Part shown: positions 1 through 64,000 of the stretch, piece by piece
Position numbering within the stretch: the stretch's first letter is position 1
Layout: every line of letters starts with the position of its first letter
Assembly (NCBI GenBank): GCA_947650285.1
Contig: CANTFL010001211.1
Coordinates: 310,001 to 374,000 of the forward strand
Source: Hyaloperonospora brassicae
Taxonomy: Eukaryota > Oomycota > Peronosporomycetes > Peronosporales > Peronosporaceae
Reading direction: 5' to 3'
Length of the DNA: 64,000 nt
Notes under the pieces: model-generated
Seen by the model: only the letters and a program-made list of their open reading frames with translations
Told to the model about the DNA's origin: nothing
Database searches by the model: none
Position numbers and translations under genes: made by a program

Positions 1-618
1 GTAGACGGTCTCAGGGAGAGGTTCAGACTGCATGGCAGCCATCAGAGTTCTCAACTCCTGGACATAGTCCGTTAACTCTTTCTTACCCTGACGGGTAGAC
101 AAGAAGCGTGAGCGCACGCGATAGGCCTGGTTAGGCGGCGAGAAAACTCGCAATAGGTCTAGCTTGAGCGAATCCCAAGTGGGAAACGCCAAGTCGACCG
201 ACGTGCCGCACGTCAAAGCCCATTCTCTAGCTCTTCCATCGAGCTTTGAGATGGCCAGCGAGACTCGCTGATGCTCGATTGAGATCAAGCCAGATCTCAT
301 GGCCATCTCAATCTCACGGATCCGGAGGGTCAAGTTTTCCCCCTCCTTTCCGGAGTAATGTTTAACGTCCACCCGAAGGGGACAAGGCTTAACCTCTTCT
401 GGTGGCATCGTCACGTAGCGTGTCGGCATAGCCGACGCTACCTGGTTTTGAACCTGCCCTAAAAGGGCCGTTTCGTACTGCATGATGGTCTCGACTCGTG
501 CATTGAGCACATCGGGACCTTGTGCAGCTAAAAACTCCACATAGTCTGGGCCTACGGCCGCGGTGAGCTTCTCAAGCGCACCCTTTTGGGCCTCAGAGAG
601 GGGTGTGGATTGCTCCAT
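1..618 (-). CDS. Ty3/Gypsy gag, N-terminal 206 codons (element A, runs off left edge)
   Basis: Read on the minus strand from the ATG at 616-618, the frame is open for 206 codons to the window edge with no stop, so the C-terminal part lies outside. The protein starts MEQSTPLSEAQKG. It has the layout of an oomycete Retrotrans_gag domain: a helical N-terminus, then DVKHYSGKEGENL, HQRVSLAISKLDGRAREWA, and a TRQGKKELTDYVQELR segment. The last two match the RAKTWS and KQGKRDVHAYAQHIR segments in the gag of element B (44758-45807). Its role would be assembly of the cytoplasmic particle that packages the element RNA. It lies directly downstream, in its own orientation, of a primer-binding site and LTR (661-1203), as expected for the first ORF of an LTR element. 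Unlike the gags of elements B and C it shows no break in the visible part, so this element may be the youngest of the three. Confidence 0.85.
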   Translation of the reverse strand, partial: MEQSTPLSEAQKGALEKLTAAVGPDYVEFLAAQGPDVLNARVETIMQYETALLGQVQNQVASAMPTRYVTMPPEEVKPCPLRVDVKHYSGKEGENLTLRIREIEMAMRSGLISIEHQRVSLAISKLDGRAREWALTCGTSVDLAFPTWDSLKLDLLRVFSPPNQAYRVRSRFLSTRQGKKELTDYVQELRTLMAAMQSEPLPETVY

Positions 619-660
619 CCTCACAGAGGATCAGTCGTTACCGACTCAGGCGTAGATTGA

Positions 661-675
661 CTACAAGTGCTACCA
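661..675 (-). other. Primer-binding site of element A
   Basis: On the minus strand this reads TGGTAGCACTTGTAG. It begins with TGG, as needed to pair with a tRNA 3' CCA, two bases after the LTR end. The same word in the same place follows the 5' LTRs of elements B (45834-45849) and C (47306-47321). The primer tRNA was not identified. Confidence 0.6.
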
Positions 676-677
676 AG

Positions 678-1203
678 TGTAGCGGAGCTACACAGCTCCT
701 TAAGTCAGAGGAAGACTTAGCGCTCTTACGAGCAACTTTGGTTCTACGAACCCGACTCAGAGAGTCAACAGCTCAGAGAGCTAAGGTTTTGGTTCAGAGA
801 ACCCGACTCAGAGAGTCAACAAGCTCAGAGAGCTTACGGTCTCCGTTCCTAAGGGACCAAACGATTGAAAAGAATCACAGCACAGAGTGCTCAGGAGCAG
901 CTACCTTCACAGGTATTGCTAGCTCCTACCGACCAAAGACGCCTCGTAAGGCACGTGTCTTTCAGTGATCAAAAGGGGAACTGAACTTTTATGTCTTTAT
1001 TAAACCTAAAAGAACACCTTAGAACAACGTATTTAGCCTGCCCTAAATAACCTCTTAAAAGATCTCGTAATCAATTGATGACAGACATCAGTCTTCAACA
1101 ATTGATACACTCACTGTGTTCTAAAATTACTTTATAGGGTGACCCCTCTCTTGTGTGCACCACACCTATCGTCGACTACCAGCCGACGTGTAACCCCGTT
1201 ACA
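678..1203 (-). repeat. 5' LTR of Ty3/Gypsy element A
   Basis: Bounded in minus orientation by TGTAACGGGG at 1203 and GCTACA at 678, next to the primer-binding site. This matches the TGTAAC...GTTACA termini of the B and C LTRs. It is a different subfamily by sequence. It contains serial short hairpins: GGTTC-tac-GAACC (740-752), GACTC-aga-GAGTC (754-766), AGCTC-aga-GAGCT (770-782), then the same series again. The right LTR of this element would lie outside the window, so a target-site duplication cannot be checked. Confidence 0.6.
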
Positions 1204-2616
1204 CGAGCTGTTACGGGGGCGCACCATTCGATTTAGTCATCAGATTGTTACTTGCCTGTCAGTCATACTCCTCGCACTGCCATACACGCACACGGACTTA
1301 AGACACAATCGTTAAACAGCACAATCGTCACCAACAGTAAGGACTAACCTGCTGCTACCACTGCTCACGAACGGTACTGTGTCGCAACAGGGCCCCACGA
1401 TCACGAGCTAGTCGAGTTCATGTGACCAGGACCGAGCTCGCACGCAATGTGCTCACTGCTAGTGGGCACATCGGCGCGTGGGCGTATTTCATAAGTGAAC
1501 GAACGTTGGTAAAAAATAGAGCGTCCGCGACCATTGTGTGACAGTTGTCTATTAAATGAAAAGACTCGTTAGCAATCAAGCTGTTTCTTATCCCATGTTG
1601 CAGTTAAGCATAAAATGTGGTTAGCACTATTTCTTTATGTTTTTTGTACTTGAGTTTAGTAAAGTACTGGTTTCTAGGACCTATGTACATATGGGTACTA
1701 GTAATGAGATTTGTCATTCATTTGGTAGGTATCCTTTCCTACATCAAACAATAAGTTAAGTGGTCTAATATATTACCCTCTAAAGTAATATTCCATCAAT
1801 AATTTTCTTAGCCAGGTAGAATTAAGAAATAATTTCAACGAAGATAATATTCGCATTAATTATTTTGAATGTCAATGACATGTCTTGGGCGCACCCCATT
1901 ACATAATACGGGTATCGATTTCCTTTTAATGTGCGTTATCGTTGTGCCGGGTGACTTCATCTCCACACGACAGTGCTCGTGCTATAACGGGGCCCTGTCT
2001 TCGCCATATCAGTGTAGATGCCTTACAACGTCGTCAGTCGCTTTGCAAGGTGCTTGCAATCAAACGACAATGAAAATCGCAACTAGCTCGTCTATCTTTT
2101 GCAATTGTTGACAGGATGACCGAAGAAGGCTCTATCGAATGAGGTAACTAACTGCCTTGACAAGATCGACATTTGTCCGTCAAAACATGAGCTGACAGTA
2201 TCGCTCTGATAAATCTGCGATCAAGAAAATTGCTTCAAGTGCTGTTGTGTAATTTCACTAATCAACCAAAACGTAATAACAAAGCATTCCATACTTCATG
2301 ATTGCTCACAACCGCCAGCTTTTGACACACACCTGCGTACTTCGTGCGACCTTTACGAATAGAGGATGCAATCCGTCATCGATCCAGTGCGTTCTTATGG
2401 TAAACGCGCTGTACCCCTATCATAGCTTCCATCGACCGCCTCGACAAAGAATGAGCGCTAGCGTCCTCACCTTGACCAAAGCACCACGACCACGTGCAAG
2501 TCAACTTGTTGCACTCACCCTCACTGAACGCTACGTAGTCGGAGCCATGCAGACACCCAAAGCATAGGGCCTGCACATGTTCCTCCGCCAGATACCTTCT
2601 CTTCCCCCCTTTTGCT
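1204..2616. other. Gene-free stretch with possible LTR debris
   Basis: No convincing coding sequence. Bases 1640-1870 are AT-rich, and the paired words TATTACCCTC / GTAATATTCC near 1767-1795 resemble a hairpin in the solo LTR at 55615-56060, so an old related LTR fragment may lie here. The short ORFs in this stretch lack family features. Confidence 0.4.
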
Positions 2617-3348
2617 CTAGATAATGCCAAGGGACGGCTGAAACCTCCGCTTGAGAAACTCTTGCAACAGCTCCGCCACTTGCTCGCGCACAATGCAGCT
2701 CTTCTCCATGTCACCTGTCCGGCTCTCACGGGTCACACCGATCGCGCGTGCCAGGAGGTCATTCACAAAGGTAGACACCAATGTGCGTCGCTGCTTCGTA
2801 TTCCCAAACAGACGTCGCATCGTCCAGTACTGATGCTTCGACGTGCGTGCCACCCGCACGAGCCCTCGACAGTCGACGCACGTGTCCACGTGGGCGCCAT
2901 TCGCCCTGACGACCGCTGCAATCGCGTCGCGGAGCTGGCGAAACTCGAAGAAGCGACGCTCGACTACAAAGTCCGGCTCGCGTTCGGCCATCAGAAAGTC
3001 GCGCATGGTCCGCCGCGACAGCTGCGAGGCCGGTGAGGCCCTGTAGACACTTTCCGAGAGCCGGCACCGCGCTGCACTGCGCTGCAGAAAGACGTCGACG
3101 ACGTAGAAGTGGGAGCCGCTGCGGTAGATGCTCTTGGACACGCGAACGCACTCGAGGCGCTGTAGCGAGGAGACTAACGAGCCACTGCGGTCGCGTGTCT
3201 TTGTCGTGCGCGTCACTGCACTGGACGTGGCCGTATCGAGGGCGGACGATACAGGTGTAGTGGTAGTGGTAGTTGTAGTAGTGGTAGTAGCAGTGACAGT
3301 CGTGGGAACCTCCAGCGCCGTCGGGTTGGCCGTGTCGACCGAGGACAT
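2617..3348 (-). CDS. PX-like domain protein, paralogue 1
   Basis: A 243-residue protein from the ATG at 3346-3348. The frame is open upstream to 3477, but the shorter start fits its two paralogues better. Residues 15-45 are a threonine-rich low-complexity tract. A PX-like (phox homology) fold is suggested from about residue 58: a beta-strand region ending GSHFYVVDVF, then VVERRFFEFRQLR (129-140), the position of the phosphoinositide-binding RR(Y/F)SDF motif of PX domains, then a helical half ending VAELLQEFLKRRF. Between them is a Cys pair (C157, C160) that is shared in shape with the paralogues at 7281-7943 and 9679-10428 and is not part of a standard PX domain. A PX protein would bind PI3P or similar lipids on endosomal membranes; that is family knowledge, and lipid binding here is inference. 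Single exon, transcribed away from paralogue 2. Confidence 0.65.
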   Translation of the reverse strand: MSSVDTANPTALEVPTTVTATTTTTTTTTTTPVSSALDTATSSAVTRTTKTRDRSGSLVSSLQRLECVRVSKSIYRSGSHFYVVDVFLQRSAARCRLSESVYRASPASQLSRRTMRDFLMAEREPDFVVERRFFEFRQLRDAIAAVVRANGAHVDTCVDCRGLVRVARTSKHQYWTMRRLFGNTKQRRTLVSTFVNDLLARAIGVTRESRTGDMEKSCIVREQVAELLQEFLKRRFQPSLGII

Positions 3349-4099
3349 GGTCGAGGAACGAATGCCAACTGCACGAAGCGAGAGAATAGCAAGTGCTGAG
3401 ACAGTGCGCTGGCCGAGAGATGTGGCGCCGTTTTCGTCGGGATGGATCAGCTGAAAGGACGAGTCGCAACGGCACACCGAAGTCGCAGGCCGCGCAAACG
3501 ATGCAGGCGCTCGGGTTGCTCGCTATGCTGCAACTCGCGTCGTGGAAGGACTGCCTCGTTGTTGTACGCGACTGACGTGGCGTCACCTGCTACGGAAGAA
3601 GCGAGCAGTAGCATCTACAAAGAGGCGACAATGCACGAGAGAAATAGTCTGCTACATTGACTCGGCGTCGGTCAAAGACTTGATGGATGGGACTATAGCA
3701 GTGAAGCCGCTCAAGCATCAAACAACTCGTCACTAGTCGTTGGTATTCACGCTAGACACGACACTCGCCGCACTTTTTGGTCTTTGGTGGTCATTGCCCG
3801 TGTGCATCGACGCTAAAGCTTTCTCCTGGACAGAGCAGCTCGACCACGTACACAAACGAATGGATTGCGTCTTGCTTTCGTGTATGCGGCTGACGGCCAA
3901 GCTCTTGGACTTGTGGCTGCAGCAATAGATACGTCATCGTACACTTGTAAGGCTGACTCCGTCCATCCAGAGCACTGCCTGCCTGCCTCACGACCCGAGT
4001 TGTATCTGCACTGAAGTCGAACACAGTGGTGGCAACACCTGGAGATTGCTGCCTCAGTCTATCGCACCTCATCATCCTTGTTACTAACACCAGTCGGTC

Positions 4100-4760
4100 G
4101 ACTGGAGCTCAACTCCGTACGTACTCGATTCGAGCAGGACGAGCCAGCGCTACGAGACAATGCTCGGCTACAGTGGAGCGCTTTAACCCACACGACAGCC
4201 CCCTCTGCTTCTGCCGTGAAGTTGTGACATCTGCTGGGTCCAAACACGGCGAAGAACGCTTTGTTCGCCAACGACGCCGAGAAAGCGTTTCACGACTCGA
4301 CGTTCGGTTTCCTGATGTCAAAAGAACCAGCTCGAGTAACGGCGGCCCGCGTGGTGCGTGACGTCTGATCCACGAAGCAGCTGGTAGGGACCGTCGTTCG
4401 GACGAAGTAGCGAAGGGTCGTGGAAACGTCCCGAGTAAATGAACGCGCCTTCGTCTGTGTGGCAATGCGTTTGGCGGTTGCGACGGAAAGAGTACAGGGT
4501 AAGGCTCAGGTTCGGTTGGCGATTGCCATTGTGGTCGAGAGCGCACGTGCGATCATCGAAGTCTCTTACAGATACACCTTTGCCTTGTAGCGGCGTTGGT
4601 TTGACACTTGTTGACAGTTCGACTCGCATGAACACGGCGTCGCGTCTACTAACTTGCTGCACTCAAGAAAAGATCTGTACGAAGCCCGAGGTACAGTGCC
4701 CCGAGCGCGTTGAACTCGGAGAAGAACTCATCATGATATGATGACGTTGTGTCGACTTGT
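4100..4760 (-). pseudogene. Decayed unrecognised protein-coding gene
   Basis: The minus strand carries protein-like stretches in shifting frames: HDEFFSEFNALGALYLGLR near 4735-4685, then NGNRQPNLSLTLYSFRR and GAFIYSGRFHDPSLLRPN (about 4535-4430), then ANKAFFAVFGPSRCHNF and AEGAVVWVKALHCSR (about 4270-4165). Joining them needs at least two frame changes and passes stop codons, one of them near a run of four T at about 4320. The composition looks like former coding sequence, but no family was recognised. It could instead be chance open frames in GC-rich DNA. Confidence 0.3.
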
Positions 4761-6707
4761 TGCAGTGGAGAAGCGAGAAGGAGCAAGCCCGCCGTCGTGG
4801 AAGCGTCAGGTGATTACAGACATAGTGGTGTGATTGAGTCCCGATCTGTGAGAGAAAATGACTGTCAAGCAACCTGGCTACCCTAGCCGACGCGTGCATG
4901 ATCACGATGAGGCAGCGCACACACAAAGATTGCGGTGTTGAAGAAGGAGGAAACAAGAGGGGAAAAAGAAGACGGGAAGACCATGTCCACAGTAATCGGG
5001 ACGGTGGACCGCTTATGGCAACTGCTGTTGAACTGGCAACGCAAAATGCCGTGGAAAATTCTTACGATGTGGAGAGAGTTGGCACGCCGCACACCGTGCG
5101 ACACGGACTTACGTAGGGCTTTCAATGTCGCGTAGACAGCAGGCCATCGTTGACAAATGACGCGTGCGACGTGTATCTGCTGACGACAACAGTGAGTGCG
5201 ATGATATACTGTAGCGGTTACCGACTGATGCGTGGATGGATGGATGGACGAACGAACGGCCGTCGATTGATACGAAGCGCATGACGACGACTAGTCGTAT
5301 CTGAATCAGTGGTGTGTCAACTGGTGATGATGGCCGCTGGCTTCGCGACCCGTGATCGTCGCATCAAGGATATGGATATACTCGTCTTTCTCTGCTCGAA
5401 TCCGTGCAGCCGACTTTGCATACGTAGCTTCAGAAGTGTCTCAAATGGACGTCAACAGCGGTATGCTTGCGTAAACAGCAACATGCATCACCGTGATCGC
5501 TCTGGTCTAGCCTCGCGTAGCGGACAGAGGCTGATGATAGCGTCACAGGTCAACGGCGGCTGCACTGACTTCGCTTCGTGAGTTTCGACCATGTGCAACA
5601 TTGAATTACAGTCAGCCCAAGGCTGATAAAGATGGCACAATATGGTAGAGCAGGTGATATGGGAGACTAGCAAAAGCGCGGGCCGATGAAGCAAAGCAGG
5701 CCGTCTGTCCTATCCGCAATAGGCACTTGAGGACAAGTTGCGTACACGCGTGAGTATAGCTCGACGTGCTTCGGTGAGCTTTCGCTCGTATACTTCGCCG
5801 CGGTGTGACAACGCAGAAATCGGTGCTGGCCATAATTTCCTGAGAACTCGCTTGTTCGTGTGGAGTCCCATCGCTGGCTGCATTACTTTCACTGACAATG
5901 TCAATCACACCGACCTGTCGTTCGTCAGTCGTTGGCGACATGGAAGACGACCACAAGTTCGATATCAGCTGCTGCTTCTTCTCCGTGTCGTGACGGAGAC
6001 GGAACTTTCTAGAGAGAGAGAGAGAGCCGTAATCTGTAAGGTGGTGGTACCACGTGGCAGAAAATCTTGCTTCATTCGATCGTGGTAAGACAAACGGACG
6101 CTCGGAGCTCGATCGCTAGACTTTCGTGTGGTCAGGCTCTGGTTCGCCGAGATAGAACACGGATCCAAATCGCCGACTCGTAGCATGTACATCTCTCGCA
6201 GAGCGGGCGTAAGCTTTGCATCCATTCGCGACATGTTCCCCTATCTGGGCGACTTTTTCCAAGCATTGCAGCGACAGGAAAACTACGACTGCACTCAGCT
6301 GCCGTCTAGTAAGGTCCCTCCCCTAACCTGTTGCTTTTGGGGGGCATAAAGCTAATCATATCGCCAGGTCGCGCGCCTTTGGTCGATAGCCCGTGATTGC
6401 CTCGGAAGGCTGTTGTTAACTGGCTGGCTGGCTGGCTCGATGGCAACGGAATCATAGCTGCTGGCAATCGGTCATCCGCTGATTGCCATCACGTACGTGG
6501 CTTCACACGAGTCTGTGTTCGCAAGTCAAGCGATCTGTATCTCTTGGGGCTCGTTGCCCAGTAGTATCAGCCACACTGCCTGCGGAACAAACAAACGGGC
6601 AGCACTTGGCCAGCGCGTGCCCTTCGACGACCGATCGGTCAACAACCATACAGCCTGTCACGCGTGGCAGCTTACGAATACAAAGAGCTTGTCACGTGTG
6701 GCTCAGT

Positions 6708-6712
6708 GTCTG

Positions 6713-6758
<46 letters not shown>

Positions 6759-6779
6759 GTCTCTGTCTCTGTGTGTGTG
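6708..6779. repeat. (TGTC)n/(TCTC)n microsatellite
   Basis: About a dozen GTCT units followed by CTGTCT and GTGTGT units. The long open frames across it (6483-6995 and 6497-7360) are by-products of the repeat. The rest of 3349-7280, outside the decayed gene at 4100-4760, holds nothing I could support. Confidence 0.9.
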
Positions 6780-7280
6780 CATGCCGTAGCTATGTCCCAG
6801 TCTTTCTGCCCCCGCGCGCAATCGAGGCAGCCAGAGCGCGATGCGAGGATGCAGATGGGCACGAAACAGACGGGTCGCACCCTCCCCACTCGCCCGTGCG
6901 AGCCAAAGACGCTGCCGCCCGTTCGCTCGCTCGTCTTACCAATGAGCCCTCGCCCCTGGCCGACGATTGGTCGGTGTGGGCGCGCCCCGCCCTAATCGCT
7001 GATTATGCCATCCCCCGTCGCTCCAAGTCGCCGCAATCGCTTCGCCGTCGTCATTCCTCCTGCCGTACGTCGCCCGTCTCGCTCGTTTTTTGTTCACTCG
7101 GGACAAGTGCACTACTGTGCGCGCGCGCGCGGGCGGCGGCCGTCGCTCGCCATTCGAAAACTCGCCGTCCAACAGCGAAACCCACTGCTCGACCGCCCGC
7201 TGCCGTTTGGTTCTGCTTGTTGTCGCCCTCTCACTCACTCCCTCACTCACTCCCTCACGCGCTCGTGGCCCTCGTACCCC

Positions 7281-7943
7281 ATGGCACCGCTTGCAATCGA
7301 TACGACCGACGACCACGCGTCGCTGCAACTGATCCCCCGTCTCCTGCGCACGTCTTCTGACAGCAAAGAACCCGTGAACACGAAAGCTCCGCCGCTCACA
7401 CCTGTGGTCGTCGAGCCCCTGCGCTGGTCCACTGCGTCCTTCTCGCTGACTTTCTTGAGCAACATTGAGCGCCTCGTGATCAACGAGGCGGTCGAGCGCA
7501 ATGGCGCGACGTACTACGTCGTGCAAGTCTACCAGTTCCACTCGGACTCGCGGCTGCCGACCAACATGAACAACCCGCGGCGCTCGATCCCGCGCTTGTC
7601 GGACCTGAGCGACCCGCCGCTTCGCAGCGAGCCGGACTTTCGCGTCGAGCGCCGGTACTCGGACTTTGCCAAGCTGCGCCACCAAGTCAAGCTCTGGACG
7701 TGTCCCAACGCGCACTTTGTGTGCCCCTACTGCCACGCGTACAACCGCTACATTCGGTTCAAGCTCCACCAGCCGCGACGGCTCGTGGCGTTTCGCACGG
7801 GCGTCAAGAAGCGGCAGGCGATTCTCCAGGAGTTCATGACGGACTTTGTCGACCTCGCGCAGAACTCGGCGAAAAACACACTGCGGCGATGCGAAGCGCA
7901 TCACCACGTGCCGGCGCTGCTCGAGTCGTTTCTGCGGGACTGA
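7281..7943 (+). CDS. PX-like domain protein, paralogue 2
   Basis: A 220-residue single-exon protein. The ATG at 7281 is preferred because the upstream open frame (from 7005) crosses a CTCA-repeat leader that looks untranslated. From about residue 52 the protein follows a PX pattern: TASFSLTFLSNIERLVI, GATYYVVQVYQF, then VERRYSDFAKLR (122-133), the canonical PX lipid-binding motif, then a helical half with a YIRFKLHQPRRLVAF segment (157-171). Cysteines 141, 148 and 151 sit between the motif and this segment and are not typical of PX domains. The tail RRC...VPALLESFL is shared with the paralogue at 9679-10428. Expected role: phosphoinositide-dependent membrane targeting in endosomal traffic (family knowledge); the partner is unknown. 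It is the best preserved of the three paralogues. Confidence 0.75.
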   Translation: MAPLAIDTTDDHASLQLIPRLLRTSSDSKEPVNTKAPPLTPVVVEPLRWSTASFSLTFLSNIERLVINEAVERNGATYYVVQVYQFHSDSRLPTNMNNPRRSIPRLSDLSDPPLRSEPDFRVERRYSDFAKLRHQVKLWTCPNAHFVCPYCHAYNRYIRFKLHQPRRLVAFRTGVKKRQAILQEFMTDFVDLAQNSAKNTLRRCEAHHHVPALLESFLRD

Positions 7944-8141
7944 CAGAGGATGGACGCGATTGACGAGACCGAGTCCCGAGGATAGACTGGACGTGTATGC
8001 CGAGATGTAGGTGCACGCTCAGGTGTGATCTACTGGACGATCGATACGAAATCGACGGTCGACGTTAGTCGTAGTCGTGGTGCTGCTGCTAGACGAAGCA
8101 CTGCGGGCGGTAGGTGTCCATCCGTAGCCATGTATACATGT

Positions 8142-8292
8142 AGGTAGGTAGGTAGGTAGGGAAGCCCCTCTAATTTAATCAACCCAACACTGACCCTTTG
8201 TACCCACATCATCCCACCCACATCATTCCACCCACATCGTATCACCCACATCATCCCACCCACCATATCCACCCACCACATCCCACCCCCCA
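8142..8292. repeat. (AGGT)n microsatellite and CCCACATCAT minisatellite
   Basis: GTAG/GTAGGTAGG repeats at 8142-8160. From about 8201 there is a run of degenerate ten-base units of the type CCCACATCAT, ending in CCCACCCCCCACTG. It lies in the gap between PX paralogue 2 and the CDIN1-like gene; no coding sequence in 7944-8355. Confidence 0.85.
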
Positions 8293-8355
8293 CTGCTAAT
8301 TGTGGTCACGATGAGGCTTTTTTTGCCATAAACAACACGCCTGCACTTACAAAAC

Positions 8356-9603
8356 ATGGACGACCACGAGTACGACCGCATCTGTTCGCTCGCTGCGTAT
8401 CCCGCACCCGACACGTCGTCGCCCCTTTGCGCCTCAGTGACCGAAGAGCAGTTTGCGGTCATTCAGCGGCAGCTCCGCCATCGCCACTTGCGCGCGGAGC
8501 TGCGTCGTCACGGCCAGGACCAAAAGGTGGCGCATTACATCGCCCGTCGAGACGCGGGCGAATCCATTTGTGCCATTGCTTTGTCCGTCGCGTTTTCCCC
8601 GTGTATGTTGGCGCGTGTGTTGTTGAAGGCAAAGTACCAGTGGAGTAAGGCGACGATCTCGCGTCTGTTTAAAGAGGCGATGAGAGAAGAAGAGGAGGAG
8701 GCGGAGGAGGAGGAGAGAGGAGAAGAAGAAGAAGAGGGCACTGATGGGGACTTACGGGCGACGACGGGCAGTTTCGTGTCGAAAGCCGACTATGCCCAAG
8801 TGATACCTGAGGTGCAGCCCACCACTTTTTCCAGTTGAAGTAGTCGTAGTCGAAGTAGCAGCAGCCGCCGCAGCAGCAGCAATGGAGTGGACGGCAAGTG
8901 GTCGGTCCATGCGGAGCTAATGCATTGTCGTTGATGGGAACTACTTACACTGTGCGCGCTTTTCTGTGCCTGCAGCTTCGAGAGTGCGTGGAGGCCGACG
9001 CGTACTGCTCGCCACTGGCCGACCGCGTGCGCCACAGCGTCGGTCAAGAGTACGAAGACGTGCTGTTGATGACGCTGCGGACTCGGCAGCTCGTGTTCGA
9101 GAGCGAAGCCACGTTGCGGGCCAAGGGGCTGTCCAAGACACCGGACGTGCGGCTGTTGCTGCCGATTGGCGTGAAAGACGCGGCGGACGGCGAGCGACTA
9201 CATGTGGTCCACTGGATCGACAGCAAAGCCATGTTCGGCGACCGGTACACACACGACACGGAGAATGCGAGTCAGGTGGGGAGTGGCAACGACGTCGTAG
9301 AGCTGTTGCTGCTGACGTTGCACTCATTTTGCTGTCGTGTGGCTGCAGTTGCAGGGGTACGTGAACCGCTTTGGGCCTGGGATGGTGATCTACTGGTTCG
9401 GCCACGTTGCCCACTTGAGTGCCGACCGCGACGTGTTCGTGACCGACGCGTTCCCGCAAGAGATCGCGCTACCGGGAGCTTTTGACCCGCTTGCAGCTGT
9501 CCCGAAGGTGCGTGCAGGTGACGTCGTGGCACTCCGCCCGGCAGAGGTCGCGACGGCCTTTGACGAGGACTATGTCCCCATCACGTCGGTCGTCTGCGAG
9601 TGA
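8356..9603 (+). CDS. CDIN1: CDIN1-like (C15orf41) TPD-type restriction-fold nuclease
   Basis: Three exons are inferred: 8356-8811, 8976-9275, 9349-9603 (335 residues). Intron 2 (9276-9348, GTGGGG...CTGCAG) is clear because it joins ENASQ to LQGYVNRFGPG. Intron 1 (8812-8975, GTGCAG...CTGCAG) is the best in-phase choice, though its donor is uncertain. The protein follows human CDIN1 (281 residues) from end to end: ECVEADAYCSPLADRVRH, then LRAKGLSKTPDVRLLLP with the TPD motif that names the family, VVHWIDSKAMFGD (the acidic and D-x-K residues of a PD-(D/E)XK-type fold), and NRFGPGMVIYWFG. In animals CDIN1 binds codanin-1 and acts in histone/chromatin assembly; that role is inference here. Oddity: an acidic, almost pure-Glu insertion of about 20 residues near residue 112, just before intron 1. 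The gene converges on PX paralogue 3, 75 bases away. Confidence 0.8.
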
Positions 9604-9678
9604 TCTCCCGAACGTAGCGGCGTACGTACTCAATAATGCACAACCACTTGTGGTGTATCGATGGACGTTCGTTCGTGC

Positions 9679-10428
9679 TCACTTCGTGCTTGCCACGTAC
9701 ACTGCTTTCGTGTTGAGCAGGAAGGCTTGCAAGATAGCAGGGACTCGACGCTGGGCCTGGCATTTGCGCCGCCCAGGCGTCGGAGCTCGACGCTGACCCA
9801 TCGTGACAAGATCTTCGAGCCATCGCGCGAGCATCTGCTTGCGCTTTTCATTGCCAGACAGGAGCGTGGCAAGACGACGGGGCTGGCTGTACTTGAAGCG
9901 AATGTACAGGACAAAGTCCAGGCAGTACGCACACGTACACTGGGGGATGGCGCACACGGCTTGCAGCACGTGGGTGCGGAGCGCTTGGAACTCGGCAAAG
10001 CTCCGTTCAACGGTAAAGGTCGGTTGGCCTTTACGGCGCATGCGATGCGAGTGCCGTGCGTCAGCTTTTGCGTTGCATGGACTCGTAGGGAGTCGTGAAC
10101 GAGGGAGACGCAGGTGAACCGCCAGTGTGAACGGCTCGCCGTCGTCGTCTTTGTTTGCACGTGTAGTGCCGCAGACGTCAACGCGGTCGATGCTATGGAG
10201 GAAGCCGAGCGCAGGAGTGGCGTTCCAGCGACGATAGGGCTCCAACTGGAACTGCAGACTCGGGTGGAGCTGGTGGCGTTGCAGTGCAGGTGGCAGCTCC
10301 ACTTGTTCACCGGTTTCGACCGTCAGAAAGACGGCACAGTCGTGGGGCACGAGGGTTTGAAGTTCGTGGGGATATACCACACACGTTGTTGCTGCTGTTG
10401 CTGCTATTGCTGTTGTTGGGTCCGCCAT
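9679..10428 (-). CDS. PX-like domain protein, paralogue 3
   Basis: A 249-residue single-exon protein from the ATG at 10426-10428; the frame is open further up to 10650 but that leader lacks domain character. The C-terminal half aligns with the paralogue at 7281-7943: TFTVERSFAEFQALR (137-151) replaces VERRYSDFAKLR, then CxYC (C166, C169) with more cysteines before it (159, 164), then LYIRFKYSQPRRLA (174-187), NEKRKQMLARWLEDLV and VPAILQAFL. The lipid-binding RRY has become RSF, so phosphoinositide binding may be altered or lost. The N-terminal 60 residues are unique, with a short Ala/Thr run. Membrane recruitment is family knowledge; the function here is unknown. Convergent with the CDIN1-like gene. 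Confidence 0.65.
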   Translation of the reverse strand: MADPTTAIAATAATTCVVYPHELQTLVPHDCAVFLTVETGEQVELPPALQRHQLHPSLQFQLEPYRRWNATPALGFLHSIDRVDVCGTTRANKDDDGEPFTLAVHLRLPRSRLPTSPCNAKADARHSHRMRRKGQPTFTVERSFAEFQALRTHVLQAVCAIPQCTCAYCLDFVLYIRFKYSQPRRLATLLSGNEKRKQMLARWLEDLVTMGQRRAPTPGRRKCQAQRRVPAILQAFLLNTKAVYVASTK

Positions 10429-12111
10429 TGCGCTCGAGTCGACTACTTGTCGCGCGGGCGGAAGATACGAGAAATGCGACGATGGCGTCGACGGGACCGT
10501 TTGGCTCGTCGTCCGCTGCGTCTGGTGGCTGCACTGTCTGTATCGATCGCAGTACAGCGAAGCAGAAGTGAAGATGCGGGACAAGGTCCGACCGGCGCAT
10601 TGTCGCAGAGCACACATGACCAACGCATCTGTCATCTCACTGCCCGCCAACTATGCGCGATGGGTATACCTGCGCGTGCATTGACGGGTTTCGACTTGGC
10701 GAGTGATGCGGAGATTGATGGAGACGTTGGCTTGACGCAGGTGTGGATGGATGAGAGGCTTTGGCAGCAACAGCACTCGCTCGGCTCGTACCAGCACTTC
10801 AACATCGTACAAGCCAGCGAATGCTCATATGGTCTATGAGCTACGATAGCGTGCGAGCTGCTTGTGCACTCGCTGTGGTCCACCGAGTCGATCGGACGTG
10901 GCAGCTCGAGCGACGGAGTGAGACGAACGGAACTGCTCACGACTACGAGTCCGTCTCATCCAGTGAGCGCTCAGACTTACACCCCACGTGGCCATCAGAC
11001 GCGTCTACTGCAGTTTGCTGAAGGCACAACGAAGCGCAAAGTCGCACATGGGTCAGAAAGCGCCAAGAAGGCGACACAGCATTCACGACAGTACGCATAT
11101 AAATGCACGACGACGCACAGCGACGCGCTTTGTTGGTGAGACGTCAGATAGAGTGCGGTGTGTGTGTGCGTGTGTGGGGGTCATGACCGGTACAAAGTGA
11201 TTCACTCGACCAGACGACACACCGGGCGATGTCCAGGACCTCCACGAACACGTTGACGTCGTGTCTCTGCTCCTGAGCTTTGCTCCTGCTGCGTGATGGG
11301 CAGAACTTGCAGGAACACGCCGGACGTGGCCCATGCCAATACGACTCGGGAAGCGCACCTGCGTGTAAAGCCGAACCAATCAACAAATGACCGCCACGTG
11401 CGACGTGCGGCCATGAGGACGCGCGCTCTGCTCCACACGGACGCGTACTACTACTACTGTACCTGCTGCATGCGTTCACACAGTGTGCGTAGTGAGAGCA
11501 GACAGTGGCGTTACTGCGCTGCGGTCGCAACAGCAAAGCGCGACCGTCGCTCCTCGCGTCGGGTCTCTCGCAGCGTCTCTTCAGTCGTAACCTTCAAACG
11601 CCACGAACGAGTCGACGAGACGGGTGGACCATAACCGCTCACCGCGACGACGGCACATGTTCCGCGCGACATCTGTTCGCACAAGTGCCGGCGCAGTCGT
11701 GGGGCACGACTCGGTGCATGGACTTTCCGGGACCCGCAGCAACAGATGGACCAATAGGCCCAGCAACAACGTGTGGACAGAAGCCAACGAGCGGCGATAG
11801 TCCGATTGCAACACAGCCCATGATGAGCACTCGTTACTACACGGTCGGACCACGTACGGTCTCAAGCGTCGAGAGCCGATATGCCGACTGTGTTGTGGCT
11901 CTGTTCGGCAAAAATGGCCCCGACCCTGTGCAAGTCAAACAAACAAAAGAGAGACTCACGTCTTAGATACAGATATACTCACAGATACACAGAGATACAC
12001 AGAGATACACACACCACCTGTTGTTGTACTGTCGCTGGCTGTCACGTCCATCGATCCGCTTTCGACCGAAAAAAAGGACATCAGGCAGCACGGCACACTG
12101 CAATTGTCAAC
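10429..12111. other. Intergenic stretch, no gene seen
   Basis: Only short ORFs without family features. A short ACAGAGAT(AC) tandem repeat lies at about 11975-12015, just upstream of the MLO-like gene. Confidence 0.5.
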
Positions 12112-14178
12112 ATGGGCGGCGCGTCGCTCTTTGAGGTCGGCGACGACGTCGAGTACTGGCGCGTGTTGATCAACTTGAGCATCTTGGCGTTCTGTCTCGT
12201 GCTCTTGGAAGGCGCCGTGCATCGCCTCGAGCACAAGTTCCCGCCGTCGGAAAAGTATCAGCACATGCTCAAGAAGACGTATCGAGAGCTCATGGTGCTC
12301 GGCTTGATCAGTTTCGGGCTCAAGATGCTCAAAGAAGTCCCGAGCTTTGACAGCTACAGCAAAACCATCTTGGCCTTCCAAGTCGCAGACCTGACCATCT
12401 TCTTGCTGGCCCTTGCGCTCGTGCTGCAGTCCACGGCGGTCTTCTTCCTCCTCCACGGCCGGAACAATCGCGCCGAGCGCGCCGAGCTCATGACGACACA
12501 AGACCTCGTGAACTCGATCAAAGACCCGAACGACGCGCGGCCTGCGTTCTTCGGATCGCTCTGGTGCTGCAGCCGTGCGGCCCAGCAGCGAGCGAATACC
12601 AGGGAACTCATCCAACATCGTCTCCTGCGGCGGCTGTTTCTCCGTCGCTTTGGCCTGCCGCAGCTCTTCCCGTTCTCCAAGTACCTCAATCAAGCGCAAG
12701 CCAACCAGATCGCGCACATGATTGAAGTGGACGCGTCCATGTGGGCCGTGCTGCTCGTTGTTGCGTGGGCGGTCCTCGGCCTCCTTGCCATCATTCAGGC
12801 GTACCACACGGAGATGGACGACAGCCACAAGCTGGTCGAGGCCCTTGCCGTGTTCGCGTGGCTGCTCCTGCTCTTGCAAGTCGCTGTGTTCCTTTACCTG
12901 CGGTCGTGCGTCCATCAGCTCCTGCAAGCGGCAGCGTTCAGCAACGACGAGGACACGCTGGCGGCAAACTTGAGCACCATTGCCAACGAAGAGACCGAGA
13001 CGTGGCAAAACGAAGAGGCCGACCGCGCGCTCGAGACCATGGGGAGTATCCAAGAGTACCACGAAGAGCTCGCGCTGCAACGTCAGTGCCATCGCCGTCT
13101 GCAGCATCTCCAGCGTCATCGTCGCGACGGCCACACTGACGCGAGCGCGCTGCCACGCACGCGGCAAGCGAGTTTCAGCGGCGTCGTCCCGGGATCGCCC
13201 GTCATTGCCATCCGCTCGTTCTCGCCCAAAACGTGGCACCTTGGCGTCATGCTCCTGCTCGTGCTCAACGGCTTCCTCCTCACGCTCTTCTTCCAGTGCG
13301 TGTTCTACGACATGGACGACATGTACCACGACTTTGGCTCGTTCGCCACGGCCATGGTCCCGCTCCCGCTCGTGCTCAACACGTTTGTGCTCCAGCGCCG
13401 CATCTTTTACGACTACGTCGTCGTGAGTCGCGTGCTCGCGGTCGACGCGCACACGCTGAGCGACGTGATCGAAAACTTCCGCGACGTCGTGCGCCTGCGC
13501 ACGGAATTCGCCGCGTCGCTGCTGCACCACCTGACGCAACAGGAGTTTGCAATCACCGACTTGGACCTCGAGCTCCGCGCCCGCGACCGCTCCGACAGCG
13601 GCTTCATCGAAGTCGACGCCCTGCGCGACGTGCTCGCGGCCTTTGGCTACGCGCTCCCGCGCTTCCGCTTCAACAGCGTCGCCAAGCTCCTGTTCGAGCT
13701 CGAGGGCACGACCGTCTGCTACGCGCACGTCGTGCGGCTCGTGCGCATGGCGCAGCACGAGCTCGTGGCGGCCGACGCCGTGGCGGCGCACCCCATGCTC
13801 CGGCCCAGCAGTGCGCTGCTCTACGACGACGCCAACGGTCTGGCCGCGAGCGTGCGGTCGCAGTCGCACTACAACGTGTTCAACTCGACGCGGCAGCCGC
13901 TGCCGCCGCCGGCGATGGACAGCAGTGGCGTCGGCAGCCACATGGGCAGTATGATTAAGCCCTACGCTGCGTGTCGAGCACCGGCGACAGCGACGACAGC
14001 GACGACAGCGACCAATGAGACGGCGGCAGTGGCGGTGCCTGTGGCCACAGCAGCAGCAGCAGCAGCAGCGGCCGCCCCGCGCGCGAGTGCCGTCGTGAGC
14101 GCCCGCGCGTTGCACGATATGTTTAATTTAGAGCTCTTCGCGGCGTCGGACAGCCACTTGGGGCAGATGCAGCTTTAG
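12112..14178 (+). CDS. MLO-like seven-transmembrane protein with EF-hand-like C-terminus
   Basis: A 688-residue single-exon protein from MGGASLFEV; the longer open frame from 11881 covers a repeat-bearing leader. It matches the layout of the MLO family known from plants: a first hydrophobic segment followed by a His/Glu-rich stretch (LLEGAVHRLEHKF), the motif YRELMVLGLISFGLK, a second hydrophobic segment, a long loop with FGLPQLFPFSKYLNQAQA, two segments (MWAVLLVVAWAVLGLLAI and FAWLLLLLQVAVFLYL), an acidic loop, and a last block WHLGVMLLLVLNGFLLTLF with further hydrophobic runs. About seven membrane segments are expected. The tail differs from plant MLO: at about residues 482-508 an EF-hand-like loop (D-R-S-D-S-G-F-I, lacking the acidic twelfth residue) stands where a calmodulin-binding helix might be expected, followed by an Ala-rich end. 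A decayed partial copy lies at 23225-23645. The MLO assignment is by pattern, not by search. Confidence 0.65.
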   Translation: MGGASLFEVGDDVEYWRVLINLSILAFCLVLLEGAVHRLEHKFPPSEKYQHMLKKTYRELMVLGLISFGLKMLKEVPSFDSYSKTILAFQVADLTIFLLALALVLQSTAVFFLLHGRNNRAERAELMTTQDLVNSIKDPNDARPAFFGSLWCCSRAAQQRANTRELIQHRLLRRLFLRRFGLPQLFPFSKYLNQAQANQIAHMIEVDASMWAVLLVVAWAVLGLLAIIQAYHTEMDDSHKLVEALAVFAWLLLLLQVAVFLYLRSCVHQLLQAAAFSNDEDTLAANLSTIANEETETWQNEEADRALETMGSIQEYHEELALQRQCHRRLQHLQRHRRDGHTDASALPRTRQASFSGVVPGSPVIAIRSFSPKTWHLGVMLLLVLNGFLLTLFFQCVFYDMDDMYHDFGSFATAMVPLPLVLNTFVLQRRIFYDYVVVSRVLAVDAHTLSDVIENFRDVVRLRTEFAASLLHHLTQQEFAITDLDLELRARDRSDSGFIEVDALRDVLAAFGYALPRFRFNSVAKLLFELEGTTVCYAHVVRLVRMAQHELVAADAVAAHPMLRPSSALLYDDANGLAASVRSQSHYNVFNSTRQPLPPPAMDSSGVGSHMGSMIKPYAACRAPATATTATTATNETAAVAVPVATAAAAAAAAAPRASAVVSARALHDMFNLELFAASDSHLGQMQL

Positions 14179-14362
14179 TGTGTCGTGTCCTGTAATCAAA
14201 AGTTGCGGCAGTTGCGTCAGTTGCGTTAGTGGTGGGGCACGTGTGGTGGTGCTACTTCAGTGCGTGGGGCGCGTCGAGTCACTTGCGCGAGATGGCGTCC
14301 CTTTCGATAGAGACCGATCGATAAGCAGGGTCGTAGATTGTTAGACCTAGCCCCTAGGAGGT

Positions 14363-15869
14363 ATGCAGCCGCTTATCCTGTCGCTGCTGCTGGTGGCCGT
14401 CGCGTGGCAGCCGCTCGAGGGGTACCACGCGCCTGCGACGCACGACCGCTACACGGTCGTGCGTCGGATGGACGAAGGTGACGCTGTCGTTGCGGTCGTG
14501 CGGCGCAATGAGCTCTTGTATCTGCTCTACGACGAAACGGTCATTGGGGCCGAGTTCGATCACCCGACTGTGCGCGACCAGACGGTGTTTCCCGGCTTTG
14601 CGATCATGCAGTGTGCAGCTTATTTGCAGGATAAGCCCACGCGCGCCGTGCAGATTGGACTTGGCATCGGGTCCGTCCCGACGTTTTTGCGCGCAATGGC
14701 GATCCCAACAGGTTCGACGGCCCTCGCAGGCTGTTGCTATTCGTTTTGGTATACTGAATCTGACGACAAATGTGTGCTCGCTATCCTGCTTCTTACAGAC
14801 GTTGTGGAGATTAGCCGTGCAGTGGTGACCCAAGCGACGGATTACTTTCAGTACGAATACTGTTGGCGTCAACACGATGGACGTGATGACGCACGCGATG
14901 AGGACGACGATGATGATGATGATAATGACGACGACGACGAAACGTGCCGCAGTGGCCGCACCTTTGTGATGGACGGGTTGAAGTTCGTATCCAGTACGCC
15001 GTCGCAGATCATAGGAGGGACAACCCACGAGCGTCCGTACGACCTCTTTATCGTGGACGTGTACACGGGCTGGAACCCGTTTGCTTTTTTCGTCCGTGAA
15101 AAGATGCTCCAAGTCCGTGAGAACTGGTTGACGCTAAACGGCGTCCTCGTTATGAACTTTGTCGGGTACGTGCACGGTCCTCATGCAGTGGTCCCCAAGT
15201 CCATCTACCGCACGTTGCAGAGTGTGTTCAAGTACGTCAAGTGCTATCGCGAGATGGAGGAAGTCGACGAGCGCGATGCGTCCAACCTTGTCTTTTACGC
15301 TTCGGACAAGCCATTCAGCTTCAACTTGCCCACGACCGAGAGGTACCAGGACGCACCCGATCACACCTACTTCAGCGTGCGTCCATGTTTGTGCTTTTTT
15401 TCTGCGTTGACTACGGTGCTGTAGTGGTTTACTACAGCTCAAGTGCTGACACGTGATGCTGCCGGTTTGTTTCGACAGGTGGTCAAGAACTTTCCGAAAT
15501 GGGAGGCACGACCAGCACTGTCCAAGTGAGTGTGCGCGACTGCAACGCTACGACTAACCCGTGTGTGTGTCCGTGTGTTGCATTCGCTCGTAGATCTTCG
15601 CGGAGCTGCAGGATCAAGTCGAAGTGGCGGTTCACCAAGAGATGGAGGAGGAAGAAGTGCGGTTTGTGGCATCCAACAAGGACGAGTTGCCACATACTCG
15701 AGACACTGCTGCTCCGCGCGTACTCACTGAGCTCGACCATGGCCAAGAAGATTTTCGTGAGATTCATACGGACACAGAGACTGGCATGCGCAAGCGCGTT
15801 CTCGAGCAGTTCCCTCCAGCACTTTGGGAAGAGCTCAAGCAGAAGTCTGCGACAACGACGACCAAGTAG
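14363..15869 (+). CDS. Secreted or membrane-anchored spermidine-synthase-like (Rossmann, SAM-type) protein
   Basis: Four exons are inferred: 14363-14711, 14799-15376, 15479-15525, 15594-15869. Residues 1-20 look like a signal peptide (LILSLLLVAVAW). The core is the spermidine synthase/SAM-methyltransferase fold: VQIGLGIGSVPTFLR (the GxGxG nucleotide loop), then across intron 1 DVVEISRAVV (acidic end of strand 2), YDLFIVDVYTG (strand 4) and LTLNGVLVMNF. Intron 1 (87 nt, GTTCGA...TTACAG) is a multiple of three and has no stop, so retention would keep the frame. Intron 2 ends in CGACAG and restores KNFPKWE. Exon 4 encodes an acidic tail ending in a Thr/Lys run. Oddities: an Asp-run insertion (about 15 of 20 residues acidic) inside the fold after strand 2, and a one-base phase mismatch between exons 3 and 4 (donor AA/GTGAGT, acceptor TAG/ATC), so either one base is missing or a splice site is wrong. 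Whether it makes polyamines or methylates something cannot be told. Confidence 0.7.
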
Positions 15870-15974
15870 CGGAAAAGACACACTTGCAAACGCGTCGTCA
15901 ACAAACCGTGTGCATGCCGCGCGCGTTCTACAGAAAAAAAGTTTACTTTGTCAGTTGGTCAATCTTCCACGATG

Positions 15975-18900
15975 CTAACGTCGCTGCTTCTTCCACGCCA
16001 TAGCACTTGGGCTTTCTAGTTCTTCTTCATACACCGCCTCCTCCTCTTCTTCTTCCTCATCTTCCTCTGCACACGCAACAACTTTTATCGCCTGGCGAGC
16101 TGCAATCTCATGGACAAACTGCAGTTCCGTCGCTGGCAGTTCCAGGTAAGCGCCCAGCTCAGCAGCATCGCGTTCGAGCCGACGGGCCTTCTCGATATTC
16201 CACTCTTCAATCTCTAGCGCCTTTGTCGCACGTAGCCACTGCGCAACCTTACTCACTCGTTCTGCAATGGTCAGCTGCATCAACCGATACTCTTCACGGG
16301 GAAATGTGAAACCAGGCTCCTGGCTCTTCACGTCTTGCAATAACGCAGCCAAGTGTGCGTACCGCGGAGCGCGATTGTTCGGACCCAACACGAGTTCACA
16401 CGCCCGCAAGCACCAGTGCACAGCGCCTAACTGAGTCTGCGCCGTCTCCAGCCCAACTTCCAGGCCCGTCACGCGCTCCATGAGCTGAATGACTCCAGCT
16501 TCTTGACTCTGCACGTAGTTGGGCGTGGCAAACGCACTGGGTGAAAACTCTCGCAGCGCAAACTTGTGGGCAAAGATGCTGACTTCGCGCTCCACGCCCT
16601 TCACAGCCTGCACATAAGCTATGAGTTCATGTGCTCCTGGAGGACACGCCACCAATTGGGTCTGCATCTGCACCAAAAAGCTCTCGACCCTAGCGAGTGC
16701 TGGTCGTCTGCCCAGACACTCGCGACGCAGCAGCTTCTTATCGAGGTAGTAGAGGTTCTGTCGACGCGAGCAGCGAGGACAGCGGAATGCATCGATGTGG
16801 TCGAGCTCCTGCGGCATGAGGTCTACGCATGCTGCGTGGTACCATTCGTCACAAAAGTCACAGCAGATCATCGGAGCTTGATCGACGCCGCGGCACACGC
16901 AGAAGATCTGGGGCGACTCGGTATCCCTCGGGCCATGACGTTTTCGCTGAGAAGGACGACACGTCCCGCAAACGAAGGCCTCTTTCGGATGCCGAGGCAC
17001 CAAGTCCGGCACGCACTGAGGATGGTAGTAGCGCTGACAGCGTTGGCAAGTCACGACTTGAGCTCGCTCGCTGAGGATCTGCTTGCAGACGCAATACAGC
17101 TGCGAATGCAAATGCAAAGCCTGGTCCGGACTATGCGCGAGCTGCTGCTGTACCATTTTCAGCGCAGTCTGCAAGAACTGAGCCAAAGACAGGTGACTGT
17201 TCGACGGACGCAGGAACAGCGCGTGAACAGCGTCGTACCAGCGACGGCAGTCTTGCAAACGCGAGTGCAGCTGTCGCCGCAGTAGAGATGAACTCGGCAC
17301 AAAATGAGCATCAGCTTGCGCGAACAGTTCCTCAACCTCGTCAACGGAAGGGCGCTCCATCATTGACTTATGACCGTGGGAAGAGGAGGCGCCAGAGACG
17401 ACCGCCATCACTTGTTTAGCGCGGCTCTCCCATCCCCGGCATTTCTCAAGTCGCTCTTGGAGTGCCTCTGCATTATGTGGCGGAATGGGTAACGCGGTCG
17501 CCCGTCGGAGCAGCACCTCCAGCTCTTCCGTGCTTTTCGAGCGGTCACTTAGTGCTCCGTCTACCTCTGCTGCCTCAACGTGAGTAGATGCAATAAGCTT
17601 CCGCAACGCCTCGGCATTCGCTATCCCATACGGGCTTGCTAACCGCAATTCCTTCACCTCATCCAACACTCGTTCAACTTGTGCTTGCGTCGGTGCCCCC
17701 ATAGCGTCACTCCCTTGGGCCCTCTCGACAATGCTGGCAGAGAGTACGTTCACCTTGCAAAGCACTTCCAAGTATTGCTGAGCGCTGGAAAGCTGGCTGC
17801 ACAAGCTCCCGGCTGCATCGTTTTCTTTCTTTGCACGCAAGCAGCCGCTCACATCGGCGATAGCCGTGCAAAGCTGACCAAAGTGCACATTGCCGTGAAG
17901 CAACACGTTAGGGGCGCCCATCAGCCGAACAATCGATGCAACGTCTGTGGACGAAGCTCTTGGCCGAATTTTCTTCGCAACCTCGTCGCGAAATATATCG
18001 TTTATCGATTTGAGCATCATCGCAGCGTCGGTTCGAATCGTGCGCCACTCGTTCACGATGTCTCGAATCTTTGCAACTGTGGCGGGCTCAACAAGCAACT
18101 TCTTCGCATCCGTCAACAATGACTCAAACTCGTCAAGACTCAAGTGCACCTGCTTTTGCGGATCGAGGGCCATAAGCAACTGTACAGCTTGCGCGTCCCA
18201 GTGCTCAACGCACGCAATCGCACGTTCCAATGCATCCAATCGTTTGCAATCTGCACCACCGCAAGACTTGCCACACGAGAGCAATCGCTTTAGGTCGGAC
18301 AATGTTACCTCAGCTGCAAATGAACTGTCAGCCAATCGTTTGCGATACTGCATCACGGCGTCACACGCTCTGTTCCATGCTCGGACGCTGTTTAGTCGTC
18401 TTCGCAAGTTGTCCACCATGTCTTCGAGACGAGTAGCCTCGTAGCGATACAAATACACAAAATTCCCTGGATCCCGGCATTTGCACATTGTAGGGTAGTG
18501 CTCCAAACAACCTATAACGGCACCGCTACTACTTCCGTGCGGCGCGCGGCACCTCGTGCACACGACAGCTTGGAGATAGCAGTACTGTTTGCAAGTTACG
18601 CACCGAAGACCCTCGTTCTTACCCGAACGACCCGCCCACAGCACCATCCTAGTAGAGCGCATGGATGTCTCGGGGCTTTCCATCCTCATTTTAGAACCTC
18701 GCTTGCCCCGCGCCAAAACAGCCCCTCCCATCTTTGAAGGTCGGTTACATGCTCGAGCTGCCATTCCACGTCTCATTGAAGATGCCGAAACTTCAGTACT
18801 AGTCACGCCAGCCCCTCGATACTCCTGCTTTTCAAAATCGGCAATGAGCTTTCGCTTCGCCACATACATCGCGCTATCCGATTCATCCACTCGCCGCTGA

Positions 18901-21688
18901 AACTCGAGATAATTCTGCAGCAACTGCTCTACCGCTGGAAGCAAAAACGACTCGGTGTTTTCAAACTCAAAGCTGCTGCCGTCTACAACGCTTTCAGCCA
19001 GAGTACATACCAGTGCTTCATGGCAAAACACAGGCAGCTTGCGAAACTCCCGATACTTTCGCAACGACTTTGCACCCCACGGCAACCAGTCCACAGTTGC
19101 AAAATTCACCGCTTCAGCACAATTGAAACCAGTGTTGAAACCAGCATGGTACGCCGACGGAAAAGTGACAATGAACTCATTCGGGCGGTGCGTCGCGCGA
19201 TATACAGGTACGCCGTGTTCTCGCAACGCTTTAGGCGAAAACATCGTGACCAGCTGCATATGCAGATCTGGCTGACTACCGAAAAGCTCCGGTGTGAGTT
19301 TCTTCATGGTGCGTTCGAAATGCTCAGCGCTCGCGCACGGGATACCGTACCATGTCTTTGGTGCGCCGCAGTGCAAATAGCTAGTGCTGTAGAAATTATG
19401 GTCCTCCACGTGCCAACAAAAAGTGGAGAAGCACATTCCTGCATACAACCACGGAACCATGACACCTTTTATGTCCTCGTCCAAGTGCTGAAGCACTGAC
19501 CCGGGCAATTTGGGCATGTTGTTCAGGTTCCAGTCGTCCTGCGCGTATCGATGCAGTAAATCCTCGAGCGACTGAGCAGCGTCAGCGTTCTGATTATTTC
19601 CTCCAGCTTTTGTTGATAGACCTTCACGCAACCCGTGGGAAAAAAACTCACTGAGTTGACGAGCGTAGTCACTCTTTGCCTGGGTCGTTAGATTCTTCCA
19701 GCGCTTTGACACAGTGCGGAAGTTCTTCATGTACAAATCCATACGAGGAAAGCCGCCGCCGGTAGAACCTGTGTCAACATCGCTGCCATACTGCACCTCA
19801 AGTCGCTGTTCGTGAACAGGAACGCTGAGCAATTTCCAGTACTCAGCTTCTAATTCTCGGGGGCTAATCGCTTCGTCCGGATCGACATCAGACGGCAACG
19901 AGAAGTACTTTCGTTTCCAAACGTCGGCACGTTCCTTGTAGTCTATCATACTAATCTCTGCTCCCATGTCAAAACCAAACTTGGCGTTCGCCTTGCGTTT
20001 ATTCGGATCCGTTGCATCTCGTACGCATTCCTTGCAATACCAGTCACCGGTGGGCACCGCAGGCAACGGGTTCTCCAGACAGAAGAGATGCTGTCCACTG
20101 TTACAGCCGTCGCAAAGCAGCATTCGGTTCCAGCAATCGCCACGCAAACAAACCTGACAGATATCACTATTGTACGCAAGCTCCGCAGCACGTGCGTCCC
20201 AGCCATTAGCGATCAGAATTTCCATACTAGACATTTCAATATCGTCGTTTGAGTCACTGTCCAAGTAACGCACAGCAACGTGCGGCTTCTTCCCGCCAAA
20301 GACACGCTTGACCTCAGTCAACACGGCTCCTGAATCGGGAAAGAACCGGAAGAACTTTTGCCCGACACGAATTTCCGGAGGACCAAGTCTCACGTTGCGC
20401 GTACTCGACGGCTTCAACGATTCGGGCCCAAGGTCTCGGTGCAGAGTCTGTCGCCCGTGTTCTAGTTGCTCATTTTCAGGCTTTGGCGACGTGGCTGGGT
20501 GGCTGTCACTCTCTTCGCTGCTTGTGTGTTCTCCCTCCAGAAATAGCGTACGCTTCACAAGCATATCATCGTCATCTCGTGTCTCACTTTCGTGGCCATT
20601 TGCGGATGTAGAACATTTCGTTCCGCTAAGACTTCGAGGCTTAGATAATGGTGTCACTTTTGTGTCGTCAGACATGTTTGTTCCGGAAGGCGTTGCCGCT
20701 AGCCCTTCAACCTTGACCTTCACTTTATTTTCCAGTGCGCCACCGCTATTGCCACCCTTTTCCTTAGCTTCCTGTTCCTTCTCATAGCAGAGCAACAGCG
20801 TCTTGTAATACGTTTTGTACGTGCAGCACAGCTCTGCAGAAGGCTCGCTTGACGCTTTTGTGCGACCGACTCGACGCACCACCTGATCCCACCTATCACT
20901 TGCACACACCGCATTGAACCCTCCAAGCGAAATCACCGTCTTATACAGTAGATGCAGGTTGACCAACTGCCCGTCAGCACGCGGCAGTTCCTTCATGGGT
21001 TCCCCTCGTTGGTACAAAAAGAGTCGCAGGGCTTCTACAAACTGGCCTTCTGCACGTGAATGCCCTTCAATGCAATTCAGCTGCTGCACGCGTGTCCGAA
21101 AGCGAAAGGTCTTTTCATTGATGGCAAACGGCGGTCGCCAACCTTTCGGCGGCACAATCTTGCAAATGCCAGCTTGCATCCCAATATGGCGAATACTAAC
21201 GACACATACGCACGACACGAGGACATAGAACACAACAAGTCAGCTCTCTGGCTCACTCTCTCCTGCATTGCTGCTTCCAGTCCATCTCCTCAGCTCATGA
21301 GCATTGGCATCGCTGTCTCGATTTTTACGATACTCAGCTGACTGCTGTCGGAAGCGTCATGAGCCCCTCGTTTTATTTAGCCAGAGGGACGTCACGTCCG
21401 TTGACATCAACTCAACGTCAACCGTCACACATCGACGGTCCTGTGCGCTGTCCTTTCTTTCCACACACGCACACTACTTACACTCCATAGGGAACGACAT
21501 CCCATGAAGCTCTGTGGCGAATCGAGTCGGAAGCTAAGAGGAAGAACAAGAAGGAGACGTGCAAATAAATTACCGTACCTGGAAATATATTTCAGCGGGT
21601 GTTCAAACTCCATCGCTGTGGGATAGAACACTGGGCACGGTGGACAGATATAGCCATCTGTGTCGGTAGCCATGGGGTCCCAGTCCAT
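15975..21688 (-). CDS. KDM5: KDM5/JARID1-type histone H3K4 demethylase
   Basis: Two exons are inferred: 21579-21688 and 15975-21195, with a 383-base intron (GTACGG...GTTAG); the join is in phase and gives 1776 residues. Exon 1 starts MDWDPMATDTDGY and holds the first half of the JmjN domain (PPCPVFYPTAMEFEHPLKY); exon 2 continues it (IRHIGMQAGICKIVPPKGW). Domains follow in KDM5 order: ARID (about 87-175), PHD1 (380-427, CQVC...CDGC...H...C), the catalytic JmjC with Fe(II) ligands H632 and E634 (CWHVED) and H720 (SAYHAGFN), the C5HC2 zinc finger (about 860-925), a helical PLU-1 region, then PHD2 (CVCKQIL...CQRCQRYYH) and PHD3 (CVCRG...CDFCDEWYH). It ends in a Glu run. Expected reaction: 2-oxoglutarate/Fe(II)-dependent removal of H3K4 tri- and dimethyl marks in the nucleus. 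All catalytic residues visible are intact. Convergent with the spermidine-synthase-like gene, 105 bases away. Confidence 0.93.
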
Positions 21689-23997
21689 TGTCAACGAGGC
21701 TTTGGGACGTGACTGGAACTGGAACGACCTGTCGACGTGTTGTTCTTTACGCCGCGGCGAATACGAGAGTGCGACCAAGCAGACGCCGAAATATGTCCGA
21801 CTGGCTATGCACAGCTGCGCACCTACATATGTAAATTCTCACCAAACTACTCAGCCAATGGGTAACGTCGTGTATTTATAGTTTGCCTGGACTGCCGCTT
21901 TGGAAGATCACCCATTTGTGCCAAAAGCAGGTCTGTAGCTGCGACTACAAACAGAACACGGTCGCAAGAAGCAACGATGTTCTGTCTGTCTGATTAGATA
22001 CAAGACCGGTCGGTGCCGTGCTCGTCACTACTGTCCGTGCAGTTACATACGAGACATCGCGACGTTGTCTCTCTACTTGTCGATCGTTTCGGTGCCACTG
22101 CTGCGACTGTTGTGACAGCGCTTCCGTCTCCAACTTTGTCGAAAAAAGGAAGACATGAGCGCTGTTGTTGCGTCTTATTCGAATATACAGGTCACCAATG
22201 CACTGTACGTGTCGAGCAACAATCGCTTCTTTCTCCACTATCCGATCGTTTCTAGCAATGAAAACGGTAGCACACGCATCGTCTGCATCTTTGCTACACG
22301 TCAGTGCCCTGCACGTAGCGAGGAGATGGTCAGGGGCGACACACGCGTCGCGCCGAAGCTATTTCGCTTCGCGCTGTCTGTCAACCGAATTTATGCGTGC
22401 TGTTAGTGTGCATAGATTGTCCACCTGGAACTGGAGCTGGGCGGATGCGAGTTTATATTGCGCTTTGTAAGCTGTCTACGACAGGACGAGACGGTATTTT
22501 ATGACCCCGTGCGATTAAAAACCGGCCACCACCAGGAGCAGCTCAATCATTGTCCGCTGCATTCTTGCACCCAGCAGTTGGATTGTGGGCGAGGATTGTT
22601 TCCAGGCTTTGCACCGTCCCTCGCAGTGCGTGGAATCACTCGCGCGAAGGAATTGACACGAGGGTGCTCGACCAAGTGCTAAAGCGTCTGAAAGAAGAGG
22701 CGGACACAGCTTCTGGAATCAAGTGACAGGCAGTTGGCGGAGAATCTTCAGTAGCTCTGCCATCGACGTGGGCGTGTCATGCAGTGGTGCTTCCCTGTTC
22801 GTGAAAGAAGTAGAGTGTGAGGCCGCACGTCTTGGTGCAAGTGACAGCGCCCGAGCACTGGCGATCGGACGTATGCATGTCGGTATAGTTGGCGCTGTCT
22901 CGAGCTGGGACATGATGATTGCGCGTCGATTGTACCCAGAGCCCGACGATACGAAGCTGCCATTAACAGGCTGAGCCGTCCTCGGCAGCTGCCGCGTCGA
23001 GCTGAAGGTCTTGCCGTTCGACTGCAACTGCACGATAAACTGATCTCGATCATCATGCGTCAGCCCCTTCTTGGTCAGAGAAGCATGTTGTGTGGCTGCA
23101 GATACCGAACATCGTTTCGATACGGGTCTCGCTCGCTCTTAGCAAGGACAGCAAGATGCGACGCGTACGCAACCAGCTGCTTTTCTGCATAGACGAATCA
23201 CGTGATTTCCGGCTGGCTCGTGCTCAATTGAGGTGCTGGGAGAACGGGAAGAGCTGCGGCAGTAAACAAAACGAGGACACAAACGTCGCAGTAGATGACG
23301 CTCAGTCCGTTCTCTTCTATTCGCTCTCAGCTCGGCTGCGAGACTACACGACGAGAGCGTTCGAGGCGATGCAGATGAGCGTCTTTCGGGCCTCTGGTCG
23401 AGTTCACCAGGTCTTCTTGTGTCGTCATGAACTCCGCGTGTTCGGCGCGATTGTTTCGGCCGTGCTGACGCAAAAAGGAGGCCATGGACTCCAACATGAC
23501 AGCAAAGGCCAGCAGAAGATGGTCAAGTCTGCGACCGGAAACGCCAAGGTGGTTTTGCTGTAGCTACCGAAGCTCGGACCCTTTTTGGGCATCTTGAGCC
23601 CAACACTGCCCAAGCCGAGTGACGCTTGTACGAGACGGCCAGTGCCAAGTAAACCGAAGAATACATTCGGCGTAAGAAAAGCGAATACACACAAACAAGA
23701 CCCACTCGATTCGTGCCGACCAGCTCAACCCTCAAGAAGCTCAAGGAAGTGGAGGTCAGGCAGTCCTATGCCCCATAAAGTCAGCTGGCCATCCATCTCA
23801 AGATTCGGAATCGTCCGTGTCCCCTCGTCCTGACGTGTCGCACATACCACGCTGCTTCCAACCACAAGTATTCATTCTCGCAGCTCCGGCAGACTCACGA
23901 GCGCCTCATCTTGATTGGTCAAAACACCATCGACACGACTATTATCATCCAACCATCGACAATCCACGCCACTCATCCCCTGTCCAGTCCACATATC
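21689..23997. other. Intergenic region between KDM5-like and USP7-like genes
   Basis: Divergent gene pair spacing. It holds the MLO-like pseudogene fragment (23225-23645). Elsewhere only short frames without family features. Confidence 0.5.
23225..23645 (-). pseudogene. Decayed partial copy of the MLO-like gene
   Basis: On the minus strand, GLKMPKKGPSFGSYSKTTLAF, PVADLTIF and then TRSS-type remnants match GLKMLKEVPSFDSYSKTILAF and QVADLTIF of the gene at 12112-14178. Further along, CCGCAGCTCTTCCCGTTCTC and CACCTCAATTGAGC match its GLPQLFPFSKYLNQ codons. The copy spans what corresponds to about 12310-12700 of the intact gene and is broken by frame changes and stops. No flanking parts of the gene were found, so it is a fragment. 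Likely a local duplication that decayed. Confidence 0.75.
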
Positions 23998-26900
23998 ATG
24001 GTCGAGAAGCGCCCGAGTGCAGTCGGCGACTCGCTGCGCGACGTCCAGCGGCGCAAGCGACGGACGACGCGATCGGACCGCACTGTCCCGTCCCCAGACA
24101 TCACTGTGTCCCCCACCAGATGCAGTGCTGAGCACCAGTCTCCGTCGCTTGCTGCGTACCCGACGTCAACGTCGACGTCCCCGTCCTCAAGAGCGTTTCT
24201 TTCCGCCGCAGAGCCACCGCCAATGCTCGTTTTCCACGGCACGTTTCACGTGCTGGACCTCGACAATGAACACATCGTGACGTCGGTGAAACATGACGCG
24301 CAAGGCGCGCCGTGGCGAGTCATTTGGCAGCCTCGAAGCCTCACGGACCAATCGTTTGTCGGTGTGTTTGTAGAGCTCGTTCTCGACGCCCGAGAGCACC
24401 AAAACGTATCGTCACGATTAGCGGAGATTGGCATCGTGCTCGTGCATCAAGGAGGTCTTGCGTCAGTCGTGAAGCACACGAGCGTGCACGCGTTTTCCAA
24501 GGGCACGCCGATCTTTGGCATGAGTCAGTTTTGTTTACGCAGTGACTTGCTGAATCCGAGCAATCATTTCTTGACAGCTGATGGAAAAGTAGAGATTGAA
24601 GTGCAGTTGACGTTTGTAGCAGATGTTGAAGCGGAGATTCAGAGAGACACACCCGCGTCAATCATGTCGTCTTGTCAAGGTGAAGCCTGGACAAACGAGT
24701 CAAAGTCGATGCAGGAGTTGCAAGCGTATGACTCGAAAGAGGAGACAGGGATGGTGGGCTTGAAGAATCAGGGAGCCACGTGCTACTTGAACTCTTTGCT
24801 GCAGACGCTGTTCCACTTGCAAGCGTTTCGGCAAGTGGTGTATGAAACGCCCACGGCTCAGGAAGATACAAATGATTCTGTGTCATTGGCACTGCAGCGT
24901 GTGTTTTACCGATTACAGCGACAACAAAGGGCAGTGTCGACGAAGGAGCTGACGCGTTCGTTTGGATGGAGTGCAATTGACTCGTTCATGCAGCATGACG
25001 TACAAGAGTTGTACCGGATTTTGTGCGATCGGTTAGAGGAAAAGATGAAGCACACGAGAGTGGACTCGGCAATATCGAAGCTTTTCGAAGGCAAAGTGCG
25101 GTCATTTGTGCAGTGTGTGAATGTTGACTTTCAGTCGTTTCGTGACGAGAGCTTTTATGACTTGCAGCTGGACGTGAAGGGCTGTAAAGACTTGATGCAG
25201 TCCTTTCGCAAGTATGTGGAAGTGGAAATGCTGGACGGTGACAATCAGTACGACGCTGAAGGACATGGGAAACAGGATGCCAAGAAGGGTATTGAGTTTG
25301 CCTCGTTTCCACCTGTGCTCAATATCCAGCTGAAGCGCTTCGAGTACGACGCCATGCGCGATGGCATGGTCAAGGTCCACGATCGCTTTGAGTTTCCGAA
25401 AACACTTGTGCTCGATGAGTTCATCCGTGGCAGTAGCAAAACAGTAAGCGATGACAGCCACGAGAAATCCCCACGGTATATTTATCACCTCCATAGCGTG
25501 TTGGTGCACAGTGGCGATGTGCACGGCGGTCATTACTACGTATTTATTCGACCTGGGAAGCACACTGCTACAAGTACGGATTGGTTCAAGTTTGATGATG
25601 ACCAGATTACGCGCGTGGATGAACGTATAGCGATTGAGGGCAATTTTGGCTCTATTGGGACTCCTGTGACACCGCAAGAGGTATCTACGGAACCGCCGTC
25701 GCCTCTGTGCTCATCCTCAGTATTTTGCCCGTCTGATCCTGAAGGTACAAGCATTGCAGAGCCAAGTGGCATGGATGGCTTAGAATTCACATCGGTGGCT
25801 GCGCCAGGCGTACTAGCTACCGGTGGTGACAATGCCACGGATGAAATGTACGAGTATAGCCAATGCAATGGCAACAGTAGCGTTCCGTTACGTCCTGCGC
25901 CAAGCAGCCTGACACTTCCACTTGGTAGGAGTTACTCTAGCGCATACATGCTCGTATACGTGCGCAACGGTGAAAACGATATCAGCGCCATTCAGGAAGG
26001 AGATGCTGCACGTACAGGGAGCACTGCGATGGCACCTTGTGTTTCAAAAGGGGTCTCCGCGGCTGACCATGTATCCGACAGCATCAAAATGGAAATATCG
26101 CCGGCCGAACCGGATGTTTGTGCTTGGGACATTGACTCAGTGGCGATTCCCGCCGAGCTGGTGACACGATTCCACGAGGAGGAGAAAGCAGTCAGCCGGC
26201 GCAAGAAAGCTCAGCAGACAGAACACTTGTACATGAACCTTCGCATCGCTTCTGACACGAGCATCGCCAAACTGAAACGTATAACAAAGACAATGGACTT
26301 TTCTGGATTCAACAACTCGAACACGTTGCGCATTCGCATCAAACGCGCAGCATCTATCCGGGAGCTCTACCGTCGCGTTTACAACGAGACTGGCGTTCCC
26401 ATGTCGCGACAGCGCTTGTGGAAAGTCATCACGCGCGAAAATCGCACAACTCGACCCGATCAATCTCTCGGTCCTGATTTGTTCGGCTGTCGCGTGGACT
26501 GGCTGATCGAGGACGATGCCTCGCACAAAGCCCCTGTCAAACTGTACCTTCAGATACTGAACGACGTGCCGGAATCTTCCGCAGCTTCACCACCCGTATC
26601 GCCGTCATCTCCCTCCATTCTTACGCTCGGAGTAGCGGAATGGGTTAGAATTGCAGCACCGGTCATCCACCGGCATTTCTGGGACGAATTCACACCTCTA
26701 GAGATCGAAGACAAATTGCTTGGTGCAAGTGAAACAAAAACTAGTCAGGAGATGGAGGAGGCGGATGACGACGCGGCTACTGCATTTGCTGTCGCTGACG
26801 ATCGCGTCGCAGCAGACCACGCGCCAGCGCTGCAGACTCATGAGATCATATTGTTCATCAAGTTTTATGACCCTACGAGGAAACTTGGTGAGCGATTGGA

Positions 26901-28741
26901 GTATGTGGGCAACGTAGTAGTGGACTCGCGGATCACTGGTGCAGAGCTAGCTAAGTATCTGCACGACGCACTATCGATTCCTGTCGTTGCGGACTTGCTC
27001 CTGTACGAAGAGGTCCAGCCTGCCTCTGTGTCGGAGATTGATATGGAGACAACGCTAACGGGATCTGAAATTCAGAATGGTGATATCGTTTGCTATCAGT
27101 ACGCAGAAGACGAAGACATGTCGAGCTGTGCTGGGATAAAAGCAGATGAGGGAATGGAAGACGATGCTGGTGCGGCGGAGACGACGTATGTTGGTCCTGA
27201 TGGTGAAGAAATGAAGAGTGCGGTTTGCCCGGATGGTGGCGATAACCGCGTGGATGATACCAGCTCATTAACAAATTCGAGTACCTGGAATGGCAACGAC
27301 AACCGGGGCCCTCATAGCCACGGGTCAACTGAGGTAGGACAATCATGTGCGGGAGAGCTTCACCAGCATCAGAGACAGCTAGTTGAGAGGTATCCAGACG
27401 TGCCCTCATACTTCCAATACTTGCTGGATCGCGTGGAGGTGACGTTTCACCGCTACGGACACTCAAAGGAAGAGTCCTTTACCCTGCCGCTTTTGTTCAG
27501 TAACGTGTATGATGAAGTGATCGATGCTGTGGCGGCGCACCTGGGGCTTCTAGGTCCAAAGCGGCTGTTTATACGATTGTACCAGCACTCACCTCTTAAC
27601 AATTTGCCCATGAAGTCGCCGTTGCGTCACTCCCGATATGCTGGGGACGACCATACGACACTAGAGGAGCTGCTTACCGAATACATGGAACGCACCAATA
27701 TTTTGTACTACGAGCTGCTGGCCCACCCTATCACGGAGATCGAAGCGAAGAAGGAGTTGCTCGTGCATCTCAGCATTTACGACGCTTGCTTTGCTGCCGA
27801 ACAGGCAACACTCGCATCAGCTGCCTCACCTCAGCGCCATATTGAAGTGCTTGTGAAGTCCACGCACATGGTTCGCGACTTGCTAAAGCTTATTCGGAAG
27901 GGCTGCAGGCTGTCAGAAGACACACCGCTGCGTGCGTGCGAGACCATTCAGCACGGAACGATGATTACGCGTTTGATTCAGGACGATGCACCGCTGTCAC
28001 GCTACTGGGGCCAAAGCGCAGTGTCAGACCCTAACTCACCTGAGATCTTGGTGGAACAGATTCCGATCTACGAGGTGAGTAGCGGTAATGGTGTGGTGGA
28101 AACGCAAGCGTCCGCAACATCCGACGACACGGTATCCGGTGTTGCTAGTACGGAGGTGATCACAGTCAACGAAATGCCATCGCCGACGACCCAATTGGCT
28201 CACGATCGCTCACCGCGAGACTTGAGGAACACGACATTTGACGACGACGACGCCCCACTGTGGTACTACAAGGGCGTGGTGCATTTCAGTTTCCAGAACA
28301 CCTCCCAGAAGTTGATACACCCGCATGGAGTGCCGTGTGTCGTGCGCTTTAGCGAGCGCGATACCGTCGGCGACGTCAAGGAGCGTATACGCCAGCGGTA
28401 CGACCCCTTCGTCTGACTTTTGCTGCTTGTCGTGCTACACGTGAGTACACGCTTGACTGACTCACTTTTTTTCGTGTAGGATGGGCATTTCGGCTGAAGT
28501 GTTTGCACAGTGGAACTTTGCGCTCGTCAAGGACCTGAAAGCGTCGACGCTGCAGAGCGTGTACGACGAAATGGAGCCCGAGGCGCTCGACGCGTTTCCC
28601 ATGTCGCGGCTCACAGAGCTCTGTGGAGCAGACTTTGAGCATTTGGGCAGCTTGGGGCTAGAACACGCGGACCCGACACCAGTGCCTCACCACCACAGCA
28701 CGAGGAGGCTGGAAACTGGTATTCACATCCGTCAGAGCTGA
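23998..28741 (+). CDS. USP7: USP7/UBP12-13-type deubiquitinase (MATH + USP + Ubl array)
   Basis: Two exons are inferred: 23998-28397 and 28480-28741, with an 82-base intron (GTACGA...GTGTAG) that turns an early stop into RIRQR-MGISAEVFAQWNFAL, the expected end of a USP7 Ubl domain; 1553 residues. An upstream in-frame ATG at 23911 would add 29 residues. Order of parts: a Ser/Thr-rich N-terminus, a MATH (TRAF-like) domain (about 75-210), a USP catalytic domain with Cys262 in NQGATCYLNS, His512 in GDVHGGHYY and an Asp near 533 in DWFKFDDDQ, then the USP7 C-terminal ubiquitin-like array with ICP0-binding character (KLYLQILND, LLYEEVQP) and a final Ubl. It removes ubiquitin from target proteins, mostly nuclear, with MATH and Ubl regions choosing substrates (family knowledge). 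The last 25 residues contain a His run rather than the usual activating peptide. Catalytic residues are intact. Confidence 0.93.
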
Positions 28742-29057
28742 GCTGAACTGAATAATTGGACAAACGAGACGCAAGTCGACGTACAGTGCAGATCGAGTCG
28801 AGTCCTGCTCGTCTGCAAAAACGACAGGCGGTGCCGTCGCTGGGCCGTGTTCGTTGATCCAGGCTCCTCGTCTGATATCGCATTGGCAGACGACTTGAAC
28901 GGGTTGCACATGCACCGACTTGGAGGGACAATGCGACACAAACTGCTTCATTGTGTGATTCCGTTGCCAGCGCTGCCCCGTTCAACGACGGACAAATGGA
29001 CGATTTTCTCAGTAGCACTTATAGCAGTAGTAGTACTCTCACGTCGTGGAAGTAGCA

Positions 29058-29092
<35 letters not shown>

Positions 29093-30127
29093 AGTAGTAG
29101 TAGTACGATCAGTCACCTCGTGGTAGTAATAGTATTGCTGTAACTTGTCGATGTAGCAGGAAGGAGCTGAGCAATCGGCGGCGATGACCAAGAAGCAGGA
29201 CATGCCACACGTGATACCCTGCCAAGTAGAATATACCCGCTCAGTTGAGCCCCCTCAGTAAACACCCGCTCGTCCCACCGTGTTCACTGAATAGCCTCTT
29301 GAAATCAATATCCGCACGAGGAAAACCGCGCCAACGACCGACTAACGCGATAGTCAGCCGCCACCCAAACAACCCGACACTCGCCTTTGCTGCAATAGAG
29401 CACGTGAGCAAGAGCGCAGAAAAAGGCGCACCCGTCCGTACCCTTCGTCCCGGCCGAGACGCCCTATGCTTGCGCACGCACTGCACTGGACCGTCCAGCG
29501 CCTCCACCCGCCCCAGCGCTGCCGTAGCGTCCAGCGCCAGTGGCCTCCCGCCCGTGGCCGCCTCCTGCCGGTGCGTTCGACGCCATGGCGGCCCCCTCGT
29601 CCACTGCCGTTTGTAACGGTGCCACGTCGGGAAGCGACTTGTGGTCTCGAGGGATTTGTAACGCCTGCGACACGCACACAGCTGCTCCGCGTCGTGGACA
29701 GTGTTCAAGTGGCCATTGCGGGACCGCCGCCATGCTCTCGTGCACGGCCCCAGTCGTTCCCGTCCCTCGTCGCAGTCGCAGGTGCCCTCACGCTCAGGCG
29801 CTCCAGAACGACAAGACGGACAGTGACAGCAAAAGGAGGAAGAACGCGTGTACTACTCGCTCTGCTGATGGCTGGACGCCTCATCCGTGCGACGTGGCTA
29901 CACGGAAGAAACGGCGACGACAGGGTGAAGTTTTTTGGACGCAGCCGCAACGCCAGAGCGACGACGACGACCACAGAGACAACGGAGAGGGCGCAGGAAG
30001 AGACACAGGCAGCAAAGAGCGCGACACAGCAAAAGCTGAAGGAACCAACGAGACGCGGACGGAGGTTCATTTGTCAAGCCCAAGCGCAGCGGTGCTCCCT
30101 CGTTCGCCACAGGTCCCGACGTCGTCA
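28742..30127. other. Intergenic stretch with (CGT)n microsatellite
   Basis: A GTC/CGT run lies at about 29058-29091, followed by TAG repeats. From 29540 a frame is open into the acyl-CoA-synthetase-like gene, but its 196 codons are low-complexity and lack domain character, so they are treated as untranslated here. Confidence 0.5.
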
Positions 30128-32434
30128 ATGGCGCGACCGTTTGGGGAACTGACGATCGAGTCGAGTGTGGACACAGCGTGTCCGGCTGCCAGAGATGGCT
30201 ACATGTACTCCTGGGGCAGCAGTCCTGCTAGTGATGTGTTCTATCCCGAGACTCGAGATGCGCGCGGTATTGGCGGCGGAAAACATGCTGCTGGTGGTTC
30301 TACGACGACGACCGCTGCCAGTACTCGTCGAGGCAGCAGCACGGGACGTGTCTGGGGTCGGGCGCTGAGTGTCGCGCAGAATGCTGACAACGGCACGACA
30401 ATTGCAGCTCTCGTGTCTGCAACGCCAACGACCGTGTGGGACACGTTTTTGCAGACTGTTGGTGCTTTTGCCGATGAACCGGCAGTTGCGGGACGGGAGT
30501 CAGTAGCAGCTCGAACCCGTCGTGGTGTGCAGACGCTGGATGGTGAGCCCACGACACACGCAATGTACTCGTGGGCACAACATGCAGTGCGCGTGCGCTG
30601 TGTGGCAAGGACGTTGTTGCGAGTGGGGTTTCAAGCCGGAGAAGGAGTGGTCATCTGTGCACAAGCTAGTCCGTTACTGCATGCGATGAATCTTGCAGTC
30701 GTGTCGTTGGGCGGCGTAGTTGCTCACGTACGCAGCTCATGGAGCGTGCGTGAACTTCGGGACGATATTTTACCGACGGCGGATGCGACAATTGTGGTTA
30801 TCGACTCGCTCGAAAACAACTTTCGAGAAGCCATGGAAGCTCTCTACGATGAGCGTCAGGCTCTCGGAAGACCGATTCGAGCCGTGGTGGTTCTTGGAGG
30901 CTCAGCTGCACTAGACTCTGCTATCGCGGATCTACGTGACAGTAGTATCACTGTCATTGGAACGAAAGATCTGTACGCAATGAGCGCGCTCGCGACCGAG
31001 GAGGCCGGCATTACGTCTTCGCTTGATGCATTAGCGTATGGAGTACTGCCAGACCAATGCTGCTTGCTGTCTTTTAACTACGACAGTCGGGGCCGTGTTC
31101 GGGGTGCAGAGCTTTCTCATGACAATGTGATGTTCACGGCAGCTGCCTTGGTCCGGAGCTTTGGCTTGACCAGCCGCGATCGGATCGTAGGGTACCTGCC
31201 GCTGCATCACGTGGCGTCGCAAGTGCTGGAGTTTTACGTGCCTCTCATCGCAGGACTGACGGTGGTGTGTGCGCCGACGTACAATCTGCCTCTTGTACGA
31301 GTAGTCACCGAGCACAAGCCAACCGTGTTTTTTGCAGCGCCTGCAACGTGGACGCGCTTTAGCCAACAAGTCTATTGCGCCAAAGGCGACGTGAATGCGA
31401 CCATCTACCGCTGGGCCAAGACACGCGCTACTAACAATTCACAGAAGCTGCTTTTTGCCAAAGGCAAGGGAGGCAGGCGTCGCAGTATAGGCTACATGCT
31501 TGCCAAGGCGCTTGTACTTAACAACATCAAGAAGAAGATTGGACTCAAAAGTTGCGCTGCCTGCTATTCCGTGTTAGCACCACTCGACTTCGAGCTTGAG
31601 CGGCTATTTAAAACAGTTGATACGCCGATATACCAGCTCTTTGGCACTGCCGAGACGTCCGGGTTTGCTGCGATTAATTTCCCACACGCTTGGGAGTTCG
31701 GTAGCTCTGGTCGTGCGCTGCCCGGTACTACGATTCGCTGCGACGAGCGCTCTCAGGAAACAGTGCTCCGTGGCCGCAACGTCTTTTTAGGTTACCGAAG
31801 AAATACACGTCGACGCGTGACCCAGACAAACGGATCTGGTGCTGCTGTCATGGAGGACCAACGCGCGTCGATGCGTGACCCGGACGGGTGGCTTCGTCTC
31901 TGGCAACGTGGGTTTCTGACCCCAACATGTTTCCTCAAAATCAGCGACCCGCGAGACTTTGTCGTTCTCGCATCAGGTGACTATGTTCCGATCCAGCCTT
32001 TCGAGCATTCGATGATGGAGTTGATGCCAGAACTTGGTCGTGCCATGCTCGTCGGTGACGGCCGTACGTTTTTAAGCGCACTGTTCTTTCTGAAAACCAA
32101 CAAAGTGGGTTTTCGAGCAGCAGTACCAGCGAATAAACACATTAGGAGTCAACCATTGGACGAAGACGCTTTGAAAATCAGTCGAAGTATTGGCAGTTCT
32201 GCTTCCACAGTTACGGAAGCTATTTGCTGCCAGCAGTGGGCTGTACATTTTGACACGGTGCTGGAAAAACTACCTCAAGTCTGTTCCATATCCGGCTATC
32301 GTATTCGCAAATGGATTTTGATGGCGGCCGACTTCTCCGTCGAATCAGGCGAGCTCGACCCGGACACAGGTGCCGTACGCCGTCGCGTCGTGGACTACAA
32401 GTATCAGGCACTGCTTGACTCCGTGTACAGCTAA
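30128..32434 (+). CDS. Bubblegum-type (ACSBG) acyl-CoA synthetase homologue lacking ATP-binding motifs
   Basis: A 768-residue single exon from MARPFGELT; human ACSBG proteins are about 700-720. An in-frame ATG at 29540 would add 196 residues of doubtful value. The fold is recognisable throughout: VGYLPLHHVASQVLEFYVP, PTVFFAAPATWTRFSQQ, KALVLNNIKKKIGLKSCAAC, YQLFGTAETSGFAAIN (adenine-binding motif kept), GSSGRALPGT, and a C-terminal half aligned with RAMLVGDGRTFLSALFFLK. Three signature sites are gone. The phosphate-binding loop SGTTGxPKG is replaced by NYDSRGRVRG (about residue 317). The SGD with its ribose-binding Asp is replaced by LWQRG after DGWLR. The hinge GRxKE is replaced by SDPRD. 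The usual reaction, ATP-dependent fatty acid activation to acyl-CoA, is therefore unlikely; a pseudoenzyme or scaffold is inferred. Confidence 0.75.
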   Translation: MARPFGELTIESSVDTACPAARDGYMYSWGSSPASDVFYPETRDARGIGGGKHAAGGSTTTTAASTRRGSSTGRVWGRALSVAQNADNGTTIAALVSATPTTVWDTFLQTVGAFADEPAVAGRESVAARTRRGVQTLDGEPTTHAMYSWAQHAVRVRCVARTLLRVGFQAGEGVVICAQASPLLHAMNLAVVSLGGVVAHVRSSWSVRELRDDILPTADATIVVIDSLENNFREAMEALYDERQALGRPIRAVVVLGGSAALDSAIADLRDSSITVIGTKDLYAMSALATEEAGITSSLDALAYGVLPDQCCLLSFNYDSRGRVRGAELSHDNVMFTAAALVRSFGLTSRDRIVGYLPLHHVASQVLEFYVPLIAGLTVVCAPTYNLPLVRVVTEHKPTVFFAAPATWTRFSQQVYCAKGDVNATIYRWAKTRATNNSQKLLFAKGKGGRRRSIGYMLAKALVLNNIKKKIGLKSCAACYSVLAPLDFELERLFKTVDTPIYQLFGTAETSGFAAINFPHAWEFGSSGRALPGTTIRCDERSQETVLRGRNVFLGYRRNTRRRVTQTNGSGAAVMEDQRASMRDPDGWLRLWQRGFLTPTCFLKISDPRDFVVLASGDYVPIQPFEHSMMELMPELGRAMLVGDGRTFLSALFFLKTNKVGFRAAVPANKHIRSQPLDEDALKISRSIGSSASTVTEAICCQQWAVHFDTVLEKLPQVCSISGYRIRKWILMAADFSVESGELDPDTGAVRRRVVDYKYQALLDSVYS

Positions 32435-35400
32435 TGCTGCTACAACTTAGAGCGACGAATCAGGAGAACGTGCTCAAGCACCGGTATCCGGTGGCCTTTA
32501 CGTCGGCCCGAAGTGAGTCCCGATTGCATCTTTACAGAAAAGGGAAAGCTGCATTTCGGGCTGACAGCCGTTGACGGAGAGAAGTAGCCTTTCATTTATG
32601 CCTGCGAGCGGTCAAACCATGGAGGATAGTACGACGACACTTTACCGTTTGGGAAGGTCTCGTTGGAAGAGATGAGATGCAGGAGGCTACCGCGATGGGT
32701 CTTTCCGTTTGTCCAGATTCCGGATCGTAAAGCTGCTGCCGTACTCGACGCTACGCAGCAGTCCTTCTTCTCCAGCACGATCAGGCAAGTGTCGTCTGCG
32801 ATGAGTTTTGTCGCTGAGTGGACAGCTACATTGTTTGAGACGTTCGAAAAACAAAGGGATGAAGACATCACGTGAGATAAGAGGGGTTGGCTCAACGATG
32901 CTTGGCTGCATGTCATCCCTGGGAGGTGCGGCCTGTGCGGCATCTCGGGTCGGCAACCGAGAGGCTATCGTCTTGCAGTCTGTTTCCTGAGTTGAAAGTT
33001 CAGGCAGCCGTTCGTTCGTCACGATTGAGTGAAAACGTAGGACGCCTGCGCTTTTCTCTCATGCGAATCGCATGATATGTCGTCATTTCGGGCAAACTAT
33101 TGGCGGCTTTTGATTGAGAAGAGCGCTCCGCTGATCATTATTTCTTGCGAACTCATAATTGGACACGCTTGTAAGCCGTACAACAAGCAGCCGACGAGCG
33201 CTTTCGACGGTACAATTCTAGCATGTGAAATGGAGTACCTCGACGTTGACGAAGCTTTAGCCTTCGTCACAAAACATGCCGCACTGGATTGCTCGTGGAC
33301 TCGCTCGCTGACTTGGAAGCGGCCGGAGGTACAATCTGCCGCAAAAGCACGATGACGGCGTAAACGAGTGAGCCTGAATCTTTTTGCGGACTCGGCAATC
33401 GTGATGATGAAGAGATTTGGACTGGCGTACAAAGGCCATTGAATTGATGCTTCAGACTTTTTCGAGGAACAAGCTTTACTATGAGATGTTGATGTTTGCC
33501 ATGGGCATCAATCACTTGTCATGGCTGTCAAAGAGGCGACAATGCTGGAATGGGTCTTTTCTGACTCTGTTGATTGCCTCAGTTTCTCCCAGCGGTCATA
33601 TTTTCACTCTCGTCGCATCATACCGTGCAATCGTCGTAGTTGAACCACACGAGACCTCGAGCTCAAGACGTCTTACCCGATACATCTTGTCGAATCTCCG
33701 TATCGGATATTGATGCCGAGAGGTGATTTGACTTTCGTGTAGGAATGTTCCCAAAGTTTGCCCACATCGCGCCCAATGCAATGGTGAACGTAGCGTGGAG
33801 ATAGAGCAGCCGGCTACGACCGCTTACAAGATGAAGCGTTGATTTTGTTGGCGTCCTTGAGATCTGCAGACAAGATCGTTGTACCGGGTAGCAGTGCGCA
33901 ATGGTCCGACCAACGGTATGTTGAGTTGTGAGGTTCACTTGATTCTCGGACATTGGACACCGCGTGGATTGCAAAGTAGCGAGGCGAGCGGATTCTACAA
34001 AAATGCATCAACGGCTTTCTGGCCAGGTCCGAAGGACTGACAAAAGTACAGTTATCAAGGCGGCAGCTCGTCTTTACGTCTCAGTGTGTTTCTAGCGCCT
34101 TGAGCAAAGCACAGCGAGCTAAATTGACCATGCACCAGTTACCCTTGACGTCGATTGTGTAGACGGTGTTCAGTGGAGAAGTCTGTCTCACAAAAGATTT
34201 ACAGTCCACACGCTGGATCAAACTCCACTCTCACCAACTGTCTTCTGGTCTGCTGCTGCCCCGGCCAATTGCGCGTCTTCTACATATTCTACTCGACCAG
34301 TCTGTAATAGACGACGTCCCGATCAAGAACGAGATCATCACGCCATTGCGCTTAGCAACAGATCGAAGCTGACAGCTCCATATCTACTGCCAATCTGTCG
34401 TGTTCAAGTAGCAGCACTTGAGAAGCAAGCAGCACCGCCAACTTTTGTCGTGGATAATCGTTTCCGGAATGGCTTGACAGGAGCGAGCATGGACGTGTTG
34501 TCGATCAAGTGCACTTGTCGTTGGTCGACTTGTACGGAGTGTATCGAAACGTCGAGAGACGGCGGGCTCACTAACGTGCCCAAGTGAGAGCGCATATCGC
34601 AGTTCAGCAGACACACTATAGTTTGCATCTCGACATCACATGCCCAGCATCCGTGAGTAGGTACTCGTCACCTCTGACGTTGCAGCGGGTCACGTGAAAG
34701 ACAATGACTGTACGCCAAGTGCAAGTGGTTTCTGTATGACGATCGCAATATTTGTTACCGACTCGCATGGGGACTTGGGTAGACGATCAATGTGCACTAG
34801 CACATTGTTTGACGGCCACTGGGGCACACCGCTCGTCCAGTACACGGCACATAATGGTTACGACGTGTGCGCGACCTCAATGTCGTGGATACTTGACTTC
34901 TTGCGACGCACATTGTCAAAGTCTGCTCCACACGTTTGAAATCATCCTGCAAGTCCCGTTGATCACTGTCTCATGTGCGAGTCGAAGCGGTTCTTCAGTC
35001 GAATAACGCGATGGAAAGAAAGCACGTGTGTTTTGTCGCGCTGGAGCCCAAGCACATCGTTCGTTCAGCGTGTCACAAATCAGTGAGTCGAATGATCGCT
35101 GAAGATGGAGATGTTTAACGATACGAAAGGACAGGTCGCGGCTCGTTGATTCCATCGGGAACGATATGTGCCATCGACGAGAATGTACTTAGAGATGTGT
35201 GTGCAAGCGTGCGGGTAGCTGTACGCCAGCTTGTGAGATTGGGCTGTGACTGGTCATTGTCGAGAACACAGCCAAGTTCAGAATTGACAGCAAGGTATGA
35301 CCGATGTGGCTGCTTTCGAAGAAGTGTGTATGGTCTTAGCAGAACTCACCTACGGTGGCCAAAGCTCGGACAACACTGCGAGCGTATTCAAGCACATGCA

Positions 35401-35959
35401 ACCGAGGCACCACTGGTCTCCAATGCATATCTCGAGTGTTGTGGAAAGAACTCACCATCGGAAGCAAAACAGCCTGACCGACCGACGGACGTGTGCGGAA
35501 GGCATTGACGTTGTTGCAGAAAAGTCACTCGAGCTCATATCGCATATACGCCACAACATGGCTGGCCGATGTGGCTTGCTGCTGATCGATTGTAGTACGC
35601 CTGACGGAGATCTGTCAAGCAACAATCGGTCACATTGCTCTATGGCGAGCGCACCCGTTGCGACAATCGAGAAAGCACATGTCTGAGAACGAGCTCGTGT
35701 CTGCAATACGCTGTCTACCACACCGAAGCGCTGAACAACAAGTCTGCAGTACAACAGATGCAATGGTCATCAAGTGCTGTCTTCGATTGAATGCCTTCGT
35801 TACGACGCCAGCGCGCTATAAACCGTACGGACGTGCCTTCCCCCAAATCGCACGCACGGACTCATCATGCTATTTACCCCTCCCCCTGCTCCTAGTAGTG
35901 AAGCATGGGCAAGGCTTCTAGTACATGAGCCGCGCGCTTCGCCTGGCCGTCTTGCGGTC
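32435..35959 (+). other. Gene-free stretch with decayed coding-like patches
   Basis: No intact gene seen. The plus strand has protein-like patches broken by stops and frame changes: EYLDVDEALAFVTKHAALD (33232-33288) and RSLTWKRPEVQSAAKAR just after; RAKLTMHQLPLTSIV, SGEVCLTKDLQSTRWIKLH and ARLLHILLDQSVIDDVPIK (34110-34340); ICAIDENVLRDVCASVRVA (35168-35224); DVAAFEEVCMVLAELTYGG (35300-35356). Together they suggest one or more old, unrecognised genes now dead. I could not link them to a family. Confidence 0.3.
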
Positions 35960-36574
35960 TTAAATGCTAACGAACAAAAGCCTACGAAACTCTTGCGTTA
36001 GTCTCGTCAAAGACACCAGACCAGACACGATTTGCAACATCAACAAACTCACCGTATACACGCAATGTGCCGTCCACGTTTCCTCAAAACTCCTTGACAT
36101 GTCCCCATTGCAGTCGCACGGATCTTCCAGCTTCCCAGAGTCACCACCCGGGAAACGGTTCACCGTTGTAACCTGCATCTGTTGGACACATCTCGAGAAC
36201 TCAAGCTTGACGTCACCCTCGCTGAACCATCTTTGGCGCTCGTTCTTTAGATTGGCGTCGCGAAGAGACAGCACCTTCTCTATCCCCTGAGCAACATCCT
36301 CAACATTTCGATCGGCTCGGAGGTCACGACGAAACGCCCTCACTTCTGTTTCGCTGTAGCTGGTCAGCGCATCGGATACAATCTGGCGGGGATAGTTGCA
36401 ATCATTCGGGTGAAAAGCGCCCCTTCAACCTCCATGTCCATGAAACCAATGCGGCCACTGCTGTAGCTCGGGGCGCATGGCAGGCCACTTATCGAGACAT
36501 CCGACGTCATGCGTACAAATGTTGTTCGCAACGGGTATCATGTTGAAGACTTCATCCGGTTTTGCGTCCATCTT
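35960..36574 (-). pseudogene. In-frame continuation beyond the effector stop codon
   Basis: Directly after the TAG that ends the effector frame (36575-36577), the same frame goes on: MDAKPDEVFNMIPVANN, whose KPDEVFNMIPV echoes RPDEVYQVMPI inside the effector (an LWY-repeat word), then DKWPAMRPELQQWPHWFHG, a TGA near 36433, then 150 more protein-like codons including ALTSYSETEVRAFRRDLRA and SRCVQQMQVTTVNRFPGGD. A GTGAGT near 36050 with a CTAAC-containing tract and TAG nearby could be a final intron. So the effector was probably once about 520 residues and has been cut short by point mutations. A separate gene is the alternative. Confidence 0.5.
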
Positions 36575-37522
36575 CTACAGAAGTGTGGATTCTTTGCGCG
36601 GTTTGATAACCTTCGCGTTGAGTTGTAGATACCAACTCCTATATCCATCCCACCTGTTTAAGGGCTTAAAAGACTCCAATAGTTCCATGGCCTCGCCCAT
36701 TCCTCTGTGACCCACCAAGTGGTCTACAACGGCTTCCTGGTCGTAGACGCTTACCGGATACTTTCTGTTGAACTCGTGGACATAGTCTAGCCAGGATTCA
36801 ACTCCACGACGGACAGCTAACCAGTCCTCGTCTGTGCGGACTCCATCTTCCAGCCTCCTCATCGCTGCGATGGGCATCACCTGATAGACTTCGTCAGGTC
36901 GTACTCCTGATTTCAACCACACACGAGCCAGATGGCCAAGGAGTTTCGGGTCTTTTGCAGCCAGCGCTTTTTCCAAGCCGCTCACGGGACTTTCCCTCTC
37001 TGCGCGTTGTGCACGAACTTGACGTAAGAAGGCCTTCAACACGTTGCCGTCGGGCTTCTTCTTCAACAGGTACTCGGCAACCATATCGTCCTCAAAAGCG
37101 TAGCCCTTGGCTCGAAGCTTCTCGATTCGCTGATACCACTCCATAAGCTTCTTGACATTGGTCGTCGCATCCCCCAAAGGTCGATAATCAAGCCTCTCAA
37201 GAATGCCGACCACGTCTCTTGGCCGGAAGATCGACATTCTTACACGAAGCGCGTCAACACCATCGGCTAAGCGTGACAGGATGCTTCTCACCTCCCACTT
37301 GTCGTCGCTCGGGTGGTCGTGGCCCGTCGCGTCTACTGCAAGATTGGGTGGCTGCAAGTGTTCCGTCGACGCAAAGGACGCGTTCGCCTCGTGGCGAAGG
37401 AGAGGAACGGTGGCGATGGCACGAGCTGCCTCGTTGGTCCGATCACTACCAACGGTCGTTGAGCCAGCACTTCTCCACAAGACGATAGCAGAGGCCGTAA
37501 ACAGACGACAGAAGAGATGCAT
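36575..37522 (-). CDS. Candidate secreted WY/LWY-type RxLR-like effector (truncated)
   Basis: A 315-residue protein from the ATG at 37520-37522; the frame is open further up to 37699, but only this start gives a signal peptide (MHLFCRLFTASAIVLW). After it comes a low-complexity spacer. The RxLR position holds VPLLRHEA (about residues 39-46), lacking the first Arg, and DDKWEVR stands where a dEER-like acidic motif is expected. The rest is helical, with WY/LWY features: MEWYQRIEKLRAKGYAFEDD, LGHLARVWLKSGVRPDEVY and RRGVESWLDYVHEFNRKYP. Such proteins are exported by oomycetes and act in plant cells; degenerate RxLR motifs are known in downy mildews. It sits in a gene-sparse, repeat-rich flank as effectors often do. 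The homology runs past the stop codon (35960-36574), so this copy may be a shortened allele or a pseudogene. The host target is unknown. Confidence 0.65.
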   Translation of the reverse strand: MHLFCRLFTASAIVLWRSAGSTTVGSDRTNEAARAIATVPLLRHEANASFASTEHLQPPNLAVDATGHDHPSDDKWEVRSILSRLADGVDALRVRMSIFRPRDVVGILERLDYRPLGDATTNVKKLMEWYQRIEKLRAKGYAFEDDMVAEYLLKKKPDGNVLKAFLRQVRAQRAERESPVSGLEKALAAKDPKLLGHLARVWLKSGVRPDEVYQVMPIAAMRRLEDGVRTDEDWLAVRRGVESWLDYVHEFNRKYPVSVYDQEAVVDHLVGHRGMGEAMELLESFKPLNRWDGYRSWYLQLNAKVIKPRKESTLL

Positions 37523-37743
37523 CGTCGTGTGCGGTCGTTCCTGCGCACTTTGCAGAATGAGCGATGTTGGTTTGGCGGGTCTAAGCGTCTGCACCAGCCG
37601 AGTGTCGACCAGGTCCCATCCTTGTGGACAACTAAGGTGTTGACTGGATCCATCTCGGGAGGGCCTGGTCTCCCTACTGATCGTGTGCCACAGGGACATT
37701 GATCACAGTCGTGCTTGAATAAAGCCGGACCTCGAGCTCGTAA

Positions 37744-38262
37744 TCCCCAACTGTCGAGCGCTACAAGGTACTTCCCATCACGTACAAGTCACACGTGTGT
37801 GCGTGTTGTGAATCCTGTGAGAAGCAGGACCTGCGTTACTACGTCTTCAATGACCGGATCTGCTCGTGTACGGTGCGCAGCCTGCCCATGGCAGCCAGGC
37901 ACCGATCCCTCCTCAGTCTTCCCAACATTTATCACCGCAGCAAGAGTACACTAGCCCTAGCAACTACGATAACGACGAGCCCTCGAGTGATGACGAAGCG
38001 AGTGGCAACGTCGACGAGCGGCAGATATTAGCTTCGGCTATCTTTGACGACATTTCCGGGGCACCGACCCCAATGCCCGCGGCTCGACGCGTCGGGCCGA
38101 ACGCACGCTCCATGATTACTGCTACCCGTTGAACAAGTCATACTTCCACGCGTCGTGCATCGAGCCGAGGCGACTAGCAGCAGCAAACTCCTATAACCCA
38201 CGTCTCGACGGAACAAGCTCCGCCTTTGCAACAACATCGCGCAAAGGTCGAAAGGGATCTGC
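37744..38262 (+). pseudogene. Left part of an unrecognised host gene split by element B
   Basis: Protein-like sequence VERYKVLPITYKSH, CACCESCEKQDLRYYVFND (Cys-rich, about 37745-37860) is followed after a frame change by a Gln/Pro/Ser-rich stretch from 37866 (SSQHLSPQQEYTSPSNYDND, RQILASAIFDDISG) and, past two in-frame stops (38130, about 38175), QAPPLQQHRAKVERDL at the LTR edge. The other side continues at 46245. Family not recognised; the Cys cluster could be a broken zinc-binding module. Confidence 0.5.
38258..38262. repeat. Target-site duplication of element B, left copy (TCTGC)
   Basis: TCTGC directly precedes the LTR and is repeated directly after the other LTR (46245-46249). A five-base duplication is usual for Ty3/Gypsy integration. 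Confidence 0.85.
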
Positions 38263-38654
38263 TGTAACGGGGCACACCCTTGCGTGAACTTAACGCAAGG
38301 GTATCGGTGCCCCGACAGACGTACACGAGGCGAACGAGGAAGCGTAGGATAAGGAAAAAGTAAAACTGTTATATTAATATAATTAAGTCTTTTTGCTACT
38401 GTCTCTCTGTTTGACTTAACTTAATTATGCTAATATACCTGAGTGTATGGTGACGTCTCGTCAACACTCATTGCGCGCGTCTTGCGGCGATTGGTGGGTT
38501 GATATCATCAAGATATCAACCAATGAACAGACTCTTTGGTCGACCCTTCAATATCACCACTTCGGTGATATTGTTTAAAGAATATTCAACTTCATATTCT
38601 TAATTGTCACTTTCCTTATAGTGACAATTCCATGTAACGGGCTGCCCCGTTACA
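38263..38654 (-). repeat. 3' LTR of element B
   Basis: 392 bases, TGTAAC...GTTACA. It contains a series of hairpins: ACCCTTGCGT/ACGCAAGGGT (38276-38302), GTTGATATC/GATATCAAC (38498-38520), CAATATCACC/GGTGATATTG (38549-38573), AATTGTCACT/AGTGACAATT (38602-38629) and TGTAACGGG/CCCGTTACA (38633-38654). Confidence 0.93.
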
Positions 38655-38670
38655 TCACCCCCCTTAACTG
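38655..38670 (-). other. Polypurine tract of element B
   Basis: On the minus strand, AAGGGGGGTGA lies immediately upstream of the 3' LTR, the usual site of plus-strand DNA priming. Element C has AAGGGAAGGGTGA in the same place (54132-54144). Confidence 0.75.
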
Positions 38671-38736
38671 ATTGTCACCGTGTGACTATCGAAAATATGG
38701 CGGCTACCCGTTTGGCACCATTGGGACAGGAAGCAC

Positions 38737-40388
38737 TTGTTGGGTCCGTTCCATTCACTTTCCGCTCGACCTCGCATAGTTAACATGTCTATGCGGGGTG
38801 ACTTAAGGCACACAGAGTCTGTGCCTGTGCCAGCTTCTGCGGCTGACGATTCGTCGTCTGCTGCTCGTTCTTCACCTGCAGCAAGAGGTGCTGCAGGTGC
38901 ACGCGGTACAGCACCGCGTGCGCATGATGACCCCGACATTGAGGTCATCTACTCTGGCGAGTCAGACGTGTCTGACTCGGGCAATGCTGCAGAGGCGTCT
39001 CGATCACCGGCGACGCCTCAGTGTTCGCCAAGGCCACTGCCGAACGAACGGACTCGTGAGTTGCAACACAGTCTGTTCGGCAGTGATGACGAATTTGGTG
39101 ATGAGTATGTTTGCTCATCACCGCAATCAGCTCGTGCTCCTTCGCACAAGCGACTTGACGATGGTGCAAGCCATCGTCATACTGGCAATTGTGATACCAA
39201 CAAAGGTACCACCGTGAAGCGTGATGAGCTGAAGCCGTGGCGTTTTCCCGAACGGCTCATCAATGGCTTGTCTCACGAGACAAGCCAACACCATCGAATA
39301 CCCTTATTCGATGCGACTGAGCTTCACGGATTGAGTCCCAGCGCGAGCAACTTTTGCGCTGAGGAAGACTTTTATCTCGATGTCTTTCTTAGACATCGAT
39401 GTACAACAGCAACCAAAAGCGTGACAAAGCCTCGCTTTTGGCTGCGTGGAACGCGTTCGTCCAAAACGTGAAGAATTTTGGACGAGAAGGGTGGCTCAAG
39501 AAACTTGAGGCGACACGCCTCAGGTTCGAAAAGCGAACGCCAACCGGTGCCAGGTACCGGTCGCACTTTTTGTCGAGTGAGGCAGGCATTCCTTGCCTCA
39601 CATGGGGAGACCCTTGTGCGAGTTGTGTTGACAACTCGCAGCGTGCACATAGGGACGTGTATTCCCTAAGTTCGCCCTGGGGAAGGGCACACATCTCGGA
39701 GGAGATGCGTGACGCGATAGCAAACTTGCAATCCGTCTACAAGCGCCTAGGGCGCGTGTTTACCGATGGAACCGAGGACCTATCGGATGGGTCTCGTCAT
39801 ACTGGCGGACGAGACCTTCAACATCTATCAGCAGCTAAGATCGGGGCTCCCAGCTGTTCCAAGAGGGTGGATACCCCCGTCACTGGACGAGGTAGCTCGT
39901 CCTTGATCCTGAATCGTCACGGTGGTTCAAGATACGCCCCACTAGGAAGCGTTGATCACCGTGAGCATCCACCAAAGGATGTAATGGAGGAGGAAAGACC
40001 TCCTCCAGATGATTCGGTTCACCATGTCGACCCTTACGAGATGGATCGCGCAATCGATAAATTGCGCGATGACTTAAAGCACGAGCGCGACCGGCGCTAC
40101 GCTTTGACCGATACCGTGCGGAAGAACCGCAAGGATTACGAGGCTGATCGAGCGAGGGATCACGCCGATTATGCCACAGCGCAGCTTCAGGTCGAGCGGG
40201 ATGTTCGCTCCCTATTCGGCGAGCTGTCGACAGCTCGCGGGGAGATATCTCGGTCGAGTTCCGAGGTATCATATCTGCGCGACCAGACGGATCGTCTGGA
40301 GCGCGAACGCAAGAACTTGATGGATGTTCTTGAACGTGGGGGCTATCTTCATCGGAAGAAGAAGGCTCGTACTGACAGTACGGCCTGA
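38737..40388 (+). CDS. Antisense ORF of element B (two overlapping frames)
   Basis: Opposite to gag-pol, between pol and the 3' LTR. The first frame (38737-39471; likely start [10 protein letters not shown] at 38785) is Ser/Ala-rich and acidic with [17 protein letters not shown]. The second (39399-40388, 329 residues) has [17 protein letters not shown], the Cys-bearing block [20 protein letters not shown] and a charged coiled-coil C-terminus (about 40040-40365, [18 protein letters not shown]). A one-base frame change joins them. The counterpart in element C (52483-54032, minus) has the same order of parts: [20 protein letters not shown] and a coiled coil ending KNLLLILECAGY. The segment 39761-40010 lies opposite the chromodomain of pol, so that stretch could be only a shadow, but 38737-39760 is beyond the end of pol. 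Function unknown; plant Tat-lineage Gypsy elements also carry antisense ORFs here (established), with no homology recognised. Confidence 0.6.
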
Positions 40389-40737
40389 GTAGCCTCACGT
40401 AAAACGTAGGATGCGTGCGCATCTTACGTGGCAATTTGAGTGTGTATGCATTGCCCTTGCGATGCAACACTCGAAATGGCCCAATGTACTTCGGCAGTAT
40501 TTTACTACTGCCGACACTAGTGACTGCATGTCCAGGTAAGTTTACCGTAGAAAGTAGTTTTAGGTCGTTAATTTTATATGAAAGAACATTTGCTCTTCCA
40601 TTCTTGTCTGCATTCTGTTTCTGACGGTCCACCGCATTTGCGATGGAGTCCTGAACGAAACGGACTACCGCTTCTCGATTCAGCAGGAAGTTATCTCCTG
40701 ACTCGTTGTTTTGTCTTTCAGTGCGCTTCGTGAGCAC
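39760..40737 (-). pseudogene. Integrase C-terminus (GPY/F module) and chromodomain, element B
   Basis: The frame from 40737 has NREAVVRFVQDSIANAVDR, INDLKLLSTVNLPGH, and KYIGPFRVLHRKGNAYTLKL (the GPY/F module). After a long low-complexity linker comes a chromodomain: [20 protein letters not shown]...YLVQ, a TGA in place of the expected Trp, [12 protein letters not shown], then [13 protein letters not shown] and a TAA at 39760-39762. Chromodomains direct integration to particular chromatin. It overlaps the antisense ORF. Confidence 0.75.
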
Positions 40738-40739
40738 TG

Positions 40740-41420
40740 CTAAGAGATTGTTCTCTTCTTCAGCGAGGTTGTCTTCTTCCTCGCTGGCATAATCGTTGAC
40801 GATGCTGAATATACCAGCATCGTCATCATCATCCGAGTCAATAATAGCGTCATCGCTATTATTGAGGTGATTTTATTCATCGATGTCGACTTGATCGACA
40901 ACGGCATCATACGTGACGACGTTAGCGTCGACACGTGATGAGCAAGAGCCAAAACGGTTTTTGCTCGAGCGAGTCCCTCCCCCCTTATCCAAGAGTTACA
41001 CTCTATAAGGGTGGGCACTCGTGGATGGCGTAGGCCATTCACGTAAAACGGTGTGTGCTGCGTTGAAGCATGCACCGAATTATTGATGGCGAATTCCACC
41101 ATGGGTAGGAATTCGCTCCAACTCGGAAATGAGGGGACATATCCTCGAAGGGTCTCTTTGAGGACACGGTTCGCACATTCCGTCTGACCATCTGTTTCGG
41201 GATGGTCAGAAGTAGACATCTTCAATCGTGTTTCAAGAGAACGGAACACGGTTTGCCAAAATTCCGCCGTGAACCGAGGGTCACGGTCGGATACGAGTTC
41301 ACGGGGCAACCCGTGGAGTTTAAAGACCGTGTCAAGAAATACACGAGCACAACCTTGAGCCTTGATCGACTTGGGGACAGCAGCAAGATAAATCATCTTG
41401 CTGAATCGGTCAACAAACAC
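40740..41420 (-). pseudogene. Integrase catalytic core, element B
   Basis: DDE-type core: VDRFSKMIYLAAVPK, SDRDPRFTAEFWQTVF and HPETDGQTECANRVLKE carry acidic residues at the catalytic positions, then MVEFAINNSVHASTQHTPFY. It is frame-shifted from the H2C2 part upstream and degrades after about 40980. Confidence 0.8.
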
Positions 41421-41607
41421 AAGAATACCATTATTCTTGTGAGCGTCTTCGGGAAAGCCGAATACGAAGTATTTCTAAAACGGACTGCCAGCACTCTGTC
41501 GGAACAGGCAGAGGCTGCAATGGCGCACGGGATGAAGGACTAAACTTCACCCGTTGGCAAACCTCGCAAGCGCGTATGTACTTGCGTGCAAACTGATACT
41601 GGCGTGG

Positions 41608-41904
41608 CTAGTAAAAGTCACTACTTACCGTGAGGTAGGTCTTTTCTCTACCACGATTTCCGCCTATTGGGGCATCGTGACACTCATACATTATGCGTAA
41701 AGGCAAATCATGATGAGCGGGTACGACGACACGAGGCGTGTCGTCAGCAACAGCTGTATAGTACAGCAGGCCATTTCGAGTCGTATACCGATCTAACGAG
41801 GAACGGTACAGAGCCGGCAAATCCGACAAGGATTTACGGGATGGGTTCGAAAGGTGACCCATCAAACGAAGGAAAATCGTGTCTCCTGCGTATGCCTTCC
41901 GCAC
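41608..41904 (-). pseudogene. Integrase H2C2-type N-terminal region, element B
   Basis: SDLPALYRSSLDRYTTRNGL, then CHDAPIGGNRGREKTYL. The second His of the zinc-binding motif is Asn, in both B and C. A stop follows at DFY. Confidence 0.7.
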
Positions 41905-42471
41905 GTCATCAAGTTAACTTGACGACGGGACACTGACTGTCAGTGTCGCAACAGTGAGCAAGTTTTCACTGTTGATTTGTGCGTCCGGCTCGAAATCGGG
42001 CCGGCGCGAAAGCGCATTAGCGACGACATTGAGTCGTCCTGGTTTTTACTCCTCGGAGAAGTGATACTCCGCGAAGAAAGACAGCTACCTCGCCATTCTT
42101 TGCGAGAGTTGTGGGCTGTTTACGGCCGTGCGTAATGACGTATGGTCCGTATAGACAACAAACGGTCTATCTCCGAGGAGATAGACGCGAAACTTAGCCA
42201 GTGCGTGCTTCATGGCAAGGAGTTCCGTAACATGCACTGGGTAATTGCGTTCAGCTGGTCGCAGCTGACGCGATTGATCTCAGTCGACGCGCTCTGCGCC
42301 GTCTGTGTCATACTGCATTAACGCACAGCCGATTGCAAAATCGCTGGCGTCACAGACCACATGAGAAGGTCTGTCCTAATCCGCAATCGCCAAGATCGGC
42401 GATTGTATCGAGCTTTGCTTGATACCCTCAAAGGAACGCTGGCACTCAGCGTTCCATGACCACTTGACGTT
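41905..42471 (-). pseudogene. RNase H region, element B, multiple stops
   Basis: On the minus strand, in one frame broken by at least five stops: HVVCDASDFAIGCALMQYD, QLRPAERNYPVHVTELLAMK, HALAKFRVYLLGDRPFVVYT, PGRLNVVANALSRRPDF. This is the RT-linked RNase H of Gypsy elements (DASDFAIG, ELLAMK, YTDH). The stops are identical in element C. Confidence 0.8.
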
Positions 42472-43254
42472 TTAATTGAGCAAGCAAGAACGATGAACAG
42501 TCATCTCGGCGTAGTTGCGCGAGTACTTGTGCAAGTACGCCGCTAAACCAAGGAACTTCCTTAGTCCCTTGACATCGACTGGCACTGGCCAATCGGTGAT
42601 CGCCTTGATCTTTTCGGGATCAGGGCGTACGCCGTGTTTACCCACGATACACCCAAGAAGTGGTAGTTCGCTAGCCGCGAATATACACTTCTTGAGGTTG
42701 GCATACAACTTATGCTTGCGCATAAGTTGAAGAACCTGACAAACGCGAGTTCTGTGAACTTCAACGTCCGACTTTCCGTCCATAGCCCGGCTATGGACGA
42801 ACACATCGTCGAAGTAACTCGGTGCGAAGTCTCGCACCGGTCTCAACAGATTTGTGACACATCTGTCGAATGTTGCAGGGGCATTGCTCAGCCCCTGTGG
42901 CATTACTAGCCACTCCCACAGCATACCGCTGGGGGTGCTCACTGCTGTGTACGGTATGTCCCGTTCACGCATGAGGATCTGATAGAATCCATCCATCAGA
43001 TTCATGGACGAAAAGATGGTACTCTTTGACATACCATCTATGATTACGTCCTTCCTCGGTATCGGCGTCTGAGCCGGTACCGTTGCAGCATTCAACTTGT
43101 TGAACGCGTGCACTATCCGCCATCCTCCTGGGGCCTTTCGCACACAGAAGGTCGGAGATCTGTGAGGGGAAGTTGATTCCCGCACATGGCCCGCTGCTAA
43201 GCGATCGGCAAAGAACTTGTCGATCGCTAGTTCTTTACACGAGGCAGTGGCCAA
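42472..43254 (-). pseudogene. Reverse transcriptase core, element B
   Basis: A 260-codon open stretch with PTFCVRKAPGGWRIVHAFNK, VPAQTPIPRKDVIIDGM, LMDGFYQILM, MPQGLSNAPATFDRCV and SYFDDVFVHSRAM; YFDD is the RT active-site box. At its start the frame shifts relative to the preceding linker and at its end a TAA follows CLLN. Both lesions recur in element C. Confidence 0.9.
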
Positions 43255-44045
43255 TGCTTCATGACACAGTACTTCGAGCCCGGCTTGAGCTCGATCTCGT
43301 GTCGAGTGTATTTGTCCTTAGGCAACTCGCAAGGCACGGATTCAGGAAACACATCCCTGAATTCAAACAAATCCTTGTACAAAGGATTTTCCTGGAGCGA
43401 CTCCCAGGATTGAGACGTGTATCGCTCAATCCGAGTCTTCTCATCGAGGACACTTTCGTTCATCGATGAGCTGCTGAGAACCCGTTCGTTCTCAGCAAAT
43501 ACTGTCGCCGACCGAATATCGGCCACATACTCATCCTCTGTGACGAGTATGCAGATCTGCTTGACTTTGCCACTGCGCAGATCACGCAAGAATCGTTTCG
43601 GTTCTAGCGTTGTCAACTGAGTTATCTCAGAAGTTATCTTCGAAGGCACAATCAGATCAAGCGTATAAGCGCCTACGCTTGATCCGTCATGAACCAAGAC
43701 GTTCAACGTCTCGGTTTCTTCCTGGGAACTTGCTTCCACAGGTTGCTGAAGGCCTGATCCCTCAGAAAGTGACTCTTGAGGAATTCCTTCCTCAAGTACG
43801 TGGGGACTTATTCCCTCGACGTCTTTTAAATGTGGCTGTGCAACCACAGTCAGGGACCGATCCTCCACGGTCGACTCTCCAGTCGACCTAGGATTTCCAT
43901 GTTTCCCCTTGAAGGCAACAGGTTTCTTTCTTCTAAGATGCTGCCCGCTAGGCATGCATCCATGTCCCGGTCCACTCGACTTATTCGAGTGGTGGACCTT
44001 CGGCGCAGCCTGTACTCCTGTACAGCCGCCGGGAGCTTGCTCCAC
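43227..44045 (-). pseudogene. Protease-RT linker and RT N-terminus, element B
   Basis: Same frame as the protease, after stops near 44181. It ends KYCVMKHWPLPRVKN and a TAG; in intact Gypsy elements the WPLPR word runs straight into RT, so the real junction is a frame change at about 43230-43250. At 44043-44069 lies a hairpin with 11-base perfect arms (CACAGTGTAGT / ACTACACTGTG). Confidence 0.75.
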
Positions 44046-44180
44046 AGTGTAGTGATCAACTACACTGTGATCTTGTGCAGTCGTGCTAACGACCGTAACT
44101 CAAGTGAGGCCATCGCACTCACTCGCAGAACATCCACACGCTTGTGGACGCTCCAAGATGTTCATCAGATGGCTATCTGA

Positions 44181-44603
44181 TTAACAAGCGGCAGGCATCT
44201 TCACGGATCGATGCTGCCAGCTCACCCTTGGCTCGTACTTTCTGAGCCAAGGTAATCCCAGGATGACATCAAATTTGTCATCCAGATCCAGTACGATGAA
44301 GTCATCATCGTACTGTTCGCCCTCCAACGTGTAGTGGATTTCGATTACACGTTTCTCAACGGTTATCGATGCGCCTGTTGCAAGGCGCACCGTCATCCTC
44401 GTGAGGGGAATGTCGCGCTCAACTAACTTGAGCCTACGACCCTCTAGTGACTGGCGACGAAATAAGTTGTTCGACGCCCCACAGTCTACTAGGGCACGAA
44501 GCGACAAATCATTTGTCGCTTCCAACTTCAAGGTGATGAGCGAAAAGTCATCACCAGGTGCAGAGACACACAATGATTGTGTATCTGGAGCAACTTTCGC
44601 CAA
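44181..44603 (-). pseudogene. Aspartic protease, element B
   Basis: Retropepsin-like: LRALVDCGASNNLFRRQSLE (active-site Asp with CGA in place of the usual T/S-GA), MTVRLATGASITV, FDVILGLPWLRKYEP. DCGA is also present in element C. A stop closes the frame at PAAC. Confidence 0.8.
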
Positions 44604-44757
44604 AAGATTTGCAAATTATCTTGAGGTTGCTGGATCAGTAGGGCGCTCTGCCCCTACTGACCCCGACCTTTATATATGGTACGTCTCGCTGTTGCGGCTT
44701 CGAAACAGCGCTGGACCCACGCCCATTGCCCTTCTTGGCGAATGGTCGTCCATTTCG

Positions 44758-45807
44758 CTAAGTGCTGTTCGGTACTGGGCGTGGAGCACTACACTCGTAT
44801 GCGTAGTGCCCTATCTTCTGACAGCGATTGAACCTCTGCAATCGCTTGTTGTTTGTAGAGCGAGGTCTCTCGCTCTCAACATAGCAGAGGTCTATTGGTT
44901 CTGGACCGCCGATCGCATGTCGTCTCGGTGGACGGTAAGAGTTTGAGCTAGCATGAGCCTGTCTCATGCTAAAGTCTTCCTGTTCCGCGGCTCATATCGC
45001 TTCTTCCAGCGTTTTCAGCTTAAGGCGGAACAGGTGGCTCCTGACGGGCCCTTCTGCTAGCCCTTGCATGAACACCGTAATCAACGTGTGTTCATAAACT
45101 GGGTTAGCAGTTATACTACTCGCTAGGAGTCGTATATGTTGTGCGTAAGCGTGCACATCACGCTTACCCTGCTTGAGTTTCAGGAGCTCAGAACGAGCCC
45201 TGAATTCAGCTCGTGGCGGCTCAAACGTTTGTCTGAGCCGGGACTTGAAGTCATCTAGCGACCTAAACACATTTGGGTCGCTACTCTCGAGTCCCAAGGA
45301 CCAAGTTTTGGCACGCCCTGCCAAGTGGGTCTGAGAAAATGTGAGTTTCATTTGCTCATCTTCGACGCGACGAGCCCTTAAGGATCTGTAGAGTTCGACA
45401 AACCATAGTAACAGGGAGTCCTCCGGGACTCCACTGTACTTGGAGATGTCAACCTTCATGACCTCGGGACGACGCGCATGTGCCGTCCCGCCCACAGCAG
45501 CGTGGAATTGCTGCTGTCTCAACAGCTCTGTCTGTTGAGCACTGAGTTCTCTCAACTGCTCGGCCTGTTGAGAGCCTTGCTGGTGAAGCAAGGCTACTTT
45601 CTTCCTTTCGGCGACAAGTTCACTTTGGATGAACTTGGCTATAGCGGCATGTTGTTGGTCTCTGTCTAGAGACTCCAACATGGCGCTAATGGCGAACTCG
45701 CCTACGGTAGAACTCATTCGTTCTACCGCACCCCATTCGATGTCACTCAAATGGGTAAACCCTTCACGCGTGGCGTGAATGGTCTCTTCATCATCCAATA
45801 TGAACAT
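44758..45807 (-). pseudogene. gag with zinc-knuckle remnant, element B
   Basis: From MFILDDEETIHATREGF; Retrotrans_gag segments LAGRAKTWSLGLESSDPNV and LKQGKRDVHAYAQHIR, then an in-frame TGA at 44992-44994 after LEEAI. The same frame continues AAEQEDFSMRQ... to RFNRCQKIGHYAYEC. This is a CCHC knuckle whose first Cys is Phe, also true in element C. It ends at 44758; the protease is in another frame. Confidence 0.8.
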
Positions 45808-45833
45808 GTTGGATGCTGTGGTCCTTGGAAGGA

Positions 45834-45849
45834 CTACAAAGTGCTACCA
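45834..45849 (-). other. Primer-binding site of element B
   Basis: Minus strand TGGTAGCACTTTGTAG, two bases after the 5' LTR end, as in elements A and C. Confidence 0.7.
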
Positions 45850-45851
45850 GG

Positions 45852-46244
45852 TGTAACGGGGCACACCCTTGCGTGAACTTAACGCAAGGGTTTCGGGTGC
45901 CACGACAGACGTACACGAGGCGAACGAGGAAGCGTAGGATAAGGAAAAAGTAAAACTGTTATATTAATATAATTAAGTCTTTTAACTACTGCCTCTCTGT
46001 TTGACTTAACTTAATTATGCTAATATACCTGAGTGTATGGTGACGTCTCGTCAACACTCATTGCGCGCGTCTTGCGGCGATTGGTGGGTTGATATCATCA
46101 AGATATCAACCAATGAACAGACTCTTTGGTCGACCCTTCAATATCACCACTTCAGTGATATTGTTTAGAGAATGTTCAACTTCATATTCTTAATTGTCAC
46201 TTTCCTTAAAGTGACAATTCCATGTAACGGGCTGCCCCATTACA
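45852..46244 (-). repeat. 5' LTR of element B
   Basis: 393 bases, same terminal words and hairpin series as the 3' LTR. About ten scattered differences from it, for example a broken stem base in TTCAGTGATATT near 46150. Confidence 0.93.
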
Positions 46245-46551
46245 TCTGCGGAATGTCTCATTTGGCGCGCCTGCAGCTCCACAAGGCCTAGTTGCGTTCC
46301 AGCAGCCACGGCCGCCACTAGAGCACCACCAGCCGCAGATAATGGCACCGCAAGAGAAGCAACACTTGACGATGTACGCAGACTCGTTTGGAATGGGCTT
46401 TCCGCTTCCACCCGCGCGTGTTCCCGATAGCGTCTCGCCAGCTGCTTCTATCGATCCTTTCTACAGCACAATGCCATACTTAGTTATAGCTGCAAAACAA
46501 GACGATTCAATCGAGGCACGATGGGGGCTGGTAGGCTATTTCGAATGTTAA
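46245..46551 (+). pseudogene. Right part of the host gene split by element B
   Basis: Starts with the TCTGC duplication (46245-46249). If the element and one TCTGC are left out, the reading frame on the left (KVERDL) passes without a shift into RNVSFGAPAAPQGLVAFQQP, then PPLEHHQPQIMAPQEKQHL and PARVPDSVSPAASIDPFY, ending in TAA at 46549-46551. Gln/Pro-rich like the left part. Confidence 0.6.
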
Positions 46552-46862
46552 CCTTAGGCACAAAAGGTCCAAACATGTATATTAAACGCACTTGATGCCA
46601 TTTTCTGTGCACTTGCTGCCGTCTCGCTCTCCCGTCGTGTAGCGAAAAGGTTCAAGTTGGCGCAAGTATAACCAGAACGGAACAGAACAGTTTTTGTTGG
46701 AGGAATCGACGGCGGCGGCCTTTACGCTCCGATCATGAAGTAGTCACACGGTGGCCGTTCGTGACAAAACTTCCGAGATTTGCCGAGTTAGCATGAGAGG
46801 CGTGGAATACGACCAGTTGAGACGTGTACAACAACATGCGAACGGACGAGAGAGAGCAAATG
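46552..46862. other. Spacer between elements B and C
   Basis: Probable 3' flank of the split gene; no coding sequence seen. GCAAA at 46856-46860 matches GCAAA at 54587-54591 and is the likely target-site duplication of element C, with two extra bases (TG) before the LTR. Confidence 0.5.
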
Positions 46863-47303
46863 TGTAACGGGTAGCCCGTTACATGAATATTGTCTTCAAG
46901 AAGAAATTGACAATCGAAAATGTTACGTTGAATATTCTTTCAACAATATCACAGAGCATGATGATATTGTTGAAGATGGGCGAATGGTCTACTCATAGGT
47001 TGATATCGCGATGATATCAACCCACCAATCGCTGCTAGACGCGCGCAATGGGTGGTGAGTAGACGTCATCATACATTTAGTTACATTAGTGTAATAAATT
47101 CAGGACAAACAGAGATACAAGAGTTATATGACTCAATTGTATTAATAACAGTTTTACTTTCCTACGACCAGAGTCTTTCGCTTTAGTTGTTCTATCTTCC
47201 TCTGTGTAGTTCCACACCTAGCTGGGCACTGACTATCACTACAGTCAGTGATAGTAAACTCCGTACTGGTTGGCCAGTACGGAGTCGTCGGTGCCCCGTT
47301 ACA
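46863..47303 (+). repeat. 5' LTR of element C
   Basis: 441 bases, TGTAAC...GTTACA. Hairpins include GTTGATATC/GATATCAAC, ACTATCACT/AGTGATAGT (47232-47255) and ACTCCGTACTGG/CCAGTACGGAGT (47258-47285, 12-base arms). Confidence 0.93.
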
Positions 47304-47305
47304 CC

Positions 47306-47321
47306 TGGTAGCACTTTGTAG
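47306..47321 (+). other. Primer-binding site of element C
   Basis: TGGTAGCACTTTGTAG, two bases after the LTR, identical to that of element B. Confidence 0.7.
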
Positions 47322-47359
47322 TCTGTCCAAAGACCACAACTCCATCGCCTAACATTAAC

Positions 47360-48484
47360 ATGTTGGACAATGTAGACGGCGACAGATTTTACGAAACCCG
47401 TGAAAGCTACTCCAATTTGAGTGACATCGAATGGAGTGCGACCGGACGTGGAGTTTGCCCGTTGGCGAGGAAGCCATATGGGCCATGCTATCCTCAAGGG
47501 ATAGGGACCAGCAACATGCCGTCATTATCAAGTTCTTGCAACGAGGACTTGATGAGTCGCGAGCTCAGGTGACCTTGTTACAAAGACAAGATCACCAGCG
47601 GACCGAAGCACTTAGACAACAACAATTTCAGTCCGCAGAGCCGACGCGTGAGCGTCGACGAGAGTAATTAATACTAGAGTACTCCAAGTATCGAGAAGTC
47701 GAGGAAGACTCCCTGTAAAGATGGTTCGTCGAGCTGGACGATGCCATCGATGCTCGTCCCATCGATGATGAGCGAACGCAAGTTGCATTCGCTCAGTCGT
47801 ACATGACTGGGGACGCCAGGAATTGGGCCCTGAATCTCAAGTTGCACGACCTAAACGCGTTTAGGTCGTTGAGGATCTTTAAGCCCCTGCTCAGCGAGAC
47901 GTTTGAGCCGCCCAGATCAGAGTTCAGGACTCTTTCGGAGCTTCTGCAAATCAAGCAGGGTAAGCGTAAGGTTCACGATTACGCTCAGCACGTACGCTAC
48001 CTTGAAAGCTGCCTGGTAGTGAACCCTGTGGGTGAATTTGTGTTGATCACAATATTCATTAAAGGGCTGTCCAATGGTCCCGTCAGGGACCACCTGTTCC
48101 GCGGAGATCTAAAGACGCTCTACGAAGCAATCTTTGCTTCGGAGCAGAAAGACTTTAGCGTGAGACACTACGCTGACCCCCTTTCGTCCGCAGAGACGAT
48201 CAGCGGTCGGACTTCCAGAGCCAATGGACCTCTGTAATTTTAAGGGCGAGAAATCTCGCCCTGCGAATGACAAGCGATCGGTAAGATTTCGTCGCTGTCA
48301 TAAACTGGGACACTACGCATATGAATGCAGTATCCCCCGCTCAGGACCTCGCGATGCTGAGCGCAGTAATCGTCCACCAGTAAGAAGAACTGGAGGGCGA
48401 GGGTCCGATGCTGTTGCAAAGCCGCAACAGCGAGACGGACCATATAAAAAGGTCGGGGTCAGTAGGGGCGGAGCGCCCTACTGA
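47360..48484 (+). pseudogene. gag with zinc-knuckle remnant, element C
   Basis: Starts MLDNVDGDRFYETRESY, matching the start of gag B, then shifts frame near 47450 and again before TGDARNWALNLKLHDLNAF (47806). KQGKRKVHDYAQHVRYLES is the gag core. The knuckle RFRRCHKLGHYAYEC lacks the first Cys as in B. Confidence 0.8.
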
Positions 48485-48515
48485 TCCAGCAACATCAAGA
48501 TAATTTGCAAATCTC

Positions 48516-48896
48516 TTGACGAAGGTTGCTCCCGACACGCAGTCTTTGTGTGTCTCTGCACTTGGTGATGAGGTGTCTCTCATCACCTTGATATTGGAAG
48601 TGACAAAGGACTTGTCACTTCGCGCCCTAGTTGACTGTGGGGCGTCGAACAATTTTGTTCGCCGCCAGTCGCTAGAGGCAGGAAGTGTCAACTTCGTGGA
48701 GTGGGAGATCCTTCCAGCGCGAATGACGGTGCGCCTAGCGACAGGCGCATCGATCACTGTGAAGAAATATGTAATCGGAATCCACTGCACGTTGAAAGAT
48801 GAACAGTACGATGATAATTTCATCGTACTCGACCTGAATGACAAGTTTATTGTCATCCTGGGAATATCTTGGCTCAGGCGATACAGCCAAGGGTGA
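48516..48896 (+). pseudogene. Aspartic protease, element C
   Basis: LRALVDCGASNNFVRRQSLE with the same DCGA active-site box as B, MTVRLATGASITV, ILGISWLRRYSQG, then TGA. Contains the stem GAAGTGACAA/TTGTCACTTC (48597-48621), which differs from B by a compensated pair. Confidence 0.8.
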
Positions 48897-49610
48897 GCTG
48901 GCAGCATCGATCATTATCGATGCCTTAACACTTTTTCATCAGATGACGATCTGAAGAATATCTTGAATCGCCCATGTTCATGTGGGTGTACTGCGAGTGA
49001 GTGCTATGGCCTCACTTGCGGTACGGTCGTTTGTACGACTGTGCAAGAACACAATGTACATGATTACAACATTTCGGAGAAAGCTCTCGTGGATCCCATG
49101 GATGTGACTTCCCAGTAAATAATCCAGACAGTGAACGTCTTGGTCAATGACGGATCAAGCTTGGGAGCTTACACGCTTGATCTGGTTGCGCCTCCGAAGT
49201 TAAATTCGAATATAATTCAACTGCCAACGCTAGAACCAAAACGATTCTTGCGTGATCTGCGTAGTGGCAAAGTCAATCAGATCTGTGTACTCGTCGCGGA
49301 GGACGAGTACGCTACCGATATTCGATCGGCAACGGTGTTTACTGAGACCATGAGGGTACTCAGCAGTTCATCGATGAACGAAAGTGTCCTCGATGAGAAG
49401 ACTCGGATTGAGCGATACACGTCTCAATCCTAGGAGTCGCTCCAGGAAAATCCTTTGTACAAGGATGTGATCGAATTTGAGGATGTATTCCTCGAACCCG
49501 TGCCTTGCGAGTTGCCTAAGGACAAATACACTCGACACGAGATCGAGCTCAAGACGGGCTCGAAGTACTGTGTCATGAAGCATTGGCCACTGCCTCGTGT
49601 AAAGAACTAG
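48897..49610 (+). pseudogene. Protease-RT linker, element C
   Basis: Includes the open stretch 49131-49433 (LNVLVNDGSSLGAYTLD-type sequence, PKRFLRDLRSGKVNQI), a TAG at 49431-49433, then KYCVMKHWPLPRVKN and a TAG at 49608-49610 exactly as in element B. Confidence 0.7.
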
Positions 49611-50365
49611 CGATCGACAAGTTCTTTGCCGATCGCTTAGCAGCGGGCCATGTGCGGGAATCAACTTCCCCTCACAGATCTCCGACCTTCTGTGTGCAAA
49701 AAGCCCCAGGAGGATGGCGGATAGTGCACGCGTTCAACAAGTTGAATGCTGCAACGGTACCGGCTCAGACGCCGATACCGAGGAAGGACGTAATCATAGA
49801 TGGTATGTCAAAGAGTACCATCTTTTCGTCCATGGATCTGATGGATGGATTCTATCAGATCCTCATGCGTGAACGGGACATACCGTACACAGCAGTGAGC
49901 ACCCCCAGCGGTATGCTGTGGGAGTGGCTAGTAATGCCACAGGGGCTGAGCAATGCCCCTGCAACATTCGACAGATGTGTCACAAATCTGTTGAGACCGG
50001 TGCGAGACTTCGCACCGAGTTACTTCGACGATGTGTTCGTCCATAGCCGGGCTATGGACGGAAAGTCGGACGTTGAAGTTCACAGAACTCGCGTTTGTCA
50101 GGTTCTTCAACTTATGCGCAAGCATAAGTTGTATGCCAACCTCAAGAAGTGTATATTCGCGGCTAGCGAACTACCACTTCTTGGGTGTATCGTGGGTAAA
50201 CACGGCGTACGCCCTGATCCCGAAAAGATCAAGGCGATCACCGACTGGCCAGTGCCAGTCGATGTCAAGGGACTAAGGAAGTTCCTTGGTTTAGCGGCGT
50301 ACTTGCACAAGTACTCGCGCAACTACGCCGAGATGACTGTTCATCGTTCTTGCTTGCTCAATTAA
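49583..50365 (+). pseudogene. Reverse transcriptase core, element C
   Basis: 260 codons, differing from element B at only about two residues (an R/Q near PTFCV and an N/D in SSM(N/D)LMDG). YFDD box present. Same upstream frame break and same downstream TAA. Confidence 0.9.
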
Positions 50366-50932
50366 AACGTCAAGTGGTCATGGAACGCTGAGTGCCAGCG
50401 TTCCTTTGAGGGTATCAAGCAAAGCTCGATACAATCGCCGATCTTGGCGATTGCGGATTAGGACAGACCTTCTCATGTGGTCTGTGACGCCAGCGATTTT
50501 GCAATCGGCTGTGCGTTAATGCAGTATGACACAGACGGCGCAGAGCGCGTCGACTGAGATCAATCGCGTCAGCTGCGACCAGCTGAACGCAATTACCCAG
50601 TGCATGTTACGGAACTCCTTGCCATGAAGCACGCACTGGCTAAGTTTCGCGTCTATCTCCTCGGAGATAGACCGTTTGTTGTCTATACGGACCATACGTC
50701 ATTACGCACGGCCGTAAACAGCCCACAACTCTCGCAAAGAATGGCGAGGTAGCTGTCTTTCTTCGCGGAGTATCACTTCTCCGAGGAGTAAAAACCAGGA
50801 CGACTCAATGTCGTCGCTAATGCGCTTTCGCGCCGGCCCGATTTCGAGCCGGACGCACAAATCAACAGTGAAAACTTGCTCACTGTTGCGACACTGTCAG
50901 TCAGTGTCCCGTCGTCAAGTTAACTTGATGAC
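50366..50932 (+). pseudogene. RNase H region, element C, multiple stops
   Basis: Same remnants as B (DASDFAIGCALMQYD, AERNYPVHVTELLAMK, PGRLNVVANALSRRPDF) and the same stops: TAA after CLLN, TAG in GCGGATTAGGAC, TGA in GTCGACTGAGAT, TAG in GCGAGGTAGCTG, TAA in GAGGAGTAAAAA. Confidence 0.8.
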
Positions 50933-51919
50933 GTGCGGAAGGCATACGCAGGAGACACGATTTTCCTTCGTTTGATGGGTCACCTTTCGAACCCATCCCG
51001 TAAATCCTTGTCGGATTTGCCGGCTCTGTACCGTTCCTCGTTAGATCGGTATACGACTCGAAATGGCCTGCTGTACTACACAGCAGTTGCCGACGATACA
51101 CCTCGCGTCTTGGTTCCCGATCATGATGATTTGCGCTTACGCATCATGTTAAAATGTCACGATGCGCTCTCAGGCGAAAATCGTGGTAGAGAAAAGACCT
51201 ACATTACGATCAGTCGTTACTTTTACTGGCCCCGCCAGTATCAGTTCGTGCGCAAGTACATTTGTTCTTGCGAAGTCTGTCTACGGGTGAAGCCTAGTCC
51301 TTCATCCTGTGCGCCACTACAAACTCTGCCGGTCCCGGCAGAGTGTTGGGAGTCCGTTTCCATGGACTTTGTCTTCGGGTTTGTCGAAGACTCTCACAAG
51401 AATAATGGTATTCTTGTGTTTGTGGATCGTTTCAGCAAGATGGTGCATCTTGCTGCAGCATCTGAATAGATCACTGCACACGGCTGTGCGCGTGTCTTCA
51501 TCGACACAGTGCTTCGACTCCACGGTTTACCCCGTGAGCTCGTGTCCGACCGTGACCCTCGGTTCACGGCGGAGTTTTGGCAATCCGTGTTCCGCACATT
51601 GGGAACACGGTTGAAGATGTCCACATCTGAACATCCCGAAACAGATGGCGAGACGGAACGTGCAAACTGTATCCTCGAAGAGATCCTGCGAGGATACGTC
51701 CACTCCTTTTCGAGTTGGAGTGAGTTCTTGTCGATGGTCGAATTCGCCATCAACAACTCCGTGCATGCGTCCACGACGCATACATCGTTCTACGTGAATC
51801 GCTTACGCCACCCACGTATTCTCGCCCTCATACAGAGTGACTCTAGGTTAGGGGGGAGGGACTCGCTCGATCAAAACCCGTTTAGGCTCTTGCTCATCAC
51901 GTATCTTTGCACATGTTGA
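50933..51919 (+). pseudogene. Integrase H2C2 region and catalytic core, element C
   Basis: First frame to 51469: CHDALSGENRGREKTYITI, then CSCEVCLRVK (zinc-binding Cys pair), SMDFVFGFVEDS and VDRFSKMVHLAAA, then TAG. Second frame from 51509: SDRDPRFTAEFWQSVF, HPETDGETERANCILEE and MVEFAINNSVHASTTHTSFY. The three acidic catalytic positions are present, split over two frames. Confidence 0.8.
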
Positions 51920-52094
51920 TACGTTTGATGTCGATGTCGATAATATCGACATCGAAGAATATGATCTTAGCAATAGCAATGACGCTGCTGCTACTTCAGA
52001 TAATGATGTCTATGCTGGTATATTCAGCATCGTCAACGACAATGCCAGCGAGAAAGAGGACACCCTCGCTGAAGAAGAGAAGAATCTCTTAGCA

Positions 52095-53045
52095 GTGCGC
52101 ACAAAGCGCACTGAAAGACAAAACAACGAGTCAGCAGATAACTTCCTGCTGAATCGAGAGGCGGTAGTCCGTTTCGTTCAGGACTCCATCGCAAATGCGG
52201 CGGACCGCCATAAACGGGACTCAGACAAGAATGGAAGAGCAAATGTTCTTTCATTTAAAGTTAACGACCTAGTACTACTGTCTACAGTAAACTTACCTGA
52301 ACATATAGTCACTAATGTCGGCAGTAACAAATTACTGCCGAAATACATTGGATATTTTTGTGTATTGCACCGCAAAGGCAACGAATACACGATTGAGTTG
52401 CCTCGCAGGATGCGCACACATCCTACGTTTTGTTTTGGTCGTCTCCGTCCGTTCTATCAGAACGATACCTCTCTCGAGAGCATTAATAACCAGCACATTC
52501 AAGAATCAGCAGCAGATTCTTGTGATCACGGACCAAACACGAGAGTTGGTCCTTCAGCGACGCGGTCTCGCGGCGAGCCGCGTTCAGCTCGTCGCGCAAA
52601 CGGTGCTTCTCGCGTTCGCTCTCAAGTTGAAAGAACGCGAAATCCGATCGGTCTTTTTCCTCACAGTCGGCACGGAGACGTCGCACGTTCGACATGAAGT
52701 CGTGCTGACAATCGTGTTCGTGATCGACTTCCTCCCTCAACTAGGTCAGGTAACGTTCATGGTTACCCAAAGTCTCATGCAGGCCCAGCAGCTGAGTCGA
52801 CCCTTGTCTTTCCACCACCACCGGAGCCACCAGTAAATTTACACGGTGGCCGACGCTTACACGTGGGGCGTATCTTGAGCCACCGCGTGAAGAACGGGAA
52901 GCGGACAAGTTACCTTGTCTGCTGGAGTGGGTATCTACCATCTTATGACAGCTGAGAACCTCGATCCCACCTGGTGGCTGATGTTGAGGGTCTCGTTCAC
53001 CAGTACGACGAGACTCATCCGATGAGTCCTCGGAACCATCGGTAA
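52095..53045 (+). pseudogene. Integrase C-terminus and chromodomain, element C
   Basis: NREAVVRFVQDSIANAADR, NDLVLLSTVNLPEH and KYIGYFCVLHRKGNEYTIEL (GPF has become GYF). After the linker and a frame change, from about 52811: RRLHVGRILSHRVKNGKR, SYLVCWSGYLPSYDS, a TGA for the expected Trp, EPRSHLVADVEGLVHQYDE, and a TAA at 53043-53045. Overlaps the antisense ORF. Confidence 0.75.
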
Positions 53046-54032
53046 ACACGCGCTTTTGGAGCTTGTCGACGGATCGCAAGTTTGCTATCGCGTCACGCAT
53101 CTCCTCCATGATGTGTTCCCTTCCCCAGGGCGAACTTAGGGAATACACGTCCTTATGTGCACGTTGCGAGTTGTCAACAAAACTCGCACAAGGGTCTCCC
53201 CAAGTGGGGCAAGGAATGCCTGCCTCACTCGACAAACGATGCAGCCGGTACCTTGCACGGGTTGGCGTTCGCTTTTCCAACTTGATGTGTACCATCTCAA
53301 GTTTTGAAGTCATCCTTCTCGTCCAAAATTCTTGTCATTTTGGACGAACGCGTTCCACGCCGCTAAAAGCGAGGCCTTTTCACGCTTTTGGTTGATGTTG
53401 TACATCGATGTCGAAGAAAGCATCGAGATAAAAGTCTTCCTCAGCGCAAAAGTTGCTCGCGCTGGGACTCAATCCGTGAAGCTCACTCTCATCGAATAAA
53501 GGTATTCGATGGTGTTGGCTTGTCTCATGAGACAAGCTATTGCTATGCTGTTCAGGCAAAAGCTACGACTTCAGCTCACCACGCTTCACGGTGGTACCTT
53601 TGTTGGTACCACGGTTCTCAGTATGACGACAGCTCGCACCATCGTCAAATCGCTCGTGCGGAGGTGCACGAGTTGATCGTGGTGATGAGCAAACATACTC
53701 ATCACCAAATTCGTCATCACTGCCGAACAGACTGTGAACATGTCGCGAGTCCGTGCAATAGGCACGTATCTTGATGGAAGAGGCACCGCAGGTGAACACG
53801 ATCTCTTTAAAGGCTTTTCCGAGTCAGACACATATGACTCACCAGAGTAGCTGACCCTTAACTCGAGGTCACTGTGTGCATAAGGTGCTAAACCACATGC
53901 GCCTGCAGCAACACCTGCTGCAGGCTGAGAACAAGTAGCAGACGACGAGTCGTCTGCCGCAGAGGGCGGCGCAGCAACATGTTGTGTCGTCTTTGGGTCA
54001 CCCCGCATAGACATGTTAACTATGCGAGGCAA
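52483..54032 (-). pseudogene. Antisense ORF of element C, in three frames
   Basis: Counterpart of 38737-40388. First part 53586-54032 (start MSMRGDPKTTQHV at 54014); middle part 52741-53313 with [20 protein letters not shown] and [20 protein letters not shown]; last part 52483-52740, a coiled coil with EREKHRLRDELNAARRE. Frame changes separate them. Conserved order and words in two diverged elements argue that the antisense product was once real. Confidence 0.6.
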
Positions 54033-54131
54033 AGTCAGAATGAATGAATGAGACCAAAAAGTACTCCCCGTCGCGTTAGTATCCAGCGGGTGACCACCAA
54101 GTTTTCGATAGTCACACGGTGACTATCAGAT

Positions 54132-54144
54132 AAGGGAAGGGTGA
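54132..54144 (+). other. Polypurine tract of element C
   Basis: AAGGGAAGGGTGA immediately before the 3' LTR. Confidence 0.75.
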
Positions 54145-54586
54145 TGTAACGGGGTAGCCCGTTACATGAATATTGTCTTTAAGAAGAAATTGACAATAGA
54201 AAATGTTACGTTGAATATTCTTTCAACAATATCACAGAGCATGATGATATTGTTGAAGATGGGCGAATGGTCTACTCATAGGTTGATATCGCGATGATAT
54301 CAACCCACCAATCGCTGCTAGATGCGCGCAATGGGTGGTGAGTAGACGTCATCATACATTTAGTTACATTAGTGTAATAAATTCAGGACAAACAGAGATA
54401 CAAGAGTTATATGACTCAATTGTATTAATAACAGTTTTACTTTCCTACGACCAGAGTCTTTCGCTTTAGTTGTTCTATCTTCCTCTGTGTAGTTCCACAC
54501 CTAGCTGGGCACTGACTATCACTACAGTCAGTGATAGTAAACTCCGTACTGGTTGACTTGTACGTAGTCGTCGGTGCCCCGTTTCA
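54145..54586 (+). repeat. 3' LTR of element C
   Basis: 442 bases, nearly identical to 46863-47303; ends CCCCGTTTCA in place of CCCCGTTACA, and the 12-base hairpin near the end is disrupted. Confidence 0.93.
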
Positions 54587-54591
54587 GCAAA

Positions 54592-55614
54592 CGTGCAGCA
54601 ACTCGCCGTCAAACATTTGTGAGAGAGTGTGCGAAGTAAATACGAGTGACTTGATGCACATACAGTATGGCGAAGGCAAGCTGGAGATCGGATTTGACAG
54701 GCGCGGGCAGCTGTGTGTGGGTTTCGTCAGAGACGGCAGCTTTCATTGAGACGCTCCTTGGTTCGGTGCGCAAGTGACTGCAATTGCGTAGTCCCCACGC
54801 CGTCGACAGAGAGAAGACATTGACACAGATTGAGACCAGTTGCACGGTAGACTGAAGCGCCAGCATAGGTCTCGTGAATGAATTGCAGGTGGTCGTGCGA
54901 ATAAGGGCATGACCAAGACGTTCCGATCGAGCGAGAAATCATCGTCCATGGTGCTGGCCAAGATGCAACGGAACCACAGAAGCCAACATTGGTAAGGCGG
55001 GTAAGGAATGCTGTTGTGATAGTTCCTCCACACTTCGGCAAATCGCAGCGTCAGGCAACCAGAGCTTCCGAAGCCATTGCTGGATTTGACATACTGCGTG
55101 TTATCAGGAGCTGACGGCTACTACGATGAACTGTGGCCAGGACACAAAGAGCGGCGAGCACCACGTGCTCATCTTTGATCGAGGTAATGGAACTGCGGAG
55201 TGTCGCTGATGCGTATTGAGGATGGCATCTGTGAGCTGAGCTATTGCTGGTGACACGCACTTGTGCGGTAAAGGAGCTCTGACAACCGCTATGTGGATCG
55301 TTTTGTCGCTCGATGCAGCGTAGAGCACCGCAAAGGCATGACGTCGAATTATAAAGCCCTGCGTCGTCTTTGCACGTCATGTAAGCGAGCCAAGTGGTTC
55401 TTGCTTACTTGTGCGCAAGCGCACATTTTGATCGATCCGCTTGTGACGGCATCGTTCCCAACGCGACCATTTCGCATTCGAAAATCGATGATCTGTGCGC
55501 CTGTTTCGATTGCAAGGCAACGAAGCTCGGCTGTAAAGTTTTGCGCGAGTAGAAATTATTGATGGCTCCAATGAACGATATTGCTAGAGTCGGTGGATCG
55601 ACTTGTCTCCCAAA
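54592..55614. other. Gene-free stretch
   Basis: No family recognised. The minus strand has weakly protein-like frames (54743-55041), possibly the decayed end of a gene cut by element C. Confidence 0.35.
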
Positions 55615-56060
55615 TGTGATAGGGCACGCCTTGTGTCAATTCAACACAAGGTTGCGTGCACCCGACGTCAGTACACGTGGCGCGAGGAAGCGCAGCGAAG
55701 TAGGCAGAACTCGAAAGTTCTGTCTGAGGGAACAAGCAGAACTGTATTTCATATAGTTATGTTTTCTAAATAAAGCATCTTTTGTCTTGAGCTAACCATA
55801 TTAAACTACAATCTACTATGTGGGTTTCTTGCTCAACACCGTTGCGTGCGTCCAGCAGCAGTTGGTATTTATTCTGGTTGATGTACTGTGAACATCAACT
55901 ATCAGGTGGAGCAACCGATCAAAGAAATATTAACCTCGAGGGTAATATTCCTTCAACCTTACTGCTTACGAGCAATGTCAATTGAGCATTATCTAAATAG
56001 ATAATGCTCAAAATTGATACAAACATATCAATTTTAATGTAACGGGCTCACCCCGTTGAA
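55615..56060 (-). repeat. Solo LTR of the same superfamily, diverged
   Basis: Starts TGTGATAGGGCACGCC and ends ATGTAACGGGCTCACCCCGTT, the two ends of the LTR pattern. Inside is CCTTGTGT/ACACAAGG in the place of the first hairpin of the B LTR. No internal retroelement sequence adjoins it on either side. No clear target-site duplication. Confidence 0.65.
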
Positions 56061-56104
56061 GTGCACCTTCTGAGCACTACATATCGACGCTGAACGATAT
56101 TCAC

Positions 56105-57640
56105 TTGGATGTATGCCTCGCGACTGTTATGCCTTTAGAACGGCAAATTAAACTTCTTCCAACTATTAATGCTGCGGTTCGAAGTGACAAGGGCATCAAG
56201 CACAAGGCAATTGTGGCGCTAGTCCGCGTCCGTGATGGAACAAACCCAAAAAAATTCGAACCAAGACCTACGAAGCTCAAGAATAGTTATTGAAGAGATA
56301 CAAGGCGAATGGAAATCTTCTTTTGATCATCTAGATCCACATTTGATTGAATTAAAGCGCGTGAACCGATCCAGCACTGTGTCACTCGAAGTAGACCAAG
56401 ATAATCGATTTTCCGTTTGTTTGTGACATTTGGAGCGTCTGCTGGCAGTCACAGTTATAATATTCCCGTGGTTGACTTCGATGGAACGCATACGCGCCAT
56501 TACAAATATAATGGCGTGATAATTTGTCTAATTGGCCAAGACGGAAATGGAGAAAACTTTAAGTTAGCCACTGCCTTTGTGAATGTGGAGAACTAGGACA
56601 ACATTTCATGGTTTTATATTCGTTGTGTTAATGCTGGAATACATTTAGTGAATGTCGCGATAATGTGTGATCGTGAGAAGATACAAGATGCCGTAAACAA
56701 GTGTACGCAATTACAGTTATCAGCTTCCAGATTTTATTCTGTGCCTTGCACATTTTGCGCAATATTATACGAAATTTTGGATATTCTGGTTCTGACTTTG
56801 AGAATTCCGTGTGGAAAGTTCAATCGGTAGAGTCCGAGTTTGACTAAAACGCTGCTGTTACGGCGGTACGAACAAAGTTTGGAGATGAGGTTGCTGCATG
56901 CATTGGGGATATTGATCCCATTTATTGGACTGTGTTTGCGAATATGCAAGTGGACATTATCGATAAAAATTTATCTGTCAAAATTCAACGACGCCGAGCA
57001 CAAATCCGGCCTCAAGCACGAATAAACAAGACAATCTTGCATTGCCAATGATATCATTCTATCTTTTCGGGTGGCGCACCACTAGCTTTGTTGAAAGTGA
57101 AAATAATTCTATGCTTGTACATGGTATTCGTGATGCTGCGCCTCTATAGGCAATAAAATTTTTAGCGCGGGTGACTATGGAAAATGTTTGTATGCGTCAA
57201 GATAAAATGAAAAAGTGGTCAGCTGATAAACTTACTCTAACTCCTCGTGCGCGGTCTCTTTGGAAGAAGAAATAAGCAACTGCGGGTGGATATGAAGTCG
57301 CGCGGTCTTCTTAATCTACTATATGGTTTGCCTCGAAACAAGGCTACGCAATAAATCGGCGCATTGATGTTGAAGCTCGAAGCTGCTCATGTTCAACTTG
57401 CATGCAATTGATGCTACCTTGCCGTCAGATTGTCGCCTTATTGCATGCTAATGAGTCTACAATCGACATAACGGTAGCATTTTATCCAGCGTACCTGGTG
57501 GAAACTTATGAGCAAGGGTTTCTGGAAAGGTCAATTGAATTGGTTGTCAGCGCAAGAACACCTTTAGTGATGATAAATCCACCACCGTATTTCCAAAAAC
57601 AATGGACGACGACGATGAAGGCGTATTAGCAGCTCTGACG
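56105..57640 (+). pseudogene. Mutator-like (MULE) transposase remnant
   Basis: MULE-type words in order: VVDFDGTHTRHYKYNGVIIC and IGQDGNGENFKLATAFVNVE (about 56470-56595), then a stop, WFYIRCVNAGIH, NVAIMCDREKIQDAVNKC, and after frame changes FGDEVAACIGDIDPIYWTVF (about 56877-56940). Near 57360-57430, ARSCSCSTCMQLMLPCRQIV is a SWIM zinc-finger remnant (CxC...CxH with Gln for His). At least five lesions. Cut-and-paste transposase of the MULE transposase + SWIM layout; terminal inverted repeats not found. Confidence 0.7.
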
Positions 57641-58350
57641 ATTCGAAGTCTGGAGCTACTTACAAATGCCACTATTGCGTTTAAGCGGGGCATAGCAAGA
57701 TGACATGTTGGCGCCATGCGACTTCTATGGAACAAAATAACAAGCATTTTGAAGCAAAGTCTATTGATTTAAGTGTCCCGATAAAATCAGTGAATCCGGC
57801 GTCATTTTTCGTGACGAATACAGTGATATTAGACACAACTTCATTCGAATGCCACACGCGTGGATCGATTGCCTATATACTTAATTGAATGTGCTGTGTA
57901 TAGCTTTAAAAGAATATACACAACGATACGCTTGCGATAACTTTGATCTAAAGAGGCTTGCAATGTATTATTATATTGTTATCACTCGTTGCTTACATAT
58001 ACAGGATACAAAGGGCGAAAACATGGAGCATGCAAACTCAAGGCATCTTCAATAACACGTGCTTCTACCTGCACTTGCGGAGAATGCTTGCTTTAATCAG
58101 AAAGCGTCCTATATGTGAAATTCACATACACAATACATCGCTCAGCCCAGCGCTCACTGATCTCGCCAGTTATAACGCGATTACTTACCTTCTCATTTTT
58201 TGCAGCTTGATCAGCCATTTGATTCGATGCCTGAAGGTAAAACAAGTAACGACGACGTTAGGACCACTTCATACGTACCGAAAATGCACTGACTCTCCAT
58301 GGTCGACTTGCATAGAGTCAAAACGAGGTATTCACGTTCTTCATAATGTC
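57641..58350. other. AT-rich gene-free stretch
   Basis: No coding or repeat structure I can support; may include the flank of the MULE remnant. Confidence 0.4.
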
Positions 58351-58755
58351 CTTCCTTTCACACGTTGCAGTCATTAAATAGTCAGAGAGATACAGCACAT
58401 CATAGGGTTGGACCAAATACATAACAGAGCAAGTCGACCGACGTACCTACGCACCTTATTATGTAATGTCTGATTTTCACATGAACCTTCCTATTACACG
58501 TTGCGGGCATTAAACAAACAGTTAAATACAGCACATCATAGGGTTTAATCAGATACATTACAGAGCAAGTTGACCGACGTACCTACACACCTTATTATGT
58601 GTTGTCTGATTTTCACAACAACCTTCCTTTTACACGTTGCGGGCATCAAATAGTCAGCGAGATACATCACATCACAGGGTTTAACCAAATACATAGTAGA
58701 GTCAGTCGACCGACGTACCTGCATACCTAATTGTGTGGTCTCTGCAGCACAAAAT
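58351..58755. repeat. 136-bp tandem repeat, about three copies
   Basis: Units begin CTTCCT at 58351, 58487 and 58623, a constant period of 136. Shared words: TACACGTTGCGGGCAT, CACATCATAGGG, AGTCGACCGACGTACCT. Copies differ at scattered sites. A second small pair, TCACGTGCA...AAATTAACAT, follows at about 58796 and 58844. Confidence 0.85.
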
Positions 58756-59139
58756 TAGTGCAGTCTACTGATCGCCAGCTGCGTCCCCTCCACTGTCACG
58801 TGCACAGAAATTAACATTGAATCAGTAACTTTTTCTCCTATCACGTGCAGATAAATTAACATCTACACTTAAGCCTTATTACCACAGATTTCGCTTCCTG
58901 CAAAGATGGTAGAGCCAACAACGGGCAACGCAGAAGCCTCCGTCGGCCGCGCCTTTGTCCCCGCTTGTGCGTCGCCAAATGAACAATGAGTCGTCCGTTT
59001 GGAAAAAGTGTGCCTAATGAGATAAAACCAACGGCTCCTTTTAAAATGTAAAGTCTCGTAACCAATCGCGCAGTTTCGTACAATCTGACATTCAAATACT
59101 GTGTGGTCCCAATCTTTTTGGCTCGACGTGGTCTTGTCT

Positions 59140-59772
59140 CAGATGAGGTGCTGGTATCTGGACTTTTGCACAACACTACTGTTTTTTTTGGATTTGTTCG
59201 CACGGTGCATGAGCTGAAGTGTTTGTTGAAAGAGATAGCACAAGGCAGTGACAAGTTATCCCCATCTTCTGGAACCGTTCAGTCTCGACGTGTTCTCGTC
59301 GGAATTATGTGGCGTGCCTCGAATCGACTTCGCATTTCATGTGGAAAGGAGTGGCATTCTGAACGTTTCAGTTGGTGCGGACTTGACGACCATATTGAAC
59401 AAGTTTGCGATTGCAGATAACAATCGTCGAAAGTCGCGGATTGAGATGAAGCGTATGGAAAGCGAACGACGCGAAGTTGTGCAGTACCAAGACGAACGCA
59501 ACAAGCTGCAAATCGAGTCATCTACGGACTGATGGATTCTGACGTTTTATTGCGTGCTCAAGGAACAAGGCAATGTTTGGCGCGGAACTAGGCGCTGACA
59601 ACAAGAAGATCATTCTGGACAAGGTCTCGGAGACTCTGCATTGGTTGAAAGCAGACTTTTTGGCTGGAAAGGAAGAGCCGGATGCAAAGCAAAAGGAGCT
59701 TGAGCAGTGGAAAACCTTGTATTGCAGAAGGTATACGCTGCGGAAGCAGGTGATGAGATAGGTGAAGGTGTT
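59140..59772 (+). pseudogene. HSP70 C-terminal fragment, decayed
   Basis: CGVPRIDFAFHVERSGILNV (59308-59367) matches the substrate-binding-domain word GVPQIEVTFDxDANGILNV of HSP70. SRIEMKRMESERREVV and YQDERNKLQIESS follow as in the lid region, and DNKKIILDKVSETLHWLKAD / DAKQKELEQWKTL (59598-59719) match DKKTILDKVSETIxWL and EAKQKELEGV. Frame shifts and a stop separate the parts, and the ATPase half is missing. A dead partial copy of a cytosolic-type HSP70 gene. Confidence 0.75.
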
Positions 59773-61895
59773 AGCCAGCCGTGATGGTGATCGAGGTACA
59801 TCTTTCGGTGCAGAGAGAGGTCAAAGAAGGCTGAGTGGACTAGGGCAAGAGTAAGAACGTCTACAAGGTACATGGTGGTAGCTGTAAGTCAATCAGCTCG
59901 GGCTTAGACAAACTGGTTGGACTTTGGAGCAGGAAGAGCTCGCGAAAATTGGTCGTAGGTGGCTCTGTGCTACAGAAATTGGCAACGTGTCGGACGGTTT
60001 CTTTTGCTTATCTTTCCGTACGTCCTACTAACACATCGAAGCTTGTACAAAAGTTCCATGTAAGTTAGGAAGGAGCTGTGCATCGATTGGGCTCAGTATA
60101 TGATCAAGTCGACGACAACAGATAGAAAACGATGGCTGTGGAAGCGCTTGTAGTCGATCGATCGGTCGTATCTTCTGTTACTCTGGAAAAGTGGTTTATA
60201 TTACCTAATATTGAAGACGATTGAAAGAGAGGTTCCGTAGAGACCTAACCGAGAACAATGAGCCGAGAACAGGGCGACAAAAGACGCGGCTGCAAGTCTA
60301 TTGCTGAACGTCTGTTTCCATCGTTGTGTGTGGTCCACCGAATTGACTCACGGTCATCAACACAAACATCTTGCTCGATGGACAACGCTGGACCAATCTA
60401 GATGTACACAATAAATTGGCGTCCTGCCACTCCATATTCAAACAACATGTTGACGGTCCGTCGATGGAAGAGCCCACGAACAGATCCGCCCTGTTACGAC
60501 TACTAAGGGCACACCCGGTCCACCTTAATACATCCTGATCTATATAACGAGATGCACTTCACTTGCTGTTATTACGCAGTTGCCTCCCGTTCTCTGGTCG
60601 TCACCCGTCATCAATACACTGCGCAAATGGAGAGATGCTCCTTGGTACAACTTTCTTCCTGTTGTCGGGCATCGTAAACGTTAAATGTCAGCAGGAGAAA
60701 TGAATTTGTTTGCCAGAACTTTCGGGTATTCATGCTATTTGACGGAGCTTCATTTCAGTATCGTGCGAATTTTTTTCGTTCTTGTAAAGAGCTGCCACAT
60801 GCGTTCTAGCTGCAGAATAGACTTGGATACACATGTCGCCGACCCGATTTACAAACTTGCAATATAAACGACAACAACACATCCTACAAAATATAAGATC
60901 TCATTCTGCAATCGATGAGCCAAAACAACGAACATTTTTCACTGTTGTCTCGTGCACCCCAAAGAAGCGAAATGATTGCGAACAAATCGGCTACGGGCAC
61001 ATGAATGCTACGAGCGATGAGTATCGTGACACATGTCTCTACGTCAAATGTGTACCAGTGAGCAAGTACGCTCATACTCGAGAATCAATATAGTAGCAGC
61101 CGCATGTATCACGTCGATTGCACCGAAACGAATGACGCTGTTACATTCCTTAGGTCAGCCAGTGACACTGCTATTCCCATAAAGTCGTTTGTAAAAATGT
61201 TAATCCGCAGGTCTGACTGCTACTGTAAAATCTTTCGGGTGGAAATACTTTACTCGATATCCATGTATCGCTTAAGTGCAATAAAAATAGCGTCGGATAC
61301 CTCATTAGGTAGCTACAGATAAACAATAGACCTGTGTTGGTGGCTCTTGCCTATATGAGTTACAAGAAAGAATTTTTTAATCATGACTTTTAATCTTAGG
61401 GTGCGTGAAAAGGTGAGAAGAGGCATAGCCCGTCCCTTTTTATTTGTCCGCACGCTTACATAATAAGTTTTTTTTACCTGACTTCCAACACTTATTGTAT
61501 GTGTATTTGAATAGGTTACTAAGCGGCGAACTTACCGAGCACGGATGTTTTGCGCGCGTACGTGAACGCTCCTTCCAATCTTTTCTTACACAGCCGTATC
61601 GAACACAGATGCGATAATATACTACATATATCCGAGCTGTAGTAGTCAGGAGCATTTACACCACAGCAATTATATCGCTTTGCAATATAAACTTGTTAAG
61701 TACGAGTGCCAAGGTTGTGCCATTACTGTTACTACAGCATTTATAGCACTAGATAGTACCTGATGGGAAGCTATAGTTTCATTACAGCATATATAGCGCT
61801 ATTCTGAGTGTCTTGATCTCTCTGACACAAGTATGACTTCTTGTCCTATCCTTTGCGAGTTTTGTATGCTTTGGCACGCTTAAGACTGCCAATGG
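59773..61895. other. Gene-free stretch
   Basis: AT-rich, only short frames without family features; nothing further seen. Confidence 0.45.
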
Positions 61896-62362
61896 TGTTA
61901 ACGTACTCAACACCAAACCGTTCCACCGCATCCCGTATCAGACACAACAATTCCCGTCGCACATACTCGCTTGTTTTTAGGTAATACATTCCTTACATAC
62001 ACATCAAGTCCAGAACGGTTGTCCCCACATGACAGTACATGATTCAGGTCAAGTGTGTGCTGTAGAATCATTTTCGTCACACACATGGCGCTCGACGTCG
62101 GCACTTGGTGTCAAAATGTAGAGCTCTCGGCTCTGATGTATACAGTGTAGGAAAAAGGGCATTCTGGTCATGACAGTTTCACGGTGATACGATAGGACAG
62201 AGTCAGGGAGATTAGCGCCAGACGTTTTTTCTGAGAATAAGTGAAGAAAGCGTGAGAGGCAAGTGACTGGAGCATAGTGATAGCTAGCGAGAAGACAGGA
62301 AATGACAAGCAATAGACAGAATCTTATCATCTACTTCTTCCTCACGTGCTTCCAGTTTTACA
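61896..62362 (+). repeat. Possible 5' LTR of the Copia element
   Basis: TGTTAACG at 61896 and TTTTACA ending at 62362 have the TG...CA form, and GGTTATAAGCCCA follows, similar to the primer-binding region of other oomycete Copia elements. Only one LTR is in the window, so the limits are tentative. Confidence 0.4.
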
Positions 62363-62375
62363 GGTTATAAGCCCA

Positions 62376-64000
62376 ATGGCAGGTACCACGGACACAACTC
62401 AAAATTTACCTGGAGGTGTAGCGCGTGCACCCACAACGGCGCACGTTCACGCAGTTGTTGAAGAAACACCCGCTCAAGAAAGGGTCGGAGCTACCGACGA
62501 TAAGATCCTCGCAGCGCTTGCCGACGTCACCAGCCGCCTGGCGAGTCTCGAGTCGTCTCAGAGGGTGCGCGACGAGGATAAGCGAATGCTCGGAGCTGTG
62601 GAGAGAGGCATGTTGGCATCGAATCTCGGCGCGAAATTGCGCGGCCGGCCGATGACGATTGACGCGCTTGGAGATGCGGAAAAGAAGCCGCCAGCGGCGC
62701 GCGCGTACCAGCGCGCAGCGGAACTCGGTGCGTCGCGCTTTGCGTCACTTGAGCCGCCGCAGCCGCAGCATCGCGCGCCGATGTACGCAGCTTCATCGTA
62801 GCCTCAACAGGTCGCTCCGCCGCAAGTGTAAGCGTGCTAAGGCCTCAATTGCTACGGAATGCCAAGTGCGTCGCAGCGTAAGCTTAACATCGGGAAGTTC
62901 GACGGAAGTGAACGATACAAAGGGCTCGGCAGCGGTTTCTTTAGCTGGGGGCGTACCTTCTTGCGCGCAGTGAGCTTGGCGGTAGCGTCTTGCGCGTTCG
63001 CTTGGACGGAGGATGTTTAAGTTGACTTTTTCTGGCATTTCCTGTCCAACACGGCGGAGCGCTACTACCACAAACGGGTCGATACCTAGTGAACGCAACG
63101 GCCGACGCTCGAACACGTGATGGAGCAACTCCTCGCGACCTTCAAGACAACGATCAAGGCGGGTCAGGCGATGAAGCTGTTCTTGGCAAAGAAAGAGGCG
63201 CGACGTACCTGGGTCGAGCACTACCTCTACATGGTCGCGGTGAGCGACGCGCGTGGCGGAGCGGATTCACTCGTCCTCGACAAAATCGTTCATCACGCGT
63301 CGCCGGAATTGATGAACGTGATGAGAGCGAAGTACGACCCTTGTCGGGTCGACTACATGCGTCATGCAGAGGAACTTTCGCACTTTGCGCAGTCCATCGA
63401 GCTCGTTAGCGGCGCAGTAGGCCGCGAGGTCACTGCTGCACACGTCGACACGACGAAAGATACGCGCACATGCTACCACTGTGGAAAAGTAGGGCATGTG
63501 CAGCGCTTCTGCCCATCGGAGGGAACCGGTGGCGGCGAGAAGCCAAGCGGCGATGCTGGGAGCGGCGACATGCTGCTCGCATTGACCGAGACGAAGATAG
63601 GTGGTGCTGAGAGTGGAAATGGGCCGCTTGCGTTGACAAAGAGGCATGCGCGCGCAAAAAAGTGGCGCCGCGGTAGAAAGAAGACCGAGCTCGTCTTAGC
63701 GGTCAATGGCGCGAACGCGGGTGATCGTAACGACTGGATCCTCGACAGCGGCGCGAGTCGCCACTTCGTGAGCTACTCACAGCTGCTTGTTGACTCGAAA
63801 TTGTGCAGCGATGAGATCGCCATGGCATACGGCGAGTCGCTGCGACTGACGAGATGCGACAGTGTGCAACTGCAAGTGCTGGCAGGCGGCGTCGAGAAGA
63901 CTGTGCTTCTCACGGAAGTCTACCTGGCTCCATGTCTGGCGAAGAGCATCGTGTCATACGTCAAGTTGAAGCAGAAAGGTTTGCGCTCGCCTATGACGGA
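62376..64000 (+). pseudogene. Ty1/Copia gag-pol, defective, runs off right edge
   Basis: One reading frame throughout, cut by in-frame stops at 62799, two TAA soon after (62829-62843), a TAA near 63018, and TAG-TGA at 63087-63092; after that it is open from the ATG at 63120 to the window edge. Parts: an N-terminal gag region from MAGTTDTTQNLPG, the Copia gag core KLNIGKFDGSERYKG...GWRTFLRAVS-type sequence and VEHYLYMVAVSDARGGADSL, a complete CCHC knuckle (CYHCGKVGHVQRFC, 63471-63512), and the protease WILDSGASRHFVS with the active-site DSGA (about 63736-63774), followed by the strand region ending SIVSYVKLKQKGL. Integrase and RT lie beyond the window. Stops without frame shifts suggest fairly mild decay. 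Confidence 0.85.

Follow-up and report, generated by a model that had tools for sequence, protein, structure and literature searches.

The genome-scale ordered RNA structure (GORS) of persistent positive-strand RNA viruses has been proposed to help them evade detection by the host. As outlined in PMC3695492 and PMC7566573, GORS is a structure of genomic sense RNA with folding energy far beyond that of shuffled sequences throughout the coding sequence, and such an energy is also seen in the elements described here; these, however, are retrotransposons and not positive-strand RNA virus genomes, and they carry discrete perfect hairpins of 8–11 bp, fold equally well as antisense and do not tolerate G-U pairs. 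Short hairpins in LTR retrotransposons are represented by the LTR palindromes of maize Sireviruses (Copia), which, at least in the summary of Bousios 2016 given in PMC10760457, recur as a motif in the LTR cis-region and form clusters tied to small RNAs, whereas here differing stems run through LTRs, gag and pol. By protein family, the elements belong with the oomycete chromodomain Ty3/Gypsy retrotransposons, and a Pol of Peronospora effusa, compared as protein only, is 85% identical. A literature search, judged mostly from listings, yielded no publication describing hairpins along the whole length of a Ty3 element, and no DNA relatives outside the Hyaloperonospora brassicae genome were found in the viral-contig and genome-contig collections searched.

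The window analysed comprises 64,000 nt of H. brassicae (GCA_947650285.1, contig CANTFL010001211.1, positions 310,001–374,000 of the forward strand) and contains two decayed, hairpin-packed members of a lineage of chromodomain Ty3/Gypsy LTR retrotransposons in this Peronosporaceae oomycete. Element B (38263..46246, minus strand) is flanked by LTRs that are 97.2% identical, at 38263..38656 (its own 3' end) and 45852..46246 (its own 5' end), and holds an RT open frame at 42472..43254 (minus strand; Pfam RVT_1, E 1.2e-22). Element C (46863..54583, plus strand) represents a second subfamily within the same lineage, with a 5' LTR at 46863..47300 and a 3' LTR at 54145..54583 (98.2% identical), an RT open frame at 49583..50365 (RVT_1, E 3e-24), an integrase zinc-binding part at 50933..51469 (Integrase_H2C2, E 1.2e-15) and an SH3_Tf2-1 part at 52095..52697 (Pfam, E 4.1e-9). 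The two elements share 94% identity across 2,261 nt of pol, and the LTR pairs of B, C and the copies L061–L064 are 96.7–100% identical. In the young copy L062 the domains follow the Ty3 order (Retrotrans_gag, Ty3_capsid, RVP_2, RVT_1, RT_RNaseH, Integrase_H2C2, rve), with a chromodomain at the integrase end (Chromo, E 1.2e-13, in a 411-aa frame) that is present in L083 and L084 as well. A solitary LTR-like repeat at 55622..56057 (minus strand), itself hairpin-rich, belongs to a further subfamily, relatives of which occur elsewhere as pairs about 7.8 kb apart; the interior of one such pair, L085, has a pol 77% identical in amino acids to that of L062 (RT) and 10 inverted repeats per kb. Thirty RT loci, B and C among them, were taken as the top-ranking protein matches out of 147 scored from 5438 candidates and thus lean to intact copies. 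Rfam gave no match across 38000–57000.

Inverted repeats (IRs) were counted as perfect repeats with arms of at least 7 and loops of 2–20 unless stated otherwise. Element B holds 106 IRs (13.3/kb) and C holds 91 (11.8/kb), against 76 in the 47,679 b of the window outside them, 43 in the 32 kb of the host stretch 5001–37000 (1.34/kb) and none in the 616 b separating B from C. At arms of at least 9 and loops of at most 10, for which a sequence-only reading of the window had put random expectation at one per 23.8 kb, B has 49 where 0.34 are expected and C has 35 against 0.32, while the host 32 kb has 1 against 1.34 and the window outside B and C has 3; the excess claimed by that reading is therefore borne out, and is greater than it had supposed. 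Its proposal that the stems are spelled by synonymous codons also held: in 200 synonymous-codon shuffles each that keep the protein, the 11 IRs of the C RT fall to 1.24 (maximum 4) and the 10 of the B RT to 0.99 (maximum 4), whereas the host genes, as it had supposed, stay near shuffle level (USP7 5 versus 4.8, KDM5 3 versus 5.0, the AMP-binding gene 5 versus 2.9). Density in B and C is thus above both the shuffles and USP7 and KDM5, and folding against shuffled controls agrees, with a mean z of −5.9 in L062, −4.1 in B and −3.3 in C and about 0 in two host genes. The hairpin excess in B and C is far beyond chance and codon constraint; codon, mononucleotide and dinucleotide shuffles, together with the roughly 1,350 genomic places that share one of the hairpins, rule out chance, composition or an annotation artefact, which we regard as vanishingly improbable.

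The nine hairpins quoted in the sequence-only reading were all found letter for letter at their positions. In the RT of C they include CGTCCATAGC-cgg-GCTATGGACG (50038..50060, plus strand), which has about 1,350 genomic matches at up to 3 mismatches, CAACTTATGC-gcaa-GCATAAGTTG (50108..50131, plus strand) and CGGTGCGA-gact-TCGCACCG (49998..50017, plus strand), and in B the pair CACAGTGTAGT / ACTACACTGTG (44043..44069, minus strand), which is shared with L062. Of the eight hairpins quoted from C, at least six have a counterpart at the homologous position of B; because B and C are related, the hairpins quoted from the two are not independent. The 3' LTR of C has a 13-bp hairpin (54222..54257, plus strand) that is present unchanged in the 5' LTR (46939–46974). 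Counting non-overlapping hairpins with arms of at least 6, overlaps being settled longest first, the median spacing is 45 in B, 50 in C and 37 in L062, so that the asserted interval of 25–40 bases is generous for the two window elements and right for the young copy, in which 54% of the sequence lies within hairpins.

Four other copies of the lineage carry 17.5–18.5 IRs/kb along the element, B and C being decayed, and binned counts in L061–L064 show the array ending at the element boundaries. Perfect stems of 8–11 bp with loops mostly of 3–10 nt occupy LTRs, gag, pol and tail of the 8-kb element. Among 60 listed stems of L062, spread from LTR through gag to pol, the stems differ by eye and no recurrent palindromic motif confined to an LTR cis-region was seen. 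Arm and loop length are negatively correlated, a trivial effect of inward pairing.

Hairpins are not a habit of every retroelement in this genome, as far as sampled, and the contrast with a sister lineage carries the point. In that sister Ty3 lineage (L068, L074, L077) the RT has 0, 0 and 1 hairpins per kb, and two distant Ty3 places are likewise poor in them (C898, with 0 IRs in 1.0 kb of L069 and 0 in 1.5 kb of L086; C139, with 1 in L070); other Ty3 elements were sampled at these five places only. Among 18 one-kb pieces, the eleven from L068-type, distant RVT_1 (L069–L071) and Copia elements hold 0–2 IRs, and five Copia pieces are at background level. Thirty further RVT_1 loci (L031–L060) have 0.26–2.38 IRs/kb, equal to background; since tblastn gives no match to the L062 pol in any of the 30 and an Exo_endo_phos endonuclease adjoins the RT in four of the eight scanned, we take them for non-LTR-type elements. 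The L068-type sister recurs although hairpin-poor, with same-score places bearing frames of up to 1606 aa (three retrieved), and hairpins are therefore not needed to multiply.

Stem conservation was assessed with stems called in the outgroup copy L003 and variants common to at least two of 25 main-group copies, L001–L005 being excluded from the main-group counts as other subfamilies or decayed. Shared variants occupy 7/874 stem, 21/368 loop and 76/2232 other positions, and at fourfold-degenerate sites 2/146, 5/49 and 31/376, respectively. Stems thus evolve several-fold more slowly than loops, at fourfold sites too and with outgroup-called stems. Fourfold-site change is graded with predicted pairing (.014,.051,.105,.148), and in the non-coding 3' end of L062 compared with L061 the rates are.044 in stems,.188 in loops and.139 elsewhere. 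The sequence-only reading had offered two explanations, selection for a folded genomic RNA and template switching, and conservation at fourfold sites makes selection, the first half of the former, likely.

Quasi-palindrome correction, in which a reverse transcriptase switching templates rewrites one arm to match its partner, would produce inverted repeats without mismatches, and both the perfect Watson-Crick arms and single cases with one arm differing at several places (L014 2943–2975 versus L003) are in keeping with it. Its signature of one-arm changes and paired doubles at a neutral pace is not seen, however: differences are even between arms and not above the null in six comparisons (p 0.42–0.91), and in the non-coding stems of L062 versus L061 a single Watson-Crick double was observed where about 25 paired doubles are predicted under neutral correction (.139 × 182 pairs). 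These two results lead us to reject template switching as very improbable.

A mutational ratchet without selection, whereby paired bases mutate less in the replication cycle, chance pairs freeze and hairpins accumulate, is in keeping with the spread of differences across both arms. It is further favoured by an excess of singletons in loops (25/368 versus 70/2232 at other sites), which selection does not predict, and it too would predict the greater density of hairpins with arms of at least 9 in non-coding sequence (16 in 1,115 b versus 39 in 4,017 b of pol). At arms of at least 7, however, coding sequence is as dense as non-coding (pol 18.4 and gag 17.7 IRs/kb; 3' non-coding plus LTR 21 in 1,115 b), and fourfold-site singletons are not reduced in stems (6/146 versus 18/376 at other sites). 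Arm length also speaks against the ratchet, which should give a geometric tail: lengths peak at 8–10 bp and further extension is near chance. In L062 the chance of gaining the next pair is 0.69–0.85 for the sixth to ninth, 0.55 for the tenth, then 0.26 and 0.20; in L083 it is 0.66–0.81 through the eighth, then 0.35 and 0.11. GC moreover declines as the arm lengthens, offsetting it (rho −0.31 in L062, −0.29 in L064), and we consider the ratchet unlikely.

Under a common cut-off of arms of at least 7, hairpin energy is −12.8 kcal/mol in L062 and −12.2 kcal/mol in L083 (Mann-Whitney p 0.31). As modelled, two lineages unlike in arm length and GC thus share a similar hairpin stability of about −12.5 kcal/mol; the common cut-off, and an energy spread in L083 hardly narrower than random (3.17 versus 3.41), weaken this point. 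The hairpins themselves turn over. L083 and L084 keep 8 of 46 and 12 of 28 against 0–1 in slid controls, whereas L062 keeps 0 of 67 with L083 (2 of 33 in reverse) and 1 of 66 with L084 (2 of 19 in reverse), and sister lineages accordingly carry largely different hairpin sets. Compensatory doubles are scarce, with four pairs among the 8 L083 hairpins that L084 retains; taken across every projected pair, they do not exceed slid controls (20 versus 48–57, the controls being unpaired at the outset). The codon-phase class with only third-third flexibility is depleted in L062 (10 versus 31 and 28), a depletion absent in L083 (17/16/15) and L084 (8/10/10).

Selection on a sense-RNA fold, serving packaging, stability or translation control in the manner of genome-scale ordered structure in RNA viruses, is consistent with the very strong folding of the sense RNA (mean z −5.94 per 150-nt window in L062) and with conservation graded by pairing. 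The antisense strand reaches −5.65, however, and windows show no sense/antisense difference in five copies of the lineage (Wilcoxon p 0.69–0.95), although one 1-kb stretch is 6% more stable in sense. Nor is G-U tolerated over A-C: stem changes led to G-U 98 times and to A-C 105 times, against 645 and 654 in the non-stem control (p 0.76). Decayed B and C supply 159 of these 203 stem changes; the other three comparisons give 18 G-U and 26 A-C, and B alone leans to G-U (31 versus 22, p 0.10). On the sense strand, L062 loops are enriched in A (.31 versus T.234), a hint of RNA polarity that favours the sense-RNA fold and counts against strand symmetry, and loops of 0–2 nt are rarer than those of 4–5 nt, which likewise suits that fold; by eye and by count, no GNRA/UNCG preference and no evident loop motif appeared, which speaks against this fold and against loop-recognised packaging signals. 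Equal strand energies and G-U changes no commoner than A-C disfavour a sense-RNA fold alone, an unlikely account in our judgement, and the proposed selection for genomic RNA folding is not supported as a complete account.

Strand symmetry would also follow if the hairpins were selected at the DNA level, in single-stranded cDNA or extruded cruciforms, where they might protect or compact minus-strand cDNA or steer reverse transcription, since G-T and A-C mismatches both destabilise DNA stems. In stems, G-U, A-C and transversion changes are similarly reduced, as both this explanation and the ratchet would have it, and the array spans the whole element, LTRs included. The A-rich sense loops and the absence of hairpins at the five other Ty3 places weigh against it, and Ty3 cDNA is not known to require hairpins of this kind; we regard it as fairly unlikely.

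Taken together, the data argue that purifying selection probably acts on strand-symmetric Watson-Crick hairpins, rather than through a sense-RNA fold alone or template switching. Both strands of the element nucleic acid would then have to be self-folded, with selection acting on that property. Most likely, folded sense RNA would resist antisense RNA and small RNAs, hindering dsRNA formation, Dicer entry and Argonaute targeting, while each stem would stay too short for dicing. We put forward only tentatively the whole reading, a strand-symmetric hairpin tiling under selection that resists sense/antisense pairing in RNA silencing; within it, silencing resistance as the purpose is possible rather than probable. 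It retains, for both strands alike, the escape from silencing that the sequence-only reading had raised. According to PMC3804510, Phytophthora 25-nt small RNAs arise mainly from transposable-element loci, which is in keeping with such a purpose, and in P. infestans the highest yield of small RNA per Mb came from inverted repeats; in the account of PMC10760457, small RNAs in maize are drawn to structured parts of TEs. The P. infestans and maize patterns are the opposite of shielding and count against silencing resistance. A version in which single siRNAs self-fold is weak, as only 16% of L062 25-mers fold to −8 kcal/mol or better (2.5–4% in two non-LTR loci, 2.8% in USP7). More doubtfully still, the synonymous sites may hold a structural code of equally stable hairpin beads on both strands, foldable yet undiceable, a generic armour without protein or motif, with possibly more than one origin in closely related elements; stretches of up to 162 nt in L062 without a perfect hairpin of arm at least 6 count against such armour and against the reading as a whole.

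If selection on strand-symmetric hairpins is the correct reading, the synonymous sites of an entire 8-kb coding element would be constrained by the need of each strand to pair with itself, a constraint shaped differently from the RNA structure known in viruses. Neither codon usage nor synonymous rates would then measure neutrality in elements of this kind. Sister lineages with many and with few hairpins coexist in one genome and provide natural matched controls, so that a protective effect of nucleic-acid folding against the silencing of a transposon by RNA becomes directly testable.

Elements B (38263-46246, minus strand) and C (46863-54583, plus strand) are LTR retrotransposons that lie with their 5' ends head to head, 616 bases apart, across 38263-54583 of the window. 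Together they form a large inverted repeat, with 2,261-nt arms in pol that are 94% complementary; a transcript reading through it would itself yield long double-stranded RNA. In the 100.6-Mb assembly (898 contigs), B belongs to the subfamily of the copies L061-L064 (92.5-95% identity), and C to a different one (about 88% in the pol core, 76-82% in the remainder). Open relatives encode a 396-aa gag with Retrotrans_gag and Ty3_capsid, a 1339-aa pol comprising protease, RT, RNase H and integrase, plus a 411-aa frame that contains SH3_Tf2-1 and Chromo, and are therefore chromodomain Ty3/Gypsy elements. SH3_Tf2-1 and Chromo occupy their own frame overlapping the pol end in L062 (5778-7010), and are fused into a single long frame in the sister lineages L083 and L084.

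The sequence-only reading had described B and C as packed with serial short hairpins, and all nine hairpins it quoted are present. Perfect inverted repeats (IRs; arm at least 7, loop 2-20) number 106 in B and 91 in C, against 76 in the remaining 47.7 kb of the window and zero in the 616 bases separating the elements. Codon shuffles retaining the protein and codon pool (200 per sequence) gave far fewer IRs than observed in L062 pol (74 vs 5.6, maximum 15), L062 gag (21 vs 2.2, maximum 7), C RT (11 vs 1.2, maximum 4) and B RT (10 vs 1.0, maximum 4), bearing out the suggestion that the stems are spelled through synonymous codons. As had been noted by eye, host genes of the window have no counterpart (USP7 5 observed vs 4.8 shuffled, KDM5 3 vs 5.0, AMP-binding gene 5 vs 2.9). 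Density is higher in other copies, at 17.5-18.5 IRs per kb over the whole of L061-L064, dropping to 0-2 per 500 bases in their flanks, and 15.7-18.9 per kb in the 28 RT-centred loci L003-L030; B and C are therefore decayed versions.

Among 18 one-kb pieces of retroelements in this genome, four of the same lineage hold 11-17 IRs per kb, sisters at 67-69% amino acid identity 4, 10 and 4 (L066, L067, L072), and sisters at 65-67% 0, 0 and 1 (L068, L074, L077). The remaining eight (three distant RVT_1, five Copia) have 0-2 each, a further 1.5 kb of the distant Ty3 element L086 has none, and 30 non-LTR-type loci (L031-L060) have 0.26-2.38 per kb. Whole pol again exceeds codon shuffles in L083 (50 vs 7.1) and L084 (32 vs 6.7). 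One RT hairpin was matched at about 1,350 genome places (at most 3 mismatches; 1349 forward and 1351 reverse, the pattern being near-palindromic). Within the window, a solitary LTR-like repeat of a third subfamily (55622-56057, minus strand) carries its own hairpins, with 7 IRs (arm at least 7) in about 440 bases, one a 14-bp stem; its relatives elsewhere in the genome are paired, about 7.8 kb apart. A lone 13-bp perfect hairpin outside B and C, CGACGCACGACCG/CGGTCGTGCGTCG, lies at 14436-14466, and a 136-base unit at 58350-58757 occurs in three tandem copies (85% and 78% identity to the first). In protein comparison, the window's USP7 scores highest with Peronospora matthiolae (79%, with 82% of the query covered), ahead of P. 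effusa (67%) and of Phytophthora species at 66-68%, which places the host among the Peronosporaceae oomycetes.

Non-overlapping hairpins with arms of at least 6 number 185 in L062 and take up 54% of its 7,985 bases; loop lengths peak at 4-5 nt, 0-2 being rarer, with little excess beyond about 40. For L062 stems with 3-10 nt loops, the chance of extension is 0.69-0.85 for pairs 6 to 9, 0.55 for the tenth, then 0.26 and 0.20; in L083 it drops past 8 bp (0.35, 0.11). L083 arms are shorter (8.07 vs 8.81 bp) and GC-richer (0.66 vs 0.55) than those of L062, and mean hairpin energies are -12.8 kcal/mol in L062 (SD 3.0; 4.1 for random stems of equal lengths and GC), -12.2 in L083 (SD 3.17; random 3.41) and -11.5 in L084. 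Longer arms are AT-richer in L062 (rho -0.31) and L064 (rho -0.29), with no such trend within L083 (rho 0.08). This pattern of arm length and energy reads as a stability threshold, with the caveat that the energies share the cut-off of arm at least 7.

Stems called in the outgroup copy L003 were projected on 25 main-group copies (L006-L030). Variants that two or more of these have in common were found at 7/874 stem, 21/368 loop and 76/2232 other sites, and at 2/146, 5/49 and 31/376 fourfold sites, respectively. The fourfold shared rate climbs as predicted pairing weakens, from.014 in stems to.051 at other paired,.105 at intermediate and.148 at unpaired sites, and is.102 in loops. Singletons were about as frequent in stems (21/874) as at other sites (70/2232); in loops they were in excess (25/368 sites; 9/49 fourfold), as if these were mutation hot spots. 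The non-coding 3' end behaves similarly, with difference rates in stem, loop and other sequence of.044,.188 and.139 between L062 and L061, and.149,.382 and.315 between L062 and C. Between L062 and C both sides were altered in 52 of 1,043 pairs, 32 of which became another Watson-Crick pair. An exception is C vs L003, with no stem reduction at fourfold sites (stem 21/172, other 29/348; stems called in L014), perhaps because the divergence of that decayed pair is mostly post-insertion decay. The suggestion that template switching copies one arm onto the other finds no support: differences were divided evenly between arms in 6/6 comparisons, and neutral correction predicts about 25 paired doubles in 182 non-coding pairs, where 1 was found.

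RNAfold (150-nt windows, 20 dinucleotide shuffles per window) placed B and C beyond shuffled controls on both strands. Mean z, sense/antisense, was -4.13/-4.05 in B, -3.33/-3.31 in C, -5.94/-5.65 in L062, -5.89/-5.89 in L064, -5.65/-6.06 in L061, -2.14/-2.11 in L083 and -1.30/-1.25 in L084, compared with -0.34 to 0.21 in two non-LTR loci and two host genes; no paired strand difference in these windows was significant. A selected fold of the sense genomic RNA, also proposed earlier, is disfavoured as a full account by this likeness. Such a fold should moreover tolerate G-U, yet single stem changes in five comparisons gave G-U 98 and A-C 105 (non-stem control 645 and 654; p 0.76), 159 of the 203 coming from decayed B and C and the other three comparisons giving 18 and 26. 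In its favour, sense-strand loops are A-rich, which counts against strand symmetry; one 1-kb stretch, folded in a single piece, came out 6% more stable in the sense orientation (-487.8 vs -460.3), a difference that the windows do not reproduce. The elements are alike in effect to genome-scale ordered RNA structure but lack its sense-strand feature, and are therefore not classed with it.

L062 and L083 hairpin positions coincide little more than by chance (centres at most 1 nt apart, 4 vs 1.4 expected, p 0.056; at most 6 nt, 6 vs 7.1). L083 and L084 have 10 centres in common (0.6 expected), and, allowing a single miss, projected hairpins remained paired in 8/46 cases from L083 to L084 and 12/28 in reverse (slid controls, 0-1); some hairpins are therefore old within that pair. 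Kept hairpins include compensatory changes, for example GTTCTTGG/CCAAGAAC to GTTCCTGG/CCAGGAAC and GGCGCGAG/CTCGCGCC to GGCGCTAA/TTAGCGCC. Between L062 and either sister only 0-2 among 19-67 were kept, so the L062 array is largely different, through either separate gain or complete turnover. The element type is already known; the hairpin trait is described in none of the papers that the literature searches listed.

The data are best read as purifying selection that keeps both strands able to fold into hairpins, with stability that would be sufficient rather than maximal; selection at the cDNA level and a mutational ratchet are live alternatives. Under purifying selection on both-strand folding, sense-antisense annealing would be a process requiring both strands to be folded, and small RNAs of about 25 nt are described as made from transposons in Phytophthora (PMC3804510). 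With a hairpin every 40 bases along each strand, and individual stems remaining short, duplexes would form more slowly and targets would be harder to reach, and this may be the purpose of the hairpins.
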